From positions 62,001 through 126,000 of the forward strand of contig NZ_NFLQ01000008.1 of assembly GCF_002160985.1 (NCBI RefSeq): a stretch of 64,000 nt of DNA, read 5' to 3'. Under the pieces are notes generated by a model. It did no database searches and was not told where the DNA came from. It saw only the letters and a program-made list of their open reading frames with translations. Made by a program: the position numbers and the translations under genes. Below are positions 1 through 64,000 of this stretch, piece by piece (position 1 is the stretch's first letter; each line of letters opens with the position of its first letter). Source of the stretch: Lachnoclostridium sp. An118. Its GTDB lineage: Bacteria; Bacillota; Clostridia; Lachnospirales; Lachnospiraceae.

Positions 1-291
1 AAGAAAGATGGTCATGCCTGAAAACATGAACGTACACAGTCTGTAAAAGCCCCGCCTGTCTGTAAAGAAAAAATAGAGCCCTGTTGCCGCGATAAATACA
101 AACCAGAGAAAATACGGGACGATAAAGTATTCTACAAAGGGTATATAGTCATCCAGCGGAGAGTGGATCAGGTAATAGCCCTGCCGTACATGCTTTTCCA
201 GCCAGATGAACCAGGGCATATAGATAAACCCGTAAAGCAGCACCCAGGCATGACGGTACTTTTTCATGAAGTTTTTTGCCTTTTTCCACAT
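1..291 (-). CDS. membrane protein, PAP2-phosphatase-like N-terminus (partial)
   Basis: An open frame starts at ATG 291 and runs off the left edge of the window. It encodes 97 residues with a short basic start (MWKKAKNFMKKYRHAWV) and at least two hydrophobic stretches rich in aromatic residues (LLYGFIYMPWFIWLEKHV and FIVPYFLWFVFIAATGLYFFF). The pattern of a buried 'LEKHV' and 'PFVEYFIVPY' resembles the N-terminal part of PAP2-type phosphatases of Clostridia that act on membrane lipids, but the catalytic part lies outside the window. An AAGGACG-like ribosome binding site precedes the start. The neighbouring downstream genes on the same strand are also lipid-related. The family call is tentative; that it is a membrane protein is clear. 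Confidence 0.55.
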   Translation of the reverse strand, partial: MWKKAKNFMKKYRHAWVLLYGFIYMPWFIWLEKHVRQGYYLIHSPLDDYIPFVEYFIVPYFLWFVFIAATGLYFFFTDRRGFYRLCTFMFSGMTIFL

Positions 292-401
292 ATTGATACG
301 TCCTTCCGATCTAGTGCATGATCTTCATATAAAAGTTATATTTTCAATTCAATCGGATTATAACACGAAAAAAAATATTCAACAAGGCGCTTCACCGTTT
401 C

Positions 402-1238
402 TTAATAAAATTCAGCCTCTTTTTCAAAAATCTGCATTTCATATCCGGAAATGCCCCTTCTCATGGCGTTTTCCGTGTTCAGTGTCCACACTGCTACCGG
501 TGTGCGGAAGAGCACCCGGCACAGCCACACGCCCGGCTCCGGAAGGTCCTTCAGCTTGTAGGAGATGAAGTCCGGTCTGCCCAGGAAATTGGACAGCATG
601 TGCTTCACGAGGAACCTCAGGATATAGGGGGCGGTGTCGTCGTCTGCCGTCAGGTTGGAGGAGAGCTGGCCCCGCAGGATGTGGGGGGCGTGGATGCGGA
701 ACCAGCGGAGCCCCAGGGTGTTAAAGGACTGGATCAGACAGGGGCCCCTGTAGTCCTGGAGCAGCTCGTAGGTCTTCTCGCACAGCTTCACGGACCGGCC
801 GGGCAGCTTCAGTTCAATGAGGAGAGGCACCCGTCCGTTTACACAGGAGAGCACGTCGGCCAGAAGAGGGATGCGCTCGGCTGTGTGCTGGAGGAACAGC
901 TTCCGGAGCTCGCTGTAGGTGTGGGACTCCACAGAGCCGGGGACACCGCAGACCCGCTCGAGCGTGTCATCGTGGAAGACTGCTACCTGCCCGTCCTTTG
1001 TCAGGTGGACATCCAGCTCTATGCCATAGTGGCAGTCAAGGGCGGCCCTGAAGGCGGCCAGGGAGTTCTCGGGGATCCTCCTCGCCGCGCAGTGGTAGCC
1101 CCTGTGGGCAAATTTGGTCTTCATGAACCTGCGCATCTCCCGCAGGCGGGACCTGCGTGGCGATATGGAGAAGAGATACAGGCCTGCGGCGGCAGCCAGC
1201 AGGGCAATGAAGATCACAAGATACATAGACATAGTCAT
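402..1238 (-). CDS. glycerophosphodiester phosphodiesterase family protein
   Basis: This 278-residue protein belongs to the GDPD family, which hydrolyses glycerophosphodiesters to glycerol 3-phosphate and an alcohol. An N-terminal hydrophobic segment (about residues 5-25) suggests membrane anchoring. The family signature is present: AHRGYH followed by PENSLAAF, then GIELDVHLTKDGQVAVFHDDTL with the metal-binding Glu and Asp and the catalytic His, and later LLIELK. The start is supported by an AAGGAG site seven bases upstream. Its start overlaps the stop of the upstream lipid kinase gene by four bases, so the two are probably translated together and act in phospholipid turnover. Confidence 0.9.
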   Translation of the reverse strand: MTMSMYLVIFIALLAAAAGLYLFSISPRRSRLREMRRFMKTKFAHRGYHCAARRIPENSLAAFRAALDCHYGIELDVHLTKDGQVAVFHDDTLERVCGVPGSVESHTYSELRKLFLQHTAERIPLLADVLSCVNGRVPLLIELKLPGRSVKLCEKTYELLQDYRGPCLIQSFNTLGLRWFRIHAPHILRGQLSSNLTADDDTAPYILRFLVKHMLSNFLGRPDFISYKLKDLPEPGVWLCRVLFRTPVAVWTLNTENAMRRGISGYEMQIFEKEAEFY

Positions 1239-2215
1239 GTGCGACTCCTTTCTTTTGTTGTCTTGTCAGGGGCCCCGGGAATGGGGGCGCTGTCCCGGGG
1301 GACGATGACCCGCAGGCGCTCCTGGAGCAGGGAGGCATCCATACGCCGCTGCAGGAACACGGGCTCTCCGTCGGTGTGGACAGGGAGGGATGTGTCGCTC
1401 TCGATGCGGACCCGCCTGCAGGAGCGGATGAAGATGCCGCGTGCTCCCGTGTGGGCGGCTTTCTGTGACAGGAGCAGGAGAAGGACCGCTTTGAGCCGGG
1501 AGATGCCGGACACCACGATGACGTCCAGCCTGTCATCGCAGGGGTCTGCGCCAGGACAGAATTTAAACCCGCCGCCCTCGTAGGGATGGTTCATGGCAGT
1601 CACAAAAAGTGTGTCTGTAAAAGAGAGGGAGGTGCGGTCATCAAATGTGACAGTGACCCTTGCGGGCCGCAGGAAATGCAGTCTGTCCAGAGCGATCAGC
1701 GCATAGGTCAGCTTGCCCAGGTGCAGTCTGTTCAGGACCGGCTTCAGCCTGGAGATGACCGCCTGATGGCAGATGGCGGCGTCGAATCCCAGCCCGGCGC
1801 TCACGGCAAACCGCTTTTCCTGTCCCCTGAATACAAGATTTCCTATATTCATGTCCGCATACGACGGGTGGCAGTCCAGTATGAGTGAAAGGGCCTCTTC
1901 CGGGTCAGAGGGGAAGTGGAAAAACCGGGCGAAATCATTTCCCGACCCAACGGGGATATAGCCCAGCGTGGTGCCGGAGAAGCACTGTATCCCATTGACG
2001 ACTTCGTTTAGTGTGCCGTCCCCTCCGAGGACCACGAGCGTCTGCTCCCTCCCGTCTGCCGTGAGCTCCCGGGCCAGCCGGGTGGCATGGCGCTGGCAGC
2101 AGGTCATATACGCTTTGTAGGAAATGCCGCGCCTGTCCAGGACCGGCTCCAGACGCTCCCATACCTGCCGCCCCAGGCCGGAGCGGGAGGCGGGGTTTAT
2201 GATAAAAGTAAACAT
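1235..2215 (-). CDS. diacylglycerol kinase family lipid kinase
   Basis: The 326-residue protein has the DAGKc/YegS/BmrU lipid-kinase fold that phosphorylates diacylglycerol or a related lipid using ATP. Visible signatures are FTFIINPASRSG at the N-terminus, the nucleotide loop VVLGGDGTLNEVVNG, the substrate motif GSGNDFAR and a C-terminal 'DGEP'. I place the start at MFTFIINPAS because AAGGAGAAAACC directly precedes this ATG; an ATG 16 codons upstream lacks such a site. It overlaps the GDPD gene downstream. Both genes may recycle phospholipid head groups and diacylglycerol. Confidence 0.88.
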   Translation of the reverse strand: MFTFIINPASRSGLGRQVWERLEPVLDRRGISYKAYMTCCQRHATRLARELTADGREQTLVVLGGDGTLNEVVNGIQCFSGTTLGYIPVGSGNDFARFFHFPSDPEEALSLILDCHPSYADMNIGNLVFRGQEKRFAVSAGLGFDAAICHQAVISRLKPVLNRLHLGKLTYALIALDRLHFLRPARVTVTFDDRTSLSFTDTLFVTAMNHPYEGGGFKFCPGADPCDDRLDVIVVSGISRLKAVLLLLLSQKAAHTGARGIFIRSCRRVRIESDTSLPVHTDGEPVFLQRRMDASLLQERLRVIVPRDSAPIPGAPDKTTKERSRT

Positions 2216-2310
2216 GGTTTTCTCCTTTGTGCGGGGACATTTTGTGAAAGGACGTCCCGACATGTAAGATTATACTGCGAAAAAGAGTGGCAGGCAAGAA
2301 GTACGCTTCC

Positions 2311-2339
2311 TTGACATACGTCTGCGGGGGTGCTATATT
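2311..2339 (+). promoter_or_regulatory. sigma-A-type promoter for the membrane protein genes
   Basis: TTGACA (2311-2316) and TATATT (2334-2339) are separated by 17 bases. They lie about 65 bases ahead of the gene at 2403, which is in the expected direction. Confidence 0.6.
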
Positions 2340-2402
2340 AAAGGAAATTGTATACATAATAGGAAGGGCGGCAGAGCGTGCTCTGCCAGAGGGGAAAAGG
2401 TC

Positions 2403-3020
2403 ATGTTCAGAAGAAAGATACGTCCGGCTCAGGAGGAGATGAGAGGGACGGCTTTTACCGTTGTCTTCGTGCTCATCTGGTATGCGAGCCTGATGAGGGG
2501 GATCCTGTATGCCGGATTTCAGAATACCTACCTCCTGTTCCTGGCAGCCGGTCTCCTTCCTGTATTTACCGCGGTGCAGGGAGTCAGGAGAGCCCTGTTC
2601 TACCGCAGGCAGGGGCGGGAGATAAAAGGATCCGGAAACGCAGCCAGGGGGAGGATCGTGAATGTCATCATGAAGAGCGAGCCCTACGAGGACAGCCATC
2701 ACAGGGCCAGGTACCGGCGGTACTATGTGCTGGTGGCGGAGGTGGCGGATCCGGTGACCGGGGTTGTCAACCGGATCGAGAGTCCTGCCTACAGCCGCCC
2801 GATACACCGTTTCCTGGCATCGCCGGAGGTGACGGTCTACACGGACCGGACCGGATGGAAGCACTACATGGATGATTTTCAGTGGAAGGAGAGGAAGAGC
2901 GACCCCGGGATTTTTGAGGGGGACCAGGTGTTTGATGAATACGGGACAGGAGCCCTGTTCGGCAAAGTCCTTGTCATCCTTGTCATGCTCCTGATGCTCT
3001 ACAATATATTTTTTCACTAG
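2403..3020 (+). CDS. hypothetical membrane protein (DUF3592-like)
   Basis: The 205-residue protein has two adjacent N-terminal membrane helices (about residues 17-35 and 42-58), a soluble middle with a repeated pattern of short strands (GRIVNVIMKSEPYEDSHH, YYVLVAEVADPVTG, EVTVYTDRTGWKHYMDDF) and one C-terminal helix (VLVILVMLLMLYNIFF). This layout resembles DUF3592-type proteins, whose function is not established. AGAGGGGAAAAGGTC precedes the ATG. It lies 52 bases ahead of the CPBP protease gene and probably shares its promoter. Confidence 0.65.
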   Translation: MFRRKIRPAQEEMRGTAFTVVFVLIWYASLMRGILYAGFQNTYLLFLAAGLLPVFTAVQGVRRALFYRRQGREIKGSGNAARGRIVNVIMKSEPYEDSHHRARYRRYYVLVAEVADPVTGVVNRIESPAYSRPIHRFLASPEVTVYTDRTGWKHYMDDFQWKERKSDPGIFEGDQVFDEYGTGALFGKVLVILVMLLMLYNIFFH

Positions 3021-3072
3021 AATGCGGCGGAGCGTGTAAATAGCAGCATAGAAGAAAGAAGAAGGTTGATCG

Positions 3073-4023
3073 ATGATGGAAAAGAGAAATTTAAGGCCCT
3101 GGATGGCCGTCATATTTGTACTTGCATTTGCGCTGGATATCTTTGTAGTGAGCGGTTTTCTGGGGATGTGGTTCGGGGTGTGGGGCACCCTGCTCCACGA
3201 GCTGTTGCTGGCTCTCCTGGCAGTCCTGCTGGCGGCCCTGTTCCGGGCGGACCTGCGCAGAGTCTTCCCTTTTAAATGGCCACGGGCGTCCAGGGTGGCG
3301 GGCACGCTGATCCTGTGGCTTGGCACCTTCCTTGCGGCCATGGCGGTGACTATGCTTGTGTCCTACTTCTTCCCACAGGAGGTGCTGGGTGCCGGGCAGG
3401 GCGTGCAGGATATCGTGGTGAGCATCCCTGTGCTGCTGGCCCTGTTCCTTGTGGCCCTCACTCCGGCCGTCTGTGAGGAGCTGGCCTTCCGGGGCGGCTT
3501 CCTTGGCTGTCTGCGGGGCATGAAGAGCAAGTGGGCGGGCATCCTCATCGTGGCAGTGGTGTTCGGCGCCTTCCACGGAAGCGTGTGGAGGATGATCCCC
3601 ACCGCCATCCTGGGAGTGGCTCTGGGCTATCTTCTGGTGGAGACGGACAACCTGTTTTACAGCATGCTCTTCCACTTTGTCAACAATGCGGTGCCTGTGC
3701 TGCTCCTGGGGCTTTTGTCCCTCGTGCCGGTGCAGGAGAGCGCGGGGGACATAGAGGCGGTGCAGACCGCCATGTCGAGCCATCTGCCCCTTTTCACCGT
3801 GGCGGTCTACATGCTGTACGCCTGCGGGGCCCCCTTCCTTATCTATATCGGCAACTATCTGATCCACAGGGGACAGCCCGGATATGACCGGGGGCTGTTC
3901 CCGAGAGAAAAGAGAAAGACGCTGCTCGCCCTTGTGGGGAGCAGCGCCTATATCCTTGTGATCGGTGTGATCATGTTCCTCGCATCCTTCGGTGCCATCA
4001 TGCGCGGCCTGATGCCCTACTAG
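3073..4023 (+). CDS. CPBP family intramembrane glutamic endopeptidase
   Basis: This 316-residue polytopic membrane protein belongs to the CPBP (Abi/CAAX-protease-like) family. The three catalytic motifs are visible: CEELAFRGGFLGCLRG (paired Glu and the Arg), FGAFHG (His) and SMLFHFVNN (His and Asn). Around eight hydrophobic segments can be counted. Relatives cleave membrane-embedded substrates, and in Firmicutes they often process peptides or contribute to bacteriocin immunity; the substrate here is unknown. The start could be either ATG of the ATGATG pair at 3073. Its 3' end overlaps the convergent hydF stop by four bases. Confidence 0.85.
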   Translation: MMEKRNLRPWMAVIFVLAFALDIFVVSGFLGMWFGVWGTLLHELLLALLAVLLAALFRADLRRVFPFKWPRASRVAGTLILWLGTFLAAMAVTMLVSYFFPQEVLGAGQGVQDIVVSIPVLLALFLVALTPAVCEELAFRGGFLGCLRGMKSKWAGILIVAVVFGAFHGSVWRMIPTAILGVALGYLLVETDNLFYSMLFHFVNNAVPVLLLGLLSLVPVQESAGDIEAVQTAMSSHLPLFTVAVYMLYACGAPFLIYIGNYLIHRGQPGYDRGLFPREKRKTLLALVGSSAYILVIGVIMFLASFGAIMRGLMPY

Positions 4024-5309
4024 CTCTCCTGCGGTGTCTGCCGGAGGCTGTCTGCAAGGGGCTTAAGGCTCCGCTCCAGGATGCCGTTCATGTGGGCGAT
4101 GGCGATGCCATAGTTGGTCATGGGGACGCCGGCGTCCCTTGCGCAGGCCATCCGGAATTTCATCTCCCGCTCATTCAGCATGCAGCCGCCGCAGTGGACG
4201 ACCGCCTGGAACGGGGAGAGGTCTGAGGGAAACTCCGTGCCGCTGGTGAAGGAGAAGCGAAGATTCTCCGGGCCCGCGAGGCCGGTGTGCCGCCGGATGA
4301 GGGCGGGCAGTTTGACCGTGCCGATGTCTCCGCACTGTCTGTGGTGGGTGCAGCCCTCGCATATCAGTATATGGTCTCCTTGCTTCAGTGTATCCAGAGC
4401 CCTGGCGCCTTCTGCCAGGGCTTTTAGATTGCCCTTATACCGGGCAAAGAGGATGGAGAAGGAGGTGAGGGGGAGCTCCGGGGGCACCACCGAGGAGACG
4501 TAGGCGAAGGCCTGGCTGTCGGTGATGACAAGGGCGGGCTTCAGGCCCGGCTTTCCGTCTCTTCCCTCCAGCGTTTCCCTCAGCTCCGTGTCCCGCACCG
4601 CCAGGGCAAGGGCCCCGGTGTCCAGGATGTCCCGTATGGTCTGCTGCTGGGGCAGGATGAGCCTGCCCTTGGGAGCGGCCTTGTCGATGGGGATGACGAG
4701 ACAGACAAGGTCCATGGGGGAGAGAAGGTCTCCCACGATGCGCCGGCTCTCGTCCTCCCTGGGTGCCAGGGCGGCGATGCGCTCCTTCAGCTCCTGTATC
4801 CCCTGGCCTGTCTTTGCGCTGACAGGCAGCGCAGGGACAGCGGTTCCTGACGGGGCTTCTGCCTGCCTGGCTATGTTGTTTTTGAGGGCAGCAGAAGCTT
4901 CGGCCGTCTCCGGGAGGAGGTCCGCCTTGTTCACGGCGATCAGGCAGGGGATATGCTTCTCCTGTATCCGGGAGAGTATCTGACGGTCCTCCTCCGTCAG
5001 CCCGTCAGGGCCGTCCACCACCAGGACGGCGATGTCGGTCTTGTTCAGCATCTGGTAGGCCTTCCGAACACGCAATTCCCCCAGCTCTCCTGTGTCATCC
5101 AGGCCCGGCGTGTCGATGAGGACCACCGGACCTAAGGGCAGCAGCTCCATGGCCTTTGTCACCGGGTCGGTGGTGGTGCCCTTGATGTCCGAGACAATGG
5201 CCAGGCTCTGGGAGGTGAGGGCGTTGATGAGGCTGGATTTGCCGGCGTTGCGCCGTCCGAAGATGCCAATGTGTGTCCGCTCGGCGGAAGGGGTGTTGTT
5301 TAAACTCAT
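4020..5309 (-). CDS. hydF: [FeFe] hydrogenase maturation GTPase HydF
   Basis: HydF is the GTPase scaffold that carries the precursor of the 2Fe subcluster and delivers it to the [FeFe] hydrogenase HydA. The 429-residue protein has an N-terminal TrmE/Era-like G domain with P-loop GRRNAGKSSL, switch GTTTDPVT, DTPGLDD and NKAD, then a dimerisation region, and a C-terminal iron-sulfur region with CEGCTHHRQC and VHCGGCMLNE. Length is normal for the family. GGAGG precedes the ATG. It is the last gene of hydE-hydG-hydF, so all three maturases are made together; no hydrogenase structural gene is in this window. Confidence 0.95.
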   Translation of the reverse strand: MSLNNTPSAERTHIGIFGRRNAGKSSLINALTSQSLAIVSDIKGTTTDPVTKAMELLPLGPVVLIDTPGLDDTGELGELRVRKAYQMLNKTDIAVLVVDGPDGLTEEDRQILSRIQEKHIPCLIAVNKADLLPETAEASAALKNNIARQAEAPSGTAVPALPVSAKTGQGIQELKERIAALAPREDESRRIVGDLLSPMDLVCLVIPIDKAAPKGRLILPQQQTIRDILDTGALALAVRDTELRETLEGRDGKPGLKPALVITDSQAFAYVSSVVPPELPLTSFSILFARYKGNLKALAEGARALDTLKQGDHILICEGCTHHRQCGDIGTVKLPALIRRHTGLAGPENLRFSFTSGTEFPSDLSPFQAVVHCGGCMLNEREMKFRMACARDAGVPMTNYGIAIAHMNGILERSLKPLADSLRQTPQES

Positions 5310-5380
5310 AGTGTCCTCCTGTTCATGCTGTGTTCAGTTCATGCGGTGTTCAGTTCGTGATACGTATCAGAGGCTGCGCA

Positions 5381-6802
5381 TCAGAAGCGGAAATCCCGCC
5401 GGTTGTTCTCCCGGATGAGACGGAGATTTTCCTCCACCACGGCCCGGGCTTTGGGGTTTGGCACATTCTGGATCTCCCGGTCGATGAGCCGGTCGCCGAT
5501 GGCCTTTGTCTCCGGGGAGGCGTAGTCCATCAGGTACTCCTCCAGGGTCATGAGGGCGTTGGGGTGGCAGCAGTTCTGGATCTGGCCGCTCTTGCACAGG
5601 GACATGAAGCGGTCGCCGGTGCGGCCCTCCCGGTAACAGGCTGTGCAGAAGCTGGGGATGTAGTCCATCTCCATGAGCCAGCGCACCACCTCGTCCAGGG
5701 TGCGGCTGTCGATCACGTCGAACTGCTCGGAGCGGGCGTCTTCCGGCTCCGGCTCGCAGTAGCCGCCCACGCTGGTGCGGGAGCCGCCGCTGATCTGGGA
5801 GATTCCCAGGTGGAGGACTCTCTCCCGGCATGCTTTGCTCTCCCGGGTAGAGATGATCATGCCGGTGTAGGGGACGGCGATGCGGATGCAGGCCACCAGC
5901 TTGGCAAAGGTGTCGTCGTCAATGCCGTTCTTGAAGGAGCTGGAGTCGATGTCGTCCGCGTCACGGAGGCGGGGCACACTGATCGTGTGGGGGCCTACGC
6001 CGAAGGCTGCCTCCAGGTGCTCCGCGTGCATGAGGAGCCCGGTGAACTCATACCGGTACTTGTCCAGGCCGAAGAGAACACCGATGCCCACATCGTCGAT
6101 CCCGCCCTCCATAGCCCGGTCCATAGCTGTGGTGTGGTAGTCGTAGTCGTGCTTTGGACCTGTGGGGTGAAGCTCCAGATAGCTCTGTTTGTGGTAGGTC
6201 TCCTGGAAGAGGATGTAGGTGCCGATGCCGGCCTCCTTGAGGAGCCGGTAGTTGTCCACTGTGGTGGCGGCGATGTTGATGTTGACCCGGCGGATGGCAC
6301 CGTTTTTGTGTTTGATGCTGTAGATGGTGTTGATGCTGTCCAGATAGTAGTCCATGGTGTTGTGCACCGGGTCCTCGCCGGCCTCGAGAGCCAGACGCTT
6401 GTGTCCCATGTCCTGGAGGGCGATGACCTCACGCCGGATCTCCTCCTGGGAGAGCTGCTTGCGGGGGATGTGCTTGTTCTTCAGGTGGTAGGGGCAGTAG
6501 GTGCAGCCGTTGATGCAGTAGTTGGACAGATAGAGAGGGGCAAACATGACAATGCGGTTGCCGTAGAAGTCCTTCTTTATCTGCTCTGCCAGCCGGTAGA
6601 TCTCCTGGTTTTTCTCCTCAATGTCGCAGTCCAGCAGGACGGCGGCGTCCCTGTGGGAGAGGCCCTTTCTCTTTCTGGCCTTCTCCAGTATTTCGTCTAT
6701 GAGCGTTTCGTTGTGCTTGTTCTCCTCCGCAAAGGCCAGAGTTTCCATGATTTCCTCGTGATCGATAAATTCATCCGGGTGTGTGGAATTTACATCATAC
6801 AT
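5381..6802 (-). CDS. hydG: [FeFe] hydrogenase maturase HydG (radical SAM tyrosine lyase)
   Basis: HydG cleaves tyrosine to p-cresol, CO and cyanide and builds the Fe(CO)2CN unit of the H-cluster. The 473-residue sequence has the radical SAM motif CINGCTYC (CX3CX2C) followed by PYHLKNK, the AdoMet-binding glutamate region LEAGEDP, and the C-terminal auxiliary cluster region with FCTACYREG and a later Cys pair (QNCCHPNAL). This C-terminal extension is what separates HydG from the related thiamine enzyme ThiH. The start has AAGGAGGAT at the right distance. It sits between hydE and hydF with short gaps. Confidence 0.96.
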   Translation of the reverse strand: MYDVNSTHPDEFIDHEEIMETLAFAEENKHNETLIDEILEKARKRKGLSHRDAAVLLDCDIEEKNQEIYRLAEQIKKDFYGNRIVMFAPLYLSNYCINGCTYCPYHLKNKHIPRKQLSQEEIRREVIALQDMGHKRLALEAGEDPVHNTMDYYLDSINTIYSIKHKNGAIRRVNINIAATTVDNYRLLKEAGIGTYILFQETYHKQSYLELHPTGPKHDYDYHTTAMDRAMEGGIDDVGIGVLFGLDKYRYEFTGLLMHAEHLEAAFGVGPHTISVPRLRDADDIDSSSFKNGIDDDTFAKLVACIRIAVPYTGMIISTRESKACRERVLHLGISQISGGSRTSVGGYCEPEPEDARSEQFDVIDSRTLDEVVRWLMEMDYIPSFCTACYREGRTGDRFMSLCKSGQIQNCCHPNALMTLEEYLMDYASPETKAIGDRLIDREIQNVPNPKARAVVEENLRLIRENNRRDFRF

Positions 6803-6852
6803 TTCTATATCCTCCTTACTGTAAGTCCTTCCCTGTGGGGAAGCAGATCCAT

Positions 6853-7911
6853 TTACGACTGGTCAGGGCAGGGACGCCAGTCTCCCCGGCAGACCGCCAC
6901 GTGGCAGCCGGTCTGTTCCACGCGCCGGGACAGGTCCGCCAGTCCCTCTGCCGACTCGGCGCCGGTGTTCAGCTTGTTGTCGTAGAGGGAGTAGTCCTTT
7001 CTGTGGCCCCTGGGGGACAGATTGGGCATGACCACGTTGGCACCAGCCAGGATGCCCAGCTCCCGCCCGCCTTCGCAGATGGAGCCAAGGGCGGTGGTGG
7101 CGGGCAGAAGGACGTCCGGCAGCATGAGCCGCAGAAGACCCAGCATGTACAGAGTCAGCTCCAGGGTACCCGCCTGTTTCCCGGCGAAGGGCGTGTCCCT
7201 GTGGGGGATGAAGGGGCCGATGCCTACCATGTGGGGCCGGAGCTCCTTGAGAAAGAGCATATCCTCGGCCAGATGCCGGGTCTCCTGGAAGGGGGAGCCC
7301 ACCATGAAGCCGGCCCCCACCTGGTAGCCGATGGACTTCAGGTCCAGGAGACAGGCCTTCCTGTGAGCGGCGCTCAAGGACGGCGGATGGAGCTTTCTGT
7401 AGTGGTCGCTGCTGCTGGTCTCATGGCGCAGCAGGTAGCGGTCCGCTCCGGCGTCAAAAAAGGCCTGGTAGGAATCGTGCCCCCGCTCGCCGATGGAGAG
7501 GGTCAGCGCGCAGTCCGGAAATCCGGCCTTGATGCTCCGGATGAGACAGACCATCCTCTCGTCTGTGAACCAGCCATCCTCCCCGCCCTGGAGCACAAAG
7601 GTGCGAAATCCCAGCTCATAGCCCTGGCGGCAGCAGTCCAGGATCTGGTCCTGGGACAGCCGGTAGCGCTGGACGTGAGGGTTGCTCTTTCGGATGCCGC
7701 AGTAGTAGCAGTCGTTCCGGCAGTAGTTGGTGAACTCGATGAGTCCCCGGATGTAGACATCCTTCCCGTAGACGGCCTGCCGCACCTCCCGGGCCAGTCT
7801 GAAGAGATGCTCCGCCGCCTGCGGGGTGCGCCCGTCAATGACCCGGACCCACTCCTCCCCGGAGAGGGCCCGCTCCCTGTGCAGTTTGTCGATCAGTGTC
7901 TTAGTGTCCAT
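6853..7911 (-). CDS. hydE: [FeFe] hydrogenase maturase HydE (radical SAM)
   Basis: HydE is the radical SAM enzyme that works on the HydG product to supply part of the [FeFe] hydrogenase 2Fe subcluster. The protein of 352 residues shows CRNDCYYC (CX3CX2C) followed by GIRKSNP, a GGE-type motif in LQGGEDG, and the TIM-barrel pattern of the biotin-synthase-like group. The start MDTKTLIDKL is chosen because AGGAGGATT directly precedes it. It is the first gene of the hydEGF cluster and is preceded by a leader with an intrinsic-terminator-like hairpin, listed separately. Confidence 0.94.
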   Translation of the reverse strand: MDTKTLIDKLHRERALSGEEWVRVIDGRTPQAAEHLFRLAREVRQAVYGKDVYIRGLIEFTNYCRNDCYYCGIRKSNPHVQRYRLSQDQILDCCRQGYELGFRTFVLQGGEDGWFTDERMVCLIRSIKAGFPDCALTLSIGERGHDSYQAFFDAGADRYLLRHETSSSDHYRKLHPPSLSAAHRKACLLDLKSIGYQVGAGFMVGSPFQETRHLAEDMLFLKELRPHMVGIGPFIPHRDTPFAGKQAGTLELTLYMLGLLRLMLPDVLLPATTALGSICEGGRELGILAGANVVMPNLSPRGHRKDYSLYDNKLNTGAESAEGLADLSRRVEQTGCHVAVCRGDWRPCPDQS

Positions 7912-7938
7912 AATCCTCCTGTCTGTCCTCTGCGGCAT

Positions 7939-7968
7939 AAAAATAGTCTGCACCCGAAGGCGCAGACT
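7939..7968 (-). terminator. attenuator-like hairpin in the hydE leader
   Basis: On the minus strand AGTCTGCGCC-TTCG-GGTGCAGACT forms a ten-pair stem, one of the pairs a G-U, closed by a UUCG tetraloop, followed at once by ATTTTT. It lies about 30 bases upstream of the hydE start and downstream of the only room for a promoter (7970-8110), so it would act inside the leader. The roughly 90 bases of leader before it have no match to a riboswitch class that I recognise. Confidence 0.6.
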
Positions 7969-8213
7969 AAAAAAGTATAAAATACTCCCGCTTGTCCATT
8001 TGTAAATGCGCCTTTTTGCTCAGGTGTCACCCTTTGCAATCAGTACGTAAATTTTATTTATTATACCATACCTGTAAAAAAATAGAAATACTTTACAGGA
8101 ACTTAACATTTTTCTGTTTGCAAATTGATATCACGGAGGTATACTTGTAGAGATGTGATTTTATGAGAACAGGGCGGGAACAGGCCGCGCTGTGCAAAAG
8201 GAGAGAACGGAAA

Positions 8214-9449
8214 ATGAAGAAATATACTTCCCTGGAAAAGGCGTGGATCCTGTATGACGTGGGCAACTCCGCCTTCACCCTGCTTGTGTCCACCATCATT
8301 CCCATCTATTTCAACTATCTGGCAGAGGAGGCAGGGCTGTCCTCTGTTGCATACCTGGCTTACTGGGGGTACGCGGCCTCCGTGGCCACCCTCGCTGTGG
8401 CCTTCATCGGTCCTGTGTTCGGCGCTGTGGCGGACACGAAGAACTACAAGAAACCGGTCTTCCTGGCTACCCTTCTGGTGGGGGCGGTCGGATGCGTGGC
8501 CATGGGCATCGCCACCACCTGGCTGAGCTTCCTGGTCATCTTCGTGATCGCCAGGATCGGCTATTCCTCCAGTCTTGTGTTCTATGACTCCATGCTCCAC
8601 GACGTGACAGAGCCGGACAGGCTGGACGAGGTCTCCTCCCAGGGCTATGCCTGGGGCTATATCGGGAGCTGTATCCCCTTCATCGTAAGCCTGGGGATCG
8701 TGCTGGGAGCCGGGAGCCTGGGGCTCTCCATGCAGACGGCCATGGGGATTTCCTTCCTCATCGTGGCTGCCTGGTGGCTGCTGGCTTCCACGCCGCTCCT
8801 CAAGAAATACCGCCAGATCCACTATGTGGAGAAGGAACCGGGCATGGTCAGCGAGAGCTTTGGCCGGCTGTGGCGCACTCTGAAGGAGCTGGCAAAGGAC
8901 AGGAAGATCCTTATCTTCCTTGTGGCCTACTTCTTCTACATCGACGGCGTCTACACGATCATCGACATGGCCACAGCCTACGGGACTGCCCTCGGGCTTG
9001 ACACCACCGGGCTTCTCCTGGCCCTTCTGGTGACCCAGATCGTGGCCTTCCCATCGGCCATTGTCTTTGGAAAGCTGACAAAAAAATATCCCTCCGCCAA
9101 CCTGATCACAGTCTGTATCCTGGCCTACACCGGCATCGCCATCTTTGCCATGTTCATGGAGAGCCAGTTCCAGTTCTGGATCCTGGCGGTCTGCGTGGGA
9201 CTCTTCCAGGGCGGCATACAGGCCCTCTCCAGGTCCCACTTTGCCAAGCTGATCCCGCCGGAAAAATCCGGTGAATACTTTGGCCTTCTGGATATCTGCG
9301 GCAAGGGGGCGTCCTTTATCGGAACCACCCTCGTGGGCGTGGTGTCCCAGCTCACAGGCAGTACCAACCTGGGTGTGTCCGTGCTGGCGGTGGTGTTTGT
9401 GGCAGGACTTTTCCTGTTCCGGCTGTCCGTGAGGAGGATGAGGGCGTAA
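8214..9449 (+). CDS. MFS transporter, UMF1/Atg22-like
   Basis: The 411-residue protein has about twelve membrane helices and the start typical of the vacuole-effluxer-like (UMF1/Atg22) branch of the major facilitator superfamily: LEKAWILYDVGNSAFTLLV, then FGAVADTKNYKKP between helices 2 and 3 and a conserved FYDSMLHDVTEPDRLDEVSSQGYAWGY region split over a loop. Bacterial members are presumed exporters, substrate unknown. The start MKKYTSLEKAW is favoured because AAAAGGAGAGAACGG precedes it; an upstream in-frame ATG at 8163 is less convincing. An intrinsic terminator follows the gene. Confidence 0.85.
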   Translation: MKKYTSLEKAWILYDVGNSAFTLLVSTIIPIYFNYLAEEAGLSSVAYLAYWGYAASVATLAVAFIGPVFGAVADTKNYKKPVFLATLLVGAVGCVAMGIATTWLSFLVIFVIARIGYSSSLVFYDSMLHDVTEPDRLDEVSSQGYAWGYIGSCIPFIVSLGIVLGAGSLGLSMQTAMGISFLIVAAWWLLASTPLLKKYRQIHYVEKEPGMVSESFGRLWRTLKELAKDRKILIFLVAYFFYIDGVYTIIDMATAYGTALGLDTTGLLLALLVTQIVAFPSAIVFGKLTKKYPSANLITVCILAYTGIAIFAMFMESQFQFWILAVCVGLFQGGIQALSRSHFAKLIPPEKSGEYFGLLDICGKGASFIGTTLVGVVSQLTGSTNLGVSVLAVVFVAGLFLFRLSVRRMRA

Positions 9450-9482
9450 ATAAAAAAGAAAAGAGTGTAAAATATCTGAACA

Positions 9483-9515
9483 AGGGGCTGTCGGCAAATA
9501 GACAGCCCCTTTAGC
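9483..9515 (+). terminator. intrinsic terminator of the MFS gene
   Basis: AGGGGCTGTC and GACAGCCCCT form a ten-pair stem with an eight-base loop, followed by TTAGCTTTTT. It lies between the MFS gene and the convergent mcrC remnant. Confidence 0.75.
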
Positions 9516-10095
9516 TTTTTGCTGAGAAATGTTTTTCGACAATATGATCCAGTTCATCTGCAATTTCTTTGAAATCCCTATTTAAATCCAAGGCCTGAAC
9601 AGAAATTTGATTTCCACTCATTAGATATGAACTATTTGGAACTATTTCTTCATCTGTTTTGGCATATAGAATCATTCCTGATACAGAGTGTTTTTGCTGT
9701 CTGAGTTCAAATTCCTTGTTTTTGACATAGGTGAAAATTTGATATAAATTGCCCGAATGTAATGTGTTGCGCCCATACTGCCTCTGGGTCATATCTGCGA
9801 TGCGTTAACAATGAGCTCGGGATGTTCCTTTCGATAGTATCCGAGAAGGAATTTTTCGTATAAACGAGACATAACATAGATTGGTTTTATTTCTCTCATT
9901 GTTGAAGAATAATGAAGTCAGTAAATCTTTGCCAGTGAGAGACATTAATTGTTCAGTCCCAAATTGATTTACGAAATCAGCCTGTAATTGTTTGGCTTTT
10001 TTATCAAATTCTACGTATTCACGAGTTTGTGCTATTTCATAAAACCATTCGGGAGAATATTTTTCCGATATAGCCCTTGACTGTTTATCTGACAT
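9511..10095 (-). pseudogene. McrBC-type restriction system remnant (McrB N-terminus joined to McrC C-terminus)
   Basis: Three protein pieces read in order on the minus strand. From ATG 10095 (with GGAGG upstream) about 70 residues resemble the N-terminal region of an McrB-type AAA GTPase, ending near NNERNKTNLCY. Close to 9880 the homology moves to the +1 frame and to McrC: MSRLYEKFLLGYYRKEHPEL. This stops near 9797, and from 9792 the original frame gives the McrC C-terminus with YGRNTLHSGNLYQIFTY, SGMILYAKT and MSGNQISVQALDL. The McrB GTPase core and most of McrC are missing, and at least two frameshifts remain. The locus is therefore a decayed methyl-dependent restriction system. Its base composition is visibly AT-richer than its neighbours, in keeping with acquisition. 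Confidence 0.75.
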
Positions 10096-10283
10096 GATAT
10101 GCCTCCATGTGTACAATTTAAATTAAACGAAGTATACCATTTAACAATATCATTGTCATATGTTAAATGAGAAGGAGGATGACATATTTAAGAGAAGCTA
10201 TGAAAATGAAATAAATACATATTTATGTCATATGAGAAAATCAGGAGCTAAAAAGTAGAATTTTGACCCTTGATAACAAAAAT

Positions 10284-10318
10284 GCTCCTGTGTCTTGTTA
10301 TATGAAAGACACAAGAGC
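10284..10318 (-). terminator. intrinsic terminator of the aminotransferase gene
   Basis: On the minus strand GCTCTTGTGTCTT pairs with AAGACACAGGAGC around a nine-base loop, followed by ATTTTTG. It lies just past the end of the lrp-aminotransferase operon. The rest of the 10117-10334 gap is AT-rich and shows no gene. Confidence 0.7.
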
Positions 10319-10334
10319 GATTTTTCTTGCAAAA

Positions 10335-11501
10335 TTATCCCCGCAGCCGTCTGACGAACTTCTCCAGCCGTCCGATGGCTTCCTTTAAGTCCGCCAGCGA
10401 GTAGGCGTAGGAGATGCGCAGGAACCCTTCGCCGCAGTCGCCAAAGGCAGTCCCCGGCACCACGGCCACCTTCTCCTCCTGGAGGAGGCGGGTGGCAAAT
10501 TCCTCGGAGGTCATGCCGAACTCCTGGATGGAGGGAAAGGCGTAGAAGGCGCCGTAGGGCTCAAAGCACTGAAGGCCCATCTTCCGGAACTCGTTCATGA
10601 GGAAGCGGCGTCTCTGGTTGTAGGACTCCCGCATCTGCTCCACATCCCTGCCGCAGTTTCGCAGAGCCTCCACGGCGGCGTACTGGCTGGTGGTGGGAGC
10701 GCACATGATGGCGTACTGGTGGATCTTGGTCATCTGCTCCACGATGGGGGCTGGGCCGCAGATGTATCCCAGGCGCCAGCCGGTCATGGCAAATCCCTTG
10801 GAGAAGCCGTTGATGACCAGGGTCCGGTCCCGCATGCCCGGCAGGGAGGCGATGGAGCAGTGCTGTCCGCTGTAGGTCAGCTCAGAGTAGATCTCATCGG
10901 AGACCACATAGAGGTCGTGCTCCATGACAGCCTGCGCGATGGGTTCCAGGTCCTCACGGGTCATGACTGCGCCGGTGGGGTTGTTGGGAAAGGGGAGGAC
11001 CAGGATTTTCGTCCTGGGGGTGATAGCTGCCTCCAGCTCCTCCCTTGTCAGCTTAAAGCTGTTTTCATGCTGCAGGGGGATGGTCACAGGGACTCCGTCT
11101 GCCAGCACGGCGCAGGGCAGATAGGATACATAGCTGGGCTGAGGGATGAGCACCTCGTCCCCGGGGTCCAGCATGGCCCGGAAGGCCAGGTCGATGGCCT
11201 CGCTCCCGCCCACGGTCACCAGCACCTCCCTGCTGTAGTCGTAATCCACCTGGATGGTCCGCGCCAGATAGCGGCTGATCTCCAGCTTCAGCTCCTTGAG
11301 TCCTGCGTTGGAGGTGTAGAAGGTGCGCCCTCTCTCCAGGGAGTAGATGCCCTCTTCCCGGACTCTCCAGGGGGTGTCAAAATCAGGCTCCCCCACGCCC
11401 AGGGAGATGGCGTCCTCCATCTCGCTCACGATGTCAAAAAACTTCCGGATGCCGGAGGGGGCCAGGGAAACAGCTTTTTTAGATAATGGATTTCTTGTCA
11501 T
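10335..11501 (-). CDS. PLP-dependent aminotransferase, class I/II
   Basis: The 388-residue protein is a fold-type I aminotransferase that transfers amino groups between an amino acid and a 2-oxo acid with pyridoxal phosphate. The cofactor lysine is in INGFSKGFAMTGWRLGY; FPNNPTGAV, the DEIYSEL aspartate region and a C-terminal FLRISYA with the substrate-carboxylate Arg are also present. It resembles the aspartate/aromatic aminotransferase-like group. Its start overlaps the stop of the upstream Lrp-type gene (ATGA), which points to co-translation and to control by that regulator. Substrate cannot be fixed from sequence. Confidence 0.9.
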   Translation of the reverse strand: MTRNPLSKKAVSLAPSGIRKFFDIVSEMEDAISLGVGEPDFDTPWRVREEGIYSLERGRTFYTSNAGLKELKLEISRYLARTIQVDYDYSREVLVTVGGSEAIDLAFRAMLDPGDEVLIPQPSYVSYLPCAVLADGVPVTIPLQHENSFKLTREELEAAITPRTKILVLPFPNNPTGAVMTREDLEPIAQAVMEHDLYVVSDEIYSELTYSGQHCSIASLPGMRDRTLVINGFSKGFAMTGWRLGYICGPAPIVEQMTKIHQYAIMCAPTTSQYAAVEALRNCGRDVEQMRESYNQRRRFLMNEFRKMGLQCFEPYGAFYAFPSIQEFGMTSEEFATRLLQEEKVAVVPGTAFGDCGEGFLRISYAYSLADLKEAIGRLEKFVRRLRG

Positions 11502-11989
11502 GGCGTGATCAGCATCCTTTCTCCCTTGGAGGGCTTTGTCAGGATGGTCCCGTGGTCCTTATATTTTTTCAGGATAAAATAGGTGGCCGTGCTGATGACC
11601 TCGTCGATGGGGGACAGCTTGCCGGAGACAAAATGTGAGATTTCCTGCAGGGTGCGGCCCTCTATGGTCACGAGCAGGTCGTAGCCGCCGGATATGAGAT
11701 ATACGGCGGAGACCTCCGGGTAGTTGTATATGCGCTCTGCCACTTTGTCAAAGCCCTGGTCTCTCTGGGGCGTGACACGCACCTCTATGAGGGCGTTGAC
11801 GAGAGATTCGCCTGCCCTGTCCCAGTCGATCAGCGTGTGGTAGCCGCAGATGATATGTTCCTTTTCCATAGCTGCCACTTCATTTGCGATGGTCACCTCA
11901 TCAGTGCCAAGAAGAACAGCCAGTTCATTCAGATCGATCCTGCTGTTGGTCTCAAGAGTCAGCAGGATCTGTTTCCTGATTTTGTCCAT
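11498..11989 (-). CDS. Lrp/AsnC family transcriptional regulator
   Basis: This 163-residue protein has an N-terminal winged helix-turn-helix (IDLNELAVLLGTDEVTIANEVAAME) followed by the AsnC ligand-binding RAM domain (LVNALIEVRVTPQRDQGFDKVAERI, AVYLISGGYDLLVTIEG). Such proteins sense amino acids and usually regulate linked metabolic genes. The start MDKIRKQILL has GAAGGAGG upstream; earlier in-frame ATGs do not. It is translationally coupled to the aminotransferase gene, its probable target. Confidence 0.88.
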   Translation of the reverse strand: MDKIRKQILLTLETNSRIDLNELAVLLGTDEVTIANEVAAMEKEHIICGYHTLIDWDRAGESLVNALIEVRVTPQRDQGFDKVAERIYNYPEVSAVYLISGGYDLLVTIEGRTLQEISHFVSGKLSPIDEVISTATYFILKKYKDHGTILTKPSKGERMLITP

Positions 11990-12117
11990 GTAGTCTCCTC
12001 CTTCAGTCATTTCATGATATACGCACAATTATAAGACAGGTTACCCCCTTTTGTCATTCCTTGATTGAAAAAAATATGCTATAGTAATGCATAAATATGA
12101 TGAGGAGGCGACAGGTC

Positions 12118-12807
12118 ATGGTCATTTGCGGCATACAGAAGCTGACTCTCCTGGACTATCCGGGCAAGGTGGCGTGCACGATATTTACCGGGGGATGTAA
12201 TTTTCGGTGTCCCTTCTGCCACAACAGGGACCTGGTGACGGGAGAGGCGGAGGAAAGGCTGGACCCGGAGCAGGTCTTCCGGTTCCTGAAAAAGAGGCAG
12301 GGCATACTGGACGGGGTGTGCATAAGCGGGGGCGAGCCCCTCATGCAGCCGGAGCTGGAGGATTTTATCCGGGAGGTGCGCTCCCTGGGGTACTGCGTGA
12401 AGCTGGACACCAACGGAAGCCTGCCGGACCGCCTGGAGTATCTGGCGGACCAGGGACTGCTGGACTATGTAGCCATGGACCTGAAGAATTCACCGGAGCA
12501 CTATGGCCGGACTGTGGGGGAGGCCCTCTGTGATGTGGAGCGGATCGACAGGAGCATCCGGCTCCTCATGGGCGGAGATATCCCCTATGAGTTCCGCACC
12601 ACGGTGGTGAGGGAGCTCCACCAGAGGGCGGATTTTGAGGCTATGGGGAAATGGATCGAGGGGGCGGACCAGTATTTCCTCCAGCAGTTTGTGGACTCAG
12701 GGCATGTGCTTGCGCCCGGCCTCCATGCCTACGACAAAAAAATCCTCCTCCAGGCGCTGGAAATCGTCAAAAGGTACGTGAAAACCGCACAGCTCCGGGG
12801 AATATGA
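12118..12807 (+). CDS. nrdG: anaerobic ribonucleoside-triphosphate reductase activating protein
   Basis: The 229-residue radical SAM protein has the activase signature FTGGCNFRCPFCHN (CX3CX2C), then SGGEPLMQP and a long radical SAM barrel. It generates the glycyl radical of the class III ribonucleotide reductase. It is of the longer NrdG-like subtype beginning 'GIQKLTLLDYPGKVACTIF', common in Clostridia. The start MVICGIQKL is chosen because GAGGAGGCGACAGG precedes it; other ATGs lie seven and eight codons upstream. The reductase gene nrdD follows after 173 bases that contain NrdR boxes and a separate promoter. Confidence 0.88.
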   Translation: MVICGIQKLTLLDYPGKVACTIFTGGCNFRCPFCHNRDLVTGEAEERLDPEQVFRFLKKRQGILDGVCISGGEPLMQPELEDFIREVRSLGYCVKLDTNGSLPDRLEYLADQGLLDYVAMDLKNSPEHYGRTVGEALCDVERIDRSIRLLMGGDIPYEFRTTVVRELHQRADFEAMGKWIEGADQYFLQQFVDSGHVLAPGLHAYDKKILLQALEIVKRYVKTAQLRGI

Positions 12808-12829
12808 CAATTACGTAAAGAATACATAA

Positions 12830-12878
12830 TAACAATATATTGTGTGCGATTGAAAAAACGGCACACAATATATTGTTA
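12830..12878 (+). promoter_or_regulatory. tandem NrdR boxes upstream of nrdD
   Basis: Two 16-base sites match the known NrdR box pattern acaCwAtATaTwGtgt: TAACAATATATTGTGT at 12830-12845 and ACACAATATATTGTTA at 12863-12878. Their centres are 33 bases apart, about three helical turns, as usual for paired NrdR sites. Together they also make a 19-base inverted repeat (12829-12847 with 12861-12879) followed by TTTTTG, so the same DNA could work as a terminator for nrdG. The NrdR repressor itself is encoded at 51489 in this window. Confidence 0.8.
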
Positions 12879-12884
12879 TTTTTG

Positions 12885-12913
12885 TTGACTGCGCTGTGAT
12901 GTGATGCTATCAT
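12885..12913 (+). promoter_or_regulatory. nrdD promoter
   Basis: TTGACT (12885-12890) and TATCAT (12908-12913) are spaced by 17 bases and lie immediately after the second NrdR box. Confidence 0.65.
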
Positions 12914-12980
12914 AAAGGAGTACGAACGCAAAAATGAGCAAAAGCCAAGGAGCAAACAGATAAAAAGGGGAGGTTGTCAC

Positions 12981-15377
12981 ATGTACCAGGTAGTAAAAAG
13001 AGACGGCCAGATCGCGGACTTTGACATAGCCAAGATCAGCGCGGCCATCACAAAGGCCTTTGAGGCGCAGCAGAAGCAGTATCATCCCACCATCATCGAC
13101 ATGATGTCGCTGAAGGTGACGGCGGATTTTGAGCCGAAGATAAGAGAGGACCTTGTCCAGGTGGAGGAGATCCAGGACAGTGTGGAGCGGGTGCTTGTCC
13201 AGGCGGGCTATGCGGACGTGGCCAAGGCCTACATCCTCTACCGGAAGAACCGGGAGAAGATACGCAATCTGAATTCCACCATGCTGAACTACAAAGAGAT
13301 CGTGGATAACTATGTCAATATCAATGACTGGAGGGTAAAGGAGAACTCAACGGTCACCTACTCCGTGGGGGGACTCATCCTCAGCAACTCGGGGGCCATC
13401 ACAGCCAACTACTGGCTTTCGGAGATTTACGATGAAGAGATAGGGCAGGCCCACAGGAATGCGGACATCCACATCCACGACCTGTCCATGCTGACCGGCT
13501 ACTGCGCGGGCTGGTCCTTGAAGCAGCTGATCCAGGAGGGACTTGGGGGGATCCCGGGAAAGATTTCCTCCTCTCCCGCAAAGCACTTAAGCGTGCTGTG
13601 CAACCAGATGGTGAATTTCCTGGGCATCATGCAGAACGAGTGGGCCGGAGCCCAGGCATTTTCCTCCTTTGACACCTACCTTGCCCCCTTTGTGAAGACC
13701 GACCACCTGGACTACGAGGGTGTGAAGAAGTGCATAGAGTCCTTCATCTACGGCGTCAATACGCCTTCCCGCTGGGGGACCCAGGCGCCTTTTTCCAATA
13801 TCACCCTGGACTGGACCGTGCCCGACGACCTGGCGGACCTGCCGGCCATCGTGGGCGGCAGGGAGATGGATTTCACCTACGGGGACTGCAAAGAGGAGAT
13901 GGACATGATCAACAAGGCGTTCATCGAGATCATGATCGAGGGGGACGCCCACGGGCGTGGCTTCCAGTACCCCATCCCCACCTACTCCATCACCAGTGAT
14001 TTTGACTGGTCCGACACAGAGAACAACCGGCTCCTCTTTGAGATGACGTCCAAGTACGGAACGCCTTATTTCTCCAACTACATCAACAGCGATATGGAGC
14101 CAAGCGACGTGCGCAGCATGTGCTGCCGTCTGCGCCTGGACCTGCGGGAGCTGCGCAAGAAATCCGGCGGCTTCTTCGGGAGCGGGGAGAGCACGGGCTC
14201 CGTGGGCGTGGTCACCATCAACATGCCCCGGCTTGCCTATCAGTCGGCGAACGAGGAGGAGTTCATGGAGCGGTTGGACCATCTGATGGACATCTCCGCC
14301 AGGTCCCTCCACGTGAAGAGGACCGTTATCACAAAGCTGCTGGAGGGCGGGCTCTATCCCTACACCAGGAGATATCTGGGGAGCTTTGAGAATCATTTCT
14401 CCACCATCGGCCTTGTGGGCATGAACGAGGCGGGGCTGAACGCAAAATGGATAGGAAAAGACATGACCTGTCCGGAGACCCAGGAATTTTCCAAGCGAGT
14501 GCTGAACCACATGCGGGAGCGCCTCTCCGGCTACCAGGAGGAGTACGGAGATCTCTACAACCTGGAGGCCACCCCGGCGGAGTCCACGGCCTACCGGTTT
14601 GCCAAGCATGATGTGGAGCAGTTCCCGGACATCATCACAGCGGCGGAGGGGGACGGGACTCCTTACTACACCAACAGCTCCCATCTGCCGGTGGGATACA
14701 CGGAGGATATCTTTGATGCCCTGGACATCCAGGACGAGCTGCAGACGCTGTACACCTCGGGAACCGTCTTCCACGCCTTCCTGGGAGAGAAGCTGCCCTC
14801 CTGGAAGTCGGCGGCGGCCCTGGTGAGAAAGATCGCGGAGAACTACAAGCTCCCCTACTATACACTGTCTCCCACCTACTCTATCTGCAAGGACCACGGC
14901 TACATCGCAGGCGAGCACTACACCTGCCCGGAGTGCGGCGGGAAGACCGAAGTGTACAGCCGTATCACCGGTTACTACCGCCCGGTGCAGAACTGGAACG
15001 ATGGAAAGGCTCAGGAGTTCAGGGACAGAAAGGTCTACGACCTGAACCATTCCCATTTCCATGCCCATACCCATGACCAGGGGGATGCCCCGCAGAACAG
15101 GACGGAAGAAAAGGAGGCGGCAGCGGGAGAGGATTCTGGAGCGCCGGCAGCTCCCGTGAAGCTGCTCTTTACCACCAAGACCTGCCCCAACTGCGCCATC
15201 GCAAAGCAGGCCCTGGAGGAGGCGCACATAGAGTACCGGGTGGTGGATGCCCAGGAGCACAAGGACCTGGCAAAGAAGTACCATATCATGTCCGCTCCCA
15301 CTCTGGTGGTGATAGGAGAAGGCGGAGTGGAGAAGCTGACCAACGCGTCCAACATCAGGAAGTACGCGGAGGGATAG
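12981..15377 (+). CDS. nrdD: anaerobic ribonucleoside-triphosphate reductase with C-terminal glutaredoxin-like domain
   Basis: The enzyme reduces ribonucleotides to deoxyribonucleotides without oxygen, using a glycyl radical. The 798-residue protein has an N-terminal ATP-cone (about 1-95, starting VVKRDGQIADFDIAKI), the ten-stranded barrel core, a zinc-type Cys pair CPEC (about residue 650) and the glycyl-radical segment RITGYY (near residue 663). After an acidic linker near residue 705 comes a thioredoxin-fold domain of about 75 residues with the redox motif CPNC and the cis-proline region MSAPTLVV, resembling NrdH/glutaredoxin. The fused domain could supply electrons or redox control in cis. 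It is preceded by NrdR boxes and an AGGGGAGG-type ribosome binding site. Confidence 0.95.
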   Translation: MYQVVKRDGQIADFDIAKISAAITKAFEAQQKQYHPTIIDMMSLKVTADFEPKIREDLVQVEEIQDSVERVLVQAGYADVAKAYILYRKNREKIRNLNSTMLNYKEIVDNYVNINDWRVKENSTVTYSVGGLILSNSGAITANYWLSEIYDEEIGQAHRNADIHIHDLSMLTGYCAGWSLKQLIQEGLGGIPGKISSSPAKHLSVLCNQMVNFLGIMQNEWAGAQAFSSFDTYLAPFVKTDHLDYEGVKKCIESFIYGVNTPSRWGTQAPFSNITLDWTVPDDLADLPAIVGGREMDFTYGDCKEEMDMINKAFIEIMIEGDAHGRGFQYPIPTYSITSDFDWSDTENNRLLFEMTSKYGTPYFSNYINSDMEPSDVRSMCCRLRLDLRELRKKSGGFFGSGESTGSVGVVTINMPRLAYQSANEEEFMERLDHLMDISARSLHVKRTVITKLLEGGLYPYTRRYLGSFENHFSTIGLVGMNEAGLNAKWIGKDMTCPETQEFSKRVLNHMRERLSGYQEEYGDLYNLEATPAESTAYRFAKHDVEQFPDIITAAEGDGTPYYTNSSHLPVGYTEDIFDALDIQDELQTLYTSGTVFHAFLGEKLPSWKSAAALVRKIAENYKLPYYTLSPTYSICKDHGYIAGEHYTCPECGGKTEVYSRITGYYRPVQNWNDGKAQEFRDRKVYDLNHSHFHAHTHDQGDAPQNRTEEKEAAAGEDSGAPAAPVKLLFTTKTCPNCAIAKQALEEAHIEYRVVDAQEHKDLAKKYHIMSAPTLVVIGEGGVEKLTNASNIRKYAEG

Positions 15378-15410
15378 AAGAGTGCGTACAGAAGCTGAAA
15401 AGTGGATTAA

Positions 15411-15459
15411 AAGATCCGCAGACAGCAGGGCTGTTCCAAGCCTTGCGTCTGCGGATCTT
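15411..15459. terminator. bidirectional intrinsic terminator between nrdD and GNAT gene
   Basis: AAGATCCGCAGAC (15411-15423) pairs with GTCTGCGGATCTT (15447-15459), giving a 13-pair stem between two convergent genes. Confidence 0.65.
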
Positions 15460-15469
15460 CTGCAGATAC

Positions 15470-15937
15470 CTAAAAATCTTTGCACATCTGATAGTAGGGG
15501 AGCTCCCCGTAGCCCAGCCTCTCGTAGAGGGAGATGGCCCGGGTATTTTCCTTCGTGACCTCCAGACGGATACGCTTTACGTCAGGATAGTGCTCCTCGA
15601 TCCACTGGAAGACCTTTGTCCCGCAGCCCTTTCCTCTGGCGGCGGCCTTCAGATACAGCTCATCGAACCAGATCTGATCCCCCCCGGCCTCATTGTTCCA
15701 TGAGACGGTGAAATGAGCGTAGCCCAGGGCGGCCGGCTCTGTCTTGGGAGCCGCCTCGTCCCTCTCCTCCAGGATCAGGACTTTGACGCAGGGGTTTCCC
15801 ACTGCGGCCTCCGACAGGGTGCGCCGGAAGTTCTCCTCCGGGATCGTGTGGAGGCAGGCGGGACTGTTGTAGAAGTCCTTCATCATCTCCAGGATGACTG
15901 TCTCGTCTCTTTGTTCCATGTCTCTGATGATCAGCAT
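15470..15937 (-). CDS. GNAT family N-acetyltransferase
   Basis: The 155-residue protein has the GNAT fold: an N-terminal IIRDMEQRDETVILEMM, the central strand IWFDELYLKAAARGKGCGTKVF with the acetyl-CoA binding R-G-K-G-C-G loop, and a C-terminal NTRAISLYERLGYG. It acetylates an amine of unknown identity. The start MLIIRDMEQ is preceded by AAAGGAG at the right spacing; earlier ATGs in frame are not. It stands alone on the minus strand. Confidence 0.85.
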   Translation of the reverse strand: MLIIRDMEQRDETVILEMMKDFYNSPACLHTIPEENFRRTLSEAAVGNPCVKVLILEERDEAAPKTEPAALGYAHFTVSWNNEAGGDQIWFDELYLKAAARGKGCGTKVFQWIEEHYPDVKRIRLEVTKENTRAISLYERLGYGELPYYQMCKDF

Positions 15938-16023
15938 AATATATAACTCCTTTGCCCGGCACTTCTCGTGTGCTGTGCCGGTCTCTGCCCACATCATAGC
16001 ATGGGGGAGAGGGGAAAGCAAGC

Positions 16024-16623
16024 TCAGAAAAGACCGTCCAGGTAGGTGGTGAGAAGACGGCGCATATTGCCCTCAAAGTCGGACCGTCCCATCTTCAGGC
16101 ACCAGTCAAATACCACGCCTATGACAATGGTGCGGATGTCGCTCGTGACCTCCTCCAGCGGGTACTTCAGATGGACCGCCCCCGCATCCAGGGCCCTCTG
16201 CAGATAATTCTGCACGGTGACGATGGGGTAGGGACGCTCGGTCCGGATATCCGGGTTCAGCGACTGGTTTTTTGGCGTGTAGTAGTTGGAGACAAAATCC
16301 AGGCCAAGCTCACGGCAGTATTTCACATAGTTCAGATAGACGTGGATGATGGCTGTCTTGGCCTCCTCCGCATTGGCGGGCAGGTCCAGGCAGTCCGCAT
16401 CCACGCTGGGCTGTTCCTCGATATAGTAGGACAGAAGGTCGTCCTTTGTCTTAAAGTGGTGGTAAAAGCTGCCGTTGGAGACCCCGGCCTCCTCGCATAT
16501 ATTTTTGATGGACAGACCCTCGTAGCCCTTCTTGCGTAGGATGGTCTTTGCAGCCTGGAAGATCCGGTCCTTTGTCTCCTTTGATTTCTGCTGCTGTCTG
16601 GATAATTCCTGTGTTTCTCCCAT
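16024..16623 (-). CDS. TetR/AcrR family transcriptional regulator
   Basis: The 199-residue protein has an N-terminal TetR helix-turn-helix (RIFQAAKTILRKKGYEGLSIKNICEEAGVS split over the first 50 residues, then NGSFYHHFKTKDDLL) and a helical ligand domain. It is divergent from tex, separated by about 220 bases, and no obvious target transporter lies next to it. Target and ligand are unknown. Confidence 0.85.
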   Translation of the reverse strand: MGETQELSRQQQKSKETKDRIFQAAKTILRKKGYEGLSIKNICEEAGVSNGSFYHHFKTKDDLLSYYIEEQPSVDADCLDLPANAEEAKTAIIHVYLNYVKYCRELGLDFVSNYYTPKNQSLNPDIRTERPYPIVTVQNYLQRALDAGAVHLKYPLEEVTSDIRTIVIGVVFDWCLKMGRSDFEGNMRRLLTTYLDGLF

Positions 16624-16843
16624 ATTAATAAATCCCCTTTTGTGACACTGTTCTTTTTTGTATCATAGCATATTTCCGGTCTGGTTTCAAGAAAACAGAG
16701 TGAACTCGGTATTCCGGCTCTCGTTGCGCATCTGCCCCGTTTCCGGTATAATGGACTATACATGCCCGCCCGGGCCGGCCTCCGGTGGAGCCATGCGGCC
16801 GGGCGGATCTGATTCAGGATAGGAAATGAGGAATAGCAGGAGA

Positions 16844-19000
16844 ATGGACATTAATCAGAAGATAACAGAGGAACTCGGAGTGAAGAGATGGCAGGTGGAC
16901 GCCGCTGTAAAGCTGATCGACGAGGGGAACACCATCCCCTTTATCGCCAGATACAGAAAGGAGGCCACCGGAACCCTGGACGACGCCCAGCTTCGGACTC
17001 TCCACGAGCGGCTCCAGTATCTGAGAGGACTGGAGGAGAAGAAGGAGCAGGTCCTGTCCACCATAGAAGAGCAGGGCAGGCTGACAGAGGAGCTGAGAAA
17101 GCAGATCCTCTTAGCCCAGACCATGGTGGAGGTGGAGGACCTGTACCGCCCTTACCGTCCCAAGAGGAGGACAAGAGCCATCATAGCCAAGGAGAGAGGG
17201 CTGGAGCCCCTGGCGGCGTTTATCTGTCTGCAGAGTGCCAGGGAGCCCCTGGAGCGGGAGGCGGAGAAATATGTGGACCCGGAAAAAGAGGTGGCCTCTC
17301 CAGAGGACGCCATCGCCGGAGCGAGAGACATTATCGCGGAGAATATCTCTGATGATGCGGACTACAGAAGCCATATCCGGAAGCTGACAAGGCAGAAGGG
17401 GAAACTGGTTTCCAGGGCAAAGAATGAGGAGGCGGAGTCTGTGTACGAGATGTACTACGACTTTGAGGAGCCGGTGACAAAGCTGGCGGGCCACCGGGTC
17501 CTGGCTCTCAACCGGGGGGAGAAGGAGAAATTCCTCTCTGTGAAGATTGAGGCACCCCAGGAGGACATCCTCCGGTATCTGGAGAAAAAGACTATACACA
17601 GGGATGATCCTTTTACCTCGCCGGTGCTTAAGGAGGCCGTGGAGGACAGCTATAAGAGGCTCATCGCCCCGGCTATCGAGAGGGAGATCCGGGGGGAGCT
17701 GACAGAGAGTGCGGAGGACGGAGCTATCCGGGTATTTGGAAAGAACCTGCAGCAGCTCCTCATGCAGCCGCCCATCGCAGGACGCACGGTGCTCGGCTGG
17801 GACCCGGCCTTTAGGACCGGCTGCAAGCTGGCGGTGGTGGACCCTACAGGCAAGGTCATCGGCACTACAGTCATCTATCCCACGGCTCCCACGACAGCCC
17901 AGAAGATACAGGCGTCCAAGGACCTGCTGAAAAAGATCATTCCGAAGTACAACATTTCTCTGATCTCTCTTGGAAACGGAACAGCCTCCAGAGAGTCGGA
18001 GCAGTTCATCGTGGAGCTCCTGAGGGAAATCCCCCAGAAGGTAGAGTACGTCATTGTCAGTGAGGCCGGAGCCTCCGTGTACTCGGCCAGCAAGCTGGCC
18101 TCCGAGGAGTTTCCCAAGTTCGACGTGGGGCAGAGGAGCGCGGCCTCCATCGCCAGGAGGCTCCAGGACCCGCTGGCGGAGCTGGTGAAGATCGATCCCA
18201 AATCCATCGGCGTGGGACAGTACCAGCACGACATGAACCAGAAGAAGCTGAGCGACGCTCTCTGTGGGGTGGTGGAGGACTGTGTGAACAGAGTGGGAGT
18301 GGACCTGAACACGGCCTCCGCGCCTCTTCTCTCCTATATATCGGGCATCAGCGGGACCATCGCAAAGAACATTGTGGCTTACCGGGAGGAGAATGGAAGA
18401 TTTACGGACAGAAAGCAGCTCCTCAAGGTGCGGGGGCTTGGGCCGAAAGCGTTTGAGCAGAGTGCGGGATTTATGCGGATCACGGGAGGGACGAACCCTC
18501 TGGACGCCACAAGCGTCCACCCGGAGACATACGAGGCGGCGCAGAGACTTCTTGCGAAGCAGGGATTTACCCCGGAAGATGTATCCCGGGGAAGACTGGC
18601 AGGTCTGTCCCTTACCATCAAAAATGAGAAGGAACTGGCACAGGAGCTGGGCATCGGGAAGATCACCCTGCATGACATCGTAAAAGAGCTGGAAAAACCG
18701 GCCAGAGACCCGAGAGATGAGATGCCAAGGCCTATCCTCCGCACAGACGTGCTGGAGATGAAAGATCTGAAAGAGGGTATGATCCTGAAAGGGACTGTGC
18801 GGAATGTCATTGACTTCGGCGTGTTCGTGGATATCGGAGTACACCAGGACGGGCTCGTGCATATTTCCCAGATCACGGATAAAAAGTTTATCAAACATCC
18901 CCTGGAAGTGGTGAGTGTGGGAGATATCGTGGACGTGAAAGTGATGAGCGTGGATCTGAAGAAAAAGCGGATCCAGCTTACCATGAAGGGGATTTCGTAA
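16844..19000 (+). CDS. tex: Tex-family RNA-binding transcription accessory protein
   Basis: Tex is a large nucleic-acid-binding protein related to Spt6 that affects transcription. The 718-residue protein has the N-terminal helical region (MDINQKITEELGVKRWQVDAAVKLID), the YqgF-like RNase H-fold core around VLGWDPAFRTGCKLAVVD, the helix-hairpin-helix segment with GVDLNTASAPLLSYISGI, and a C-terminal S1 domain (EGMILKGTVRNVIDFGVFVDIGVHQDGLVHIS). Length is normal. The start could be 16826 or 16844; I prefer 16844 because family members begin MDIN-like, although AGGAGA sits very close to it. A GC-rich hairpin lies in its leader near 16766-16804. The MerR gene follows 12 bases downstream. Confidence 0.92.
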   Translation: MDINQKITEELGVKRWQVDAAVKLIDEGNTIPFIARYRKEATGTLDDAQLRTLHERLQYLRGLEEKKEQVLSTIEEQGRLTEELRKQILLAQTMVEVEDLYRPYRPKRRTRAIIAKERGLEPLAAFICLQSAREPLEREAEKYVDPEKEVASPEDAIAGARDIIAENISDDADYRSHIRKLTRQKGKLVSRAKNEEAESVYEMYYDFEEPVTKLAGHRVLALNRGEKEKFLSVKIEAPQEDILRYLEKKTIHRDDPFTSPVLKEAVEDSYKRLIAPAIEREIRGELTESAEDGAIRVFGKNLQQLLMQPPIAGRTVLGWDPAFRTGCKLAVVDPTGKVIGTTVIYPTAPTTAQKIQASKDLLKKIIPKYNISLISLGNGTASRESEQFIVELLREIPQKVEYVIVSEAGASVYSASKLASEEFPKFDVGQRSAASIARRLQDPLAELVKIDPKSIGVGQYQHDMNQKKLSDALCGVVEDCVNRVGVDLNTASAPLLSYISGISGTIAKNIVAYREENGRFTDRKQLLKVRGLGPKAFEQSAGFMRITGGTNPLDATSVHPETYEAAQRLLAKQGFTPEDVSRGRLAGLSLTIKNEKELAQELGIGKITLHDIVKELEKPARDPRDEMPRPILRTDVLEMKDLKEGMILKGTVRNVIDFGVFVDIGVHQDGLVHISQITDKKFIKHPLEVVSVGDIVDVKVMSVDLKKKRIQLTMKGIS

Positions 19001-19012
19001 GAGGAAGAGACA

Positions 19013-19825
19013 ATGAGTGAGAAAACCATCGGGACGCTGTCAAAATTTACCGGTATTCCCGCCCACACGATAAAATATTACGAGAAGATCGGGCTCCTCT
19101 CCTCCAACCGGAAGGAGCACTCCAATTATCGGTCTTACGATATGAGGATATGCACGGATATATACGAGTGCGTGAAATACAGGAATATGGGATTCTCCCT
19201 GAAGGAGACAAAGGAGCTGGTCAAGGAGGCGGACGACAGGAGGCTGGAGGAGCTTTTGGCTGAGCGGAAGGAAAGGATAGACGAGGAGATCCGCAGCCTC
19301 ACGGAGCAGAAGAGAAGGCTGGAGATTTTCCGGGGAGAGATAAAGGAGCTGGAGGAGCGCCTGGGGAAATGGTATATAGAGGAGTGCGGTGACTTCTATT
19401 TCCGCTCCCAGACAAAAGAGCTGGACTATGACGGCGGAGACTATCTGGAGTCCAACGGCCTCAACCTGTCCGCCCTCCTGCCGGTGAGCAAGACTACCGT
19501 GCATATGGAAAAGACCTACCTGAACGGCGGGAGAAAGGGATACTCCTGGGGCATGGGGATCTTCCCGGGGAAGGACAGAGCCTGGATCGAGGGGCGGGCA
19601 GGCTACCGCCACGTCCCTGCCGGCAGGGCCTTTGTCTTCTATCTGAAAATTACCGGACCCTATGTGTCGGACGGCTCCATGGCGGAGGAGATAAACGGAC
19701 ATTACCGCCGGTTCCGGTCCGGCACGCCGGAGGAGGCCTTTGGAGTCAGGCTTAAGATCACATGCGATGAGGAGGGGAACGACTGGAATTATTTCAAGAT
19801 ATTCATTCCCCTGGAGGAAAAATAG
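19013..19825 (+). CDS. MerR family transcriptional regulator with effector-binding domain
   Basis: The 270-residue protein starts with a MerR DNA-binding domain (TIGTLSKFTGIPAHTIKYYEKIGLL, then NYRSYD), continues with a coiled-coil dimer helix (about 85-120) and ends in a C-terminal domain of about 150 residues with a GyrI/BmrR-like pattern (YRHVPAGRAFVFYLKITGPY, NYFKIFIPL). Proteins with this layout sense drug-like compounds. It lies 12 bases after tex and is probably read through from it, then terminated by a strong hairpin. Confidence 0.85.
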   Translation: MSEKTIGTLSKFTGIPAHTIKYYEKIGLLSSNRKEHSNYRSYDMRICTDIYECVKYRNMGFSLKETKELVKEADDRRLEELLAERKERIDEEIRSLTEQKRRLEIFRGEIKELEERLGKWYIEECGDFYFRSQTKELDYDGGDYLESNGLNLSALLPVSKTTVHMEKTYLNGGRKGYSWGMGIFPGKDRAWIEGRAGYRHVPAGRAFVFYLKITGPYVSDGSMAEEINGHYRRFRSGTPEEAFGVRLKITCDEEGNDWNYFKIFIPLEEK

Positions 19826-19857
19826 GAGAATGACTCTCTGGTGAGAGAGGTCAGGCT

Positions 19858-19893
19858 GCAACCTGGAAGCTGCTTTCAGGTTGCGGCTTTTTT
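19858..19893 (+). terminator. intrinsic terminator after the tex-merR unit
   Basis: GCAACCTG (19858-19865) pairs with CAGGTTGC (19877-19884) and is followed by GGCTTTTTTT. Confidence 0.8.
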
Positions 19894-20003
19894 TGTGGGA
19901 AAAGAGGCGGACAGAAGGGGGAAATCCGGCAAAACAATAGAAAAGACAAACGAAATCCGGCTTAGGGATTGACAATTCATAGATTACGGGAATGAAAAGG
20001 AGA

Positions 20004-20032
20004 TTGACCTGAAAGCGAGAAATAGTTATAAA
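20004..20032 (+). promoter_or_regulatory. promoter of the esterase-transporter unit
   Basis: TTGACC (20004-20009) and TATAAA (20027-20032) with 17-base spacing lie about 55 bases ahead of the esterase start. A second TTGACA at 19970 has no good -10 partner. Confidence 0.5.
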
Positions 20033-20086
20033 ATTAACAATATCAAGAGATTGGCAATAAAATATGTAGTGAAAGGAATGACAAGA

Positions 20087-21013
20087 ATGACGCGAGAAGA
20101 AGTGAAAAGCATGGATCTTGAAACCTTCAGGGCAGCCCTTCCCACTATGGAGGACGTGCATTTCCTTGAGGCGGACGGCACAGAGGTGTACGGCATCTAC
20201 AAGCATGATGTGTGCTACATGGAGAAGGACGGCATACAGCGCACCCTGCAGATGATCGTGCCGGAGATGAAGCCGGACAAGAGCTACGTCTACCCGGCCA
20301 TCCTGTACGTGCAGGGCTCTGCCTGGATGAAGCAGGACAATTATAAAAGGCTGGGTGTCATGGCAAGGCTGGCCCAGAGGGGCTATGTGACAGCCATCCT
20401 CCAGTACAGGGAGAGCGCCCTTGCCTCCTACCCGGCGCCGGTGGAGGATGCCAAGACAGGCGTGCGCTTCCTCCGCATGCACGCGGAGGAGTACCACATT
20501 GACCCGGAGAACATTGTGATCATGGGCGACTCCAGCGGCGGGCACACGGCCCTGGCAGCAGGACTCACTGCGGATGAGGACTGCCTGGACGGGAAGATTT
20601 ACCCGGAGGTCTCCTGCGGCGTGAAGGCCATCGTGGACCTCTACGGCGTGACCGACATCTGCCAGAAGGGGGATTTCCCCACAACGCCTCATCAGGGAGA
20701 GGCGGACAGCCCGGAGGGCATGCTCATCGGCGGCAACAATGTGTACGAGCACCCGGAGCTGTCAGGTCCGGTCATCCTGACAGGCTATGTAAAGGCCGAC
20801 AGGGCAATCCCTCCTGTCCTGATGATGCACGGCACAGCCGATGACATGGTTTCCTGTAACCAGAGCATCCGCCTGTACAAAAAATTCCTGGAGGAAGGCA
20901 AGGATGTGGAATTCTACCTTGTGAAAAACGCATCTCACGGAGACGTTGCGTTCTGGACAGAGAAAAATATGGACATTGTAGACGGATTTATCCGGAAACA
21001 TATCAGCAGATAG
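20087..21013 (+). CDS. alpha/beta hydrolase (esterase/HSL-like)
   Basis: The 308-residue enzyme has the alpha/beta-hydrolase fold with the nucleophile elbow GDSSGGH, an oxyanion region YVQGSAW in place of the more usual HGGG, a C-terminal acid in HGTADDMVS and the catalytic His in KNASHGDVAFW. It probably hydrolyses a small carboxylic or acyl ester. The start MTREEVKS has AAAGGAATGACAAGA upstream; ATGs at 20051 and 20078 are alternatives. It is followed 18 bases later by a CitMHS-type carrier, so the pair may import and use an organic acid ester. Confidence 0.85.
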   Translation: MTREEVKSMDLETFRAALPTMEDVHFLEADGTEVYGIYKHDVCYMEKDGIQRTLQMIVPEMKPDKSYVYPAILYVQGSAWMKQDNYKRLGVMARLAQRGYVTAILQYRESALASYPAPVEDAKTGVRFLRMHAEEYHIDPENIVIMGDSSGGHTALAAGLTADEDCLDGKIYPEVSCGVKAIVDLYGVTDICQKGDFPTTPHQGEADSPEGMLIGGNNVYEHPELSGPVILTGYVKADRAIPPVLMMHGTADDMVSCNQSIRLYKKFLEEGKDVEFYLVKNASHGDVAFWTEKNMDIVDGFIRKHISR

Positions 21014-21031
21014 AGGGGAGGAACAGTAGAT

Positions 21032-22333
21032 ATGAATACGGTTTTATTAATGGCTATCGTTCTGATCCTGATCGTGGTGGCTACGGTTATCACGAAAAAA
21101 GTTCCATTTAACTTTGTGCTCCTCATCGTACCCGTTGTCTGTGCACTGATTTTAGGATACAGCGTGGAGGAGACAAGTACTTTTGTCGTGGAACAGCTAT
21201 CTTCCATGATGCAGTCGGCAGGCTTTATGCTCCTGTTTGCCTTCCTCTATTTCCAGATGCTGACGGAAGCCGGCGTGTTTGACACCATCGTGACAGCAGT
21301 GACAACGAAACTGGGAAACAAGATGAATGTTGTCGTTATCATGGTCCTGACCTCCCTGATCGGCGGCTTCAGTATTCTGACAGGCAACTTCACCCCTGCC
21401 TACCTGATCACCTTCCCCATCCTTGTGCCTCTGTACAAGAAATTCGACTTTGACAGGGAGGCGGCCTTCATCATCGCCCAGACAGCCATGTCCGCCCTGT
21501 GCTTTATCCCCTGGGGCATCGGTATGGCCTACACGGCTTCCTCTGCAGGACTGGATGCCAATGAGCTGGCTGCGGCTTCCATGCCCTGGGGCCTTTGCTT
21601 CATCCCGGCCATCATCCTCCAGTGGGTGTACTTTGGATGGAAGCACAAAAAACGTGTAGGCACCTTCCAGGCTGTGGCAGAGGTGGAGACGGCAGAGGAA
21701 AAGAAGGAGGGGAATCCTAATCTGCGGCCAAAACTTTTCTGGGTCAATCTGCTTATCTTTGTGATCGCGCTGGCAGCCCTGGGCGTGTTCGGCGTTGACC
21801 CCTACTTCGTGTTTATCGTGGCAACGGTTGTGACCGCCATGCTCAACTACCCGAAGAATTTCGGCGAGATTTTTGCCAAGGTGGGCCCCATGTATCTGAA
21901 CATCCTTGTCATGCTGATCGCCATCAACGTGTATCAGGCCGTGTTCAACAACACCGGTATGGTGGGAGCCATCTCGGACGCTCTCATGCAGTTCTGCCCC
22001 GAGTTCCTGCTCCGCTACATCCATATCATCCTGCTGCTTCTGTGCGTTGTGATCATCTACGTGATCCCCTTCCAGATCTTCAATGCACTGTACCCGATCT
22101 TCATTTCCATCGGGGCAGGATTTGGCATTCCGGCCGTGGCAGTCATCGCACCCTTTGTCTGCAACCTGTCACTGGCTACCAGCTCCACGCCGACCAACTC
22201 ATCCACATACACGGGATGTGCGCTGACGGAGACGGATGTGCAGCACTACTGTAAAAAGGCTGTGCCCATCCAGACCGTGACCAACGCAGTTGTCGTGCTG
22301 ACAGCGGTGATCTTCGGGGTGCTGCAGCTGTAG
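21032..22333 (+). CDS. CitMHS/ion-transporter superfamily permease
   Basis: The 433-residue protein has eleven to twelve hydrophobic helices arranged in two halves, each with a re-entrant region (TGNFTPAYLITFPILVPL and SLATSSTPTNSSTYTG). The second motif with consecutive Ser/Thr/Pro is typical of IT-superfamily carriers such as CitMHS citrate-metal symporters. The substrate is probably a di- or tricarboxylate, consistent with the esterase gene upstream. GAGGGGAGGAACAG precedes the start. An intrinsic terminator follows. Confidence 0.82.
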   Translation: MNTVLLMAIVLILIVVATVITKKVPFNFVLLIVPVVCALILGYSVEETSTFVVEQLSSMMQSAGFMLLFAFLYFQMLTEAGVFDTIVTAVTTKLGNKMNVVVIMVLTSLIGGFSILTGNFTPAYLITFPILVPLYKKFDFDREAAFIIAQTAMSALCFIPWGIGMAYTASSAGLDANELAAASMPWGLCFIPAIILQWVYFGWKHKKRVGTFQAVAEVETAEEKKEGNPNLRPKLFWVNLLIFVIALAALGVFGVDPYFVFIVATVVTAMLNYPKNFGEIFAKVGPMYLNILVMLIAINVYQAVFNNTGMVGAISDALMQFCPEFLLRYIHIILLLLCVVIIYVIPFQIFNALYPIFISIGAGFGIPAVAVIAPFVCNLSLATSSTPTNSSTYTGCALTETDVQHYCKKAVPIQTVTNAVVVLTAVIFGVLQL

Positions 22334-22382
22334 CAGAAAATGCGTAAGATACAGTTTTACAATGAATATCATAAGGCCTGTG

Positions 22383-22425
22383 AAGATCCACGGGGCTCCG
22401 TCTGGGAGCGCCGTGGATCTTTTTG
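22383..22425 (+). terminator. intrinsic terminator before the CRISPR island
   Basis: AAGATCCACGG pairs with CCGTGGATCTT around a loop that itself contains GGCTCC/GGGAGC, followed by TTTTT. It separates the transporter unit from the CRISPR operon. A TATAAT at 22493-22498 may be the -10 box of the CRISPR operon; no clear -35 is seen. Confidence 0.8.
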
Positions 22426-22548
22426 TTGAACAAAAATGGCAGTCAGATTATAAAAAGTGACAATTATACTGGAAAGAACAGGTTATGGATTGTATAATAT
22501 TTACAATACAGCTTATGGTGAAATACAGAAAAACCAGAGGGAGGGAAA

Positions 22549-22965
22549 ATGAGCGGAATCCAGCAGCGGAAAAAGACAGGAGAGTATTGCCGGGACGGGG
22601 CAGTGGTTTTTATCAACTGCTCTAATCATCCTTCAGAGGGATGGGGAGAAAGGCAGAGGGAAGAGGCGGAAAAATACGGGGAAATTGTAGATGTTCCGTT
22701 CCCGGAGGTGGATCCGGCATGGCCGGAGGAGAGGATAGGCGAAGAGGCTGAGAATATATGCAGGAAAATCTGTCAGTACAATGTGGCGGCAGTCATGTGT
22801 CAGGGGGAATTCACCCTCTCCTACGCCATTGTCAGCAGGCTGAAGGAGAGAGGAGTTCCTGTTTTTGCGGCCTGCAGCAGTCGGAAGGCTGTGGAGACTG
22901 TGAATCCGGACGGAAGCACGCGAAAGGAGGTGCTCTTTTGCTTTGAAAGATTCAGAAGGTACTGA
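22549..22965 (+). CDS. small CRISPR-associated Rossmann-fold protein (Csx15/Csx20-like)
   Basis: The 138-residue protein is the first gene of the type III-D operon. After 15 basic residues it shows VVFINCSNHPSEGWGERQREEAEKYG split by a turn, then IVDVPFPEVDPAWPEERI, VAAVMCQGEFTLSYAIVSRLKERGVPVFAA and a C-terminal FERFRRY. That order fits the small CARF-related Csx15/Csx16/Csx20 group, members of which bind or degrade cyclic oligoadenylates. I infer such a role here: limiting the signal made by Cas10. AGAGGGAGGGAAA precedes the start. The exact family is not certain. Confidence 0.65.
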   Translation: MSGIQQRKKTGEYCRDGAVVFINCSNHPSEGWGERQREEAEKYGEIVDVPFPEVDPAWPEERIGEEAENICRKICQYNVAAVMCQGEFTLSYAIVSRLKERGVPVFAACSSRKAVETVNPDGSTRKEVLFCFERFRRY

Positions 22966-22987
22966 CAGATCCCGGGGAGGAACCGCA

Positions 22988-23941
22988 ATGGAACAAAAGA
23001 TATCATTTGATATACCATATATCAGGCTTCGCTTTCGGTCGGAAATCCTGGCTGACACAGGTATGCCCGCAGCCAAGACGGCGGCTCTGCGGGGCGGAAT
23101 GGGGGAGATGCTCCTCAGACAGAATTGCGTGATGGACAGAAAATGCGAGGACTGCCAATTCAGCAAAGCCTGTGTCGTAGGGCACACCTTTTATTCTTAT
23201 ATGGAAAAAAAGCCGGCCTATGTGACAGGGCCGGAAAGCGTGGGGTATCTGATCGAGTGTACAGATAACCGCACGAAATTCAGGAGGGGCAGCTGTTTTG
23301 TATTCGACCTGGTCCTGTTTGGAGAGAGCATTGTCTTCTTTAACATATATCTGCAGGCCTTCTGTCAGCTTGGCATGACCGGACTGGGAAGAGAAAAGGC
23401 CCGTTTCCATATCAAAGAGGTGCGCAATACCCAGGGAGAGCTGGTCGTAAAGGAGAATGAGGTCGATATGAGCCACTACCGGGTAGGGAAAATCAGCGAT
23501 TATATCAGAGACAGAAGGAAAGAGCTGCTGGGCGGTGACGGAGAATGGTGGCTGACGTTCACAACGCCGCTGAGTATGAAATATCAGCAGGAATATATGA
23601 GCTGCTTTTACAGCGAAGCGCTGGTAAAGGGAGCGGCCAGAAGAGTGCAGATGCTTGACTTCTATATGGGGACAGAGGCAGCCGTGCCGGAGCTTCCACA
23701 TTATCCGGACATTGTGGGGCAGACAGCTGCCTGGGAGACGGTGAAGCGCTACTCCGCCACAAAGGACATGCATATGACGCTGCGGGGGATTGTCGGAGCA
23801 GTGTCATTCCGTGATATGCCGGAGGAATGTCTGGACTATCTGATCGCCGGCGAGCTGACCCACATTGGAAGAAATACGAGCTTTGGATTTGGAAAATATA
23901 CGATCAGCAGAGAGGGAAAGGAGCACAGAGGACATGAGTAA
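22988..23941 (+). CDS. cas6: CRISPR endoribonuclease Cas6
   Basis: Cas6 cuts the CRISPR precursor RNA within the repeats. The 317-residue protein begins MEQKISFDIPYIRLRF and carries four cysteines (C47, C53, C56, C62; CX5CX2CX5C) that could bind zinc, as in a subgroup of type III-associated Cas6 proteins. Near the C-terminus IGRNTSFGFGKY is the glycine-rich loop of the Cas6/RAMP fold. The start at 22988 has GGGGAGGAACCGCA upstream; the 15 extra codons of the longer frame overlap the previous gene. Its stop overlaps the cas10 start by eight bases. The repeats in this island have the stable GCCC/GGGC stem expected of a Cas6 substrate. Confidence 0.85.
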   Translation: MEQKISFDIPYIRLRFRSEILADTGMPAAKTAALRGGMGEMLLRQNCVMDRKCEDCQFSKACVVGHTFYSYMEKKPAYVTGPESVGYLIECTDNRTKFRRGSCFVFDLVLFGESIVFFNIYLQAFCQLGMTGLGREKARFHIKEVRNTQGELVVKENEVDMSHYRVGKISDYIRDRRKELLGGDGEWWLTFTTPLSMKYQQEYMSCFYSEALVKGAARRVQMLDFYMGTEAAVPELPHYPDIVGQTAAWETVKRYSATKDMHMTLRGIVGAVSFRDMPEECLDYLIAGELTHIGRNTSFGFGKYTISREGKEHRGHE

Positions 23942-25583
23942 CAGCTATATCCTTGCAATGTATGACATTCGGGGAAAACAGGATTACATTTACAGGAGCA
24001 GCAGGATCAAGGAGATTGTCGGGGGATCCTATATTATTAAGGACTGCTTTGACGACTTCCTTTTCCCGGCGGCCAGGGAGGCGTCTGAGGAAGAGCTGGG
24101 AAGCGGCCAGGGAAAAGGGATATTCAGCTACAGAAGGACGGGGGATACCGGGGAGCCGGCAGAATTTACCCCTGAGAATTTTGCGGACCGCATCCGCCGA
24201 GGCTACATCGGGGAAGTGATCTATGACGGGGGCGGCAATTTCTTTGTACTGTACAGAGACAGGGAGATTTACCGGGAGGTGAACAGGCGCTTCTATCACA
24301 GGCTTCTGGATGGAACCTATTCTCTGCGAGTTCTGACTACCTGTATTGATGAAGTCCACTTTGACGATTACCGGTATGATCAGAGGAGCCTGTACGAAAA
24401 GCACAGAAGAAGAGAGCAGAGGGAGAGTATGACAGGTCCGGTGAATACGCTGCCCGTCGTCCAGACGGATTACGGGACATCCATGCCCCTGGAGGCTCTC
24501 CAGAGGATCGGAGAGCGCATGGAAAAGGTAAGCTATGAGAGCAAGAAGAAATATGAAAAATACGAGAAGGTCAAAAAGGATTCCAGAAGCTATGAGATAC
24601 AGATCCAGATGGAGGGAAGCGAGATACTGGACAAGCTGATAACAGAGAAAGGGGAGGAGAGTCTCCTGGCGGTCGTCTATATAGACGGCAACAGCATGGG
24701 AGCCCGGGTGGAGAGCTGTCTGAAGCAACTCCGGACAGCGGACGGCGAGGAGGACCGATCCTATGTCTCCTGCGTAAGGGCTCTCAGGAAATTCTCGGAT
24801 GAGATCCAGGAGCACTATATTGACAGGCGGATCCAGGATGTGGACGCTCTTCTGGAGCAGAAGGAGAACGGGAGAAGGCGGTTCGTAGTCTATGCCGGGG
24901 ACGAGGTGACCTTTATCTGCAATGCGAGAAACGCATATGACGTGGCGGTGGAATACCTGACAAGGCTGGCAGAGGAGGCGCCTGAGGGACAGCCCAGAAC
25001 CTCCTGCGCCGGAATTGCGATCTTCCACAGCCATGCGCCCTTCCGTGAGGCCTACAGGATCGCGGAGGAGTGCTGTGAGTCGGGCAAGAAGCTGATGAAA
25101 GCGGAGGGGATTGAGAACGCGTCCCTGATCGATTTCCACTACTGCCAGGGCGCCTTCGGAACCTCTCTGGAGGAGATCCGGCGCGCGGAAGACACGGAGC
25201 AGAGCAGCAGGCCCTGGTTTGTAAACTGTTATGAGGATGGCAGGGAGATAACGGACGACTTCCCTGTAAAAGGAGTCTGTGTTTCCAGCAGGATCGTTGA
25301 GATGATGCGTGAGATGCTGAGCCGGGCAGGGAGAAGCAATATAAAAAATCTGGCTCTGAGCGCAAAGAGGAGCCGGGCAGAGTTCAAGTCTGAGGTGGAA
25401 AGGATCCGGGCTCACCAGCAGGAGAAGCAGATTGATTTCACGCTGGGGGGAAGGCTGGACGATGAGATGCAGCGGAAGCTGATCTATGACATGGTGCTTG
25501 TCTACGACCTGTGGTTTGATGATACGAACGTAAAAGAAAGTACGAAAGAAGGGGGAGAACAGGATGAGCGGCAGAGAGTATGA
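23934..25583 (+). CDS. cas10: type III CRISPR Cas10, HD-less (subtype III-D)
   Basis: Cas10 is the signature large subunit of type III complexes and makes cyclic oligoadenylates on target RNA binding. The 549-residue protein starts MSNSYILAMYDIRGKQDYIYRS and lacks an N-terminal HD nuclease domain, so DNA cleavage is not expected. Palm 1 is marked by YDGGGNFFVLY (97-107). Palm 2 has YIDGNSMG (249-256, metal-binding D251) and YAGDEVTF (320-327) where other Cas10 proteins have GGDD; here it reads A-G-D-E. The GDE core is compatible with metal binding, but the changes leave the level of synthase activity open. It overlaps cas6 upstream and csx10 downstream. Confidence 0.85.
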   Translation: MSNSYILAMYDIRGKQDYIYRSSRIKEIVGGSYIIKDCFDDFLFPAAREASEEELGSGQGKGIFSYRRTGDTGEPAEFTPENFADRIRRGYIGEVIYDGGGNFFVLYRDREIYREVNRRFYHRLLDGTYSLRVLTTCIDEVHFDDYRYDQRSLYEKHRRREQRESMTGPVNTLPVVQTDYGTSMPLEALQRIGERMEKVSYESKKKYEKYEKVKKDSRSYEIQIQMEGSEILDKLITEKGEESLLAVVYIDGNSMGARVESCLKQLRTADGEEDRSYVSCVRALRKFSDEIQEHYIDRRIQDVDALLEQKENGRRRFVVYAGDEVTFICNARNAYDVAVEYLTRLAEEAPEGQPRTSCAGIAIFHSHAPFREAYRIAEECCESGKKLMKAEGIENASLIDFHYCQGAFGTSLEEIRRAEDTEQSSRPWFVNCYEDGREITDDFPVKGVCVSSRIVEMMREMLSRAGRSNIKNLALSAKRSRAEFKSEVERIRAHQQEKQIDFTLGGRLDDEMQRKLIYDMVLVYDLWFDDTNVKESTKEGGEQDERQRV

Positions 25584-27831
25584 GCTGGTTATCACATTGA
25601 AATCAGACCTGTGTGCCGGGTCCGGCTACGCCTATGCCGGGATTATCGACAGCGATGTCTGCTATGACGCATATGGGTTTCCGTACATTGCGGCAAGACG
25701 GCTGAAGGGATGCCTCAGAGAGGCGGCGGAGCTGATCGGGCTAAAGAGCCGTGAAACAGGAGAGCTTTTCGGAAACCCAGGGGAAGATGCTGTCAAAGGC
25801 ATTCATATTGACAACGCATATATAGAGAATTACGGAGAGCTGCGCAGAGATTATGAAATGCTGGAAGAAAAATACCGGAGGTATATCACGCCCCAGAGCA
25901 TACTGGCGCAGTTTACGACAGTAAAAGCGCAGACAAGGATTGAGAAGAACGGCGTTGCGAAGGATGGATCCCTTCGGTATATCCGTACAGTCAACCATTA
26001 TTCACCGTCAGATCGGGACAAGGAGATGCGGTTTTATGCCAGAGTGACGCTGCCGGAGGGCCGGGAGGAGCAGTGGCTGCAGCCGATGGAGAGGATCGCG
26101 AAGGCGCTTCGCCACATAGGAATGAACAGAAACAGAGGGCTGGGAAGCGTAAGCTGCAGGCTTCTGCCCTGTGAAGGCAGCTCTGCTGCGGGCGCAGGTC
26201 CTGTGAACGTAGAGGAAGATGGAGACTACATCCTGAAATACTGCGTCAGAAATACGGCCCCCCTGGCCATGAGCGCGGCAAGTGATCTGAAAACTGAGAA
26301 ATATATCAGCGGGCGCAGCGTTCTCGGTTTTTTTGCAGGCGCCTACCTGCGCCTGGATGGGAAAAGCGCGGAGGATGAGGAGTTCAGAGATATTTTCCTG
26401 AGGAGTAAAGTGAAGTTTGGCGGACTTTATCCTGCCGGAAAGCCGCAGGGAGAGAAAGCGGACATTTATTATCCGGCTCCCTCATACATAAACCAGCTGA
26501 AGAAGACAAAAAGATATGTAAATGTCAGCAAGAAAATCCCCCGCACAGAGGAGGAGGCAGACCGCCTTGGGGTGGAAGCGGCCTGTGCCTCAGGCAATGG
26601 AAATCAGCCTAAGAGGCTGAAGGGGAAATTTATCTGCCTTAAGGAAACGGGGCAGGGAGCGGCGAAGATCCTTGTAAAGGAGCCGGACACTGATATCGTG
26701 TATCACCATACAAAGAAGTCAAAAAAACAGAGGTCTTCAGACGGCAATCTGCTCTATACAGCCGAGGTGCTCCGGGCAGGCCAGCTATTTGCAGGTGAGA
26801 TCAGAGGCAGCGGAAGGTATATCAGGCTTCTGGCAGAGCTTCTGGAGGGAAGCACGCTTCGATTTGGCAAGTCAAAAAGCGCCCAGTACGGGACCTGTGT
26901 GCTGGCAGACAGGCCTGTGATCCTGAGGGCAAAGGGAGAGAAGAGGACATATAAGGGCGGGAACCGGATCCTGGCGGTGCTGGAGAGCGATGCGATCTTT
27001 ACCGGCCCATACGGCTATACAGTCAGGTGTGATGAGGTCAGGGAACAGATAAAAGAGAGCCTTGGCGTGAAAGAGAAAGCCTGCACAGAGACAGACGAAG
27101 AGATCTATGCGGAGATCGAGACAGGGCTTCTCTCCGGCTACTATTCCAAATGGAATCTGCAAAGGCCGGCCGTGCCGGTCGTGAAGGCGGGAAGTACCTT
27201 TGAGTTTGAGCTGGAGGAGGAGCTGTCTGTAGAAGAGGACGCCCTGTGGACAGGGGAAAATAACGGAGAGGGCTTCGGAAGGCTGCGTATTGTGGACAAC
27301 AATGCCGGGGACTGCCGCGTGGAGCTCTCGGAGGAAGAGGAGAGAACGGCAGCAGAGCCGCCGGAGCGAGCCGCCGAGCTTTTCCGACGGATCATTGTCG
27401 AAGAGGCCAGGGAGCGGCTGCTGCTCCAGGCGTCCCAGAAGAGACTGGAGCTTGCCAACCCGGCGGCTCTTGGGAGGATCATGCTGATGCTCTCGGAGAG
27501 TGTCAATGCCTGCCCGGATGATCCCCGGGGTCAGTATGAGGATTTCTCCCGGCGGATCTCCTCTATCAAATCCACTGATCCGAGAGATAAGGCAGATGGC
27601 GCCCTGCGGGAGTGGATCTGCGGCCCGGAGGGCTACGAAGGCGGCCTGAAATATGCAGAGTATGTGGAGGATTTAAGAGAGCTGTATGACGGCCTCCTCA
27701 GGGACGGACATTCGGAGGATGCGTTTGACAAAGAAATGTACAGGCTGTGGAGCACCTATCTCATGGCAGCATTTGTGCAGGAAAAATACAGTCTGAAGCA
27801 GAAGGAGGGCAGCCATGGGACAGAGAGATGA
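25564..27831 (+). CDS. csx10: RAMP protein Csx10 (Cas5-like, III-D), with long helical C-terminus
   Basis: Csx10 is the Cas5-type subunit characteristic of subtype III-D and is expected to hold the crRNA 5' handle. The N-terminal part is diagnostic: LVITLKSDLCAGSGYAYAG, DSDVCYDAYGFPYIAARRLKGCLREAAELIG and a glycine-rich NRNRGLGSV near residue 195. At 755 residues it is longer than most Csx10 proteins I know. Residues about 600-755 are almost entirely helical and charged (RRIIVEEARERLLLQ, ALGRIMLMLSES), which might represent a fused small-subunit (Cas11-like) bundle; this is inference. It overlaps cas10 by 20 bases and the Cas7 fusion gene by 17. Confidence 0.8.
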   Translation: MSGREYELVITLKSDLCAGSGYAYAGIIDSDVCYDAYGFPYIAARRLKGCLREAAELIGLKSRETGELFGNPGEDAVKGIHIDNAYIENYGELRRDYEMLEEKYRRYITPQSILAQFTTVKAQTRIEKNGVAKDGSLRYIRTVNHYSPSDRDKEMRFYARVTLPEGREEQWLQPMERIAKALRHIGMNRNRGLGSVSCRLLPCEGSSAAGAGPVNVEEDGDYILKYCVRNTAPLAMSAASDLKTEKYISGRSVLGFFAGAYLRLDGKSAEDEEFRDIFLRSKVKFGGLYPAGKPQGEKADIYYPAPSYINQLKKTKRYVNVSKKIPRTEEEADRLGVEAACASGNGNQPKRLKGKFICLKETGQGAAKILVKEPDTDIVYHHTKKSKKQRSSDGNLLYTAEVLRAGQLFAGEIRGSGRYIRLLAELLEGSTLRFGKSKSAQYGTCVLADRPVILRAKGEKRTYKGGNRILAVLESDAIFTGPYGYTVRCDEVREQIKESLGVKEKACTETDEEIYAEIETGLLSGYYSKWNLQRPAVPVVKAGSTFEFELEEELSVEEDALWTGENNGEGFGRLRIVDNNAGDCRVELSEEEERTAAEPPERAAELFRRIIVEEARERLLLQASQKRLELANPAALGRIMLMLSESVNACPDDPRGQYEDFSRRISSIKSTDPRDKADGALREWICGPEGYEGGLKYAEYVEDLRELYDGLLRDGHSEDAFDKEMYRLWSTYLMAAFVQEKYSLKQKEGSHGTER

Positions 27832-29308
27832 TTGGAACAAGAAAAAGCTGATAAAAAAATATTACAGGATCACCTTTGAGCTGACCTCTCCCCTGACTGT
27901 GGGAAACGGGGAAAGCTATGTGACAGACCGGGATATCGTCAGAGACAGCAGGGGAGTTCCCTATATTCCGGGGAGCTCGCTGGCGGGGATATACAGGAGT
28001 CTGTTCTCATCCCCGACTGACGGACTCTATTTCGGAGCGGAGCTCACATCTGAGAAGATAGAGGAGTCTTCCGCCGGAGGGAAAAACGTGCTGACAGAGA
28101 GCAGGATTGTCGTATACGATGCTCAGATGGAGATGCCTTCGCAGACAAAATATGGAAAAGAAACAGCAAAGAGAGATATGGTCGCGCTGGATGAATATAA
28201 GACGGCCATCCCGGGGGCAAAGTTTGATTTTGAGGTTCTGGAGCCGGGCGTAAGGTTCGTCACATATATCGAACAGAATATGGACAGCCCGGATCAGCAG
28301 TATGTGATCAATGAGATCGCCCATGCCTGGATGCGGGGACGGATTGCCGTCGGCGCAAAGACAGAGAGAGGCTACGGACACACAAAGGGCATCAGGGCGG
28401 AGTCGGCGATGTATGAGCTTGACAATGCGGAGCAGCTGGAGGACTGGCTTGCCTTTGACATGTATGCGGATGAATGGGAAGGCGGCTGCACAGCGGTGGA
28501 TTGCGACGACAGCTGTCTTGGTGCGGCGGAGCCATCCTCCCCGGAATATGACAGGATAAAAGGCGCCTGCCTTGCCATGAAGATTTTTCTGGCAGAGGAG
28601 GAGAAGCGCACAGTCAGGCTGCGTCTTGCCCAGCGGGGCGGAATTTCGATACGCCAGTATACAACGAATGTGGACGAGGAGGATTACCGGCAGCTCACGA
28701 CCAGACCGGTCTCCGGTGAAGAGCGTGAGAATGGAGCAGAGGGGACGCCGGTTGTTCCCGGCACATCCTGGGCGGGAGCCTTCCGCGCCCAGATGGGACG
28801 GCTGGATCCCGGGTTCGGGAAGGGACAGCCGTCTGCGGAGCTGTTCTTTGGCAAGGCCAGGGGACAGCGGCAGGAAAAGAGCGGCAAGAGCCGGATCGGA
28901 TTTTCAGAGAGCCGGATCACCGGGGGCAAATGGGTTGCGTATACCCGAAATGCCATTGACCGGTTTACCGGAGGAACCGTAGAGGGAGCGCTTTACTCAG
29001 AAAAGACATATTACAACGGGGAGACGGAGCTGACCATCACCTGTGATTTCAGTGACAGGGGAGAGGGAAAGGTCGAGGAACAAGACAGAAGACATCTGGC
29101 CAGGGTGCTGTCCGCCGCAGTTCTGGATCTGGACGCCGGCTATATGGCAGTCGGCGGACTGACAGCAGTGGGAAGAGGAATGTTCCGCGTGGAGCAGATC
29201 GCTGTGGATGAAAAGCTGATCTTGGACAGAAAGGCCGGACAGAGCCCGGAGCCAGAGGAAGTCTTCGCCGAGCTTGTGAAGGCGATAGCAGGGGAGGAGG
29301 AAAGGTAA
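27815..29308 (+). CDS. fused double Cas7 (Csm3-like) RAMP protein
   Basis: The 497-residue protein contains two Csm3/Cas7-like RAMP domains in one chain. Domain 1 (about 15-195) has ITFELTSPLTVGNG, GVPYIPGSSLAGIYRSLF and the glycine-rich loop GRIAVGAKTERGYGH. Domain 2 (about 255-480) has VRLRLAQRGG, VVPGTSWAGAFRAQM, the thumb-like YTRNAIDRFTGGTVEGALYS and GYMAVGGLTAVGRGMF. In type III backbones Cas7 subunits coat the crRNA and cut target RNA at 6-nt steps; a fusion provides two adjacent backbone units. An Asp-rich turn before the first PGSSL motif could be catalytic. It is abutted directly by csx19. Confidence 0.85.
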   Translation: MGQRDDWNKKKLIKKYYRITFELTSPLTVGNGESYVTDRDIVRDSRGVPYIPGSSLAGIYRSLFSSPTDGLYFGAELTSEKIEESSAGGKNVLTESRIVVYDAQMEMPSQTKYGKETAKRDMVALDEYKTAIPGAKFDFEVLEPGVRFVTYIEQNMDSPDQQYVINEIAHAWMRGRIAVGAKTERGYGHTKGIRAESAMYELDNAEQLEDWLAFDMYADEWEGGCTAVDCDDSCLGAAEPSSPEYDRIKGACLAMKIFLAEEEKRTVRLRLAQRGGISIRQYTTNVDEEDYRQLTTRPVSGEERENGAEGTPVVPGTSWAGAFRAQMGRLDPGFGKGQPSAELFFGKARGQRQEKSGKSRIGFSESRITGGKWVAYTRNAIDRFTGGTVEGALYSEKTYYNGETELTITCDFSDRGEGKVEEQDRRHLARVLSAAVLDLDAGYMAVGGLTAVGRGMFRVEQIAVDEKLILDRKAGQSPEPEEVFAELVKAIAGEEER

Positions 29309-29872
29309 ATGAGCGTGGAGATAAAGAAATACGGCCCGGGCGACGAGGAGATGTTCTGTGCTGATTTCGACAGCAAAGTGCTTGCGGGACAGGACGCCGC
29401 GGCCGGTACAAGGTATATATTTGTCATGACAACCGAGGAAATCGGCTTCTGTGAGGCCCAAAGAGAGTCCTTTGACAGAAAGGAGCTTTTTGACAGTGGA
29501 CTGGAGATCCGGATCTTTGACGAAAAAAGCGAGGCAAAGTGGTTCCGCACAGGCATAGACAGACCGTTCCGCTTCCGCAAGAGGCGGGACGGCGAGGAGA
29601 CAGAAAAAGACAGGCTTCATCACTGGGATGAGTCCCAGTATCTGGATATTGACACGCAAAGAACAGAGGATGCGAGGAAAAGCGGAGCGCTTGAGGCTGG
29701 CTGTGTCTATGCCACAGGCGGAGGCAAATATCCTCTGCCCATAGAAGCGGGGACTGACGCAAAGATACGGATAAGAAATTATCTCGGGGAGGATCCGGAC
29801 ACCGGTGAGCTGTACGTGGAGGACTGGCGGCTGGCCGGATTTGGCGAATGGAAGGACGACAGGGAGGTGTAA
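29309..29872 (+). CDS. csx19: CRISPR-associated protein Csx19
   Basis: This 187-residue protein fits Csx19 (TIGR03984 family), a III-D component of unclear function. Recognisable parts are the mid-region EIRIFDEKSEAKWFRTG, HHWDESQYLD, a GCVYATGGGKYPLPI stretch and a C-terminal IRIRNYL followed by LYVEDWRLAGF. The gene begins at the base after the stop of the Cas7 fusion gene and is followed two bases later by the TIGR03986 gene, so it is made as part of the effector operon. Csx19 might be a small subunit or accessory factor of the complex. Confidence 0.75.
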   Translation: MSVEIKKYGPGDEEMFCADFDSKVLAGQDAAAGTRYIFVMTTEEIGFCEAQRESFDRKELFDSGLEIRIFDEKSEAKWFRTGIDRPFRFRKRRDGEETEKDRLHHWDESQYLDIDTQRTEDARKSGALEAGCVYATGGGKYPLPIEAGTDAKIRIRNYLGEDPDTGELYVEDWRLAGFGEWKDDREV

Positions 29873-29874
29873 CA

Positions 29875-32205
29875 ATGCAGAGGTTCATAAATCCATATAA
29901 TTTTATATCACTCTCAGATAAGCCCCAGCGGCAGCAGGAGGCTGAGGGACAAAAGTACACCGGCTCTGTCACATACAGGCTGCGCACCCGCTCCAGCCTT
30001 TTTATACCAAACACCAGCAGCAACAAAGCCTTTTCCTACACTCCTGACAAGGAGGATGATCCGAGAAACGAGCACGGGCTGTATGACTTTTTCTCCTATG
30101 AGATCCTCGACCCGGACAAGGTGTATGACGGGCAGTATTTTGAGCCTGTCATTCCGGGAAGCGAGGTCCGGGGGATGCTCCGGAGCATCTACGAGACACT
30201 GACCAATTCCTGCCTGCCTGTGATGGACGGAGAAAAGAGGATCGGGAAAAGGACTGTGGAGCATTTTAAGCCCGCAGTGCTGAAGTGGGAGCACGGCCAT
30301 ATCTATCTGCATGATGTGCTGGATAAAAGGGGCAGGCCAAAGGGGGAGGCTCTGTACAGGGACCGGTCGGATTTCTCCGACAAAAAGCATCTTTCCTGTC
30401 AGATACGGGACGGTATGAAGGTGAGCTTCTCGCTGGCTAAAAAGGAAAGTGGCAATGCCTTTGCCAAACCGGATGTGGAGGAGATCTCGGAGACGCCGGG
30501 GAAATATCCTCATGAAGGGTATATCCTGAAGGGGAACCAGGGGAAAAAGCACAGCCCGGAGATCGTGCCGAACAAGAACAGTAAATGCGGTTCATGCGTG
30601 ATGCGCCAGAGGGGAAAATGTCCGGGAAACAGGGACAGCAAAGTGGAGCACTGCTTTCTGGCTGAAAAGCACTGCGCCCATGTGTTCTATATACCACCCG
30701 ACACAGACAGTTCTTTCCGCCTGAACACGGCAAGCAGGGAGACGCTGCGCCTCGTGCTGGAGCAGTATATGAAGGAGGATCCGGATTCCTACAGGGAGTA
30801 TGAGATCTCCTATAAGGAGTTTATGGCAGGCAGAGCGGACGGCCTTCCCGTATATTATTCCAGGCTGGATGACACGGACTATGTCATGCTCTCTCCCGCC
30901 TGCATTACGAGAGAGGTCTATAAAAATACAGTAAATACACTGGTAGATGAATACAGAAGGTGCAATTCCAGGGAGAGAAAGCTGTGCCCCGCGTGCCGGC
31001 TCTTTGGTATTGTGAATTCCGATGTCGCGCAAGGCAGCAGGATCCGGTTCTCGGATCTGCACCCGTCTGCGAAAAGAGATTGTCGGGAATACTATGACAA
31101 AAAGCTGCTGACGCTGGATCCGCTGGCGGTTCCCCACCCGGAAAACACAGAGTTCTATCTCAAAAAACCGGAAGCAAAGCCAATTGATCCGGACGGAGAG
31201 GTATGGTTCTGGACCTATGACTACTACACGGTGAAAAACAGGAACAACCAGGTCATTGTCAAGTCGTACCAGCCTCAGATATCAGGCAGAAAGTTTTACT
31301 GGAATAATTTGACCCCGGTGAGAGACTGTGGGAAGAAGACGGCTCTTAACAGAACAGTGAGGACAGTCCGCCCGGGAGTGGAATTTACAGGAACCATATA
31401 TTTTGATGGTATCAGTAAAAGACAGCTGGATCAGCTGCTCTATATCCTGATGTATACGTCCGATGGAAAACACGGGTACAAGCTGGGAACCGGTAAGCCG
31501 CTCGGCCTTGGAAGCGTGGAGCTGTCTATAGATAATGCACGGGACGTCTCAATCCGCATGTTTGACGAGAAGGGCTATCACTGCACGCACATGGATGATC
31601 TGGAAAAGATCCATCAAAGTACCTTTGAGGAGCTTGGAATGGATACCAGGACGGAGAAGCCCTTTGAGCTGATCACAAGATACCTCAGGGCCGAGGAGAT
31701 GGCATGCATCCACTATCCGAGAACAGGCGATAAGGAGGACGAAGAGGGCTTCCAATGGTTTATGAAGAATAAGGTGTATCATAAGTATGATAAAAAGACA
31801 AGACAAGTTGGCTTTGTGGACCCAGGAGGAGTTGCGGCGGCCAGAATTCAGATGGAGGTAAAAACCAGCCTGCCCACACTGGATGGAGGCGAGGTGCCCT
31901 GGCTTCCGTCTGATCCTCAGGCGGTGAGTGAAAAAAAGCCGGATAAAGGCAGAAATGACAACAGGAAGAAGGAAAAGGATCGTACTGCATGGGAGCCAAA
32001 GAAAACCTATAGAGTGCGGATTACCTCTCAGAGCCGACCGGCAAGAAATGAATATTTCTATGAGTATGATATAGAAGTTCTGAGTGAACCGGCTCTAAAC
32101 AAGAAAAGTAATATTATTACTGCAAAGAAGAAAATATTTCTGAAGCCGGGTGATGAGGTGGAAGCAGTGAAGTTTAAAGATGGGATTTTTAACCTGAAGC
32201 GATAG
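29875..32205 (+). CDS. TIGR03986-type CRISPR RAMP protein (large Cas7-like)
   Basis: The 776-residue protein opens with MQRFINPYNFISL, the hallmark of the TIGR03986 RAMP family of type III-D loci. It has FEPVIPGSEVRGMLRSIYET as first RAMP motif, cysteine clusters that could hold zinc (CGSCVMRQRGKC with later HCF and HC, about 240-265; CPACRLFG near 370), and a second RAMP core with GTGKPLGLGSVEL. The last 150 residues are a charged linker followed by a small beta domain. The start at 29875 is chosen for AGGGAGGTGTAAC upstream and for the family N-terminus. It closes the effector operon. Confidence 0.82.
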   Translation: MQRFINPYNFISLSDKPQRQQEAEGQKYTGSVTYRLRTRSSLFIPNTSSNKAFSYTPDKEDDPRNEHGLYDFFSYEILDPDKVYDGQYFEPVIPGSEVRGMLRSIYETLTNSCLPVMDGEKRIGKRTVEHFKPAVLKWEHGHIYLHDVLDKRGRPKGEALYRDRSDFSDKKHLSCQIRDGMKVSFSLAKKESGNAFAKPDVEEISETPGKYPHEGYILKGNQGKKHSPEIVPNKNSKCGSCVMRQRGKCPGNRDSKVEHCFLAEKHCAHVFYIPPDTDSSFRLNTASRETLRLVLEQYMKEDPDSYREYEISYKEFMAGRADGLPVYYSRLDDTDYVMLSPACITREVYKNTVNTLVDEYRRCNSRERKLCPACRLFGIVNSDVAQGSRIRFSDLHPSAKRDCREYYDKKLLTLDPLAVPHPENTEFYLKKPEAKPIDPDGEVWFWTYDYYTVKNRNNQVIVKSYQPQISGRKFYWNNLTPVRDCGKKTALNRTVRTVRPGVEFTGTIYFDGISKRQLDQLLYILMYTSDGKHGYKLGTGKPLGLGSVELSIDNARDVSIRMFDEKGYHCTHMDDLEKIHQSTFEELGMDTRTEKPFELITRYLRAEEMACIHYPRTGDKEDEEGFQWFMKNKVYHKYDKKTRQVGFVDPGGVAAARIQMEVKTSLPTLDGGEVPWLPSDPQAVSEKKPDKGRNDNRKKEKDRTAWEPKKTYRVRITSQSRPARNEYFYEYDIEVLSEPALNKKSNIITAKKKIFLKPGDEVEAVKFKDGIFNLKR

Positions 32206-32223
32206 TGCAGCTATAGATGTATG

Positions 32224-32263
32224 TGGTTTGGCAGCAGGCCATTTCTGGCCTGCCGGCAAACCA
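32224..32263. other. strong hairpin between the effector operon and leader 1
   Basis: TGGTTTG (32224-32230) pairs with CAAACCA (32257-32263) and GCAGGCCA (32234-32241) with TGGCCTGC (32246-32253) around a TTTC loop. No U-tract follows, so it is not a plain intrinsic terminator; it may end or stabilise the effector mRNA. Confidence 0.5.
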
Positions 32264-32330
32264 TCATACAAGGCATTGAAATGTGCGTAAAGAAACAAAA
32301 GGGGAGCTGACTTTCCGGAAAGCGAAGAGG

Positions 32331-32493
32331 TATAATACCTGTAAGGAGGCAGCGCAAAAGCAACTGCAAATATGAACAAATTGTAAACATGCCAAAAAAT
32401 GTTGGAAAAACAGTTGATATCAGAATATTCTGATAAATACCTGCAAAAATGAGCCCGGGAAGCCAGTGTTTATGCGGGTTTTAGAAGGGTACT
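32331..32493 (+). promoter_or_regulatory. CRISPR leader of array 1
   Basis: The region from a TATAAT (32331-32336) to the first repeat is nearly the same as the regions before arrays 2 and 3, including TATGAACAAATTGTAAACAT and a final TGTTTATGCGGG-type stretch and TACT before the first repeat. It holds a perfect 18-base palindrome at 32418-32435. Position and conservation mark it as the promoter-bearing leader, so the array is transcribed rightward and grows at its left end. Confidence 0.8.
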
Positions 32494-32890
32494 GTAGAAA
32501 TGAAAGAAGCCCGTTTAGGGCGTTGACACGTTTTTTCAGGATAACGTTTTTTCATAGTTTTACTCAGTAGAAATGAAAGAAGCCCGTTTAGGGCGTTGAC
32601 ACACAGGAGCAACCTCAACGGGTTCCTCTACTGTTTCCGTAGAAATGAAAGAAGCCCGTTTAGGGCGTTGACACACAGGAGCAACCTCAACGGGTTCCTC
32701 TACTGTTTCCGTAGAAATGAAAGAAGCCCGTTTAGGGCGTTGACACCAATCTGTACGCCTCTATCAGTCGCAATACTGCCCCGTAGAAATGAAAGAAGCC
32801 CGTTTAGGGCGTTGACACACCCCTTTATGTAAGGTTCTAGTTGCAGCTAGGACCGTAGAAATGAGAAGAGCCCGTCCAGGGCGTTGTATT
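32494..32890 (+). CRISPR. CRISPR array 1 (6 repeats, 5 spacers)
   Basis: Repeats are 36 bases, beginning GTAGAAATGAAAGAAGCCCG and ending GGGCGTTGACAC. They start at 32494, 32567, 32639, 32711, 32783 and 32855; the last is degenerate (GAGAAGAGCCCGTCC, then TTGTATT). Spacers are 37, 36, 36, 36 and 36 bases. Spacers 2 and 3 are identical. The GCCC-GTTTA-GGGC hairpin followed by GTTGACAC predicts an eight-base crRNA handle after Cas6 cutting. Confidence 0.97.
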
Positions 32891-32971
32891 GCCAGCTCTT
32901 CACAGCATGCAGAGCGGAGAGGAGGCGCAGGATGAAAGCAATGCATAATCATTATTCTAAGGAGGTAATAT

Positions 32972-34540
32972 ATGAAACAGGAACTGATTACTATGACAGA
33001 GAAGTGGAAGGGATTAGAGCGAAAGACCGTAAAGCAGAGGGAAAAGGCTGATAATTTTTATGAGACAAAGCTCATGAAGCTTATCGAAGAAGAATTTGTA
33101 GCAAACAATAGCGAAAAGGTCTATGAGAAAGTTGAATATTTGATCATGTCCGTGGGGACGTCATACGAACCGCTTGTGCTGGATATCCAATTATTGCAGC
33201 CCAGGCGGATTCTTTTTCTCTATACAGAGACAACGGAGAGTGTCTTGAACAAGATAGCGAAATACTGCCAGCTGGATCCGGTGCGCTATTCCAAAAGACA
33301 GGTCAATGAGACGGACCCGCTGGATGTCTACAGGGAAATCAAAGCCGCGTATTTAAAGTGGAATCGTCCGGACAAGCTGTACATCGACTTTACAGGCGGC
33401 ACAAAGGCCATGTCCGCAGCAGCTGCGATGGCGGGCTCGGTTATCAAGGTTCAGCTTGTTTATATCGGATCTGAGCAGTATCTCACAGATTTCAGGAAGC
33501 CGGAGCCGGGCTCAGAGAGACTGTACTATATTTCCAATCCAATAGAGATATTTGGAGACCTGGAGATAGAGAAGGCGTTAGAGCTGTTCGACAAATATAA
33601 TTATGCGGGAGCCAGAGAAAAGCTGAGAGAGCTGAAGGAAACAGTGCCCGCCCCCGATATCAGGCAGCAGCTTTCATTTGTACATGATCTTGCAATGGTT
33701 TATGAATATTGGGATGCGCTGGAGTTTCCGCAGGCTTACAAGGCGATGTGTTCATTGACAAAGGATTTGGAGCGGGATTCCCGGCTCAACCCTGACTTCC
33801 TTATGATGGATTTCCTGCCGGCGCTGAAGAGACAGGAGGCAGTGCTGAAGCAGCTTGATGAGTTGTCCGGTTTGCTGAAAGAAAAGAAGAATATGGACAT
33901 TTTAAGGGGAACAGAATATATTGTCCCGCTTATGTTTACGATGTATGAAAACGCTGAAATCCGGAGAAAGCAGAAGAAGTACGATATGGCTACATTGCTG
34001 CTGTACAGGCTTCTGGAAATGATAGAGCAGAGACGACTGGCTGTCTACAACCTTTATATTTCTCAGATGAATTACAGGGACATTATTTATAATACGGAGC
34101 GCTGCCCCGAGATGGAGGGAAAAGACGCCGATGAAAGAAAGCGGTTGCTGGAGAAGACGGTGTACGATATCAGGCGGCAGCTTTTCAAGAGAAATGTCAA
34201 TCGCTATCTTCTGGATCAGATATCACTTCTGGAGGGCTTTATCCTTCTTCTGGCGCTGAATGACGAGATATCGGAGGCGAGAGCCGGACAGCCAATTGAT
34301 AAGCTCAGGAGTGTCCGCTCCATGGTGTATTTGCGGAACAACAGTATTTTCGCACATGGGCTGGGGCCGGTATCGGAAGAGGATTTTCTGAAATTCAGAG
34401 GCTTTGTGCTTGAAATATTCAGGGAGTTCTGCGAGGTTGAGAAGATTGACTTTGACAGCTATTCCCGGGATATGGAGTGGCTGGATCCGCTGCACTCGAA
34501 GAATTATGTGCGTATGGAGGAGGCGGAGCCATGGCGGTGA
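32972..34540 (+). CDS. CARF-HEPN ribonuclease, TIGR02710-like (Csm6/Csx1 type)
   Basis: A 522-residue accessory ribonuclease of the Csm6/Csx1 type. The N-terminal CARF domain has the first strand and loop LIMSVGTSYEP (58-67) and the second ligand loop DFTGGTKAMSAAAAMAG (139-155), which bind cyclic oligoadenylate in this family. A helical middle follows. The C-terminal HEPN domain has RNNSIFAHG with R455 and H462 (R-X6-H), the RNA-cutting pair. It should be activated by the Cas10 product. AAGGAGGTAATAT precedes the start. It is first in an operon with cas1, cas2 and the RT-primase, and its stop overlaps the cas1 start by ten bases. Confidence 0.88.
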   Translation: MKQELITMTEKWKGLERKTVKQREKADNFYETKLMKLIEEEFVANNSEKVYEKVEYLIMSVGTSYEPLVLDIQLLQPRRILFLYTETTESVLNKIAKYCQLDPVRYSKRQVNETDPLDVYREIKAAYLKWNRPDKLYIDFTGGTKAMSAAAAMAGSVIKVQLVYIGSEQYLTDFRKPEPGSERLYYISNPIEIFGDLEIEKALELFDKYNYAGAREKLRELKETVPAPDIRQQLSFVHDLAMVYEYWDALEFPQAYKAMCSLTKDLERDSRLNPDFLMMDFLPALKRQEAVLKQLDELSGLLKEKKNMDILRGTEYIVPLMFTMYENAEIRRKQKKYDMATLLLYRLLEMIEQRRLAVYNLYISQMNYRDIIYNTERCPEMEGKDADERKRLLEKTVYDIRRQLFKRNVNRYLLDQISLLEGFILLLALNDEISEARAGQPIDKLRSVRSMVYLRNNSIFAHGLGPVSEEDFLKFRGFVLEIFREFCEVEKIDFDSYSRDMEWLDPLHSKNYVRMEEAEPWR

Positions 34541-35535
34541 TCTACATTAAAGAGCAGGGAAGCTTTGTTCAGAAAAAGGGCGGACGGATCGCGGTGAGCA
34601 AGAATTCGCAGCCTCTCATGGAATTTCCGGTTTCAAATATAGAGGGGATTGCTCTCATGGGCAATGTGCAGATTACCGCACAGGCACTTCATTTTCTTCT
34701 TCAGCAAGGCATTGACATCAGCCATTATACGTACGGCGGTCAGTATCTGGGCCAGACCGCGGCAGAATCTTCAAAAAATATATTCTTACGATTTTCCCAA
34801 TATGAGCTTTACAACAATGAGATAAAGAGGCTGGAGTTTGCGAAAGACATTGTGGCGAATAAAATAGAGAACCAGCTTGAAATGCTCCGCAGTCATCGCT
34901 GGGAGGGGTATCCGGAGTGGAAGGAAGATGCTGTCCGGATCCGCAAAATGAAAGAGAAGGTCTGTTCTGCAGAGACGGCAAATGAATTGCTGGGCATAGA
35001 GGGAATGTGCAGTAACATTTATTTTCGCGCATTTGGCCATATGCTCTGCTGTGAATTTGAGTTTCACGGAAGGAATCGGCGCCCGCCCAGGGATCCGGTC
35101 AATGTGATCATCAGTCTGGGATATACGTTCCTCACAAAGGAAATCTGTGCTGCTCTGGAGGCGGAGTCATTTGAACCGTACCTGGGTCTGCTTCACGGCA
35201 TACGTTATGGTCGAAAATCGCTTGCTCTGGATATTATTGAGGAATTTCGCCAGCCGGTCATTGACCGTATGACCTTGAAGCTTTTCAATAAGAGGATGCT
35301 CTCAAAGTATGATTTTGATATGGAGGAGGACAGAGTAATTCTGAACACAGAGGGCTTTCGGAAATTCTGTGCGGAATATGAGAAGTGGATGTCCGGAAAA
35401 GCAGGAGGTGAAAATGCGTCTGGATTTCGGGGCGCCATACGCAGGCAGGTCGGACTTTTAAAGCAGTGTATTCAGAAAGACGTTCGGTATATCCCGTTCA
35501 GACTGGGGGTGCATGATGTACGTGGTAAGCTATGA
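34531..35535 (+). CDS. cas1: CRISPR integrase Cas1
   Basis: Cas1 with Cas2 inserts new spacers at the leader end of arrays. The 334-residue protein has the N-terminal beta domain (MAVIYIKEQGSFVQKKGGRI) and the catalytic helical domain with E157 (GIEGMCSN), H222 (LLHGIRYGR) and D234 (LALDIIEEFRQ). The start at 34531 has GGAGGAGGCGGAGCC upstream; a longer frame from 34477 lies wholly inside the previous gene. Cas1 is not fused to the reverse transcriptase here. The cas2 start lies 23 bases inside its 3' end. Confidence 0.95.
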   Translation: MAVIYIKEQGSFVQKKGGRIAVSKNSQPLMEFPVSNIEGIALMGNVQITAQALHFLLQQGIDISHYTYGGQYLGQTAAESSKNIFLRFSQYELYNNEIKRLEFAKDIVANKIENQLEMLRSHRWEGYPEWKEDAVRIRKMKEKVCSAETANELLGIEGMCSNIYFRAFGHMLCCEFEFHGRNRRPPRDPVNVIISLGYTFLTKEICAALEAESFEPYLGLLHGIRYGRKSLALDIIEEFRQPVIDRMTLKLFNKRMLSKYDFDMEEDRVILNTEGFRKFCAEYEKWMSGKAGGENASGFRGAIRRQVGLLKQCIQKDVRYIPFRLGVHDVRGKL

Positions 35536-35800
35536 CATTTCTTCGGACCGTCTGCGAGGCAAAGCGGCCAAAATACTGGAAGGCTATGGAATACGGATAC
35601 AGTACAGCGTATTTGAGTGCAGGCTGACAGAAAAGAAGTATAAAGAGCTGTATGGAAAATTGCTGGAGCTGATGGCAGGCGCAAAGGAGGGGAGTATACG
35701 CTTTTATTCTATATGCGGAAATTGTGAGGATAAGATCCTTACAATAGGGCAGGTCGCTTCCATGACAGAGCAAGCGACAGCGCCTGTGATCGTGATATGA
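35513..35800 (+). CDS. cas2: CRISPR-associated Cas2
   Basis: The 95-residue ferredoxin-fold protein starts MMYVVSYDISSDRLRGKAAKILEGYG split by a turn and continues IQYSVFECRLTEKKY, the typical Cas2 pattern with the first-strand Asp (YDIS). It bridges two Cas1 dimers in the integration complex. It overlaps cas1 by 23 bases. The stop TGA at 35798 sits in ATATGAG; reading +1 from the last codon would continue straight into reverse-transcriptase sequence (see the next entry and findings). Confidence 0.95.
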   Translation: MMYVVSYDISSDRLRGKAAKILEGYGIRIQYSVFECRLTEKKYKELYGKLLELMAGAKEGSIRFYSICGNCEDKILTIGQVASMTEQATAPVIVI

Positions 35801-35912
35801 GCCTCTCTTCTCATCGAGCACCTATGCATACCGGCCTGGGCAGTCGGCGCTGGAAGCCATAAACGTCATCGAAGAGAAGACAAAGGGACGGGATGATCTG
35901 TGGGTTCTTCAG

Positions 35913-38363
35913 ATGGATATCTCCGCTTTCTTTGACCATATCCCACATGAGGAGCTGCTTCGTATACTAAGCAGACAAATCAGGGAAAACGATGTGCTGG
36001 AAGTGGTGAAAGCAATTTTAAAAGCAAAGGTACTAGATGAAAACACAGGAGATCTCAGTGAGAATCAGATTGGAATTTACCAGGGGTCTTCCTGTGCGCC
36101 GCTGCTGTCGAACATTTATCTTATGGATTATGACAGGGAAATGGAAAAGAGGAGCAGCTTTTATATACGTTATTCTGACGATATTCTCGCCCTGGAGTCC
36201 AGCGAAGAAAATGCAGGTCGGCTCTTTGAATATTCCAGACTTTATCTTGGGAAAATGGGGCTGGAGCTAAAAGAAAGCAAGACCAGACTCCAGCGTCTCG
36301 GGAGAGAGGGATTTACGTATCTCGGTTATCGCTTTACTGTCAATGGAAAAGCTGTGCCTGCAAAAGCAGTGTCTTCACTGACATCACGGCTGGAGACTAT
36401 GTGGCTTACGTCCGGACTTGAACTGGATAAAAAAATAAAGAAAGGCCAGGAAATCCTTGGAGGATGGGAGCAGTACTATCGCGGCGAGAGGAAACCGGAC
36501 AGTATGATTGAATATGTGATTATTCTCTCCATGGTTCAAAACAAAGAGAAGGAGATACGTGAAAAAATAGAGGAACAGAGATTTGCACAGGTTAATTACT
36601 ATAAGGATATCGCAAAATATATGGCGGATTACTGGATCGGAAGAGAGAAGCTTAGCTTTGCGCTGAGAGAATATGAGCAGTTTTATCAGGTTCCGGAGGA
36701 GCCGGGGAAATCGGGGACGGATAAGGAGCATGACCAAAAGTATGTAAGATTTTCCGGAGAACTGGCAAAATGTTATGAGAGACTTCTGACAGAGCCCTCC
36801 GATGAGCTCTGTGCGGACATTATGCAGCTGTACACGGATATGGGCGAATATGAAAAGGCATCCTGTTTTTGGGAGATGAAGGTCAGGTATTCACAGAAAT
36901 CATCTGTGGACTCCTGGGCGGACGACAGAAAAGCCCTGGATATGACGAATTTAACAGACAATAGCAAGGCGAAAATGGATATACAGGAATACATGGAGCT
37001 CTTTGCAGGGAGAGAAGATACCTATGCGGTAGAGATGCCTGGCCCGGGAGGAAAGAGGATTGCGGAACAGGTGATGGAGCCCCTTACGGAAGAAGTGATC
37101 AGGCGACATCTGGCGGGAGAGATGACAGTAGAGTCTTATGTCCAGCGGCCAAACAGTACAGCAAAATACACAGTCTTTGACATTGATATTTCTAAAAGGA
37201 TACTGCTGCAGTACAGCTATGGAAGCGCTGAATTCACAGCATACAAGCAAAAAGCGGCCGGCTTTGCCCGACAGTTATGCAAAGTACTCAGGAGGATAGG
37301 GCTGACAGGCTATGTGGAGGATACAGGATTCAGAGGATATCATGTCTGGGTGTTCTTTACGGAGTGGATTCCTGTGCGGTACATTAACCAGTTTACTGAC
37401 TGCGTGCAGAAGGAGCTTGAGGAAGAGGAGGAAGATATCCTCCTGGAGATTTTCCCCAATAATATAAGGGTGAGACAGGGAAAGTGCGGGCAGAGGATCA
37501 AGCTGCCGCTGGGAATACATATCCGTACCGGACAGCAGAGCTTCTTTCTGGATGAAGGCATGTCCCCGGTGGTTGACTACAAGGAGTTCCTCTCGGGAAT
37601 TGCCAAATATTCTCTTGCTGCCGTCAGGAAAATACTGGGCATGTATACGATGGATGTAAAAGGACAGCCAGGACAGCCGGAGCTAAAGGTGGCGGACCAA
37701 AATCTCGAGCGCTTCGGCCCGCTTCCTGAAGCCGTCAGGATCGTGCTGGAAAAATGCAGTCTTATGCGCTATCTCTGCCAAAAGGCAGCGACCACCGGCT
37801 ACCTGGCCCACTCCGAGCGACTGTCAGTGCTGTACGTATTTGGACATATGGGCGACGAGGGGAAAGAGTTCCTGCATACGGTCATGGGATTTACTATGAA
37901 TTACCAGTTTGATATCACTCAAAGGTTTATCGACAAGCTGCCGGAAAAGCCGATCAGCTGTGTGAAGCTGAGAGAGCAGTATAAGCTGATCACCGCTGAA
38001 TATGGATGCAGCTGTAATTTCAAAAGAACAAAGAATTGTTATCCGTCGCCTGTTCTCCATGCGATAAAAAACAGCGGGGAGGACCAGACGGAGATCACGG
38101 TACCTGTAAGCAGGACAGTATCAAGAACCAAAGAAGAAAAAATCTACGAAGAGATCAATATCCACAAGCAGACAGAAAAGCTTGCGCAGAAAATAGTTGA
38201 GCTTAAGAAGCAGAGAAGAGGACTGGATAAATCCATTCACAAGGTGGAGACGGAGCTTCAGAGGATATTTGACAGCGCGGGCATTGACTGTCTGGAGATT
38301 GAGATGGGTATGTTGGTGAGAAGGAAGCAGGGGGATGGGTATGAATGGCTGATTGAATTATAG
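35913..38363 (+). CDS. reverse transcriptase-primase fusion (CRISPR adaptation polymerase), N-terminally short
   Basis: The 816-residue protein joins two polymerases. Residues 1-220 are a group II intron-type reverse transcriptase: MDISAFFDHIP with first catalytic D2, QGSSCAPLLSNIYL (57-70), the YSDD box (87-90), LELKESKT and FTYLGYRF, then a maturase-like thumb ending GWEQYYRG. Residues about 415-560 form an archaeo-eukaryotic primase domain: FDIDIS (D423, D425), GFRGYHVWVFF (472-482) and KLPLGIHIRTG with later FFLD. A Cys-containing region (CSLMRYLC, CSCNF, NCYPSP) may hold a PriL-like metal site, and the end is coiled coil. In-frame sequence from 35796 encodes the missing RT motif STYAYRPGQSALEAI but no start codon, so the true 5' end is unresolved. 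It directly follows cas2, implying a role in spacer acquisition from RNA or in gap filling. Confidence 0.85.
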   Translation: MDISAFFDHIPHEELLRILSRQIRENDVLEVVKAILKAKVLDENTGDLSENQIGIYQGSSCAPLLSNIYLMDYDREMEKRSSFYIRYSDDILALESSEENAGRLFEYSRLYLGKMGLELKESKTRLQRLGREGFTYLGYRFTVNGKAVPAKAVSSLTSRLETMWLTSGLELDKKIKKGQEILGGWEQYYRGERKPDSMIEYVIILSMVQNKEKEIREKIEEQRFAQVNYYKDIAKYMADYWIGREKLSFALREYEQFYQVPEEPGKSGTDKEHDQKYVRFSGELAKCYERLLTEPSDELCADIMQLYTDMGEYEKASCFWEMKVRYSQKSSVDSWADDRKALDMTNLTDNSKAKMDIQEYMELFAGREDTYAVEMPGPGGKRIAEQVMEPLTEEVIRRHLAGEMTVESYVQRPNSTAKYTVFDIDISKRILLQYSYGSAEFTAYKQKAAGFARQLCKVLRRIGLTGYVEDTGFRGYHVWVFFTEWIPVRYINQFTDCVQKELEEEEEDILLEIFPNNIRVRQGKCGQRIKLPLGIHIRTGQQSFFLDEGMSPVVDYKEFLSGIAKYSLAAVRKILGMYTMDVKGQPGQPELKVADQNLERFGPLPEAVRIVLEKCSLMRYLCQKAATTGYLAHSERLSVLYVFGHMGDEGKEFLHTVMGFTMNYQFDITQRFIDKLPEKPISCVKLREQYKLITAEYGCSCNFKRTKNCYPSPVLHAIKNSGEDQTEITVPVSRTVSRTKEEKIYEEINIHKQTEKLAQKIVELKKQRRGLDKSIHKVETELQRIFDSAGIDCLEIEMGMLVRRKQGDGYEWLIEL

Positions 38364-38431
38364 GAAGGAATGACAATATCAAAAAGATCAAGCCCAACCT
38401 GTATGGCTGAAATATTACAGACATTTAAAGG

Positions 38432-38475
38432 CAGCTACTGCGCCAGGGAGTATATCCTCTCTGGCGCAGTAGCTG
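38432..38475 (+). terminator. long hairpin after the adaptation operon
   Basis: CAGCTACTGCGCCAG pairs perfectly with CTGGCGCAGTAGCTG across a 14-base loop with further internal pairing. No strong U-tract follows, so termination may be inefficient. Confidence 0.55.
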
Positions 38476-38585
38476 TTAGATCTGTAAAGGAAAATGACTG
38501 AAAACAAAACATGAGCGACTATCAGCTGAGTGGCCATCAGGACAAACATCCGGACAAAAGACTTTTCTTTGCAAAAGGTTTTAGG

Positions 38586-38747
38586 TATAATATTTGTGGG
38601 GATACGATGTGTAAGAGTCGAAAATATGAACAAATTGTAAACATGCCATAAAATGTCCGAAAATCAGTTGATGTCAGAATTTTCTGGCAAATACCTGCAA
38701 AAATGAGCCTGGGAAGCCAGTGTTTATGCGGGGTTCAGGAGGGTACT
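38586..38747 (+). promoter_or_regulatory. CRISPR leader of array 2
   Basis: This region has the same organisation as leader 1: TATAAT (38586-38591), TATGAACAAATTGTAAACAT, a dyad at 38672-38689, the TGTTTATGCGGG stretch and TACT directly before the first repeat. The dyad differs from that of leader 1 by a paired change (see findings). The weak 72-codon antisense frame across it is not a gene. Confidence 0.8.
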
Positions 38748-39465
38748 GTAGAAATGGAAGGAGCCCGTTTAGGGCGTTGACACAACATAGATCTTCATCT
38801 GTGCGTCATAAACCGCATAAACGTAGAAATGGAAGGAGCCCGTTTAGGGCGTTGACACATCCCTTTTATAGCATTCAGTGCATCATCTGCTGAGTAGAAA
38901 TGGAAGGAGCCCGTTTAGGGCGTTGACACATGACTAATTGCCCAGCCATCTTCACAAAAGCATCTGTAGAAATGGAAGGAGCCCGTTTAGGGCGTTGACA
39001 CCCAAATAGCATCATATTTACCGCGTCGGTTACTACATCGTAGAAATGAAGAGAGCCCGTTTAGGGCGTTGACACATTTCCTAAAGTGTCAAACGGTGCT
39101 GTTTTTAATGTAGAAATGAAGAGAGCCCGTTTAGGGCGTTGACACATACTTCTTTAATTTTCCGTCAAACATTTCCTCTAAGTAGAAATGAAGAGAGCCC
39201 GTTTAGGGCGTTGACACACTAAGGTTTGAGATTCTGCACCACATTTCTAATTTAGGTGCAAATGTCATAGGTTTCATGAGCAGTAGAAATGAAGAGAGCC
39301 CGTTTAGGGCGTTGACACTATATGGTTTATTAAAGTATTATACTGAAATATATTTTGTAGAAATGAAGAGAGCCCATTTAGGGCGTTGACACACTTCTCT
39401 GATTTCTTCTTTTCTCATTCTCTTTTCCTGTAGAAATGAAAGAAGCCCGCTTAGGACATATAAAG
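38748..39465 (+). CRISPR. CRISPR array 2 (10 repeats, 9 spacers)
   Basis: Repeats of 36 bases start at 38748, 38823, 38894, 38966, 39040, 39110, 39182, 39283, 39357 and 39430. Repeats 1-4 carry GAAATGGAAGGAGCCC, repeats 5-9 GAAATGAAGAGAGCCC, and the final degenerate repeat GAAATGAAAGAAGCCC as in array 1. Spacers are 39, 35, 36, 38, 34, 36, 65, 38 and 37 bases; the seventh (39218-39282) is anomalous in length. All repeats but the last end GTTGACAC; repeat 9 has one substitution (CCCATTTAGGG). Confidence 0.97.
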
Positions 39466-39475
39466 GAGAAATGCC

Positions 39476-39524
39476 AAAAAAACGAGACACTCCACACACG
39501 TTAGTATGGAATGTCTCGTTTTTT
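39476..39524. terminator. bidirectional terminator between array 2 and the WYL gene
   Basis: AAAAAACGAGACA and TGTCTCGTTTTTT form a long stem with extra TCCA/TGGA pairing in the loop, with A- and T-runs on both sides, so it can end array 2 transcripts and the convergent WYL gene. Confidence 0.85.
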
Positions 39525-39556
39525 AGTAATGTAAATATGGAGTCCATTTTCTACGT

Positions 39557-40663
39557 TCAGGTTAAAGCTTCTGCATCTTCAGAAGAGTAAACGGCCAGTG
39601 CGTCTTTGTATAATGTTTGAAAATGACTGCGAAGCCGGTCAGGAGAGAGGATTTCGGCGTCTTTACCAAATTTGAAAAAATAGTATTCAGCCTGTCTGAG
39701 CGTGCAGCGGAAGATGTATTCATTTTTATCAGCCAGCTTTTCGACATATGCAGGTCTCATATAAATCTGAGAATTATATTTGTGAACGCCCTCCTCTGTT
39801 AATCGAACATGGATTTCCTCCTCTTCACCGAATAAAAACTGTACGGTTCTGCTGGAAATGGCTTCTTTGAGAAGCTCTCGTTCCGCCTGTGTAAGCTTCC
39901 CGCTCTGACGGAGAAGCTTAATATCTTTTGCGTTAGGGATCCGAAAGGATGCACAGGATTTTCGAGCATCAGGGCTCTTAATATCCTGAGAAAGTCCGGT
40001 CAGATATTCCCTTGTGGATAGAGCGTCTGCTTCCAGTGAAAAGGGCCAGACCTTATAGGTTTTGCGGCCGGTTGTGATCTTCAACAGCTTCTCCTCCCTC
40101 AGAGCCTGGGATACGATATCGTATTTGCTTTTGAAAAATATATGTTCGCGTTTTATATAAGGCAAAGCGGCATATTCTTCAAGGATGCATTTGAGATAGA
40201 GCCCGGGACGGTCCTGATAGTATTCTGCTTCTTCACATTCTTCGCTCAGCAGATATCTCAGATTTTCTGTATTGATCCGGTAAATTCTGCTGGTTTCTCC
40301 ATATCTTCCTTTTGTTTTCATCTGAGAGCGCAGGTCATCCAGCAGGTGTTTCTCTTCATAGAGCAGGAAGTGCTTTACAACCTTTTCCCTGACTTCGTCA
40401 TTGCCAAGGCTGCTGATGTGTTCCGGGCTGTCAGAACAGCTGAGATCGGTGGAGGCGATATGCTGCAGCTTTGCTTTCTGATCATCCATATACAGTGTGG
40501 GAGACGACCTGGCAGACGGATAGAAATTGTGAAAAACAGTGTTCATAAAAGTCGAACGACTGGAAATGTGAAACCTCTCCATATCTTCATTTATTATAAG
40601 AAAGGCTTTCTGGCTTAAGGTTATCCGGACCCGCTGCTCTTCTGAGTATAATTCAAATCCCAT
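39557..40663 (-). CDS. RHH-WYL regulator, CRISPR-associated
   Basis: The 368-residue protein has an N-terminal ribbon-helix-helix-like segment (VRITLSQKAFLIINEDMERF, then SSRSTFMNTVFHNFY), a helical middle and a WYL domain: a first part near YKVWPFSLEADALSTREYLTG cut at residue 225, and a C-terminal extension YIFRCTLRQAEYYFFKFGKDAEIL. The same order, RHH then WYL, is known from WYL1 of type VI-D CRISPR loci, where it modulates Cas13d; WYL domains bind nucleic acid or nucleotide ligands. Here it is divergent from an unrecognised two-gene module and its own promoter holds a palindrome, so autoregulation and control of that module are likely. AAAGGAG precedes the start. Confidence 0.8.
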   Translation of the reverse strand: MGFELYSEEQRVRITLSQKAFLIINEDMERFHISSRSTFMNTVFHNFYPSARSSPTLYMDDQKAKLQHIASTDLSCSDSPEHISSLGNDEVREKVVKHFLLYEEKHLLDDLRSQMKTKGRYGETSRIYRINTENLRYLLSEECEEAEYYQDRPGLYLKCILEEYAALPYIKREHIFFKSKYDIVSQALREEKLLKITTGRKTYKVWPFSLEADALSTREYLTGLSQDIKSPDARKSCASFRIPNAKDIKLLRQSGKLTQAERELLKEAISSRTVQFLFGEEEEIHVRLTEEGVHKYNSQIYMRPAYVEKLADKNEYIFRCTLRQAEYYFFKFGKDAEILSPDRLRSHFQTLYKDALAVYSSEDAEALT

Positions 40664-40682
40664 AGTCTGTTTGCTCCTTTAA

Positions 40683-40747
40683 TTTGTTACCTATATAGTA
40701 ACAAAATAAAAGAAAATAATCAAATAAAATGAGAAAACAGTAACAAA
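40683..40747. promoter_or_regulatory. putative RHH-WYL operator (GTAACAAA half-sites)
   Basis: TTTGTTAC (40683-40690) and GTAACAAA (40698-40705) form an inverted repeat around CTATATA, and a third GTAACAAA stands at 40740-40747. The palindrome lies just upstream of the ribosome binding site of the WYL gene, over its likely -10 region. A TATAAT at 40792-40797 serves the rightward gene. Confidence 0.55.
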
Positions 40748-40844
40748 AAAGAAAGTTAAATGTACAACTGTTTTGTTTCGTATTGCTCCTGTATAATGAC
40801 ATTAGAAACAAGGAAAGAACAACAGATTTAAGGAGGAATGAGTT

Positions 40845-41552
40845 ATGTTATGGTTTGTATTTGATCAGGTGGTACCAACTTCTATTCTGGGAACTATCGT
40901 AAGAGAAGTTGTCGCGGAGTCTGTCACAGACACGGTTGCTGACCTTTTAGGAATTGACAGGGGCCCGTCTGTCTTCGAGAAGATCGAGACAGTCCTGACA
41001 GATGTGGAGACGGAGGGAAGGAAGAGAGGCTGTACCAAGGCGGCAGAAGAATATAAATCTGCCATCAAGTACCTTGAGAAGGAGTACGATGCCGCGGTGA
41101 AATTTCTCGGGGAAATCAGGGAGCAGGCTGCCAGCGGAACAGAAAGACTTTTCGTGCAGCTGGAGCATCTGACCCGGGAAAAGGAGTCTCTTCAGGCCGA
41201 GCTGGACAAGAAGGCAGATCGCGTTGCGGACAAGTATGACATACCTGTCTGCGAGGTGAAGAAATGCTGTGTCGGAAGCCGCTTTACCGGAGGACCAGGG
41301 GCGTCCCTTGCGGTTCTGGATCTTGTATACGCATACAAGAGGCATAAGCTTCTTGAGGCGGAGCAGGCTGCCTACAGCAAGGCGAGGGAGGAATACGAGG
41401 CAAGGGTGGCAGAGCTGAGACAGCGGCTGACAGCAGTTGCTGAAAAGGCTGACAGAAACATGAAGCGGTATGTGGAGCTTTGCCAGGAGCTGCTGGATGA
41501 GATGGCCAGGGCTAAAGCAGAGGTAGTCGAACTCGGCATATTATTGAGATAG
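40845..41552 (+). CDS. unknown coiled-coil protein in the CRISPR island
   Basis: I do not recognise this 235-residue protein. Its first 40 residues are hydrophobic to amphipathic (MLWFVFDQVVPTSILGTIVREVV) without a clear signal peptide. Residues about 60-120 and 165-230 are long charged helices likely to form coiled coils, separated by a short loop with two adjacent cysteines and glycines (CEVKKCCVGSRFTGGPGAS). TAAGGAGGAATGAGTT precedes the start and the next gene follows after 13 bases, so the two form one unit. It lies between CRISPR arrays 2 and 3, divergent from the RHH-WYL gene. It could be the partner, sensor or antitoxin of the following protein. Confidence 0.7.
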   Translation: MLWFVFDQVVPTSILGTIVREVVAESVTDTVADLLGIDRGPSVFEKIETVLTDVETEGRKRGCTKAAEEYKSAIKYLEKEYDAAVKFLGEIREQAASGTERLFVQLEHLTREKESLQAELDKKADRVADKYDIPVCEVKKCCVGSRFTGGPGASLAVLDLVYAYKRHKLLEAEQAAYSKAREEYEARVAELRQRLTAVAEKADRNMKRYVELCQELLDEMARAKAEVVELGILLR

Positions 41553-41565
41553 GGAGGGAAAGAAA

Positions 41566-42684
41566 ATGAGATATGAAGAATTAGTGGAAAAAAGGAAAGT
41601 GCTTCTTGCTGATATGGATCAGGACGCTGCGGAGGCAAAGTGCGGACTTGAAGAGACAAGAAAACTCTATCACGTGGCCATCCATACGAGAGAAATACTG
41701 GATGATCTGGACCAGCAGTTCAAGGAGAAGACCAGGCTCACAGACGAGGATATTGCGTTCCTGTTCATCGCGGTGGGACTGCAGGTGATGCGCCAGTATC
41801 TGCTTACGAGATTTCCGAAGATCATGGATGATAAGACTGCGGCAAAGCGCACGCCCGGGCATCTGGAGGAACATTCCGACCGTCATCACAGGCTCTATAA
41901 TCCTTCCCTGGCGGAGATTATAACAAATCCTGTGCCCTTTGACGCCATGGTCGGTGCAGACGGAGCTTTAAAAGGGGGCGGGAAAATGGGACACCGCGTG
42001 ACTGCGATCGGCCATGATCCCCTTCTGGGTCTGATTTTCGGGACGGCGAACATAGCTACGTCTACCCTTACCACGTCCTCCCTTGCATCCTACCATATCT
42101 ATACAAACGCGCAGAATGTGGATTACTTCCGCAGTAAGGCAAGGACTGAGCTTGTAATAGGGAAGACCATCAACAAAGCGCTGTATGAGGGGTATGAGGG
42201 GAAAGCTATAGTTGCGGCTTCTCTCGCCAAGGAAATCATCCATCTGCACTCTGATCTGTACACAAAGAACAGTCTGCCGCTTCCCGTAATCCCTGTGCTC
42301 AATTCCGAGCTGGCCGGGAGATTAGGAAGCTATGGATTACATATGGCCAATGTCCTTGCCGTCGGGAAGCAGGCTGCCGGTGCGGCTCTGATCAATTTCC
42401 TGATAGCGACAGCCCACAGACTGTACGGAGGCAATCTGCAGGGATGGGAGGCAAAGTTCTATGAAGTCAGAACCCGGAATATTGTCTCGTATTCTAATGC
42501 CATCGCAATGGGATCCAATCTGGTGGCGACAGCTGTGACCAGGGATATCCGTCTCCTTGATATAGGCGGATTTGCTGTCACTGTATACAGACTGATCACG
42601 GACCGGAAGTTTATACGGAGCGTGAAGGAGGAATTTATCTTTGGCCAGTATTTTGACATGGTCAGGGGAGAGGAAAGGAGGTGA
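41566..42684 (+). CDS. unknown protein with conserved-looking GHR/GHD motif
   Basis: I do not recognise this 372-residue protein. The first 85 residues are helical and charged, with an apolar patch (IAFLFIAVGLQVMRQYLL). Then come HLEEHSDRHHRLYNPS (99-114), rich in His, and MGHRVTAIGHDPLLGLIFGT (141-160), whose closely spaced His and Asp residues could bind metal. Several small-residue, weakly hydrophobic helices follow (TANIATSTLTTSSL, MANVLAVGKQAAGAALINFLIA), which might insert in a membrane. GGGAGGGAAAGAAA precedes the start. With the coiled-coil gene before it, the position inside a CRISPR island suggests an accessory defence effector; this is inference from context only. Confidence 0.7.
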   Translation: MRYEELVEKRKVLLADMDQDAAEAKCGLEETRKLYHVAIHTREILDDLDQQFKEKTRLTDEDIAFLFIAVGLQVMRQYLLTRFPKIMDDKTAAKRTPGHLEEHSDRHHRLYNPSLAEIITNPVPFDAMVGADGALKGGGKMGHRVTAIGHDPLLGLIFGTANIATSTLTTSSLASYHIYTNAQNVDYFRSKARTELVIGKTINKALYEGYEGKAIVAASLAKEIIHLHSDLYTKNSLPLPVIPVLNSELAGRLGSYGLHMANVLAVGKQAAGAALINFLIATAHRLYGGNLQGWEAKFYEVRTRNIVSYSNAIAMGSNLVATAVTRDIRLLDIGGFAVTVYRLITDRKFIRSVKEEFIFGQYFDMVRGEERR

Positions 42685-42720
42685 TCAAACGAAAGACTTT
42701 TATTTGTAACAGAGTTCAGG

Positions 42721-42881
42721 TATAATATTGATACAGATAGAGGTATAAGGGCTGTAAATATGAACAAATTGTAAACATACCAGAAAATGTCCGGAAGTCA
42801 ATTGATGTCAGAATTTTCTGGCAAATACCTGCAAAAATGATCCTGGAAAGCCAGTGTTTATGCGGGGTTCAGGAGGGGACT
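42721..42881 (+). promoter_or_regulatory. CRISPR leader of array 3
   Basis: It is the third copy of the leader, with TATAAT at 42721-42726, TATGAACAAATTGTAAACAT, the same dyad as leader 2 and the TGTTTATGCGGG stretch. It is intact although the array behind it has only one spacer. Confidence 0.8.
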
Positions 42882-42989
42882 GTAGAAATGGAAGGAGCCC
42901 GTTCAGGGCGTTGACACTCAACAGGGGTTGCAGGTTCAAGCGGAATCAATGGAAGTGGAAAAAAGAGAGCCCGTTGAGGGCATTTTTGC
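42882..42989 (+). CRISPR. CRISPR array 3, minimal (1 full repeat, 1 spacer, 1 degenerate repeat)
   Basis: The full 36-base repeat at 42882-42917 (GAAATGGAAGGAGCCCGTTC variant) is followed by a 36-base spacer and a decayed repeat at 42954-42989 that keeps AGAGAGCCCGTTGAGGGC but has lost both ends. The leader is intact. Confidence 0.85.
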
Positions 42990-43067
42990 CGGAATATTCC
43001 GCATAGAAAAATAGATATGGCTGGAATTAAAGCAATAAAAAACATATAAGTAATCAGGAGGACCGGT

Positions 43068-44612
43068 ATGGATGAATTGAGAAAAGTGAAATCAATGGGA
43101 GAACAGGATGAGAATGTGCTGCTTCTGGCGATGAGTACTCTGCCGCGTCAGCCCAAAATCAATACATATAAAATAGAGGACGGCGCAGAGACCTTATATT
43201 TTAAAAGTTTGTCTCAGATGGAGCCTCATACAAAATGTGTGCTGTATATGCTGGCTACCAGAGGGGAAAAGCTGGATCGGATCGTGATCCTGGAAAGCTC
43301 AAAGGTGCGTGAGGAAAAACCGGAGAACTGGAAACAGGAAACTGCCACATCACTTTTTGCAAAACGGATCTGCAACTATCTGGGCAGACATGAGGAAGTG
43401 GGAATTGAAGTGGCAGACGAACTGGAGAACCTGAAGGAGTCATCCTGCGACTGGAGCATATACGAAGAAGGTCTTCCGGATATTATCACGATCGACTTGG
43501 ATAACTCAGTGTTTTTCTGGGAGGCGGCGAAGGCGATCCGGGGATCAGAGCGCGGGAAAAGGATCCATCTGTATATGGACATGCAGGGAGGCGACAGAAA
43601 TGCGGTCTCTCAGATGAATGCGATCGCGGAGCTTCTGGGAAGGCAGAATGTGATCATTCAGGGGCGTTTTGCCAATGATTTTGAGCCGAAACGAGAAAAG
43701 CCGCTCCATACAATCCGGGATGCTAGCAGGGAGTACCGAACCTATGAGCTGATTTCGGCCATGGATATATTTGCCCGGTATGGCAGGGGCGACAAGCTGG
43801 AAGAATACTTCAGGGAAAGCGGCAGCGGTGATACGAAGGAAAAGAAGCTGGTGGAGGCGATCCAGGAAGCATCCCTTGCGATCAGCAGATGCAGCGGCGA
43901 TGGATTTGACAGTGCCGTCCAGAAAATAGAGCAGCTGGAAAAAGAATTTGAAAATCCGGATACGATCACTGAGATGGATGTGGTTTATGAGGATATATTT
44001 GACGATTATAAACCCTTGCTCACGTCGAAGTACCGCTATGTGGCACAGATCCTCTGGTGCCTGGATAAGCAGTTCCTTCAGCAGGCGCTGACGATCCTTG
44101 AGGCGAAAATGCCATGCGAATTCGTGCGGTCAGGTCTTTTGTATTATCTTACTACAGATGAAGACAGGGAGAAATTTTTGGAGAAATGCGAAGAGATTTA
44201 CAAGGAGCTGCCTGAGAAAGAAAGATACCGGATGAAGGATCTGAATCATTATCTGCTCAAGGACTATTTTTTTTATAATTATAAGCAGAAGTTTTTTTGG
44301 GATTCAAAGAAATTGCTGAAATTGAAATTTGGACTGAATAGTAAGCATCGAAAAGAAGTGGGACTTCTGTGGGAGGACTATAAAGATATTTGCAGGCTTC
44401 GAAATCAGATCAATCATGCTGCGGATGGAAGACATGATCCGGACGGCTTTTTCTGTTATATGAAGGAGAGAGCATTAGAGAAGGATTCTACTTGGAATGA
44501 AGATACGAGGGTTAATGTTGAAGAGAGGATCAGACAATTTTTAGATGACTGGACAAAGCTGGCCGACCAGGTTCCGGAAGAGACCCGGAGGAAAATTGTA
44601 GATCTGAGCTGA
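43068..44612 (+). CDS. CARF-HEPN ribonuclease, TM1812/Csx1-like
   Basis: This 514-residue protein is a second signalling ribonuclease, unrelated in detail to the one at 32972. The CARF domain has VLLLAMSTLPRQP (17-29), YKIEDGAETLYF and the second ligand loop YMDMQGGDRNAVS (169-181), in the style of TM1812/Csx1-Csx2 proteins. After a long helical region the HEPN motif is RLRNQINHAADG with R445 and H450 (R-X4-H). It is predicted to be activated by a cyclic oligoadenylate and then cleave RNA. AGGAGG precedes the start. It has its own position after array 3 and ends the island. Confidence 0.85.
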   Translation: MDELRKVKSMGEQDENVLLLAMSTLPRQPKINTYKIEDGAETLYFKSLSQMEPHTKCVLYMLATRGEKLDRIVILESSKVREEKPENWKQETATSLFAKRICNYLGRHEEVGIEVADELENLKESSCDWSIYEEGLPDIITIDLDNSVFFWEAAKAIRGSERGKRIHLYMDMQGGDRNAVSQMNAIAELLGRQNVIIQGRFANDFEPKREKPLHTIRDASREYRTYELISAMDIFARYGRGDKLEEYFRESGSGDTKEKKLVEAIQEASLAISRCSGDGFDSAVQKIEQLEKEFENPDTITEMDVVYEDIFDDYKPLLTSKYRYVAQILWCLDKQFLQQALTILEAKMPCEFVRSGLLYYLTTDEDREKFLEKCEEIYKELPEKERYRMKDLNHYLLKDYFFYNYKQKFFWDSKKLLKLKFGLNSKHRKEVGLLWEDYKDICRLRNQINHAADGRHDPDGFFCYMKERALEKDSTWNEDTRVNVEERIRQFLDDWTKLADQVPEETRRKIVDLS

Positions 44613-44641
44613 TTTTTCACAGGGAGAGAGGAAAGTCTTCT

Positions 44642-45328
44642 CTATCCTCTCTCCCCCGCGCCCTCTGTCACAGCCAGAGGAAGCCACTCATTTGCCAGGC
44701 ACACTGTGTACAGGGCGATGCAAAGGGGCAGCAGGGCGCAGAAGATGCTCCTGGGACCGATGAGCGTCCTGGCGGCAAAGGAGCAGGCCACACCCACATG
44801 GAAAAAGAGCAGAGTACAGCCAAAGAACTTTGCCTTTACCATGTGGGTTTTATCTTTATTCAGGAAGACCTCCGTGACAGCCATGGTGAACTGCTTCAGG
44901 TTGTTTGTGGAAAATAAAGTGGAGCTGGCAAAACCCTTTGCCCCCTTGAAGCTGTTCCACTGGAAGGCAGTGGCAAAGAAGAAGGGGTAGAGAGCCAGGA
45001 CCGGGTGGATGTCCGCCGGGAAAAGTCCGGCTATGACCGCCGCGGCGCCGTCCAGGAAAATGCTGGCCACCTGAAGATTGATGGAGCTGTGGCGGGGAAG
45101 CCAGACTGTCAGGGCGATGGCAGCCATAAAGAGGAGCACGCCGCCCAGCCGGAGGAAGGCGTCCGCAAAATCGTGGCCGAGGAGGTCAGTCATAAAGTAG
45201 ATCATATTGGCAGTCTGGGCGTTCCCGAACAGGTCACAGAAGCTCAGGATCGTATATACGCCGAAAAATCCTCCCACGAATGCCATCATATAGTGGAGGG
45301 GAATCTCATATTTTTTCTTATTTTCCAT
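44642..45328 (-). CDS. DUF1275 (YoaK-like) membrane protein
   Basis: The 228-residue protein has about six membrane helices and the DUF1275 pattern: YMMAFVGGFFGVYTILSF, a TANMIYF segment that corresponds to the TGN region of the family, and LALYPFFFATAFQWNSF. Function is not established; some relatives are presumed transporters. It is divergent from a LysR gene with a 184-base gap, the usual geometry for a LysR-type regulator and its target. Confidence 0.82.
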   Translation of the reverse strand: MENKKKYEIPLHYMMAFVGGFFGVYTILSFCDLFGNAQTANMIYFMTDLLGHDFADAFLRLGGVLLFMAAIALTVWLPRHSSINLQVASIFLDGAAAVIAGLFPADIHPVLALYPFFFATAFQWNSFKGAKGFASSTLFSTNNLKQFTMAVTEVFLNKDKTHMVKAKFFGCTLLFFHVGVACSFAARTLIGPRSIFCALLPLCIALYTVCLANEWLPLAVTEGAGERG

Positions 45329-45512
45329 TTGTCTTCACCATCTTATCAAAAATATCCAAAATCGGGGCACAAACGGCCGCCTTGTGTATTATAGCATATT
45401 GCGAAGACATATAAAAATACATATAATATATGATGAAATATATAATAAAAGTATGATAAACGGCGCTCGCTGTACAGAAGATGTGCGCCGGTAAGGCGAG
45501 GAGGAGAGCTGT

Positions 45513-46403
45513 GTGGACATTAAATCACTGAGGTATTTCCTTGCGGTAGTACAGGAGGGAAATATCACCCAGGCGGCGAAAAAGCTGTGCATTGCCCAGC
45601 CGCCGCTGAGCAGGCAGATCCGGCTCCTGGAGGAGGAGCTGGGAGTCACTTTGTTCCTGAGAGGGAAAAAGAAGATACGGCTGACTGAGGAGGGAAGGTT
45701 TCTCAAGCAGCAGGCGGAGGAGATCATCGAGCTCATGGAGAAGACCCAGGAGCAGCTGGGACGGCTGGGCAGCAGCGTCCACGGGCTTGTCTCCGTGGCG
45801 GCTGTGGAGTCCTTTGGCATCGGCCTCCTGTCGGAGATGGTGGAGGCCTTTCACAGGGAGTATCCCCGGGTGCACTTCCAGATATGGTGCGGAAACAGCG
45901 ACGAGGTCCGGGACAAGCTGGAGAGGGGGCTTGCGGATGTGGGCATCGTGAGGGCGCCGGTCTACATGGAGCAGTGTGAGCAGATTTTCCTCCGGAGCGA
46001 GCCCTGGGTGGCGGCCATGAGCCGGAACCATCCTCTGGCCGGGGAGGCGGGGGATGAGGTGCGGCTGGAACGGCTCGGCGGTGAGACGCTGATGGTCCCT
46101 GTCCGGGCCTCCCTCCAGGAGGAGATCAACCACTGGTTCAACGAGATTGCCCAGGAAAGGGAGATCCTCTGCTATTATAATTCATCCGCCTCCATGCTGC
46201 CCATGGTGGAGCGGGGCATGGGGATCGCCATCTGCCCCGGGTCAGCCCGGTATTTTACAGGGGGAGAGGGCATCGTGTACAAGACCATCGTGGAGCCCAG
46301 GAAGGAGTCCCGGCTGTACATGGTGAAGCGCAGATATCAGATGCTCCCCCAGGCCGCCGGGGCTTTCTGGGACTTTGTCTCCTCTACTTTCCTGCCTGCT
46401 TGA
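45513..46403 (+). CDS. LysR family transcriptional regulator
   Basis: The 296-residue protein starts at a GTG with GGAGGAGAGCT upstream. The N-terminal winged helix (IKSLRYFLAVVQEGNITQAAKKL, PPLSRQIRLLEEELG) and the two-lobed inducer domain (VSVAAVESFGIGLL, DVGIVRAPVY, GMGIAICPGSA) are standard for LysR proteins. The probable target is the divergent DUF1275 gene. Its 3' end overlaps the convergent holin-like gene by 20 bases. Confidence 0.9.
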   Translation: MDIKSLRYFLAVVQEGNITQAAKKLCIAQPPLSRQIRLLEEELGVTLFLRGKKKIRLTEEGRFLKQQAEEIIELMEKTQEQLGRLGSSVHGLVSVAAVESFGIGLLSEMVEAFHREYPRVHFQIWCGNSDEVRDKLERGLADVGIVRAPVYMEQCEQIFLRSEPWVAAMSRNHPLAGEAGDEVRLERLGGETLMVPVRASLQEEINHWFNEIAQEREILCYYNSSASMLPMVERGMGIAICPGSARYFTGGEGIVYKTIVEPRKESRLYMVKRRYQMLPQAAGAFWDFVSSTFLPA

Positions 46404-46671
46404 TGATCTGGTTGACGTAGGTGGAAAGGCCTGCCACCAGCACGCCCTGGACAATGGCGGTGAACACGGCCATTGCTATCTCCGGACCGGTGTGGAAGGG
46501 GCAGGTGGCCAGGACCCAGACAGCGCACAGAGCGATGCCGAGCGCACCCAGGATGAGAGGGATATACTTGTCGTTTACGGTCTGCGCCTGCTTGAGCCAG
46601 ACGCCGATGAAATACAGGATGACTGCCACAATGAGCAGCTCTGGCTTGATATACTGAACGATCTGTTCCAT
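46384..46671 (-). CDS. phage holin-like membrane protein
   Basis: The 95-residue protein has three to four hydrophobic helices (LLIVAVILYFIGVWL, YIPLILGALGIALCAVWVL, AMAVFTAIVQGVLVAGLST) and resembles the Hol44-type (superfamily V) holins found as isolated genes in Firmicutes. The start MEQIVQYIKPEL has GCGGAGGACAGT upstream; longer frames extend into the tRNA. No other phage gene is near, so it is either a prophage relic or a domesticated gene. Confidence 0.75.
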   Translation of the reverse strand: MEQIVQYIKPELLIVAVILYFIGVWLKQAQTVNDKYIPLILGALGIALCAVWVLATCPFHTGPEIAMAVFTAIVQGVLVAGLSTYVNQIIKQAGK

Positions 46672-46774
46672 AGGACTGTCCTCCGCGGTTCGTTTTCTGA
46701 CAGCTGTGTGGTGCTGTCCCTTTATCCTATGCGGCTGGAGCCCGGGAGGTGAGGAGGGCTGTGAAGATAAAAAA

Positions 46775-46801
46775 GAGCTTCCGGCTGAATGCCGGAAGCT
46801 C
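46775..46801 (-). terminator. terminator downstream of tRNA-Ala
   Basis: On the minus strand GAGCTTCCGGC pairs with GCCGGAAGCTC around five bases and is followed by TTTTTTATC. It lies ten bases after the tRNA. Confidence 0.85.
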
Positions 46802-46811
46802 CTGTCTGATA

Positions 46812-46884
46812 TGGAGCATACGGGATTCGAACCCGTGGCCTCCACAATGCGAATGTGGCGCGCTCCCAACTGCGCTAATGCCCC
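46812..46884 (-). tRNA. tRNA-Ala (anticodon CGC)
   Basis: The 73-base cloverleaf starts GGGGCATTAGCGCAG. The anticodon arm is CCACA-TTCGCAT-TGTGG with anticodon CGC, and the T arm is CACGGGTTCGAATCCCGT split in stem and loop. The acceptor stem carries the G3-U70 wobble pair that identifies alanine tRNAs, with A as discriminator. The terminal CCA is not encoded. Confidence 0.95.
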
Positions 46885-47081
46885 ATAAGGAAATTATACC
46901 ACTTCAGGTGAAGAAATCAAGATGAATTTATGGCAGGATCCTTCTGAGTTAAAGACCGTGATCAGTGTGTAAAATCCATTGCATTTTCTGAGAAAAAATA
47001 ATATAATTTCTTTATATTTACTACAAAAGACAGACAAAACAGAGGTCTTAGAAGTCATAGAGGCGTAAAGGAGAAAGAGCG

Positions 47082-48011
47082 ATGAAAAAAAGAGTAGTTG
47101 TTGCATTGGGACACAGAGCGCTGGGGATCACACTTCCGGAGCAGAAGGAGGCCGTGAAGAGGACGGCAGTATCTATTGCTGACCTTATTGAGGAGGGGTA
47201 TCAGGTGGCCATCACCCACAGCAATGCCCCCCAGGTGGGAATGATCCACACGGCTATGAATGAATTCGGCAAAGTACATCAGGACTATACACCGGCTCCT
47301 ATGTCTGTGTGTTCAGCCATGAGCCAGGGGTATATCGGATACGACCTGCAGAATGCGATCCGGGAGGCGCTCCTGAACAGGGGGATTTACCGCACGGTCA
47401 GCACCATACTGACACAGGTGACTGTGGATCCTTACGATGAAGCCTTCTACACACCCACCAAGGTTCTTGGGCGCTACATGACAGCCGAGGAGGCGAACGA
47501 GGAGCGCAGGAAGGGTAATTATGTGATCGAGGAGCCTGGGAAGGGCTTCCGCCGTGTCGTTTCAGCTCCCAATCCGGTGGGCATTGTGGAGATTGACGCT
47601 ATCAAGGCGCTCATCAATGCGGACCAGGTGGTCATCGCCTGCGGCGGCGGCGGTATCCCTGTGATGGAGCAGGACCACCGGCTGAAAGGGGCCAGTGCAG
47701 TGATCGAGAAAGACCTGGCAGCCGGCAAGATGGCAGAGGCTATTGACGCAGATGAGCTGATCATCCTCACGAGCGTGGAGAAAGTCCACATCAATATGAA
47801 CACGCCCCAGGAATCCGAGCTGGGAGAAATTTCCCTTGCCGAGGCAAAGCGGTATATGGAGGAGGGCCACTTCGGCGTGTACAATATGCTGCCAAAGTTC
47901 AAGGCATCTGTGGAGTTCATTGAGAAGAGAGAGGGAAGAAGCGCCCTGATCACCTCCTTTGACAAGCTGAAGGACGGACTCAGAGGAAAGACCGGTACCA
48001 TTATCCGCTAG
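47082..48011 (+). CDS. arcC: carbamate kinase
   Basis: The 309-residue enzyme interconverts carbamoyl phosphate plus ADP and carbamate plus ATP. It has the amino-acid-kinase fold with VVVALGHRALG at the start (usually G-N-A-L; here G-H-R-A-L), the family signature CSAMSQGYIGYDLQN, IACGGGGIPV and a nucleotide-site Lys region near EKVHINMNTP. Length is normal. No other arginine-deiminase genes are adjacent; a strong intrinsic terminator follows. The His in place of the usual Asn in the first loop is unusual but lies in the phosphate-binding turn seen in several Clostridia homologues. Confidence 0.92.
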   Translation: MKKRVVVALGHRALGITLPEQKEAVKRTAVSIADLIEEGYQVAITHSNAPQVGMIHTAMNEFGKVHQDYTPAPMSVCSAMSQGYIGYDLQNAIREALLNRGIYRTVSTILTQVTVDPYDEAFYTPTKVLGRYMTAEEANEERRKGNYVIEEPGKGFRRVVSAPNPVGIVEIDAIKALINADQVVIACGGGGIPVMEQDHRLKGASAVIEKDLAAGKMAEAIDADELIILTSVEKVHINMNTPQESELGEISLAEAKRYMEEGHFGVYNMLPKFKASVEFIEKREGRSALITSFDKLKDGLRGKTGTIIR

Positions 48012-48071
48012 GCGCCCTGTGTCGGCAGGCCAGGGATGGCGGAAATGCAGAAGCTGTATACAAGAGAAAAG

Positions 48072-48105
48072 CCCCGGCCGTGGGAGACCACGGCCGGGGT
48101 TTTTT
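48072..48105 (+). terminator. intrinsic terminator of the carbamate kinase gene
   Basis: CCCCGGCCGTGG pairs with CCACGGCCGGGG around GAGA and is followed by TTTTTT. Confidence 0.92.
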
Positions 48106-48133
48106 GAGGGGTGTGTGAAAAATATAACAGGTA

Positions 48134-48160
48134 ACGTAATACTTTTGAAAAGTATTACGT
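48134..48160. promoter_or_regulatory. 27-base perfect palindrome upstream of the XRE gene
   Basis: ACGTAATACTTTT and AAAAGTATTACGT flank a single central G with no mismatch. It lies 27 bases upstream of the -35 box of the XRE gene, with no gene overlap. A dimeric regulator could bind it, or it may form a cruciform-like structure. Confidence 0.6.
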
Positions 48161-48186
48161 CCGGAATGAATAAATGTAAAACTTGC

Positions 48187-48237
48187 TTGACATTTTTTGT
48201 AAAGCTGACTATACTAAAAATGTAAAGCAAACTATAC
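48187..48237 (+). promoter_or_regulatory. promoter with direct repeats ahead of the XRE gene
   Basis: TTGACA (48187-48192) and TATACT (48210-48215) are spaced by 17 bases. Two 17-base direct repeats, TGTAAAGCTGACTATAC (48198-48214) and TGTAAAGCAAACTATAC (48221-48237), overlap the -10 region and start site, a natural place for autorepression by the encoded protein. Confidence 0.7.
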
Positions 48238-48261
48238 GATCGTGAAAGGAATGTCAAGCCT

Positions 48262-48474
48262 ATGAAGACCCGGATCCAGGAACTGCGCCGGAAATACAAG
48301 CTTTCGCAGGAGGAGCTTGCCCTGGCGGTGGGAGTCACCCGGCAGACGATCATTTCGCTGGAGAAGGAGAAGTACACGGCTTCCCTTGTGCTGGCCCACA
48401 GGATTGCCAGATATTTCGGTGTGACCATTGAGGATGTGTTTGATTTTTCAGAAGTGGATAAGGAGGAGATGTGA
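48262..48474 (+). CDS. small XRE-family transcriptional regulator
   Basis: The 70-residue protein is a single helix-turn-helix domain: [21 protein letters not shown], then [21 protein letters not shown] and a C-terminal [12 protein letters not shown]. This small type is common in Firmicutes next to a membrane protein gene. AAAGGAATGTC precedes the start. Its stop is one base before the next ATG. Confidence 0.9.
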
Positions 48475-48475
48475 G

Positions 48476-48925
48476 ATGAAGGACTACAGAGCAAAGCTAA
48501 AAAGGCAGATCATCTGGATGACGGTGGGTATCATTTTTTCCTGCATGGTCATCGTGATCTGCTGCGTCAGCGCCATGCGGCTGGGAGTAGATGAGCATGA
48601 GGCCAGCTTTATGAGAGGCTTTCAGGGCGGCCTGTTCTTTGCCTGGGCTGCCATCGCTGTCTGCGGGATCGTGGTAAATGTCCGGGCTCTGCGGGATGAG
48701 AAACGGCTGCGGGCGCTCTACATCAAGGAGCATGACGAGCGGCTGCAGACTATCCAGAGGGAGTCGGGCCGTGCGGCTTACGTCATCAGCCTGTTCGGCC
48801 TCCTGACAGCAGCCATTGCGGCCGGATTTTTCAGCATGACCGTGTTTGCGGCACTGATCGGAGCTGTGTTTTTTGTCAGCCTGGCAGGTCTGGGGGCGAA
48901 GCTGTGGTTTCACAGGACGATGTGA
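48476..48925 (+). CDS. hypothetical membrane protein paired with the XRE regulator
   Basis: The 149-residue protein has four predicted helices in two pairs (about 12-32 and 47-67; 101-121 and 124-142) separated by a charged cytosolic stretch RALRDEKRLRALYIKEHDERL cut at residue 90. It resembles DUF3169/DUF2178-type proteins that accompany small XRE regulators. AGGAGATGTGAG in the previous gene is its ribosome binding site. Function unknown. Confidence 0.75.
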   Translation: MKDYRAKLKRQIIWMTVGIIFSCMVIVICCVSAMRLGVDEHEASFMRGFQGGLFFAWAAIAVCGIVVNVRALRDEKRLRALYIKEHDERLQTIQRESGRAAYVISLFGLLTAAIAAGFFSMTVFAALIGAVFFVSLAGLGAKLWFHRTM

Positions 48926-48979
48926 CACGGGCCGGGGCGGTTGGAACCCAAGATCGTGTAAAATTTCAAACAAAAGGTA

Positions 48980-49029
48980 TTGACAAATTTCCGGGGGGAG
49001 ATATATTATTGTACTAAAGTAATAGTACA
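48980..49029 (+). promoter_or_regulatory. promoter and operator of the ABC export operon
   Basis: TTGACA (48980-48985) is followed after 16 or 17 bases by TATATT. Overlapping the start region is the inverted repeat TGTACTA-N6-TAGTACA (49010-49029). Its form resembles operators of YtrA-type GntR regulators, but no such regulator is in the window. Confidence 0.6.
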
Positions 49030-49086
49030 GACGTCTGAGAGAACAAAAATAGATCATCCCATGAGGGGAGAAAGGAAGCAGAGGTT

Positions 49087-49860
49087 ATGATCGAGATCAG
49101 AGACCTGACCAAGGTGTACAGACTGAACAAAAAACAGATGGCTGAGTCCCACACGAAAAATCCGAAGAAGACGGCTGTGGACCACCTGAGCCTGACAGCG
49201 AAAAAAGGTGAAATCTATGGACTTTTAGGTCCCAATGGAGCGGGCAAGACAACGACCCTGCGCTGTGTTTCCACGATCATCAGGCCTACCGGCGGAGAGA
49301 TTTACGTGGATGGGCACGAGGTGCAGAGGGAGCCTGAAGAAGTGCGGAACTGCATCGGGTTTCTCACAAGTGACATCAAGCTGGATGACCAGTTTGACCC
49401 GGACTATATGTTCCGCTTCTTTGGCCGCCTTCACAGAGTGCCGGAGGATGTGCTGCGGAGGCGCAGGGAGGAGCTGTTTGACTATTTTGGCATCAGTGAG
49501 TTCGCCCACAAGAAGATACGGGAGCTGTCCACTGGCATGAAGCAGAAGGCGGCCATCGCGGTCAGCCTTGTACATGACCCGGATATCGTTATCTTTGACG
49601 AGCCCACCAACGGGCTGGATATCATCACTGCGAGGAGTGTGACAGACTATCTGAAGAAGCTGCGGGATGAGGGAAAGCTGGTCATTGTCTCCACCCATAT
49701 CATGTCCGAGGCCCAGAAGCTCTGCGACCGTATCGGCATCATCATTGACGGACAGAAGGTGGCGGAGGGCACTCTGGATGAGCTGCTCGCACAGACATGC
49801 ACAAACGACCTGGAGGACGCGTTCTTCCAGCTCTACTCGGCCAGAAAGGGGGAACTGTAA
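49087..49860 (+). CDS. ABC transporter ATP-binding protein
   Basis: The 257-residue ATPase has Walker [11 protein letters not shown]-loop region [14 protein letters not shown], signature [12 protein letters not shown], Walker [11 protein letters not shown] and the switch His in STHIMSEA. It is of the ABC-2 exporter type (NatA-like). A four-base gap to the permease is absent: the permease ATG follows its stop directly. The pair probably exports ions, lipids or peptides. Confidence 0.93.
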
Positions 49861-51078
49861 ATGTTAAACGGCATCAGACAGATATTCGGAAAAGAGATGT
49901 CCAGGATACTGAGGGATAAAAAGATGGTCTTCTCCGTCTTCCTTCTCCCGGTCATCATCATGGTGGTCCTGCTCACGATCATAAACAGCCTGGCAGGACA
50001 GATGCAGTCAGATATAGAAGAGCATACACCTATTGTCTGGATGCAGAACGAGCCGGACAGCTTTGAGGCCTTCCTCGCGTCATCGGGAATGGAGTATGAC
50101 GTCAGGACCGTGGCCTCTGACAGTGACAGGGCAAAGGCAGAGGACCAGATCCTGAACGGGGAGGCGGACCTGCTCATAGAGTTCCCTGCGGATTTCGACG
50201 AACTGGTTGCCGGATTCCAGGAGGGGGACCAGGTTCCGCAGGTCAAGACCTACTACAATCCCTCTGAGAATTATTCGTCCCAGGCATACCAGGAAATCTC
50301 CGTGGGCATGCTGGAATCCTACCGCCAGACCCTGCTGGCAGGGCGGGTGGGCAACCCGGATGCCATCACGGTATTTACGGTCAATTCTGACAATGACGAG
50401 ATGGTGATCCAGGACGATGAGAAGGCCAGCGGTCAGGCGCTGGGCATGATGCTCCCCTACTTTATCACGATCCTCCTCTTTGCCGGAGCCATGGGGATAG
50501 GCACGGATATGATCGCGGGAGAAAAGGAGCGTGGCACTATGGCCAGTCTTCTCGTGGCGCCGGTGAAACGGTCCGCCATCGTGCTTGGAAAGGTGTTTGC
50601 ACTGATGGTGGTGTCAGGCATTTCCTCCATCATCTATGTGGCCGGCATGGTCGTATGTACGCCCTTTATGATGGACTCCATGACAGGCATGGACGAGGCG
50701 CTGAACCTGAGCCTGAAGGCGGACCAGATCGTGATGCTGGGGCTGCTTCTCGTGGCGCTCGCCTTCCTGTACTCCGCCGTGGTGGCGCTGATCTCCGTCT
50801 TTGCGAAGACCACCAAGGAAGCCAGCAGCTATATCATGCCTGTGTATATGGTCGTGCTGGTAGCGGGGCTCCTGACGATGTTCCGCATGGGAGACGGAAG
50901 CCCGTGGGATTACTATATTCCATTCTATAACAGTGCCATTGCCCTCCAGGCTATCCTGAGTCATGACCTGACCATATCCCAGTACCTGGTCACCCTTGTA
51001 GAGACCCTGGCGCTGGGAGGCATCCTGACAGTGCTCATTGCCAGAGCCTTCAATAACGAGAAGGTCATGGCGCTGTAA
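49861..51078 (+). CDS. ABC-2 type permease (NatB-like)
   Basis: The 405-residue membrane protein has one N-terminal helix (VFLLPVIIMVVLLTIINSL), a large extracytoplasmic domain (about 45-190) and five to six C-terminal helices including FITILLFAGAMGIG and ILTVLIARAF. After FAGAMG comes the ABC-2 motif GEKERGTMASLLVAPV. This layout is typical of NatB/YhaP-like exporters. It begins immediately after the ATPase stop. Confidence 0.9.
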   Translation: MLNGIRQIFGKEMSRILRDKKMVFSVFLLPVIIMVVLLTIINSLAGQMQSDIEEHTPIVWMQNEPDSFEAFLASSGMEYDVRTVASDSDRAKAEDQILNGEADLLIEFPADFDELVAGFQEGDQVPQVKTYYNPSENYSSQAYQEISVGMLESYRQTLLAGRVGNPDAITVFTVNSDNDEMVIQDDEKASGQALGMMLPYFITILLFAGAMGIGTDMIAGEKERGTMASLLVAPVKRSAIVLGKVFALMVVSGISSIIYVAGMVVCTPFMMDSMTGMDEALNLSLKADQIVMLGLLLVALAFLYSAVVALISVFAKTTKEASSYIMPVYMVVLVAGLLTMFRMGDGSPWDYYIPFYNSAIALQAILSHDLTISQYLVTLVETLALGGILTVLIARAFNNEKVMAL

Positions 51079-51164
51079 AACAGAACAGAAAGCGAAAGTG
51101 GAAAGGGCCTCGTGCCGTCACGGATCTCCTTCCGTCTGCATAAGATGAAAGGGGAGGTGACAGC

Positions 51165-51419
51165 ATGAGGCTCTGTGATTTTCAGCAGAAGGAAGTGATC
51201 AATGCCTGCGACTGCCGGAAGCTGGGCTATGTGGCAGACCTGGTATTTGATGAATGTACAGGCTGTATCGAGTCGGTGATCGTGCCCAGGGGAGGGTTCC
51301 TGTGCGGCTGGTTCGGGGATGCCGGTGAGTACGTCATTCCCTTTGCGTGTATCCGGAAAATCGGTCCGGATATCATCCTGGTAGAGGTACACGAAGAAAA
51401 AGGACACAGGAAAAAGTAA
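51165..51419 (+). CDS. YlmC/YmxH family PRC-barrel sporulation protein
   Basis: The 84-residue protein has the PRC-barrel pattern of the YlmC/YmxH family of spore formers: LCDFQQKEVINACDCRKLGYV, then DLVFDECTGCIESVIVP, YVIPFACIRKIGPDIILVEV. AGGGGAGGTGACAGC precedes the start. Members are conserved in endospore formers and some affect sporulation, but the molecular role is unclear. It lies directly ahead of nrdR. Confidence 0.88.
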   Translation: MRLCDFQQKEVINACDCRKLGYVADLVFDECTGCIESVIVPRGGFLCGWFGDAGEYVIPFACIRKIGPDIILVEVHEEKGHRKK

Positions 51420-51488
51420 TAAATTGACAATTCCGGCCAGCGGGATATATACTTGTCTTAATATGTGAAGAAAGGACGGAAGACCAAG

Positions 51489-51950
51489 ATGAAATGCCCA
51501 TATTGCAACCATCCGGACACAAGAGTCATCGACTCCAGACCGGCAGATGACGGTAATTCCATCCGCAGAAGGCGCTCCTGCGATGTCTGCGGAAAGCGGT
51601 TTACCACCTATGAAAAGGTAGAGACTATCCCGCTGATCATCATAAAGAAGGACAACAACAGAGAACAGTACAACCGCGGAAAGATAGAGACGGGCATCCT
51701 GCGGGCGTGCTACAAAAGACCTGTGTCCGCGGCTGAGATACAGAAGTGTATCGACAGAGTAGAGACAAAGATATTCAGCCTGGAGGAAAAGGAAATCCCC
51801 AGCAGCACGATCGGTGAGATCGTCATGGATGAGCTGAAAAGGCTGGATGAGGTGGCCTACGTCCGCTTCGCATCCGTGTACAGGGAATTTAAGGATGTAA
51901 ACACCTTTATGGACGAGATAAAGAAAATACTGGACAGGGGAAATGCATAA
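51489..51950 (+). CDS. nrdR: transcriptional repressor NrdR
   Basis: NrdR is the nucleotide-sensing repressor of ribonucleotide reductase genes. The 153-residue protein has the N-terminal zinc ribbon (CPYC at residues 3-6 and CDVC in the RRRRSCDVCGKRFTTYE region) and an ATP-cone (about 49-139). Its predicted target sites, two NrdR boxes ahead of nrdD, are in this same window. TTGACA at 51424 with TATATA/TATACT following may be its promoter. An in-frame GTG at 51465 is an alternative start, but the family begins MKCPYC. Confidence 0.95.
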   Translation: MKCPYCNHPDTRVIDSRPADDGNSIRRRRSCDVCGKRFTTYEKVETIPLIIIKKDNNREQYNRGKIETGILRACYKRPVSAAEIQKCIDRVETKIFSLEEKEIPSSTIGEIVMDELKRLDEVAYVRFASVYREFKDVNTFMDEIKKILDRGNA

Positions 51951-53193
51951 GACAATGGACTATCAGCGTATTTTGGAAGGCATACTCGATATTGGCGAAG
52001 CCATGCTCTGCAGCGGGGCGGAAAATTTCAGGCTGGACGACACCATGTACCGGATGTGTAAGAGCTACGGATTCAAGCGCTATGACGTGTTCGTCATACC
52101 CAGCAATATCCAGATCACGGTGGAGACGCCGGAGGGAGAGATCCTGACTCAGATCCGGCATATCGAGTCCACAGGCATCAACTATGACCGACTGGATTAT
52201 ATGAATGATCTGGCCAGATATGTGTGCGCCCACACGCCGGATGCCCGGGAGCTGCACAGGAGGTATCTGGAGGTCATGGCCCGGAAGCAGCAGCCCCTGT
52301 GGGTCACCTATCTGGCGGGTGTCATGGGAGGGACCGGGTTTGCTGTCTTCTTCGGCTGCGGGCTGACAGATGCCGTGGTGGCAGTACTTGTGTCCCTGAT
52401 GATCGTGTTTGTGGGTGACTGGCTTGGGAAGAGGGAGGATAATCTCCTCATCTACAATCTTATCCTTGCCTTTCTGTCAGAGACGGTCATCATCGGCATG
52501 GATTTCCTGGGCATCGGGACCCATCCGGACAGGATCATGATAGGTATCGTCATGCTGCTCATCAGTGCCCTGAGCACCACCAACGGGATACGGGAAATCC
52601 TGCAGAGAGATTTCCTCTCCGGACTTATCAATATCATGAACTCTGTCCTGGGAGCGGCAGGTATTGCCTTTGGCATCGCCATTGCCATGCAGCTTCTCGG
52701 AGAAGGAGCCTACGACGGATTCACGCTGAACCACAGCGTGCCCATCCAGCTCGCGTCCTGCACGGTGGCCTGTGTGGGATTTGCCATGTGGTTTAAGATC
52801 CAGGGAAAGCAGGTGCTCTTCTCCGGAATCGGGGCCTTTTTCACCTGGGCCATCTACTGCCTGGTATATGCATTCTGGCCCAGCAACTTCGTGGCTACCA
52901 TGGCGGGAGCTGTCTTTGTAGCGGCATTTGCCTTTATCATGGCCAGGGTCAACAAGGCGCCTGCCACGATATTCCTGACAGCATCGGCCTTTCCGCTGAT
53001 CCCCGGACCTAATCTCTACTATATGATGTACGGCTGGGTGAGTGGGGACAGAGCCATGGCGGGGCAGGAGACCGGCGTGCTTCTGGAGACGTGCCTCGGT
53101 ATCGCTCTGGGCTTCCTGATCGTGGATGTAGTGTCCCGGTGTGTCCTCTATGCGGTGAAGCGGGAGGGATTCCGGGGAGAAAATATCATCTAG
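51943..53193 (+). CDS. threonine/serine exporter family protein (ThrE-like)
   Basis: The 416-residue protein joins the ThrE cytosolic/N-terminal domain (ILDIGEAMLCSGAENFRLDDTM, FVIPSNIQITV) with about ten membrane helices, the single-chain form of the ThrE/DUF1212-DUF3815 exporter. Motifs LSTTNGIREILQRDFLSG and FPLIPGPNLYYM are typical. It probably exports threonine, serine or small dicarboxylates. Its start overlaps nrdR by eight bases. A start at 51955 (MDYQRIL) is also possible. Confidence 0.87.
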   Translation: MHKTMDYQRILEGILDIGEAMLCSGAENFRLDDTMYRMCKSYGFKRYDVFVIPSNIQITVETPEGEILTQIRHIESTGINYDRLDYMNDLARYVCAHTPDARELHRRYLEVMARKQQPLWVTYLAGVMGGTGFAVFFGCGLTDAVVAVLVSLMIVFVGDWLGKREDNLLIYNLILAFLSETVIIGMDFLGIGTHPDRIMIGIVMLLISALSTTNGIREILQRDFLSGLINIMNSVLGAAGIAFGIAIAMQLLGEGAYDGFTLNHSVPIQLASCTVACVGFAMWFKIQGKQVLFSGIGAFFTWAIYCLVYAFWPSNFVATMAGAVFVAAFAFIMARVNKAPATIFLTASAFPLIPGPNLYYMMYGWVSGDRAMAGQETGVLLETCLGIALGFLIVDVVSRCVLYAVKREGFRGENII

Positions 53194-53209
53194 CCCGGTG
53201 AGAAATAAA

Positions 53210-53271
53210 TTGCGCATCCTATTGGAAAGTGCTATGATAAAAGAGGAAGCATATACAGCTTCTTCTTTTTT
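53210..53271 (+). promoter_or_regulatory. promoter with immediate hairpin ahead of truA
   Basis: TTGCGC (53210-53215) and TATGAT (53233-53238) are spaced by 17 bases. Starting at once after them, AAGAGGAAGC pairs with GCTTCTTCTT and ends in TTTTTT. The hairpin may terminate the thrE transcript, or attenuate a transcript from this promoter. Confidence 0.45.
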
Positions 53272-53323
53272 GATATGCAAAATTTGTTTTTTTCAGATTT
53301 ACAGATAGATCGGGTGTGTGTGT

Positions 53324-54058
53324 ATGAAAAACTATAAATTGACCATTGCCTATGACGGCAGCCGCTATCAGGGATGGCAGCGGCAGGCGACAACGGACAA
53401 TACGATACAGTATATCATAGAGTGGAGCCTGGGGAGGATCGTGGGATACCGGGTGCAGGTGGACGGCTCAGGCAGGACGGACAGCGGTGTCCATGCCAGG
53501 GGGCAGGTGGCCAGCGTGAAGCTGTCCGGTCTCTACGACCCGGCGGAGCTGAAAGCTGCTCTGAACCGTTATCTTCCGGAAGATATCCGCGTTCTCAAGG
53601 TGGAACTTGTAAAGAACAACTTCCATGCGAGAAAAAGCGCCAAGGGGAAGAAATACGAATACTATATAGACTGTCGGGAAAAGCCGGATGTGTTTTCCAG
53701 GAGATACTGCTACCATTATCCGGAGAAACTGGATATAGAAGCCATGCGGGATGCTGTGAAATATCTCATCGGCGTCAAGAATTTTGCCAGCTTTACGGAC
53801 AACAAAGAAACCAACGATACAGTCCGCAGGATCTACAATATCAAGATCGTGCGCTCCGGGGAGAAGGTGAGGATCACCTACTACGGGTCAGGCTTCCTCT
53901 ACCACATGGTCCGCATCCTGACAGGGACACTGATCGAGATCGGGACAGGCCGGCGGGATGCCAGCAAGCTCCCGGTGGTCATAGCGGCGGAGGACCGCAG
54001 CCTGGCGGGATTTCTCGCTCCGGCCAGAGGCCTGTTTTTGAGAAAAGTATATTATTAG
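53324..54058 (+). CDS. truA: tRNA pseudouridine synthase A
   Basis: TruA converts uridines 38-40 of tRNAs to pseudouridine. The 244-residue protein has KLTIAYDGSRYQGWQRQ at the N-terminus, the catalytic Asp motif GSGRTDSGVHARGQVA and the C-terminal FLYHMVRILTGTLIEIG. Length is normal. The ribosome binding site is weak (GGGTGTGTGTGT); an upstream alternative start lies two codons earlier. It is followed by exonuclease III. Confidence 0.94.
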   Translation: MKNYKLTIAYDGSRYQGWQRQATTDNTIQYIIEWSLGRIVGYRVQVDGSGRTDSGVHARGQVASVKLSGLYDPAELKAALNRYLPEDIRVLKVELVKNNFHARKSAKGKKYEYYIDCREKPDVFSRRYCYHYPEKLDIEAMRDAVKYLIGVKNFASFTDNKETNDTVRRIYNIKIVRSGEKVRITYYGSGFLYHMVRILTGTLIEIGTGRRDASKLPVVIAAEDRSLAGFLAPARGLFLRKVYY

Positions 54059-54090
54059 ATGGCAAATAGATAACAAGGAGAAACTAGACT

Positions 54091-54843
54091 ATGAAATTGA
54101 TCTCTTGGAATGTGAACGGCCTGCGGGCCTGTGTGCAGAAGGGGTTTACAGACTTTTTCAGGGAGGCGGATGCGGACATTTTCTGTGTCCAGGAGACGAA
54201 GCTGCAGGAGGGACAGATCGACCTGGTGACCCCGGGTTATCATCAGTACTGGAACTATGCTGTGAAAAAGGGCTACTCCGGCACGGCTGTGTTTACGAAG
54301 GAAGAGCCGTTGTCTGTATCCTGCGGCATCGGCATGGAGGAGCATGACCAGGAGGGCAGGGTCATTACCCTGGAGTACCCGGAGTTTTATTTTGTCACCG
54401 TGTACACCCCCAACTCCCAGAATGAACTGGCAAGGCTTCCCTACAGGATGCAGTGGGAGGCAGATTTCCTGGCTTACCTTAAGAAGCTGGAGAAAAAAAA
54501 GCCGGTGATCTTCTGCGGGGACCTGAACGTGGCCCACAGGGAGATCGACCTGAAAAATCCGAAGACAAACAGGAAGAACGCGGGCTTTACAGACGAGGAG
54601 AGGCAGAAATTTACAGAGCTCCTGGAGGCCGGGTTCATTGATACCTTCCGCTATTTCTACCCTGACAGGGAAGGGATCTATTCCTGGTGGTCCTACCGGT
54701 TTAAAGCCAGAGAGAAGAACGCGGGGTGGCGTATTGACTATTTCTGTGTGTCCAAATGCCTGGAGGACAGGCTGGAGGATGCGAAAATACTGACAGATGT
54801 GATGGGCTCCGACCACTGTCCGGTGGAGCTGGATCTGAAATAG
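54091..54843 (+). CDS. exodeoxyribonuclease III
   Basis: The 250-residue protein is an Xth/ExoA-type AP endonuclease and 3'-5' exonuclease of base-excision repair. All family motifs are visible: [55 protein letters not shown] and [10 protein letters not shown] with the catalytic Asp-His pair. AAGGAGAAACTAGACT precedes the start. Confidence 0.95.
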
Positions 54844-54864
54844 CATAGAAAAGAGGCGGATCAT

Positions 54865-55404
54865 ATGAGGATAGAGAGGGAGCATGCAGCGGCCATTGTC
54901 ATTGATTACCAGGAGAAGCTGATGCCTGTCATGGACAGGCGGGAGGCGCTCATAGAGAACTCCTCCATCCTGCTGGCGGGACTTCGGACCCTGGGTATTC
55001 CCATGGTGCTCACCCAGCAGTACACGAAGGGACTGGGAGGTACCGTGAAGGAGCTGACCCAGGCCGCCGGGACAGCGGAGTTTGTGGAGAAGCTGCGGTT
55101 CAGTGCCTGGCAGGTTGTGGCCAGTAGCCATCCCTGGATACTCGGGAAAAAGTACATCATCCTCTGCGGGATAGAGTCCCATATCTGCGTCCAGCAGACC
55201 ATGCTGGAGCTGAAGGGTGCGGGCTTTGTGCCCGTGCTTGTAACAGACTGTATCTCCAGCCGGAAGAGGACAGACTATGAGGGGGCCCTTGTGAGGGCTC
55301 AGCAGGAGGGGGCTATCCTCACCACGTACGAGGCCCTGCTCTTTGAGCTGCTGGAAGAGGCCGGCACAGACGAGAGCAAGAAGATCCAGCGGCTTGTGAA
55401 ATAG
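54865..55404 (+). CDS. isochorismatase-family hydrolase
   Basis: The 179-residue cysteine hydrolase has the isochorismatase/nicotinamidase-like fold: VIDYQEKLMPVM with the catalytic Asp, then a Lys region near FVEKLRFSAW and the nucleophile in CGIESHICVQQTM. Substrate is unknown; this subgroup (YcaC-like) is often annotated as hydrolase only. It follows exonuclease III by 21 bases with AAAGAGGCGGATC upstream. Confidence 0.88.
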   Translation: MRIEREHAAAIVIDYQEKLMPVMDRREALIENSSILLAGLRTLGIPMVLTQQYTKGLGGTVKELTQAAGTAEFVEKLRFSAWQVVASSHPWILGKKYIILCGIESHICVQQTMLELKGAGFVPVLVTDCISSRKRTDYEGALVRAQQEGAILTTYEALLFELLEEAGTDESKKIQRLVK

Positions 55405-55421
55405 GAAATACAAAAGAAAAG

Positions 55422-55462
55422 GGAGGGTATATCTGATCTGTCTCGGATCAGATATACCCTCC
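55422..55462. terminator. bidirectional terminator between the hydrolase and SDR genes
   Basis: GGAGGGTATATCTGATC pairs over 17 bases with GATCAGATATACCCTCC around a seven-base loop. The stop codon of the convergent SDR gene lies inside the stem. Confidence 0.75.
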
Positions 55463-56194
55463 GTCCATTCCTATGACCTGTCCGGTCATGTAGTGCGGGG
55501 CATGGGCAATCTGCCATACAAGGTCCGCCACTTCCTCCGGCGTTCCAAAACGGCCGGCGGGGATCTCCTCTTTCAGCTCCTGATTCTCTTCGGGGGAAAG
55601 CCAGCCGTTCATGGCTGTGTCGATGACGCCGCAGGCGATCGCGTTGACCTGGATGCCGCTTGGAGCCAGCTCTTTGGCCAGCGCCCTGGTCAGTCCGTGG
55701 ATGCCGGACTTGGCGGCTGAGTAGGCAGCCTCGCAGGATGCCCCCACGGTTCCCCACATAGAGGAGATGCTGATGATCCTTCCCTGCTTCCGGGTCACCA
55801 TAGGCGGGATGGCGCTGCGGCAGCAGTAGAAGACGGAGGACAGATTGGTGTCAAGAAGTCTTTGCCACTCGCTGTCTGTCATGTCAGTGAGCAGTCCCAT
55901 ATGGGCGATGCCTGCATTGTTGACAAGCACGTCCAGGCAGGGACAGATCTGATAAATTTTCTCAAATATCTGCCGGACATCCGCCGGGCTGCCCACGTCT
56001 CCCGGAACCAGGGTACAGTGTCCGGGGAAATGGCTGTTGATTTCTCTCTGTACTTCTGACAGCTCATCCAGGGATGAGCGGCAGTTGAGAAAGACGTGCC
56101 ACCCCTCCCGGGCAAATCGAAGGGCGCAGGCCCGGCCAATGCCCCTGGAGGCTCCTGTGATAAGTGCGTATTTTGCAGACGGTTTTGCGGACAT
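55448..56194 (-). CDS. SDR family oxidoreductase (FabG-like)
   Basis: The 248-residue protein is a classical short-chain dehydrogenase. It has the nucleotide motif TGASRGIGRACA, NNAGIAH, the catalytic serine in ISISSMWG and the YSAAKSG Tyr/Lys pair, and ends MDGGY. It resembles 3-oxoacyl-ACP reductases but stands apart from fatty-acid genes, so its substrate is open. The start MSAKPSAKYA has AAGGAG seven bases upstream; an ATG two codons earlier is too close to it. Confidence 0.9.
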   Translation of the reverse strand: MSAKPSAKYALITGASRGIGRACALRFAREGWHVFLNCRSSLDELSEVQREINSHFPGHCTLVPGDVGSPADVRQIFEKIYQICPCLDVLVNNAGIAHMGLLTDMTDSEWQRLLDTNLSSVFYCCRSAIPPMVTRKQGRIISISSMWGTVGASCEAAYSAAKSGIHGLTRALAKELAPSGIQVNAIACGVIDTAMNGWLSPEENQELKEEIPAGRFGTPEEVADLVWQIAHAPHYMTGQVIGMDGGYI

Positions 56195-56225
56195 GAACAT
56201 TCTCCTTTTTCCCTTTTGCTCTATT

Positions 56226-56468
56226 TTACAACAGAGTCCGGTCTGGTGTCCAGCCGGCTGTCCGGGCGCGTATTTTTATTGCCGTTTCTTCAGTGCATAT
56301 AAAACAGCGCTCATATCCTTTGTCTGTGACTTTGGGTTCATACAGGATATCCAGCCCGGTGTCCAGCATGTCCACGGTCAATTTGTTTACCGTTTCTGTA
56401 TTATCCACAGAAAATACGATAAAAGTATGTCCTTCTTCAGTTTTTTCAACAGACAGCTTCCCTCTCAT
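56226..56468 (-). CDS. hypothetical small protein downstream of an MFS gene
   Basis: I do not recognise this 80-residue protein. It is soluble, with an alternating pattern HTFIVFSVDNTETVNKL, DTGLDILYEPKV and ERCFICTEETAIKIR that suggests a small alpha-beta fold similar in layout to DUF3343 proteins, which bind or transfer sulfur via cysteine. It has two cysteines. Its start lies inside the 3' end of the MFS gene (23-base overlap), which supports translational coupling. Confidence 0.6.
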   Translation of the reverse strand: MRGKLSVEKTEEGHTFIVFSVDNTETVNKLTVDMLDTGLDILYEPKVTDKGYERCFICTEETAIKIRARTAGWTPDRTLL

Positions 56469-57654
56469 TGCAGCAGCTCTCCTTTGGTTTTTTGGCGAGT
56501 GCGATTCCCGTCAGCAGAAGGAGCGGGAAAATGACACCTGCCAGAACGCCCGCTTTCAGATTGTCATCCATTGCTCCGGATACCAGGCCTACCAGGGTGG
56601 GACCTGCTGAGCAGCCTACATCTCCGCCAAGGGCCAGTAAGGCAAACAGGGCCGTTCCGCCTTTTGGGAGAGCGGCAGAAGCCTTGCTGAAAGTACCTGG
56701 CCACATGATGCCGATGGACAGACCGCAGACGGCGCAGGAGGCCAGACTGAGAAGAGGGAATGGCATGAGCGAAATCCCAAGATAAGACAGAACGCACAGA
56801 GCCCCGCTATAGACCATGAAGCGTTCCAGGTGGATGAGATGACCGTATTTTCCGTAAAACAGCCGTGACAGTCCCATCAGGACGGCAAATGCCATGGGCC
56901 CTGCCAGGTCTCCCGCTGTTTTGGAAATCCCCAGACCCTTCTCGGCAAATACAGACGCCCACTGGCTCACCGCCTGTTCGCTTGCCCCGGCGCATACCAT
57001 CATGACAAGCAGGACCCAGAACAGCCTGTTTCTGAACAGGTCTCCTGTTTTCATGCAGTCTTTACCGCCTTCTTGCAGCGGAGCTATAGGAACCCTGGCA
57101 AACGCAAAGGCATTGCAGATGGGGAGGATTGCCCAGGTCAGTGCCAGCAGCTTCCAGTTTTCTGTGCCTGCAATCTGGAAAAACAGTGTCGATACAAGCA
57201 CAACCCCCGCATAGCCCCAGCAGTAAAATGAGTGGAGCATGCTCATGGTCTTCTCCTTGTGCTTCGTGGGGCAGGCTTCTACAACAGGGCTGACCAATAC
57301 TTCGAGGAGTCCGCCTCCGACTGCGTAGATCATGACAGAAATCAATATGCCGGCAAATGGAGCGGGCAGGATTTCAGGCAGGACAGTGAGGAGGATCAGG
57401 CCTGCAGCTGAAAAAATATGGGCTGCGATCATGGAGACTCTGTAGCCGATCCTGTCCACAAAAGAAACGGAGAGAAGATCGGTCAGAAGCTGTATCCCGA
57501 AGTTAAAGGTCACGAGCAGCGTGATCTGTGAAAGCGGGATATGGTAGATGTTCTGAAAAAGTAAAAATAGCAGCGGCGCAAAGTTGTTGACGACAGCCTG
57601 CACGATATATCCTGTAAAACAGGCTGCTATTGTTTTTGTATATTTGTTTGACAT
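56446..57654 (-). CDS. MFS transporter
   Basis: The 402-residue protein has about twelve helices and begins KTIAACFTGYIVQAVVNNFAPLLF, followed by LLSVSFVDRIGYR in the loop between helices 2 and 3. It resembles sugar/fucose-permease-like members of the major facilitator superfamily. Substrate is unknown. GAGGAACAAAC precedes the start. The divergent AraC gene 114 bases away is its likely regulator. Confidence 0.85.
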   Translation of the reverse strand: MSNKYTKTIAACFTGYIVQAVVNNFAPLLFLLFQNIYHIPLSQITLLVTFNFGIQLLTDLLSVSFVDRIGYRVSMIAAHIFSAAGLILLTVLPEILPAPFAGILISVMIYAVGGGLLEVLVSPVVEACPTKHKEKTMSMLHSFYCWGYAGVVLVSTLFFQIAGTENWKLLALTWAILPICNAFAFARVPIAPLQEGGKDCMKTGDLFRNRLFWVLLVMMVCAGASEQAVSQWASVFAEKGLGISKTAGDLAGPMAFAVLMGLSRLFYGKYGHLIHLERFMVYSGALCVLSYLGISLMPFPLLSLASCAVCGLSIGIMWPGTFSKASAALPKGGTALFALLALGGDVGCSAGPTLVGLVSGAMDDNLKAGVLAGVIFPLLLLTGIALAKKPKESCCNEREAVC

Positions 57655-57708
57655 GTTTGTTCCTCCTTGCTTCAGATGGGATTATATCACATAAAAAACG
57701 GGAAGACA

Positions 57709-57738
57709 TTGAATAAAATCACTAAAATATGGTATAAT
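57709..57738 (+). promoter_or_regulatory. promoter of the AraC-type gene
   Basis: TTGAAT (57709-57714) and TATAAT (57733-57738) with 18-base spacing lie in the short intergenic region between the divergent MFS and AraC genes. Confidence 0.6.
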
Positions 57739-57767
57739 ATCACAAAATTAAATTCGTTTGATATGAG

Positions 57768-58700
57768 GTGAGGACGGTGGGAGTCTGCAGGACGATCACG
57801 GATGAAACGCTCCGGGAAGCGGTATCGCACGGGAAAAACGATTATCCGTTTGCGTACTATCCGGAAGATATATGGAGATTTGATTTTCATAGGATCGGCT
57901 GGCACTGGCATAACGAGCTGGAGTTTCTTGTGGCAGCCAGTGGAAATGCGGTCTGCTGTGTCGGAGAAGATAAGATCAATCTGCCTCAGGGCTGCGGCGT
58001 GTTTATCAACAGCGGTATCCTGCATCGGTTCGAGGCATATCAGAGCGTATATGCCCCCAACATTGTTTTCGCACCGTCCCTCCTTGCACCGGAAGAGTCC
58101 CTTATTTATCAGAAGTACGTCAGACCGGTCATAGTACTATCTGCTCCGTACCAGATCCTTGAACCTCATATTGTATGGCAAAGACAGATCCTCCAGATTT
58201 TGGGACAGATTTTTGCGCTTCAGGAGGAAGGAGGAAGAAACGAGCTTTCTACTGTCAGGATGCTTCTGGAGATATGGGATCTGCTGGAGAAAAATATGGA
58301 GCAGGCATCCGGGCTGCCGAAGCTGCGCCGGCTGAACCATAAGCAGGCGCAGCTGCAGACCATGATACAGTTTATCCACGACCACTATATGGAGGAAATA
58401 ACACTGGAGGAGATCGCGGGGGCGGCCTCTCTGAGCAAAAGTGGCGCCCTGCATATTTTTCAGTCAGGCATTCATACATCCCCGGTAGCGTACCTTATAG
58501 GTTACCGGCTGTCCCGTGCGGCGGCGGAGCTCCTGACAACCCAGAAGCCGGTTTCTGTTATTGCATCGGACACGGGCTTTGCAAGCGCCGGCTATTTTTG
58601 CCGGAAATTCCGACAGCATTACCATATGAGCGCCGGAGAGTACAGAAAGGGAAAGCAGGGGAAGAATATGGCGGAAAGGATGTATCAGATCAAACAATAG
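57768..58700 (+). CDS. AraC family transcriptional regulator
   Basis: The 310-residue protein has an N-terminal cupin sensor (HRIGWHWHNELEFLVAASGNA, INSGILHRFEA) and a C-terminal double helix-turn-helix (EITLEEIAGAASLSKSGALHIF, PVSVIASDTGFASAGYFCRKFR). The start is a GTG at 57768; another GTG at 57777 with GAGGTGAGGAC upstream is as likely. It is divergent from the MFS gene and probably controls uptake of a sugar-like compound. Confidence 0.9.
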   Translation: MRTVGVCRTITDETLREAVSHGKNDYPFAYYPEDIWRFDFHRIGWHWHNELEFLVAASGNAVCCVGEDKINLPQGCGVFINSGILHRFEAYQSVYAPNIVFAPSLLAPEESLIYQKYVRPVIVLSAPYQILEPHIVWQRQILQILGQIFALQEEGGRNELSTVRMLLEIWDLLEKNMEQASGLPKLRRLNHKQAQLQTMIQFIHDHYMEEITLEEIAGAASLSKSGALHIFQSGIHTSPVAYLIGYRLSRAAAELLTTQKPVSVIASDTGFASAGYFCRKFRQHYHMSAGEYRKGKQGKNMAERMYQIKQ

Positions 58701-58702
58701 AG

Positions 58703-58731
58703 TTGCTATTTCTGTCCACTGATGCTATGAT
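58703..58731 (+). promoter_or_regulatory. promoter of the HD hydrolase gene
   Basis: TTGCTA (58703-58708) and TATGAT (58726-58731) are spaced by 17 bases and lie about 90 bases ahead of the gene. Confidence 0.5.
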
Positions 58732-58829
58732 GTATGCATGATTTAGACAAGTTATTTTTGCAGGGAGAGGAGAATTCGGAGACAATTATCATTAGCGATG
58801 GAAGCAGAGGATGAAAAAGAGGTATGAAT

Positions 58830-59366
58830 ATGATCGACAGGGCAGTTGAATTTGCGACGAAGGCTCACGAAGGACAGTTCCGGAAGGGGACAAGGCGCCC
58901 CTACATCGTCCATCCCATAGAGGTCAAGGACATTGTGTCCACCATGACCCGGGATGAGGAGGTGATCAGTGCCGCGGTGCTCCACGACACGATAGAGGAC
59001 TGCCAGGGAGTGACCCGGGAGGTGCTGGCGCTGGAGTTCAGTCCCCGGGTGGCCGCCATGGTGGCGGGAGAGAGCGAGGATAAATCCAGGACCTGGATGG
59101 AGAGGAAGAGCGCAACGATCCAGTCCATCGGGAGCGCCCCCAGGGAGGTGCAGATGATCGGACTGGCAGACAAATTGTCCAACATGCGGGACATTGACCG
59201 GGACTATCCCAAGGTGGGGGAGGAGCTCTGGAAGCGCTTCCGCATGAAAGATAAGAAAATGATCGGCTGGTACTACAAGGGCGTGCGGGATGCCCTTGCC
59301 GAAGACTTCCAGAAGGAACCGGTATTTCAGGAATACTGCCGGTTGATACAGAAGAACTTCGACTGA
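58830..59366 (+). CDS. HD-domain protein, (p)ppGpp hydrolase-like
   Basis: The 178-residue protein is a single HD domain like the hydrolase half of SpoT/RelA and the small alarmone hydrolases: ATKAHEGQFRKGTRRPYIVHP split across residues 9-29, VLHDTIEDC with the HD metal pair, and KLSNMRDIDRDY. It lacks a synthetase domain. Small alarmone hydrolases and related nucleotide phosphohydrolases share this form; the substrate is inferred. AGAGGTATGAAT precedes the chosen ATG; an ATG two codons upstream is an alternative. Confidence 0.85.
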   Translation: MIDRAVEFATKAHEGQFRKGTRRPYIVHPIEVKDIVSTMTRDEEVISAAVLHDTIEDCQGVTREVLALEFSPRVAAMVAGESEDKSRTWMERKSATIQSIGSAPREVQMIGLADKLSNMRDIDRDYPKVGEELWKRFRMKDKKMIGWYYKGVRDALAEDFQKEPVFQEYCRLIQKNFD

Positions 59367-59369
59367 GAA

Positions 59370-59415
59370 AAGGACCGGATATGCAGGCTGGGGCTTGTGC
59401 ATATCCGGTCCTTCC
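59370..59415. terminator. bidirectional terminator between HD gene and drrB-like gene
   Basis: AAGGACCGGATATGCA pairs with TGCATATCCGGTCCTT around a GC-rich loop between two convergent genes. Confidence 0.8.
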
Positions 59416-59433
59416 TTCCTCTCGCGGCCGCTC

Positions 59434-60207
59434 CTATCCGTGCAGCTTTTTCCTGAGGAGCAGCACAGAGGCTGCGTAAAAGACAGATGAGAGGAGAATG
59501 CACCACAGAAAGGCAGCCGCGAGTAATCCCATATCTGCGGGATGCCCTGCCAGAGCGGCTCGCAGAGAGTCGATGACAGGGGTCATGGGCTGATGCCGGG
59601 CGAATGTCCGCAGCAGGGGCGGGAGATGCTCTGTGGGGACAAAGCCGGAGCTCAGGTAGGGAAGGACAATGGCCAGGGAGGAGAGAGAGCTGGCGCCCTG
59701 GGGACTTTTTGACAGGATACCCACAGTGACGGCCATCCAGGACAGTGCCAGGATCATGCCCGACAAAAGGAGGAGGCTTATCCCCAGGCCGGTCAGGCTA
59801 AAGGCCGGGCGGAAGCCCAGGAGGAGCGCGATGAGGAGGACGACAGCGGAGGTCACAAGACTCCGCCCGCAGGCCTCCAGTACGTGGCCGGAAAGGAGAG
59901 ACCTTTGGCGGACCGGGAGAGTGGAAAGTCTGCTCATGACCCCGCTGGTGATGTCCTGATTGACCATGACGGCCGTGGTGGAGGAGCCCTGGGCCGCACA
60001 CTGGATGAGGACGCCGGGGACAATGTAGGCCGTGTAGGAGGCACCGCCCACGTGGACAAGTCCATCAAACAGGGCGACAAAGAGCAGCATCATGAGGGCG
60101 GGCAGCAGGATGCTGGTGAGAAAGGTTTCCGGGTTCCTGCGGGACAGGAGCAGGCAGCGCCAGGCAATGGTGAAGGTGTCGCTATAGCTTCGTTTTGTTG
60201 TTTCCAT
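59434..60207 (-). CDS. ABC-2 type permease (DrrB-like)
   Basis: The 257-residue protein has six helices and the pattern of daunorubicin-type ABC permeases: LLSRRNPETFLTSILLPALMM, VPGVLIQCAAQGSS, MVNQDITSGVMSRLSTLPV and LSSGFVPTEHLPPLL. With the ATPase encoded upstream it would export drugs or lipophilic compounds. It overlaps the ATPase gene by 26 bases and has AAGGAGGAAAAATCAT upstream. Confidence 0.88.
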   Translation of the reverse strand: METTKRSYSDTFTIAWRCLLLSRRNPETFLTSILLPALMMLLFVALFDGLVHVGGASYTAYIVPGVLIQCAAQGSSTTAVMVNQDITSGVMSRLSTLPVRQRSLLSGHVLEACGRSLVTSAVVLLIALLLGFRPAFSLTGLGISLLLLSGMILALSWMAVTVGILSKSPQGASSLSSLAIVLPYLSSGFVPTEHLPPLLRTFARHQPMTPVIDSLRAALAGHPADMGLLAAAFLWCILLSSVFYAASVLLLRKKLHG

Positions 60208-61153
60208 ATGATTTTTCCTCCTTGATCATGGTTAAGAACACATCCTCCAGGGAGGGGGACTGCTCTGAGAATTCCCGGACAGAAATGGAGTCCTCCCGGA
60301 GACGGCAGAAGAGCTCTCCTAAGGTGTCTGCCCTCCCGTCTGTAAACACGGTCAGAGCGCACTTCTCCGGCAGGCAGCTGGTCCGCCATTTCCCCGCAGG
60401 AGTTCCCAGAAGAGAGGCGGCCCGTTCCAGGTCCTTCGGGCTATAGAAGACAAACCGCACAGCGCCCCGGGGAAGGAGGGACTTCAGCCTGGCGGGAGTC
60501 CCCTCTGCCAGGATTTTCCCTTCGCTCAGGATGCCGATCTGGTCAGCCAGCTGCTCCGCCTCTTCCAGGTACTGGGTGGTGAGGAGGACGGTCATGCCGC
60601 CGTCCCGGAGCCTTCGGACAATCTGCCACATGGCCAGGCGGCTCTGGGGGTCCAGGCCGGTGGTGGGCTCATCCAGGAAAAGGACATCGGGGCTGCCCAC
60701 AAGGCTCATGGCGATGTCCAGCTTCCTCTTCATCCCTCCCGACCAGCCGGAGACCCTTCGGTCCGCATGGGAGGAGAGGTCAAAATATTCCAGGAGCCGG
60801 ACCGCTGATCTCACGGGGGCTGCCAGATGGCGCAGACGTCCCATGAGGAGAAGGTTCTCTGTTCCCGTCAGGCTCTCATCCAGGCAGGAGAACTGTCCGG
60901 TCACGCTGATGACCTGGTGGACCTTCTCCGGCTCCCTGGTCACATCAAAGCCCCGGACCCGGGCAGTCCCACCGTCAGGGCGAAGCTGGGTGGTCAGTAT
61001 GCGGACTGTGGTAGTCTTCCCGGCACCGTTGGAGCCAAGGAGAGCGTAGATGGTCCCTGCAGGGACTGAAAAGGTGAGGTCTCTTAGGACCTCTCTGTCT
61101 TTATAGCGTTTCTTCAGCGAGGATACGAAAATCGATACATTGTTTCTTTCCAT
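60182..61153 (-). CDS. ABC transporter ATP-binding protein (DrrA-like)
   Basis: The 323-residue ATPase has Walker A GSNGAGKTT, the DrrA-type signature SGWSGGMKRKLDIA, Walker B VLFLDEPTTGLDPQSR and a C-terminal extension of about 80 residues. The start MERNNVSIF has AAAGGAGGTCACCC upstream. The operator-like repeat ahead of the gene matches that before the TetR gene, so this pair is probably under TetR control. Confidence 0.92.
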   Translation of the reverse strand: MERNNVSIFVSSLKKRYKDREVLRDLTFSVPAGTIYALLGSNGAGKTTTVRILTTQLRPDGGTARVRGFDVTREPEKVHQVISVTGQFSCLDESLTGTENLLLMGRLRHLAAPVRSAVRLLEYFDLSSHADRRVSGWSGGMKRKLDIAMSLVGSPDVLFLDEPTTGLDPQSRLAMWQIVRRLRDGGMTVLLTTQYLEEAEQLADQIGILSEGKILAEGTPARLKSLLPRGAVRFVFYSPKDLERAASLLGTPAGKWRTSCLPEKCALTVFTDGRADTLGELFCRLREDSISVREFSEQSPSLEDVFLTMIKEEKSYGNNKTKL

Positions 61154-61206
61154 GGGTGACCTCCTTTTTTGGAGCTTGTGTCGCAAGGTTCCTTTATACA
61201 TTTATT

Positions 61207-61228
61207 AATACCGAACGAAGGTATGTAT
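61207..61228. promoter_or_regulatory. putative TetR operator ahead of drrAB
   Basis: AATACCGAACGAAGGTATGTAT shares the GTATGTAT half-site and the overall ATAC/GTAT dyad with the site at 61918. It lies between the TetR and ATPase genes. Confidence 0.5.
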
Positions 61229-61262
61229 ATGTCTAATATAAAATTGCCTCTGCAAGGCAATC

Positions 61263-61904
61263 TTATACGTCCTGCTGCAGGGCAGGGTGGTTTCTGATCA
61301 GGTCAGCCGCCTTTTCATCATAGATGGGAAGCCCCATCCTGGCAAGCACCTCGCAGCTGCACTGGTATCTGCGGAATATCTCCTCCGCACTGCCGGGAAA
61401 GACAGATGGGATCAGCCAGACATCCAGAAGGACCAAAAGCTCGGACAGCTCCTTTGGATAGTCTGTCTGGATGGAGCCATCCCGGCAGCCTTCCTCGATG
61501 AGTTCCAGCCAGCGGGGGCACAGAGTACGGCGGTTTGTCTCCAGCATCCCAGCCAGGATCCGGGGATTTTTAAGGAGTGGGACAGCCTGGGCGGAAAAGC
61601 TGGCCTGCTCTTCGTTGGACTGGTTCAGCAGGATGGCCAGCTTCATCTTTTCCAGGCCATTCAGATCCGTCCGTTTCTTTACCTCCTCAAAGGGATTATT
61701 TTTGAAAAAGAGCCTGTCTCCCAGGGCATTCAGGATATCTTCCTTTGACTTGAAGTGGTGGTAGATGGCACCCTTGCTTAAACCCCCCAGCTCGTCTACA
61801 ATGTCCTGGATCGTCGTATGGTCATATCCTTTTTCCAGAAAGAGCCGCTGTGATACATCCAGTATCTTCTCTACAGTGACTTCCGGGTACTTGTTTCTCG
61901 CCAT
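61263..61904 (-). CDS. TetR/AcrR family transcriptional regulator
   Basis: The 213-residue protein has the TetR helix-turn-helix (ILDVSQRLFLEKGYDHTTIQDI, LSKGAIYHHFKSKEDIL) and a helical ligand domain. The start MARNKYPEV has CAGGAGGATGCC upstream. Its position just upstream of drrAB on the same strand and the shared dyads make it the likely repressor of that exporter. Confidence 0.9.
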   Translation of the reverse strand: MARNKYPEVTVEKILDVSQRLFLEKGYDHTTIQDIVDELGGLSKGAIYHHFKSKEDILNALGDRLFFKNNPFEEVKKRTDLNGLEKMKLAILLNQSNEEQASFSAQAVPLLKNPRILAGMLETNRRTLCPRWLELIEEGCRDGSIQTDYPKELSELLVLLDVWLIPSVFPGSAEEIFRRYQCSCEVLARMGLPIYDEKAADLIRNHPALQQDV

Positions 61905-61917
61905 GGCATCCTCCTGC

Positions 61918-61938
61918 ATACATACGTTTGGTATGTAT
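61918..61938. promoter_or_regulatory. putative TetR operator at its own gene
   Basis: ATACATAC and GTATGTAT are arranged as a perfect dyad around five bases (61918-61938), directly upstream of the regulator's ribosome binding site. Confidence 0.6.
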
Positions 61939-61965
61939 ATAGTATAGCGGGCAGAACGTAAGGTG

Positions 61966-62307
61966 TCAATGATTTTTCATACTGATAGTATAAATGACAG
62001 CTCTGAAGAGACACCCCACTCCAAGCCCCAGGTATCCGTCCGCCAGATACCAGAGGACATGTGGAAGGGCGGTGGCATTGTAGTGGATGGGAACTGTGGG
62101 AAGGAACAGGGCGCACACGAGGAGAGGATAGGAATATTTGAAAGGAGCCCGGGACAGAGCGCCCAGAAGAAGAGAGAGGAGAAAAGTGGAGAACAGCAGG
62201 ACGACCACCAGTCCCATCATGTCGGTGGGGCCGGCGGTCAGAGGAAACAGATAAAACATGACAGCCTGTATCAGAACAAGTACGCGCTCTTTCCTGTATT
62301 TTTTCAT
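61966..62307 (-). CDS. hypothetical membrane protein
   Basis: The 113-residue protein has three to four hydrophobic helices (VLVLIQAVMFYLFPLTAG, LVVVLLFSTFLLSLLLGAL, LLVCALFLPTVPI, GLGVGCLFRAVIYTI) and few charged residues. GAAAGGAGGGCAGAAGG precedes the start. I do not recognise a family; it lies between Bcp and the TetR gene on the same strand. Confidence 0.7.
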   Translation of the reverse strand: MKKYRKERVLVLIQAVMFYLFPLTAGPTDMMGLVVVLLFSTFLLSLLLGALSRAPFKYSYPLLVCALFLPTVPIHYNATALPHVLWYLADGYLGLGVGCLFRAVIYTISMKNH

Positions 62308-62338
62308 CCTTCTGCCCTCCTTTCCGGGCCGGGGCAGA

Positions 62339-62791
62339 CTACAGTTCTGCCAGCATCTGGGCCGGGTTGTCGGCTGCCTTCACCTTCCCGAAGGCTTTGA
62401 CGATGGTGCCCTCCTCATCGATCAGGTAGGTGGTGCGCACCACGCCCATGGTCTTTTTCCCGTACATATTTTTCTCCTTCCACACATCGTAGGCCTGGAT
62501 GCAGGTGAGCTCCGGATCGGAGAGCAGGGTGAAGGGAAGACCGTACTTTTCCTCAAATTTCTTGTGGGAGGCCACGCTGTCCTTGCTGACGCCAAGGACG
62601 ACAGCGCCCTTCTCGGCAAACTGGGGATAGAGGTCCCCGAAGCCGCAGGCCTGTTTGGTGCAGCCGGGAGTGTTGTCTTTGGGATAAAAATAGAGGATGA
62701 CCTTCTTTCCCCTGTATTCCTCCAGCGTGTGCATGTCTCCGTTCTGGTCCGGCAGAGAAAATGCCGGTGCCTTTGTTCCGATTTCCAGCAT
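62339..62791 (-). CDS. bcp: thioredoxin-dependent thiol peroxidase (Bcp)
   Basis: The 150-residue peroxiredoxin of the BCP/PrxQ type reduces hydroperoxides with thioredoxin. It has APAFSLPDQNG, KVILYFYPKDNTPGCTKQA with the peroxidatic Cys and the resolving Cys five residues later (CTKQAC), and the conserved Arg in VVRTTYLID. AGGAGGAACCACT precedes the start. In an anaerobe it would protect against oxygen exposure. Confidence 0.94.
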   Translation of the reverse strand: MLEIGTKAPAFSLPDQNGDMHTLEEYRGKKVILYFYPKDNTPGCTKQACGFGDLYPQFAEKGAVVLGVSKDSVASHKKFEEKYGLPFTLLSDPELTCIQAYDVWKEKNMYGKKTMGVVRTTYLIDEEGTIVKAFGKVKAADNPAQMLAEL

Positions 62792-62817
62792 AGTGGTTCC
62801 TCCTTTAATCTGAAAAT

Positions 62818-63091
62818 TTATTCTGAAATAAAGGGTATCCCCATCTTGCGCAGGGATTTCCCATAAAATGTCCGGGTTTCCTCGTCGGGGAAGAGCAGCA
62901 GGACCTGAAAATTATCTGCAGCAAGGCCTGTGTCGCTGCAGTGCCATTCCACGTCAAAAAGCATTTCCCGAAGCGCCTCCCCGGTGAGCTTTGCTGTTTT
63001 CTTTGGAAATCTTATCCGGCGCCTCTACAACCTGCATGCCCTCTTCCAGGGGCTGCGCAGGGGCGCTGTCAATGCAAAGCTTGATGATCAT
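62818..63091 (-). pseudogene. small hypothetical gene broken by one frameshift
   Basis: From ATG 63091, which overlaps the XRE stop as ATGA, a frame reads MIIKLCIDSAPAQPLEEGMQ and continues to about 62995 (…APDKIS). Sequence in the +1 frame then gives a continuous KKTAKLTGEALREMLFDVEW and on to FQVLLLFPDEETRTFYGKSL and IPFISE, stopping at 62818. Together they would make about 90 residues. The shift lies at CCAAAGAAAACAGC. I do not recognise the family. Either the gene is decayed, or there is an error or programmed shift at the A-rich run. Confidence 0.5.
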
Positions 63092-63702
63092 ATGTCTGTG
63101 TCCCTTCCTTTCTCTGGAGCGGTGTCCTCCTCTCTGACGAGGCTGACCCGCAGAAAACTTTCCTTTACTTTGGCGGCATACTGCAGCTCATAGGACGTTT
63201 TTCCATCCAGCATGGCCTGTGAGATAGCCGCGGTCTCCTTCTGGACATCCGCCTCGTGGGCATACCAGCCGAGCATGGTCCTGTTCTTGCCCCAGAAGGA
63301 GGAGCTGTCCACTCCGAAGAGGGCAAAATGAGGCGCGTCCGGGTGGCTGGATACGCGCATGGACATCACCTTATAGCAGTTGACCAGCTGTTTGCCGTCG
63401 TGGCTGCGGATCATGATCTTGCCTGTGGACACTGCCCCGGGGGCGGGAGCGGGAGAGGCCGGTGACGGGCTCTCGGAAGCAGGGCCTGCCTGCTCCTGGC
63501 TGTCTGACTGGTCTGAGACCAGATAGTCCAGGGAGACCTTCAATATCTGGGAGAGGGTGATCATTTTCTCCATCTCCGGGTATCCGTTTCCCTGCTCCCA
63601 GCGGGAGATGGCCTGCCTGCTGACATGCAGCTGCGCAGCCAGCTCCTCCTGGGAAATATTTCTTTCCTTTCTTACTGTGCGAAGATTTTCTCCAAAGCTC
63701 AT
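63088..63702 (-). CDS. XRE family regulator with C-terminal sensor-like domain
   Basis: The 204-residue protein begins with a helix-turn-helix (MSFGENLRTVRKERNISQEE, LHVSRQAISRWEQGNGYPEM), passes through a Pro/Ala/Ser-rich linker (about 70-95) and ends in a domain of about 110 residues (IMIRSHDGKQLVNCYKVM, FALFGVDSSSFWG, SYELQYAAKVKE) that I do not recognise but that looks like a small alpha-beta fold. AAGGAGGCACCCCT precedes the start. The downstream frameshifted gene is translationally linked. Confidence 0.85.
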   Translation of the reverse strand: MSFGENLRTVRKERNISQEELAAQLHVSRQAISRWEQGNGYPEMEKMITLSQILKVSLDYLVSDQSDSQEQAGPASESPSPASPAPAPGAVSTGKIMIRSHDGKQLVNCYKVMSMRVSSHPDAPHFALFGVDSSSFWGKNRTMLGWYAHEADVQKETAAISQAMLDGKTSYELQYAAKVKESFLRVSLVREEDTAPEKGRDTDI

Positions 63703-63831
63703 AGGGGTGCCTCCTTTTATGTGTGATATGCTGTCAGATCCGGCCGCTTCCATGTGCGGCGGGCCGTTGTGGTATGCCTGTATCATAGCGGAAATGCCCT
63801 GAGCAGGCCACCAACCCTGGCTTGCAATAGC

Positions 63832-63846
63832 GCAACCTGGGGTTGC
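63832..63846. promoter_or_regulatory. 15-base dyad upstream of the XRE gene
   Basis: GCAACC-TGG-GGTTGC is a perfect inverted repeat in the gap between the AlkD-like and XRE genes; a partial copy (CCAACCCTGGCTTGC) lies 20 bases away. It may be an operator. Confidence 0.35.
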
Positions 63847-63867
63847 ATTTTATATTTCAGAGGTATA

Positions 63868-64000
63868 TCAGAGGTATTTTGACCCCTCCCGGACACTCAG
63901 CTTGTCCATCTTTTCCCCGTAGGTGCGGATAAAGTCCCGCACCCACTCGGGATCAGTCTTTGAGTAATCCCGCAGGCTCCAGCCGATGGCCTTGTTGATG
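63868..64000 (-). CDS. DNA alkylation repair protein, AlkD-like C-terminus (partial)
   Basis: The last 43 residues of a protein entering from the right edge read INKAIGWSLRDYSKTDPEWV, then RDFIRTYGEKMDKLSVREGS and KYL. This matches the C-terminal helical repeat of AlkD-type DNA glycosylases, in which the conserved Trp-Asp/Tyr pattern contacts DNA. The rest lies outside the window. Confidence 0.8.
   Translation of the reverse strand, partial: INKAIGWSLRDYSKTDPEWVRDFIRTYGEKMDKLSVREGSKYL

Follow-up and report, generated by a model that had tools for sequence, protein, structure and literature searches.

The gene downstream of cas1–cas2 in the type III-D CRISPR locus analysed here is a damaged member of an already published fusion type, in which a reverse transcriptase (RT) domain and a primase-polymerase (Prim-Pol) domain form one protein; judging from its sequence, it is by descent a damaged CART-CAPP. 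Most likely, this III-D adaptation polymerase gene was damaged by a 306-bp deletion running from one copy of TATGA to the next, and its RT half is dead. Less expected were the repeated loss of the RT in relatives and the retention of the Prim-Pol catalytic residues in all 27 of the 27 intact fusions.

CRISPR locus and gene neighbourhood

We have identified the following features in the window (the whole stretch of 64,000 nucleotides that was analysed):

22943–32205, forward strand: type III-D effector module with cas6, Cas10d, Cas5/Cas7 III-D RAMPs, a Csx19-like gene and TIGR03986 (Pfam, NCBIfam, PADLOC)
32494–32890, forward strand: CRISPR array 1, six repeats; its leader-like sequence begins at 32352
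32972–34540, forward strand: CARF–HEPN (Csx1/Csm6, TIGR02710) gene, overlapping cas1 (Pfam, NCBIfam)
34477–35535, forward strand: cas1, full length; translation may in fact begin 3' of GTG 34477 (Pfam, NCBIfam)
35513–35800, forward strand: cas2, 95 aa, full length (Pfam, NCBIfam)
35796–35800, forward strand: apparent deletion junction, a TATGA common to the end of cas2 (stop TGA 35798–35800) and RT codons 98–99
35796–38363, forward strand: remaining RT–Prim-Pol (CART-CAPP) frame, 855 codons plus stop, its 5' end without a start codon of its own (open-frame scan)
35796–36500, forward strand: RT remnant comprising the palm and the start of the thumb; N-terminal extension and fingertip hairpin missing
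36978–37634, forward strand: CAPP-type AEP/Prim-Pol domain (Pfam, NCBIfam, structure matches)
37635–38360, forward strand: CAPP C-terminal domain (CTD), with a conserved Cys cluster (GCSCNFKRTKNCYPSP) and a TOTE Gam/Gp157-like end
38748–39465, forward strand: CRISPR array 2, ten repeats, the last one degenerate; its leader-like sequence begins at 38606
42882–42999, forward strand: CRISPR array 3, a single good repeat plus a degenerate one; its leader-like sequence begins at 42740

The effector genes match III-D models (Cas10d and Cas5/Cas7 III-D, with a weak Csx19 match, 4.9e-06, in PADLOC), in agreement with the first-pass annotation, which had assigned the gene to CRISPR adaptation in a III-D locus and placed it directly behind cas1–cas2. 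The RT–Prim-Pol gene does adjoin cas1–cas2 of this type III locus, and the order is the same in relatives. A leader-like sequence is common to all three arrays near the gene. No phage match was found for the spacers of arrays 1 and 2 among 50,697 phage records, and the cas1–RT-CAPP stretch had no near match among 72,556 plasmids.

Domains of the remaining frame

An RT and an AEP primase had been read in one chain, and the searches bear this out. Pfam detects RVT_1 (2.4e-24), AEP-TOTE (2.9e-31) and the TOTE Mu_Gam/Gp157-like end (6e-27) on the frame 35796–38363, with the RT domain N-terminal to the CAPP Prim-Pol within a single protein. Residues 325–821 match NCBIfam NF040561, 'CRISPR-associated primase-polymerase type A1' (1.2e-77; score 261.6 bits, curated cut-off 200), and PADLOC calls both the PrimPol 'adaptation polymerase' (179.7 bits) and an RT (154.6) on the gene. 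The AEP nature of the primase region is confirmed by the match of residues 395–613 to the CAPP Prim-Pol structures 7nqd and 7nqf (E about 1e-30); with Foldseek, the six Marinitoga CAPP chains among the matches listed gave TM scores of 0.87–0.91 for the window protein and 0.84–0.88 for its intact relative L033.

Catalytic residues are kept in both domains. Counted from 35796, these are the motif-A Asp and YSDD (residues 126–129) of the RT, and D462-x-D464, H516 and E551 of the Prim-Pol, where D462 and D464 align opposite the DxD of 7nqd. The motif numbers given earlier (YSDD at 87–90, D423-x-D425) are right when counted from ATG 35913 and wrong when counted from 35796, which gives 126–129 and 462/464.

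Missing start and probable deletion junction

Two elements of the earlier gene model had to be given up: 35796–38363 as gene coordinates, and a complete RT. The codon at 35796 is TAT, immediately 3' of an in-frame TGA, and is not a start. The first in-frame ATG lies at 35913, and the 20 bases before it contain none of the six Shine-Dalgarno-like motifs sought. Relative to full-length relatives, the RT is without its first 97 residues.

The relatives indicate how this state arose. In L033, L034, L035 and L065 the cas2 stop (TATGA) is followed by a GGAGG-type ribosome-binding site, an ATG, 97 codons and a second TATGA (Y98–E99); all four of these near full-length relatives have the two TATGA copies 306 bp apart. 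The more distant L037 has a spacing of 312 here, and TTTGA in place of the second copy. In the window there is one TATGA only, with RT sequence directly after it, which is the footprint of a deletion between short direct repeats, and the DNA alignment with relatives shows a clean gap. A 306-bp deletion between the TATGA copies appears to have removed the ribosome-binding site and the start codon together with RT codons 1–97, the junction being known from one assembly of one strain. A programmed frameshift joining cas2 to the RT was considered and rejected, because a frameshift would not restore the missing fingers and the alignment is that of a simple deletion.

Missing RT fingers

Residues 3–232 of L033 align with the GsI-IIC RT from residue 3 of the latter (phmmer against 6ar1), which points to a complete group II-type RT with an N-terminal extension. 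The lost residues K69, R74, R82, D83 and Q87 (L033 numbering) are invariant in 21 aligned intact proteins. By manual count on the phmmer alignment with 6ar1, R74 of L033 stands opposite residue 75 of the GsI-IIC RT; in that enzyme the position is R75, a conserved arginine which, according to the available text of PMC12337344, likely stabilises the incoming dNTP.

The model of L033 (mean pLDDT 83.3, pTM 0.56) places the hairpin strands at 62–69 and 72–78, inside the part missing from the window. The whole-chain model of the window protein (mean pLDDT 82.3, pTM 0.38) was used by single domains only, because of its low whole-chain pTM. The Foldseek RT match to 5hhl_A, normalised by target, has a TM of 0.82 for L033 versus 0.38 for the window. 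Since the fingertip hairpin is gone, the RT half in the window is predicted to be dead; in CaCART-CAPP without the fingers β-hairpin, polymerase and primase activities were both abolished, according to the available text of PMC10415136.

RT lineage

The affiliation of the RT with CRISPR systems withstood a phylogenetic check. The 27 CART-CAPP RTs, the window included, and 25 other RTs from genomes of the family fell on opposite sides of a branch with an SH-aLRT of 100, in a tree built from these two sets by a quick method, RT-Cas1 and other CRISPR-RT clades not among them, with a long-branch warning at the split. The main tree was built without the long-branch row L074, and a second tree with L074 gave the same split. 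All 25 comparison RTs match NCBIfam group_II_RT_mat, and no cas1 or cas2 match was found within their fetched loci. No intron RNA was detected between 20 and 50 kb of the window at Rfam gathering thresholds, at which only a tRNA was found. The RT appears to group with the other CRISPR fusion RTs, apart from these 25 group II RTs.

Relatives and recurrent loss of the RT

A scan of genome contigs with the Prim-Pol/CTD alignment yielded 43 related loci from Lachnospiraceae or other Clostridia, mostly in draft or metagenome assemblies; because the bait was the Prim-Pol/CTD part, loci without that part are missed and the share of RT loss among the 43 is not a rate for all loci. In 27 of the 43, the genes follow the order cas1–cas2–RT-CAPP and the fusion frame is open from the very beginning of the RT (in L074, which belongs to the 27, the match begins at residue 10). 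Once L038, L052, L057 and L071, with contigs cut near the gene, are set aside, 35 of the remaining 39 loci have a CARF match upstream; it is absent in L053, L055, L068 and L074. The fusion is uncommon. Besides the genome of the window, a strong Prim-Pol/CTD match occurred in four of 299 family genomes (taken to be loci L046, L072, L053 and L057), while 391 class genomes gave one strong match and two more weak ones. In L082, from the class-genome search, the gene is split by a frameshift.

The RT front is missing in six loci, with clear, separate junctions and no Ns within 500 bases of the junctions listed:

L036: deletion from about cas2 residue 84 to RT 116
L040: deletion from early cas1 to RT 222
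L052: deletion from cas1 134 to 365
L054: deletion from about cas2 55 to RT 302–309
L068: deletion from cas2 56 to RT 28
L075: deletion from cas1 270 to RT 269

None of the junctions in relatives is that of the window. A seventh loss of the RT front, in L038 (from about 365), is close to the edge of a contig. On a 44-row tree of the Prim-Pol/CTD part, built by a quick method, at least seven changes are required to account for the eight rows with RT loss (the window and L038 among them), with the RT counted as present in 33 rows and three rows not counted.

Other lesions were also recorded. L051 and L063 carry frameshifts, L066 is rearranged, L069 has a Prim-Pol deletion and L037 one stop; L059 and L071 show gaps in the match, and L057 and L073 are cut by contig ends. 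A common frameshift site near the Prim-Pol DxD in L063 and L082 was rejected, as the positions differ and that of L082 lies at a run of A.

Another observation concerns the arrays. The median number of array units was 17 in intact loci (27 loci) versus 10 in RT-lost ones (eight, including the window; Mann–Whitney p 0.056), and p was 0.018 for long loci only (16 versus 5); these counts are rough, being spacing divided by 70, with flanks and contig ends uncontrolled, and we draw no evidence from them.

State of the Prim-Pol half and alternative explanations

The remaining 855 codons contain no stop, and the Prim-Pol half, which stays open, may be translated from internal starts. This leads to an alternative that we regard as unlikely, namely a working RT-less Prim-Pol: a shorter CAPP, made from an internal start, would prime and extend DNA for Cas1–Cas2. 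ATG 36399, with a GGAG beginning 7 bases upstream, could serve as such a start. The window and all 27 intact relatives retain the DxD, His and Glu positions of the Prim-Pol. Of 125 conserved sites, defined by agreement among the intact proteins, 2 are changed in the window; 26 intact proteins, each left out in turn and L074 excluded, show 0–5 changes; among the loci that lost the RT front the changes amount to 1/106 in L040, 1/86 in L052 and 1/93 in L054, with no count for L036, so that neither the window nor these three show an excess. In 19 of 20 pairs, dN is lower for the CTD than for either of the two other parts, the exception being L044–L070.

An intact frame without excess change at conserved sites also fits a gene that is still under selection. 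The remnant appears free of decay, and a young deletion would look identical; dS is saturated or not estimable for most pairs, window–L033 included, and dN/dS therefore cannot separate a dying remnant from a working one. Against a working remnant stands the inactivity of the Prim-Pol domain in both tested fusions (available text of PMC10415136). Moreover, further lesions, pointing to decay, occur in the same genes of L036, L068, L075 and L038, and in L040 and L052 cas1 is also cut and cas2 is gone or was not found. In our view, the gene is more probably dead or dying than a working Prim-Pol remnant.

It is quite doubtful, furthermore, that gut Lachnospiraceae repeatedly cut off the RT half and keep the Prim-Pol/C-terminal half in use and active, so that capture would switch from RNA-capable to DNA-only. 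The active Prim-Pol half that such a switch calls for would contradict the two fusions assayed.

An assembly error or a mixed population, with a full gene on the real chromosome, seems very improbable. There is a single assembly of 57 contigs, from which alone the junction is known. However, about 98 kb of the 152-kb contig precede the junction, and the same region has been deleted separately in relatives, again without Ns within 500 bases. Repeats of 5 bp do not as a rule make an assembly collapse.

The first-pass annotation had proposed a complete dual polymerase, in which one chain copies RNA by its RT and primes or completes the product by its primase; both domains do lie in one frame, and intact relatives combine a complete group II-type RT with a Prim-Pol that has its catalytic residues, but this proposal, the least probable of all, is already contradicted for the window allele by the deletion of RT start codon and fingers, and the tested relatives prime and extend by the RT alone (available text of PMC10415136). 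RNA copying by the window enzyme is not to be expected, because the RT fingers are lost in this genome.

The reading that we favour is that of a CART-CAPP gene damaged by the TATGA-to-TATGA deletion. The mechanism of the family, demonstrated for two relatives according to the same text, is that DNA synthesis, on RNA or DNA templates, is both initiated and extended by the RT domain; in such fusions, the product would presumably be handed over to Cas1–Cas2. With a probably dead RT half, this genome could at most make a Prim-Pol/C-terminal product from an internal start, e.g., ATG 35913 or ATG 36399, and spacer capture, if it continues, would rely on Cas1–Cas2 with DNA substrates.

Alleles that have naturally lost the RT, found within a single bacterial group along with many intact ones, form a useful set. 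Together with the unchanged Prim-Pol residues, they make it a testable question whether the Prim-Pol half of CART-CAPP acts alone; a second is whether a type III system can still record the same things once the RT is lost.

Comparison with known systems

In the Cas6-RT-Cas1 and RT-Cas1 proteins (Marinomonas; 7kft), a CRISPR RT likewise serves adaptation, and the RT of L033 matches 7kft in sequence (E 1.5e-17). There, however, the RT is fused to Cas1 and no Prim-Pol is present, whereas Cas1 is separate in the window. The word 'primase' was not found in PMC6013744 or PMC5541045.

UG10 proteins are another known RT–primase combination, as stated in the available text of PMC8934634. They (PADLOC RT_UG10) resemble the window gene in having an RT and an AEP-like primase in one protein or neighbourhood, but the window gene sits in a cas1–cas2 operon. 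We rejected UG10 membership, as the UG10 models reach 121.7 bits, below the adaptation PrimPol (179.7) and the RT (154.6).

The RT-less CAPPs of Marinitoga (MpCAPP, MsCAPP) have the same Prim-Pol fold as the window protein (TM 0.87–0.91). The DxD is common to the window and MpCAPP (D177/D179 in the latter), and the partner domain in Marinitoga is a TPR, whereas the frame in the window keeps an RT palm (both points for Marinitoga from the available text of PMC8211822).

No paper on truncated or degenerate CRISPR RTs was found in a search with most subscription journals outside it. Recurrent RT-front deletions, invariant Prim-Pol residues and the order CARF–cas1–cas2–RT-CAPP were likewise not met in the available text of the literature found.

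The closest known system is CART-CAPP itself. The fusion is not new: according to the available texts, it was described in 2021 as CAPP-RT (Zabrady et al., PMC8211822) and characterised in 2023 as CART-CAPP (Zabrady et al., PMC10415136). Equally, the idea that one enzyme copies RNA and completes the product by its primase is not what the latter work leads one to expect, since its assays, in the text available, assign priming and extension to the RT domain in both fusions tested, with an inactive Prim-Pol domain. The Prim-Pol residues are invariant in the relatives analysed here, in contrast to this inactivity, although the comparison is one of residues with activity. Intact L033 has an N-terminal extension, whereas CaCART is reported without one (available text of PMC10415136), and 8bgj matches only distantly (E 7.7e-10). 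The window gene shares with the CART-CAPPs of Caloramator australicus (CCJ33120) and Geobacillus lituanicus the order of RT, Prim-Pol and C-terminal domain, and the position beside type III cas1–cas2; it differs from them in having neither a start codon nor RT fingers, which are complete in its 27 full-length relatives.

CRISPR arrays and their leaders

A 178-nt leader-like stretch is present in three copies, one 5' of each array; the other two copies share 85% and 92% identity with the middle one.
32352-32529, leader-like copy, array 1
38606-38783, leader-like copy, array 2 (middle copy)
42740-42917, leader-like copy, array 3

The repeat variant changes along array 2 (38748-39465): the four leader-adjacent repeats read ATGGAAGGAG, the following five ATGAAGAGAG and the final one ATGAAAGAAG, the last variant being also the main one in array 1. 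In array 1, the same spacer occurs in two successive repeat–spacer units (32566-32707; 72-nt units, 99% identical), a tandem duplication.

Accessory and signalling genes

Among the related RT–Prim-Pol loci (L033-L075) that could be assessed, with contigs not cut off near the gene, a CARF–HEPN gene lies upstream of cas1, or of the former cas1 site, in 35 of 39. The CARF–HEPN protein, a signalling nuclease, apparently travels with the adaptation genes.
32972-34540, CARF–HEPN gene (TIGR02710, Csx1/Csm6)
43068-44612, second CARF–HEPN-like gene, behind array 3 (PADLOC CARF2, 3.8e-31)

Further genes are located between arrays 2 and 3.
39557-40663, minus strand, opposite-strand gene behind array 2
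40845-42684, two-gene unit

The former, with weak WYL (PADLOC, 1.2e-08) and weak WCX matches, is perhaps a regulator. In the two-gene unit, the second gene matches PADLOC BnzB (1.8e-16) and the first shows a weak DUF4407 match under the model cut-off; judged from these matches, the unit is a possible separate defence pair within the CRISPR region.

The Cas10d-like protein (23865-25583) carries AGDE at the position of the GGDD motif, the usual motif of type III Cas10; cyclic oligoadenylate synthesis may be altered.
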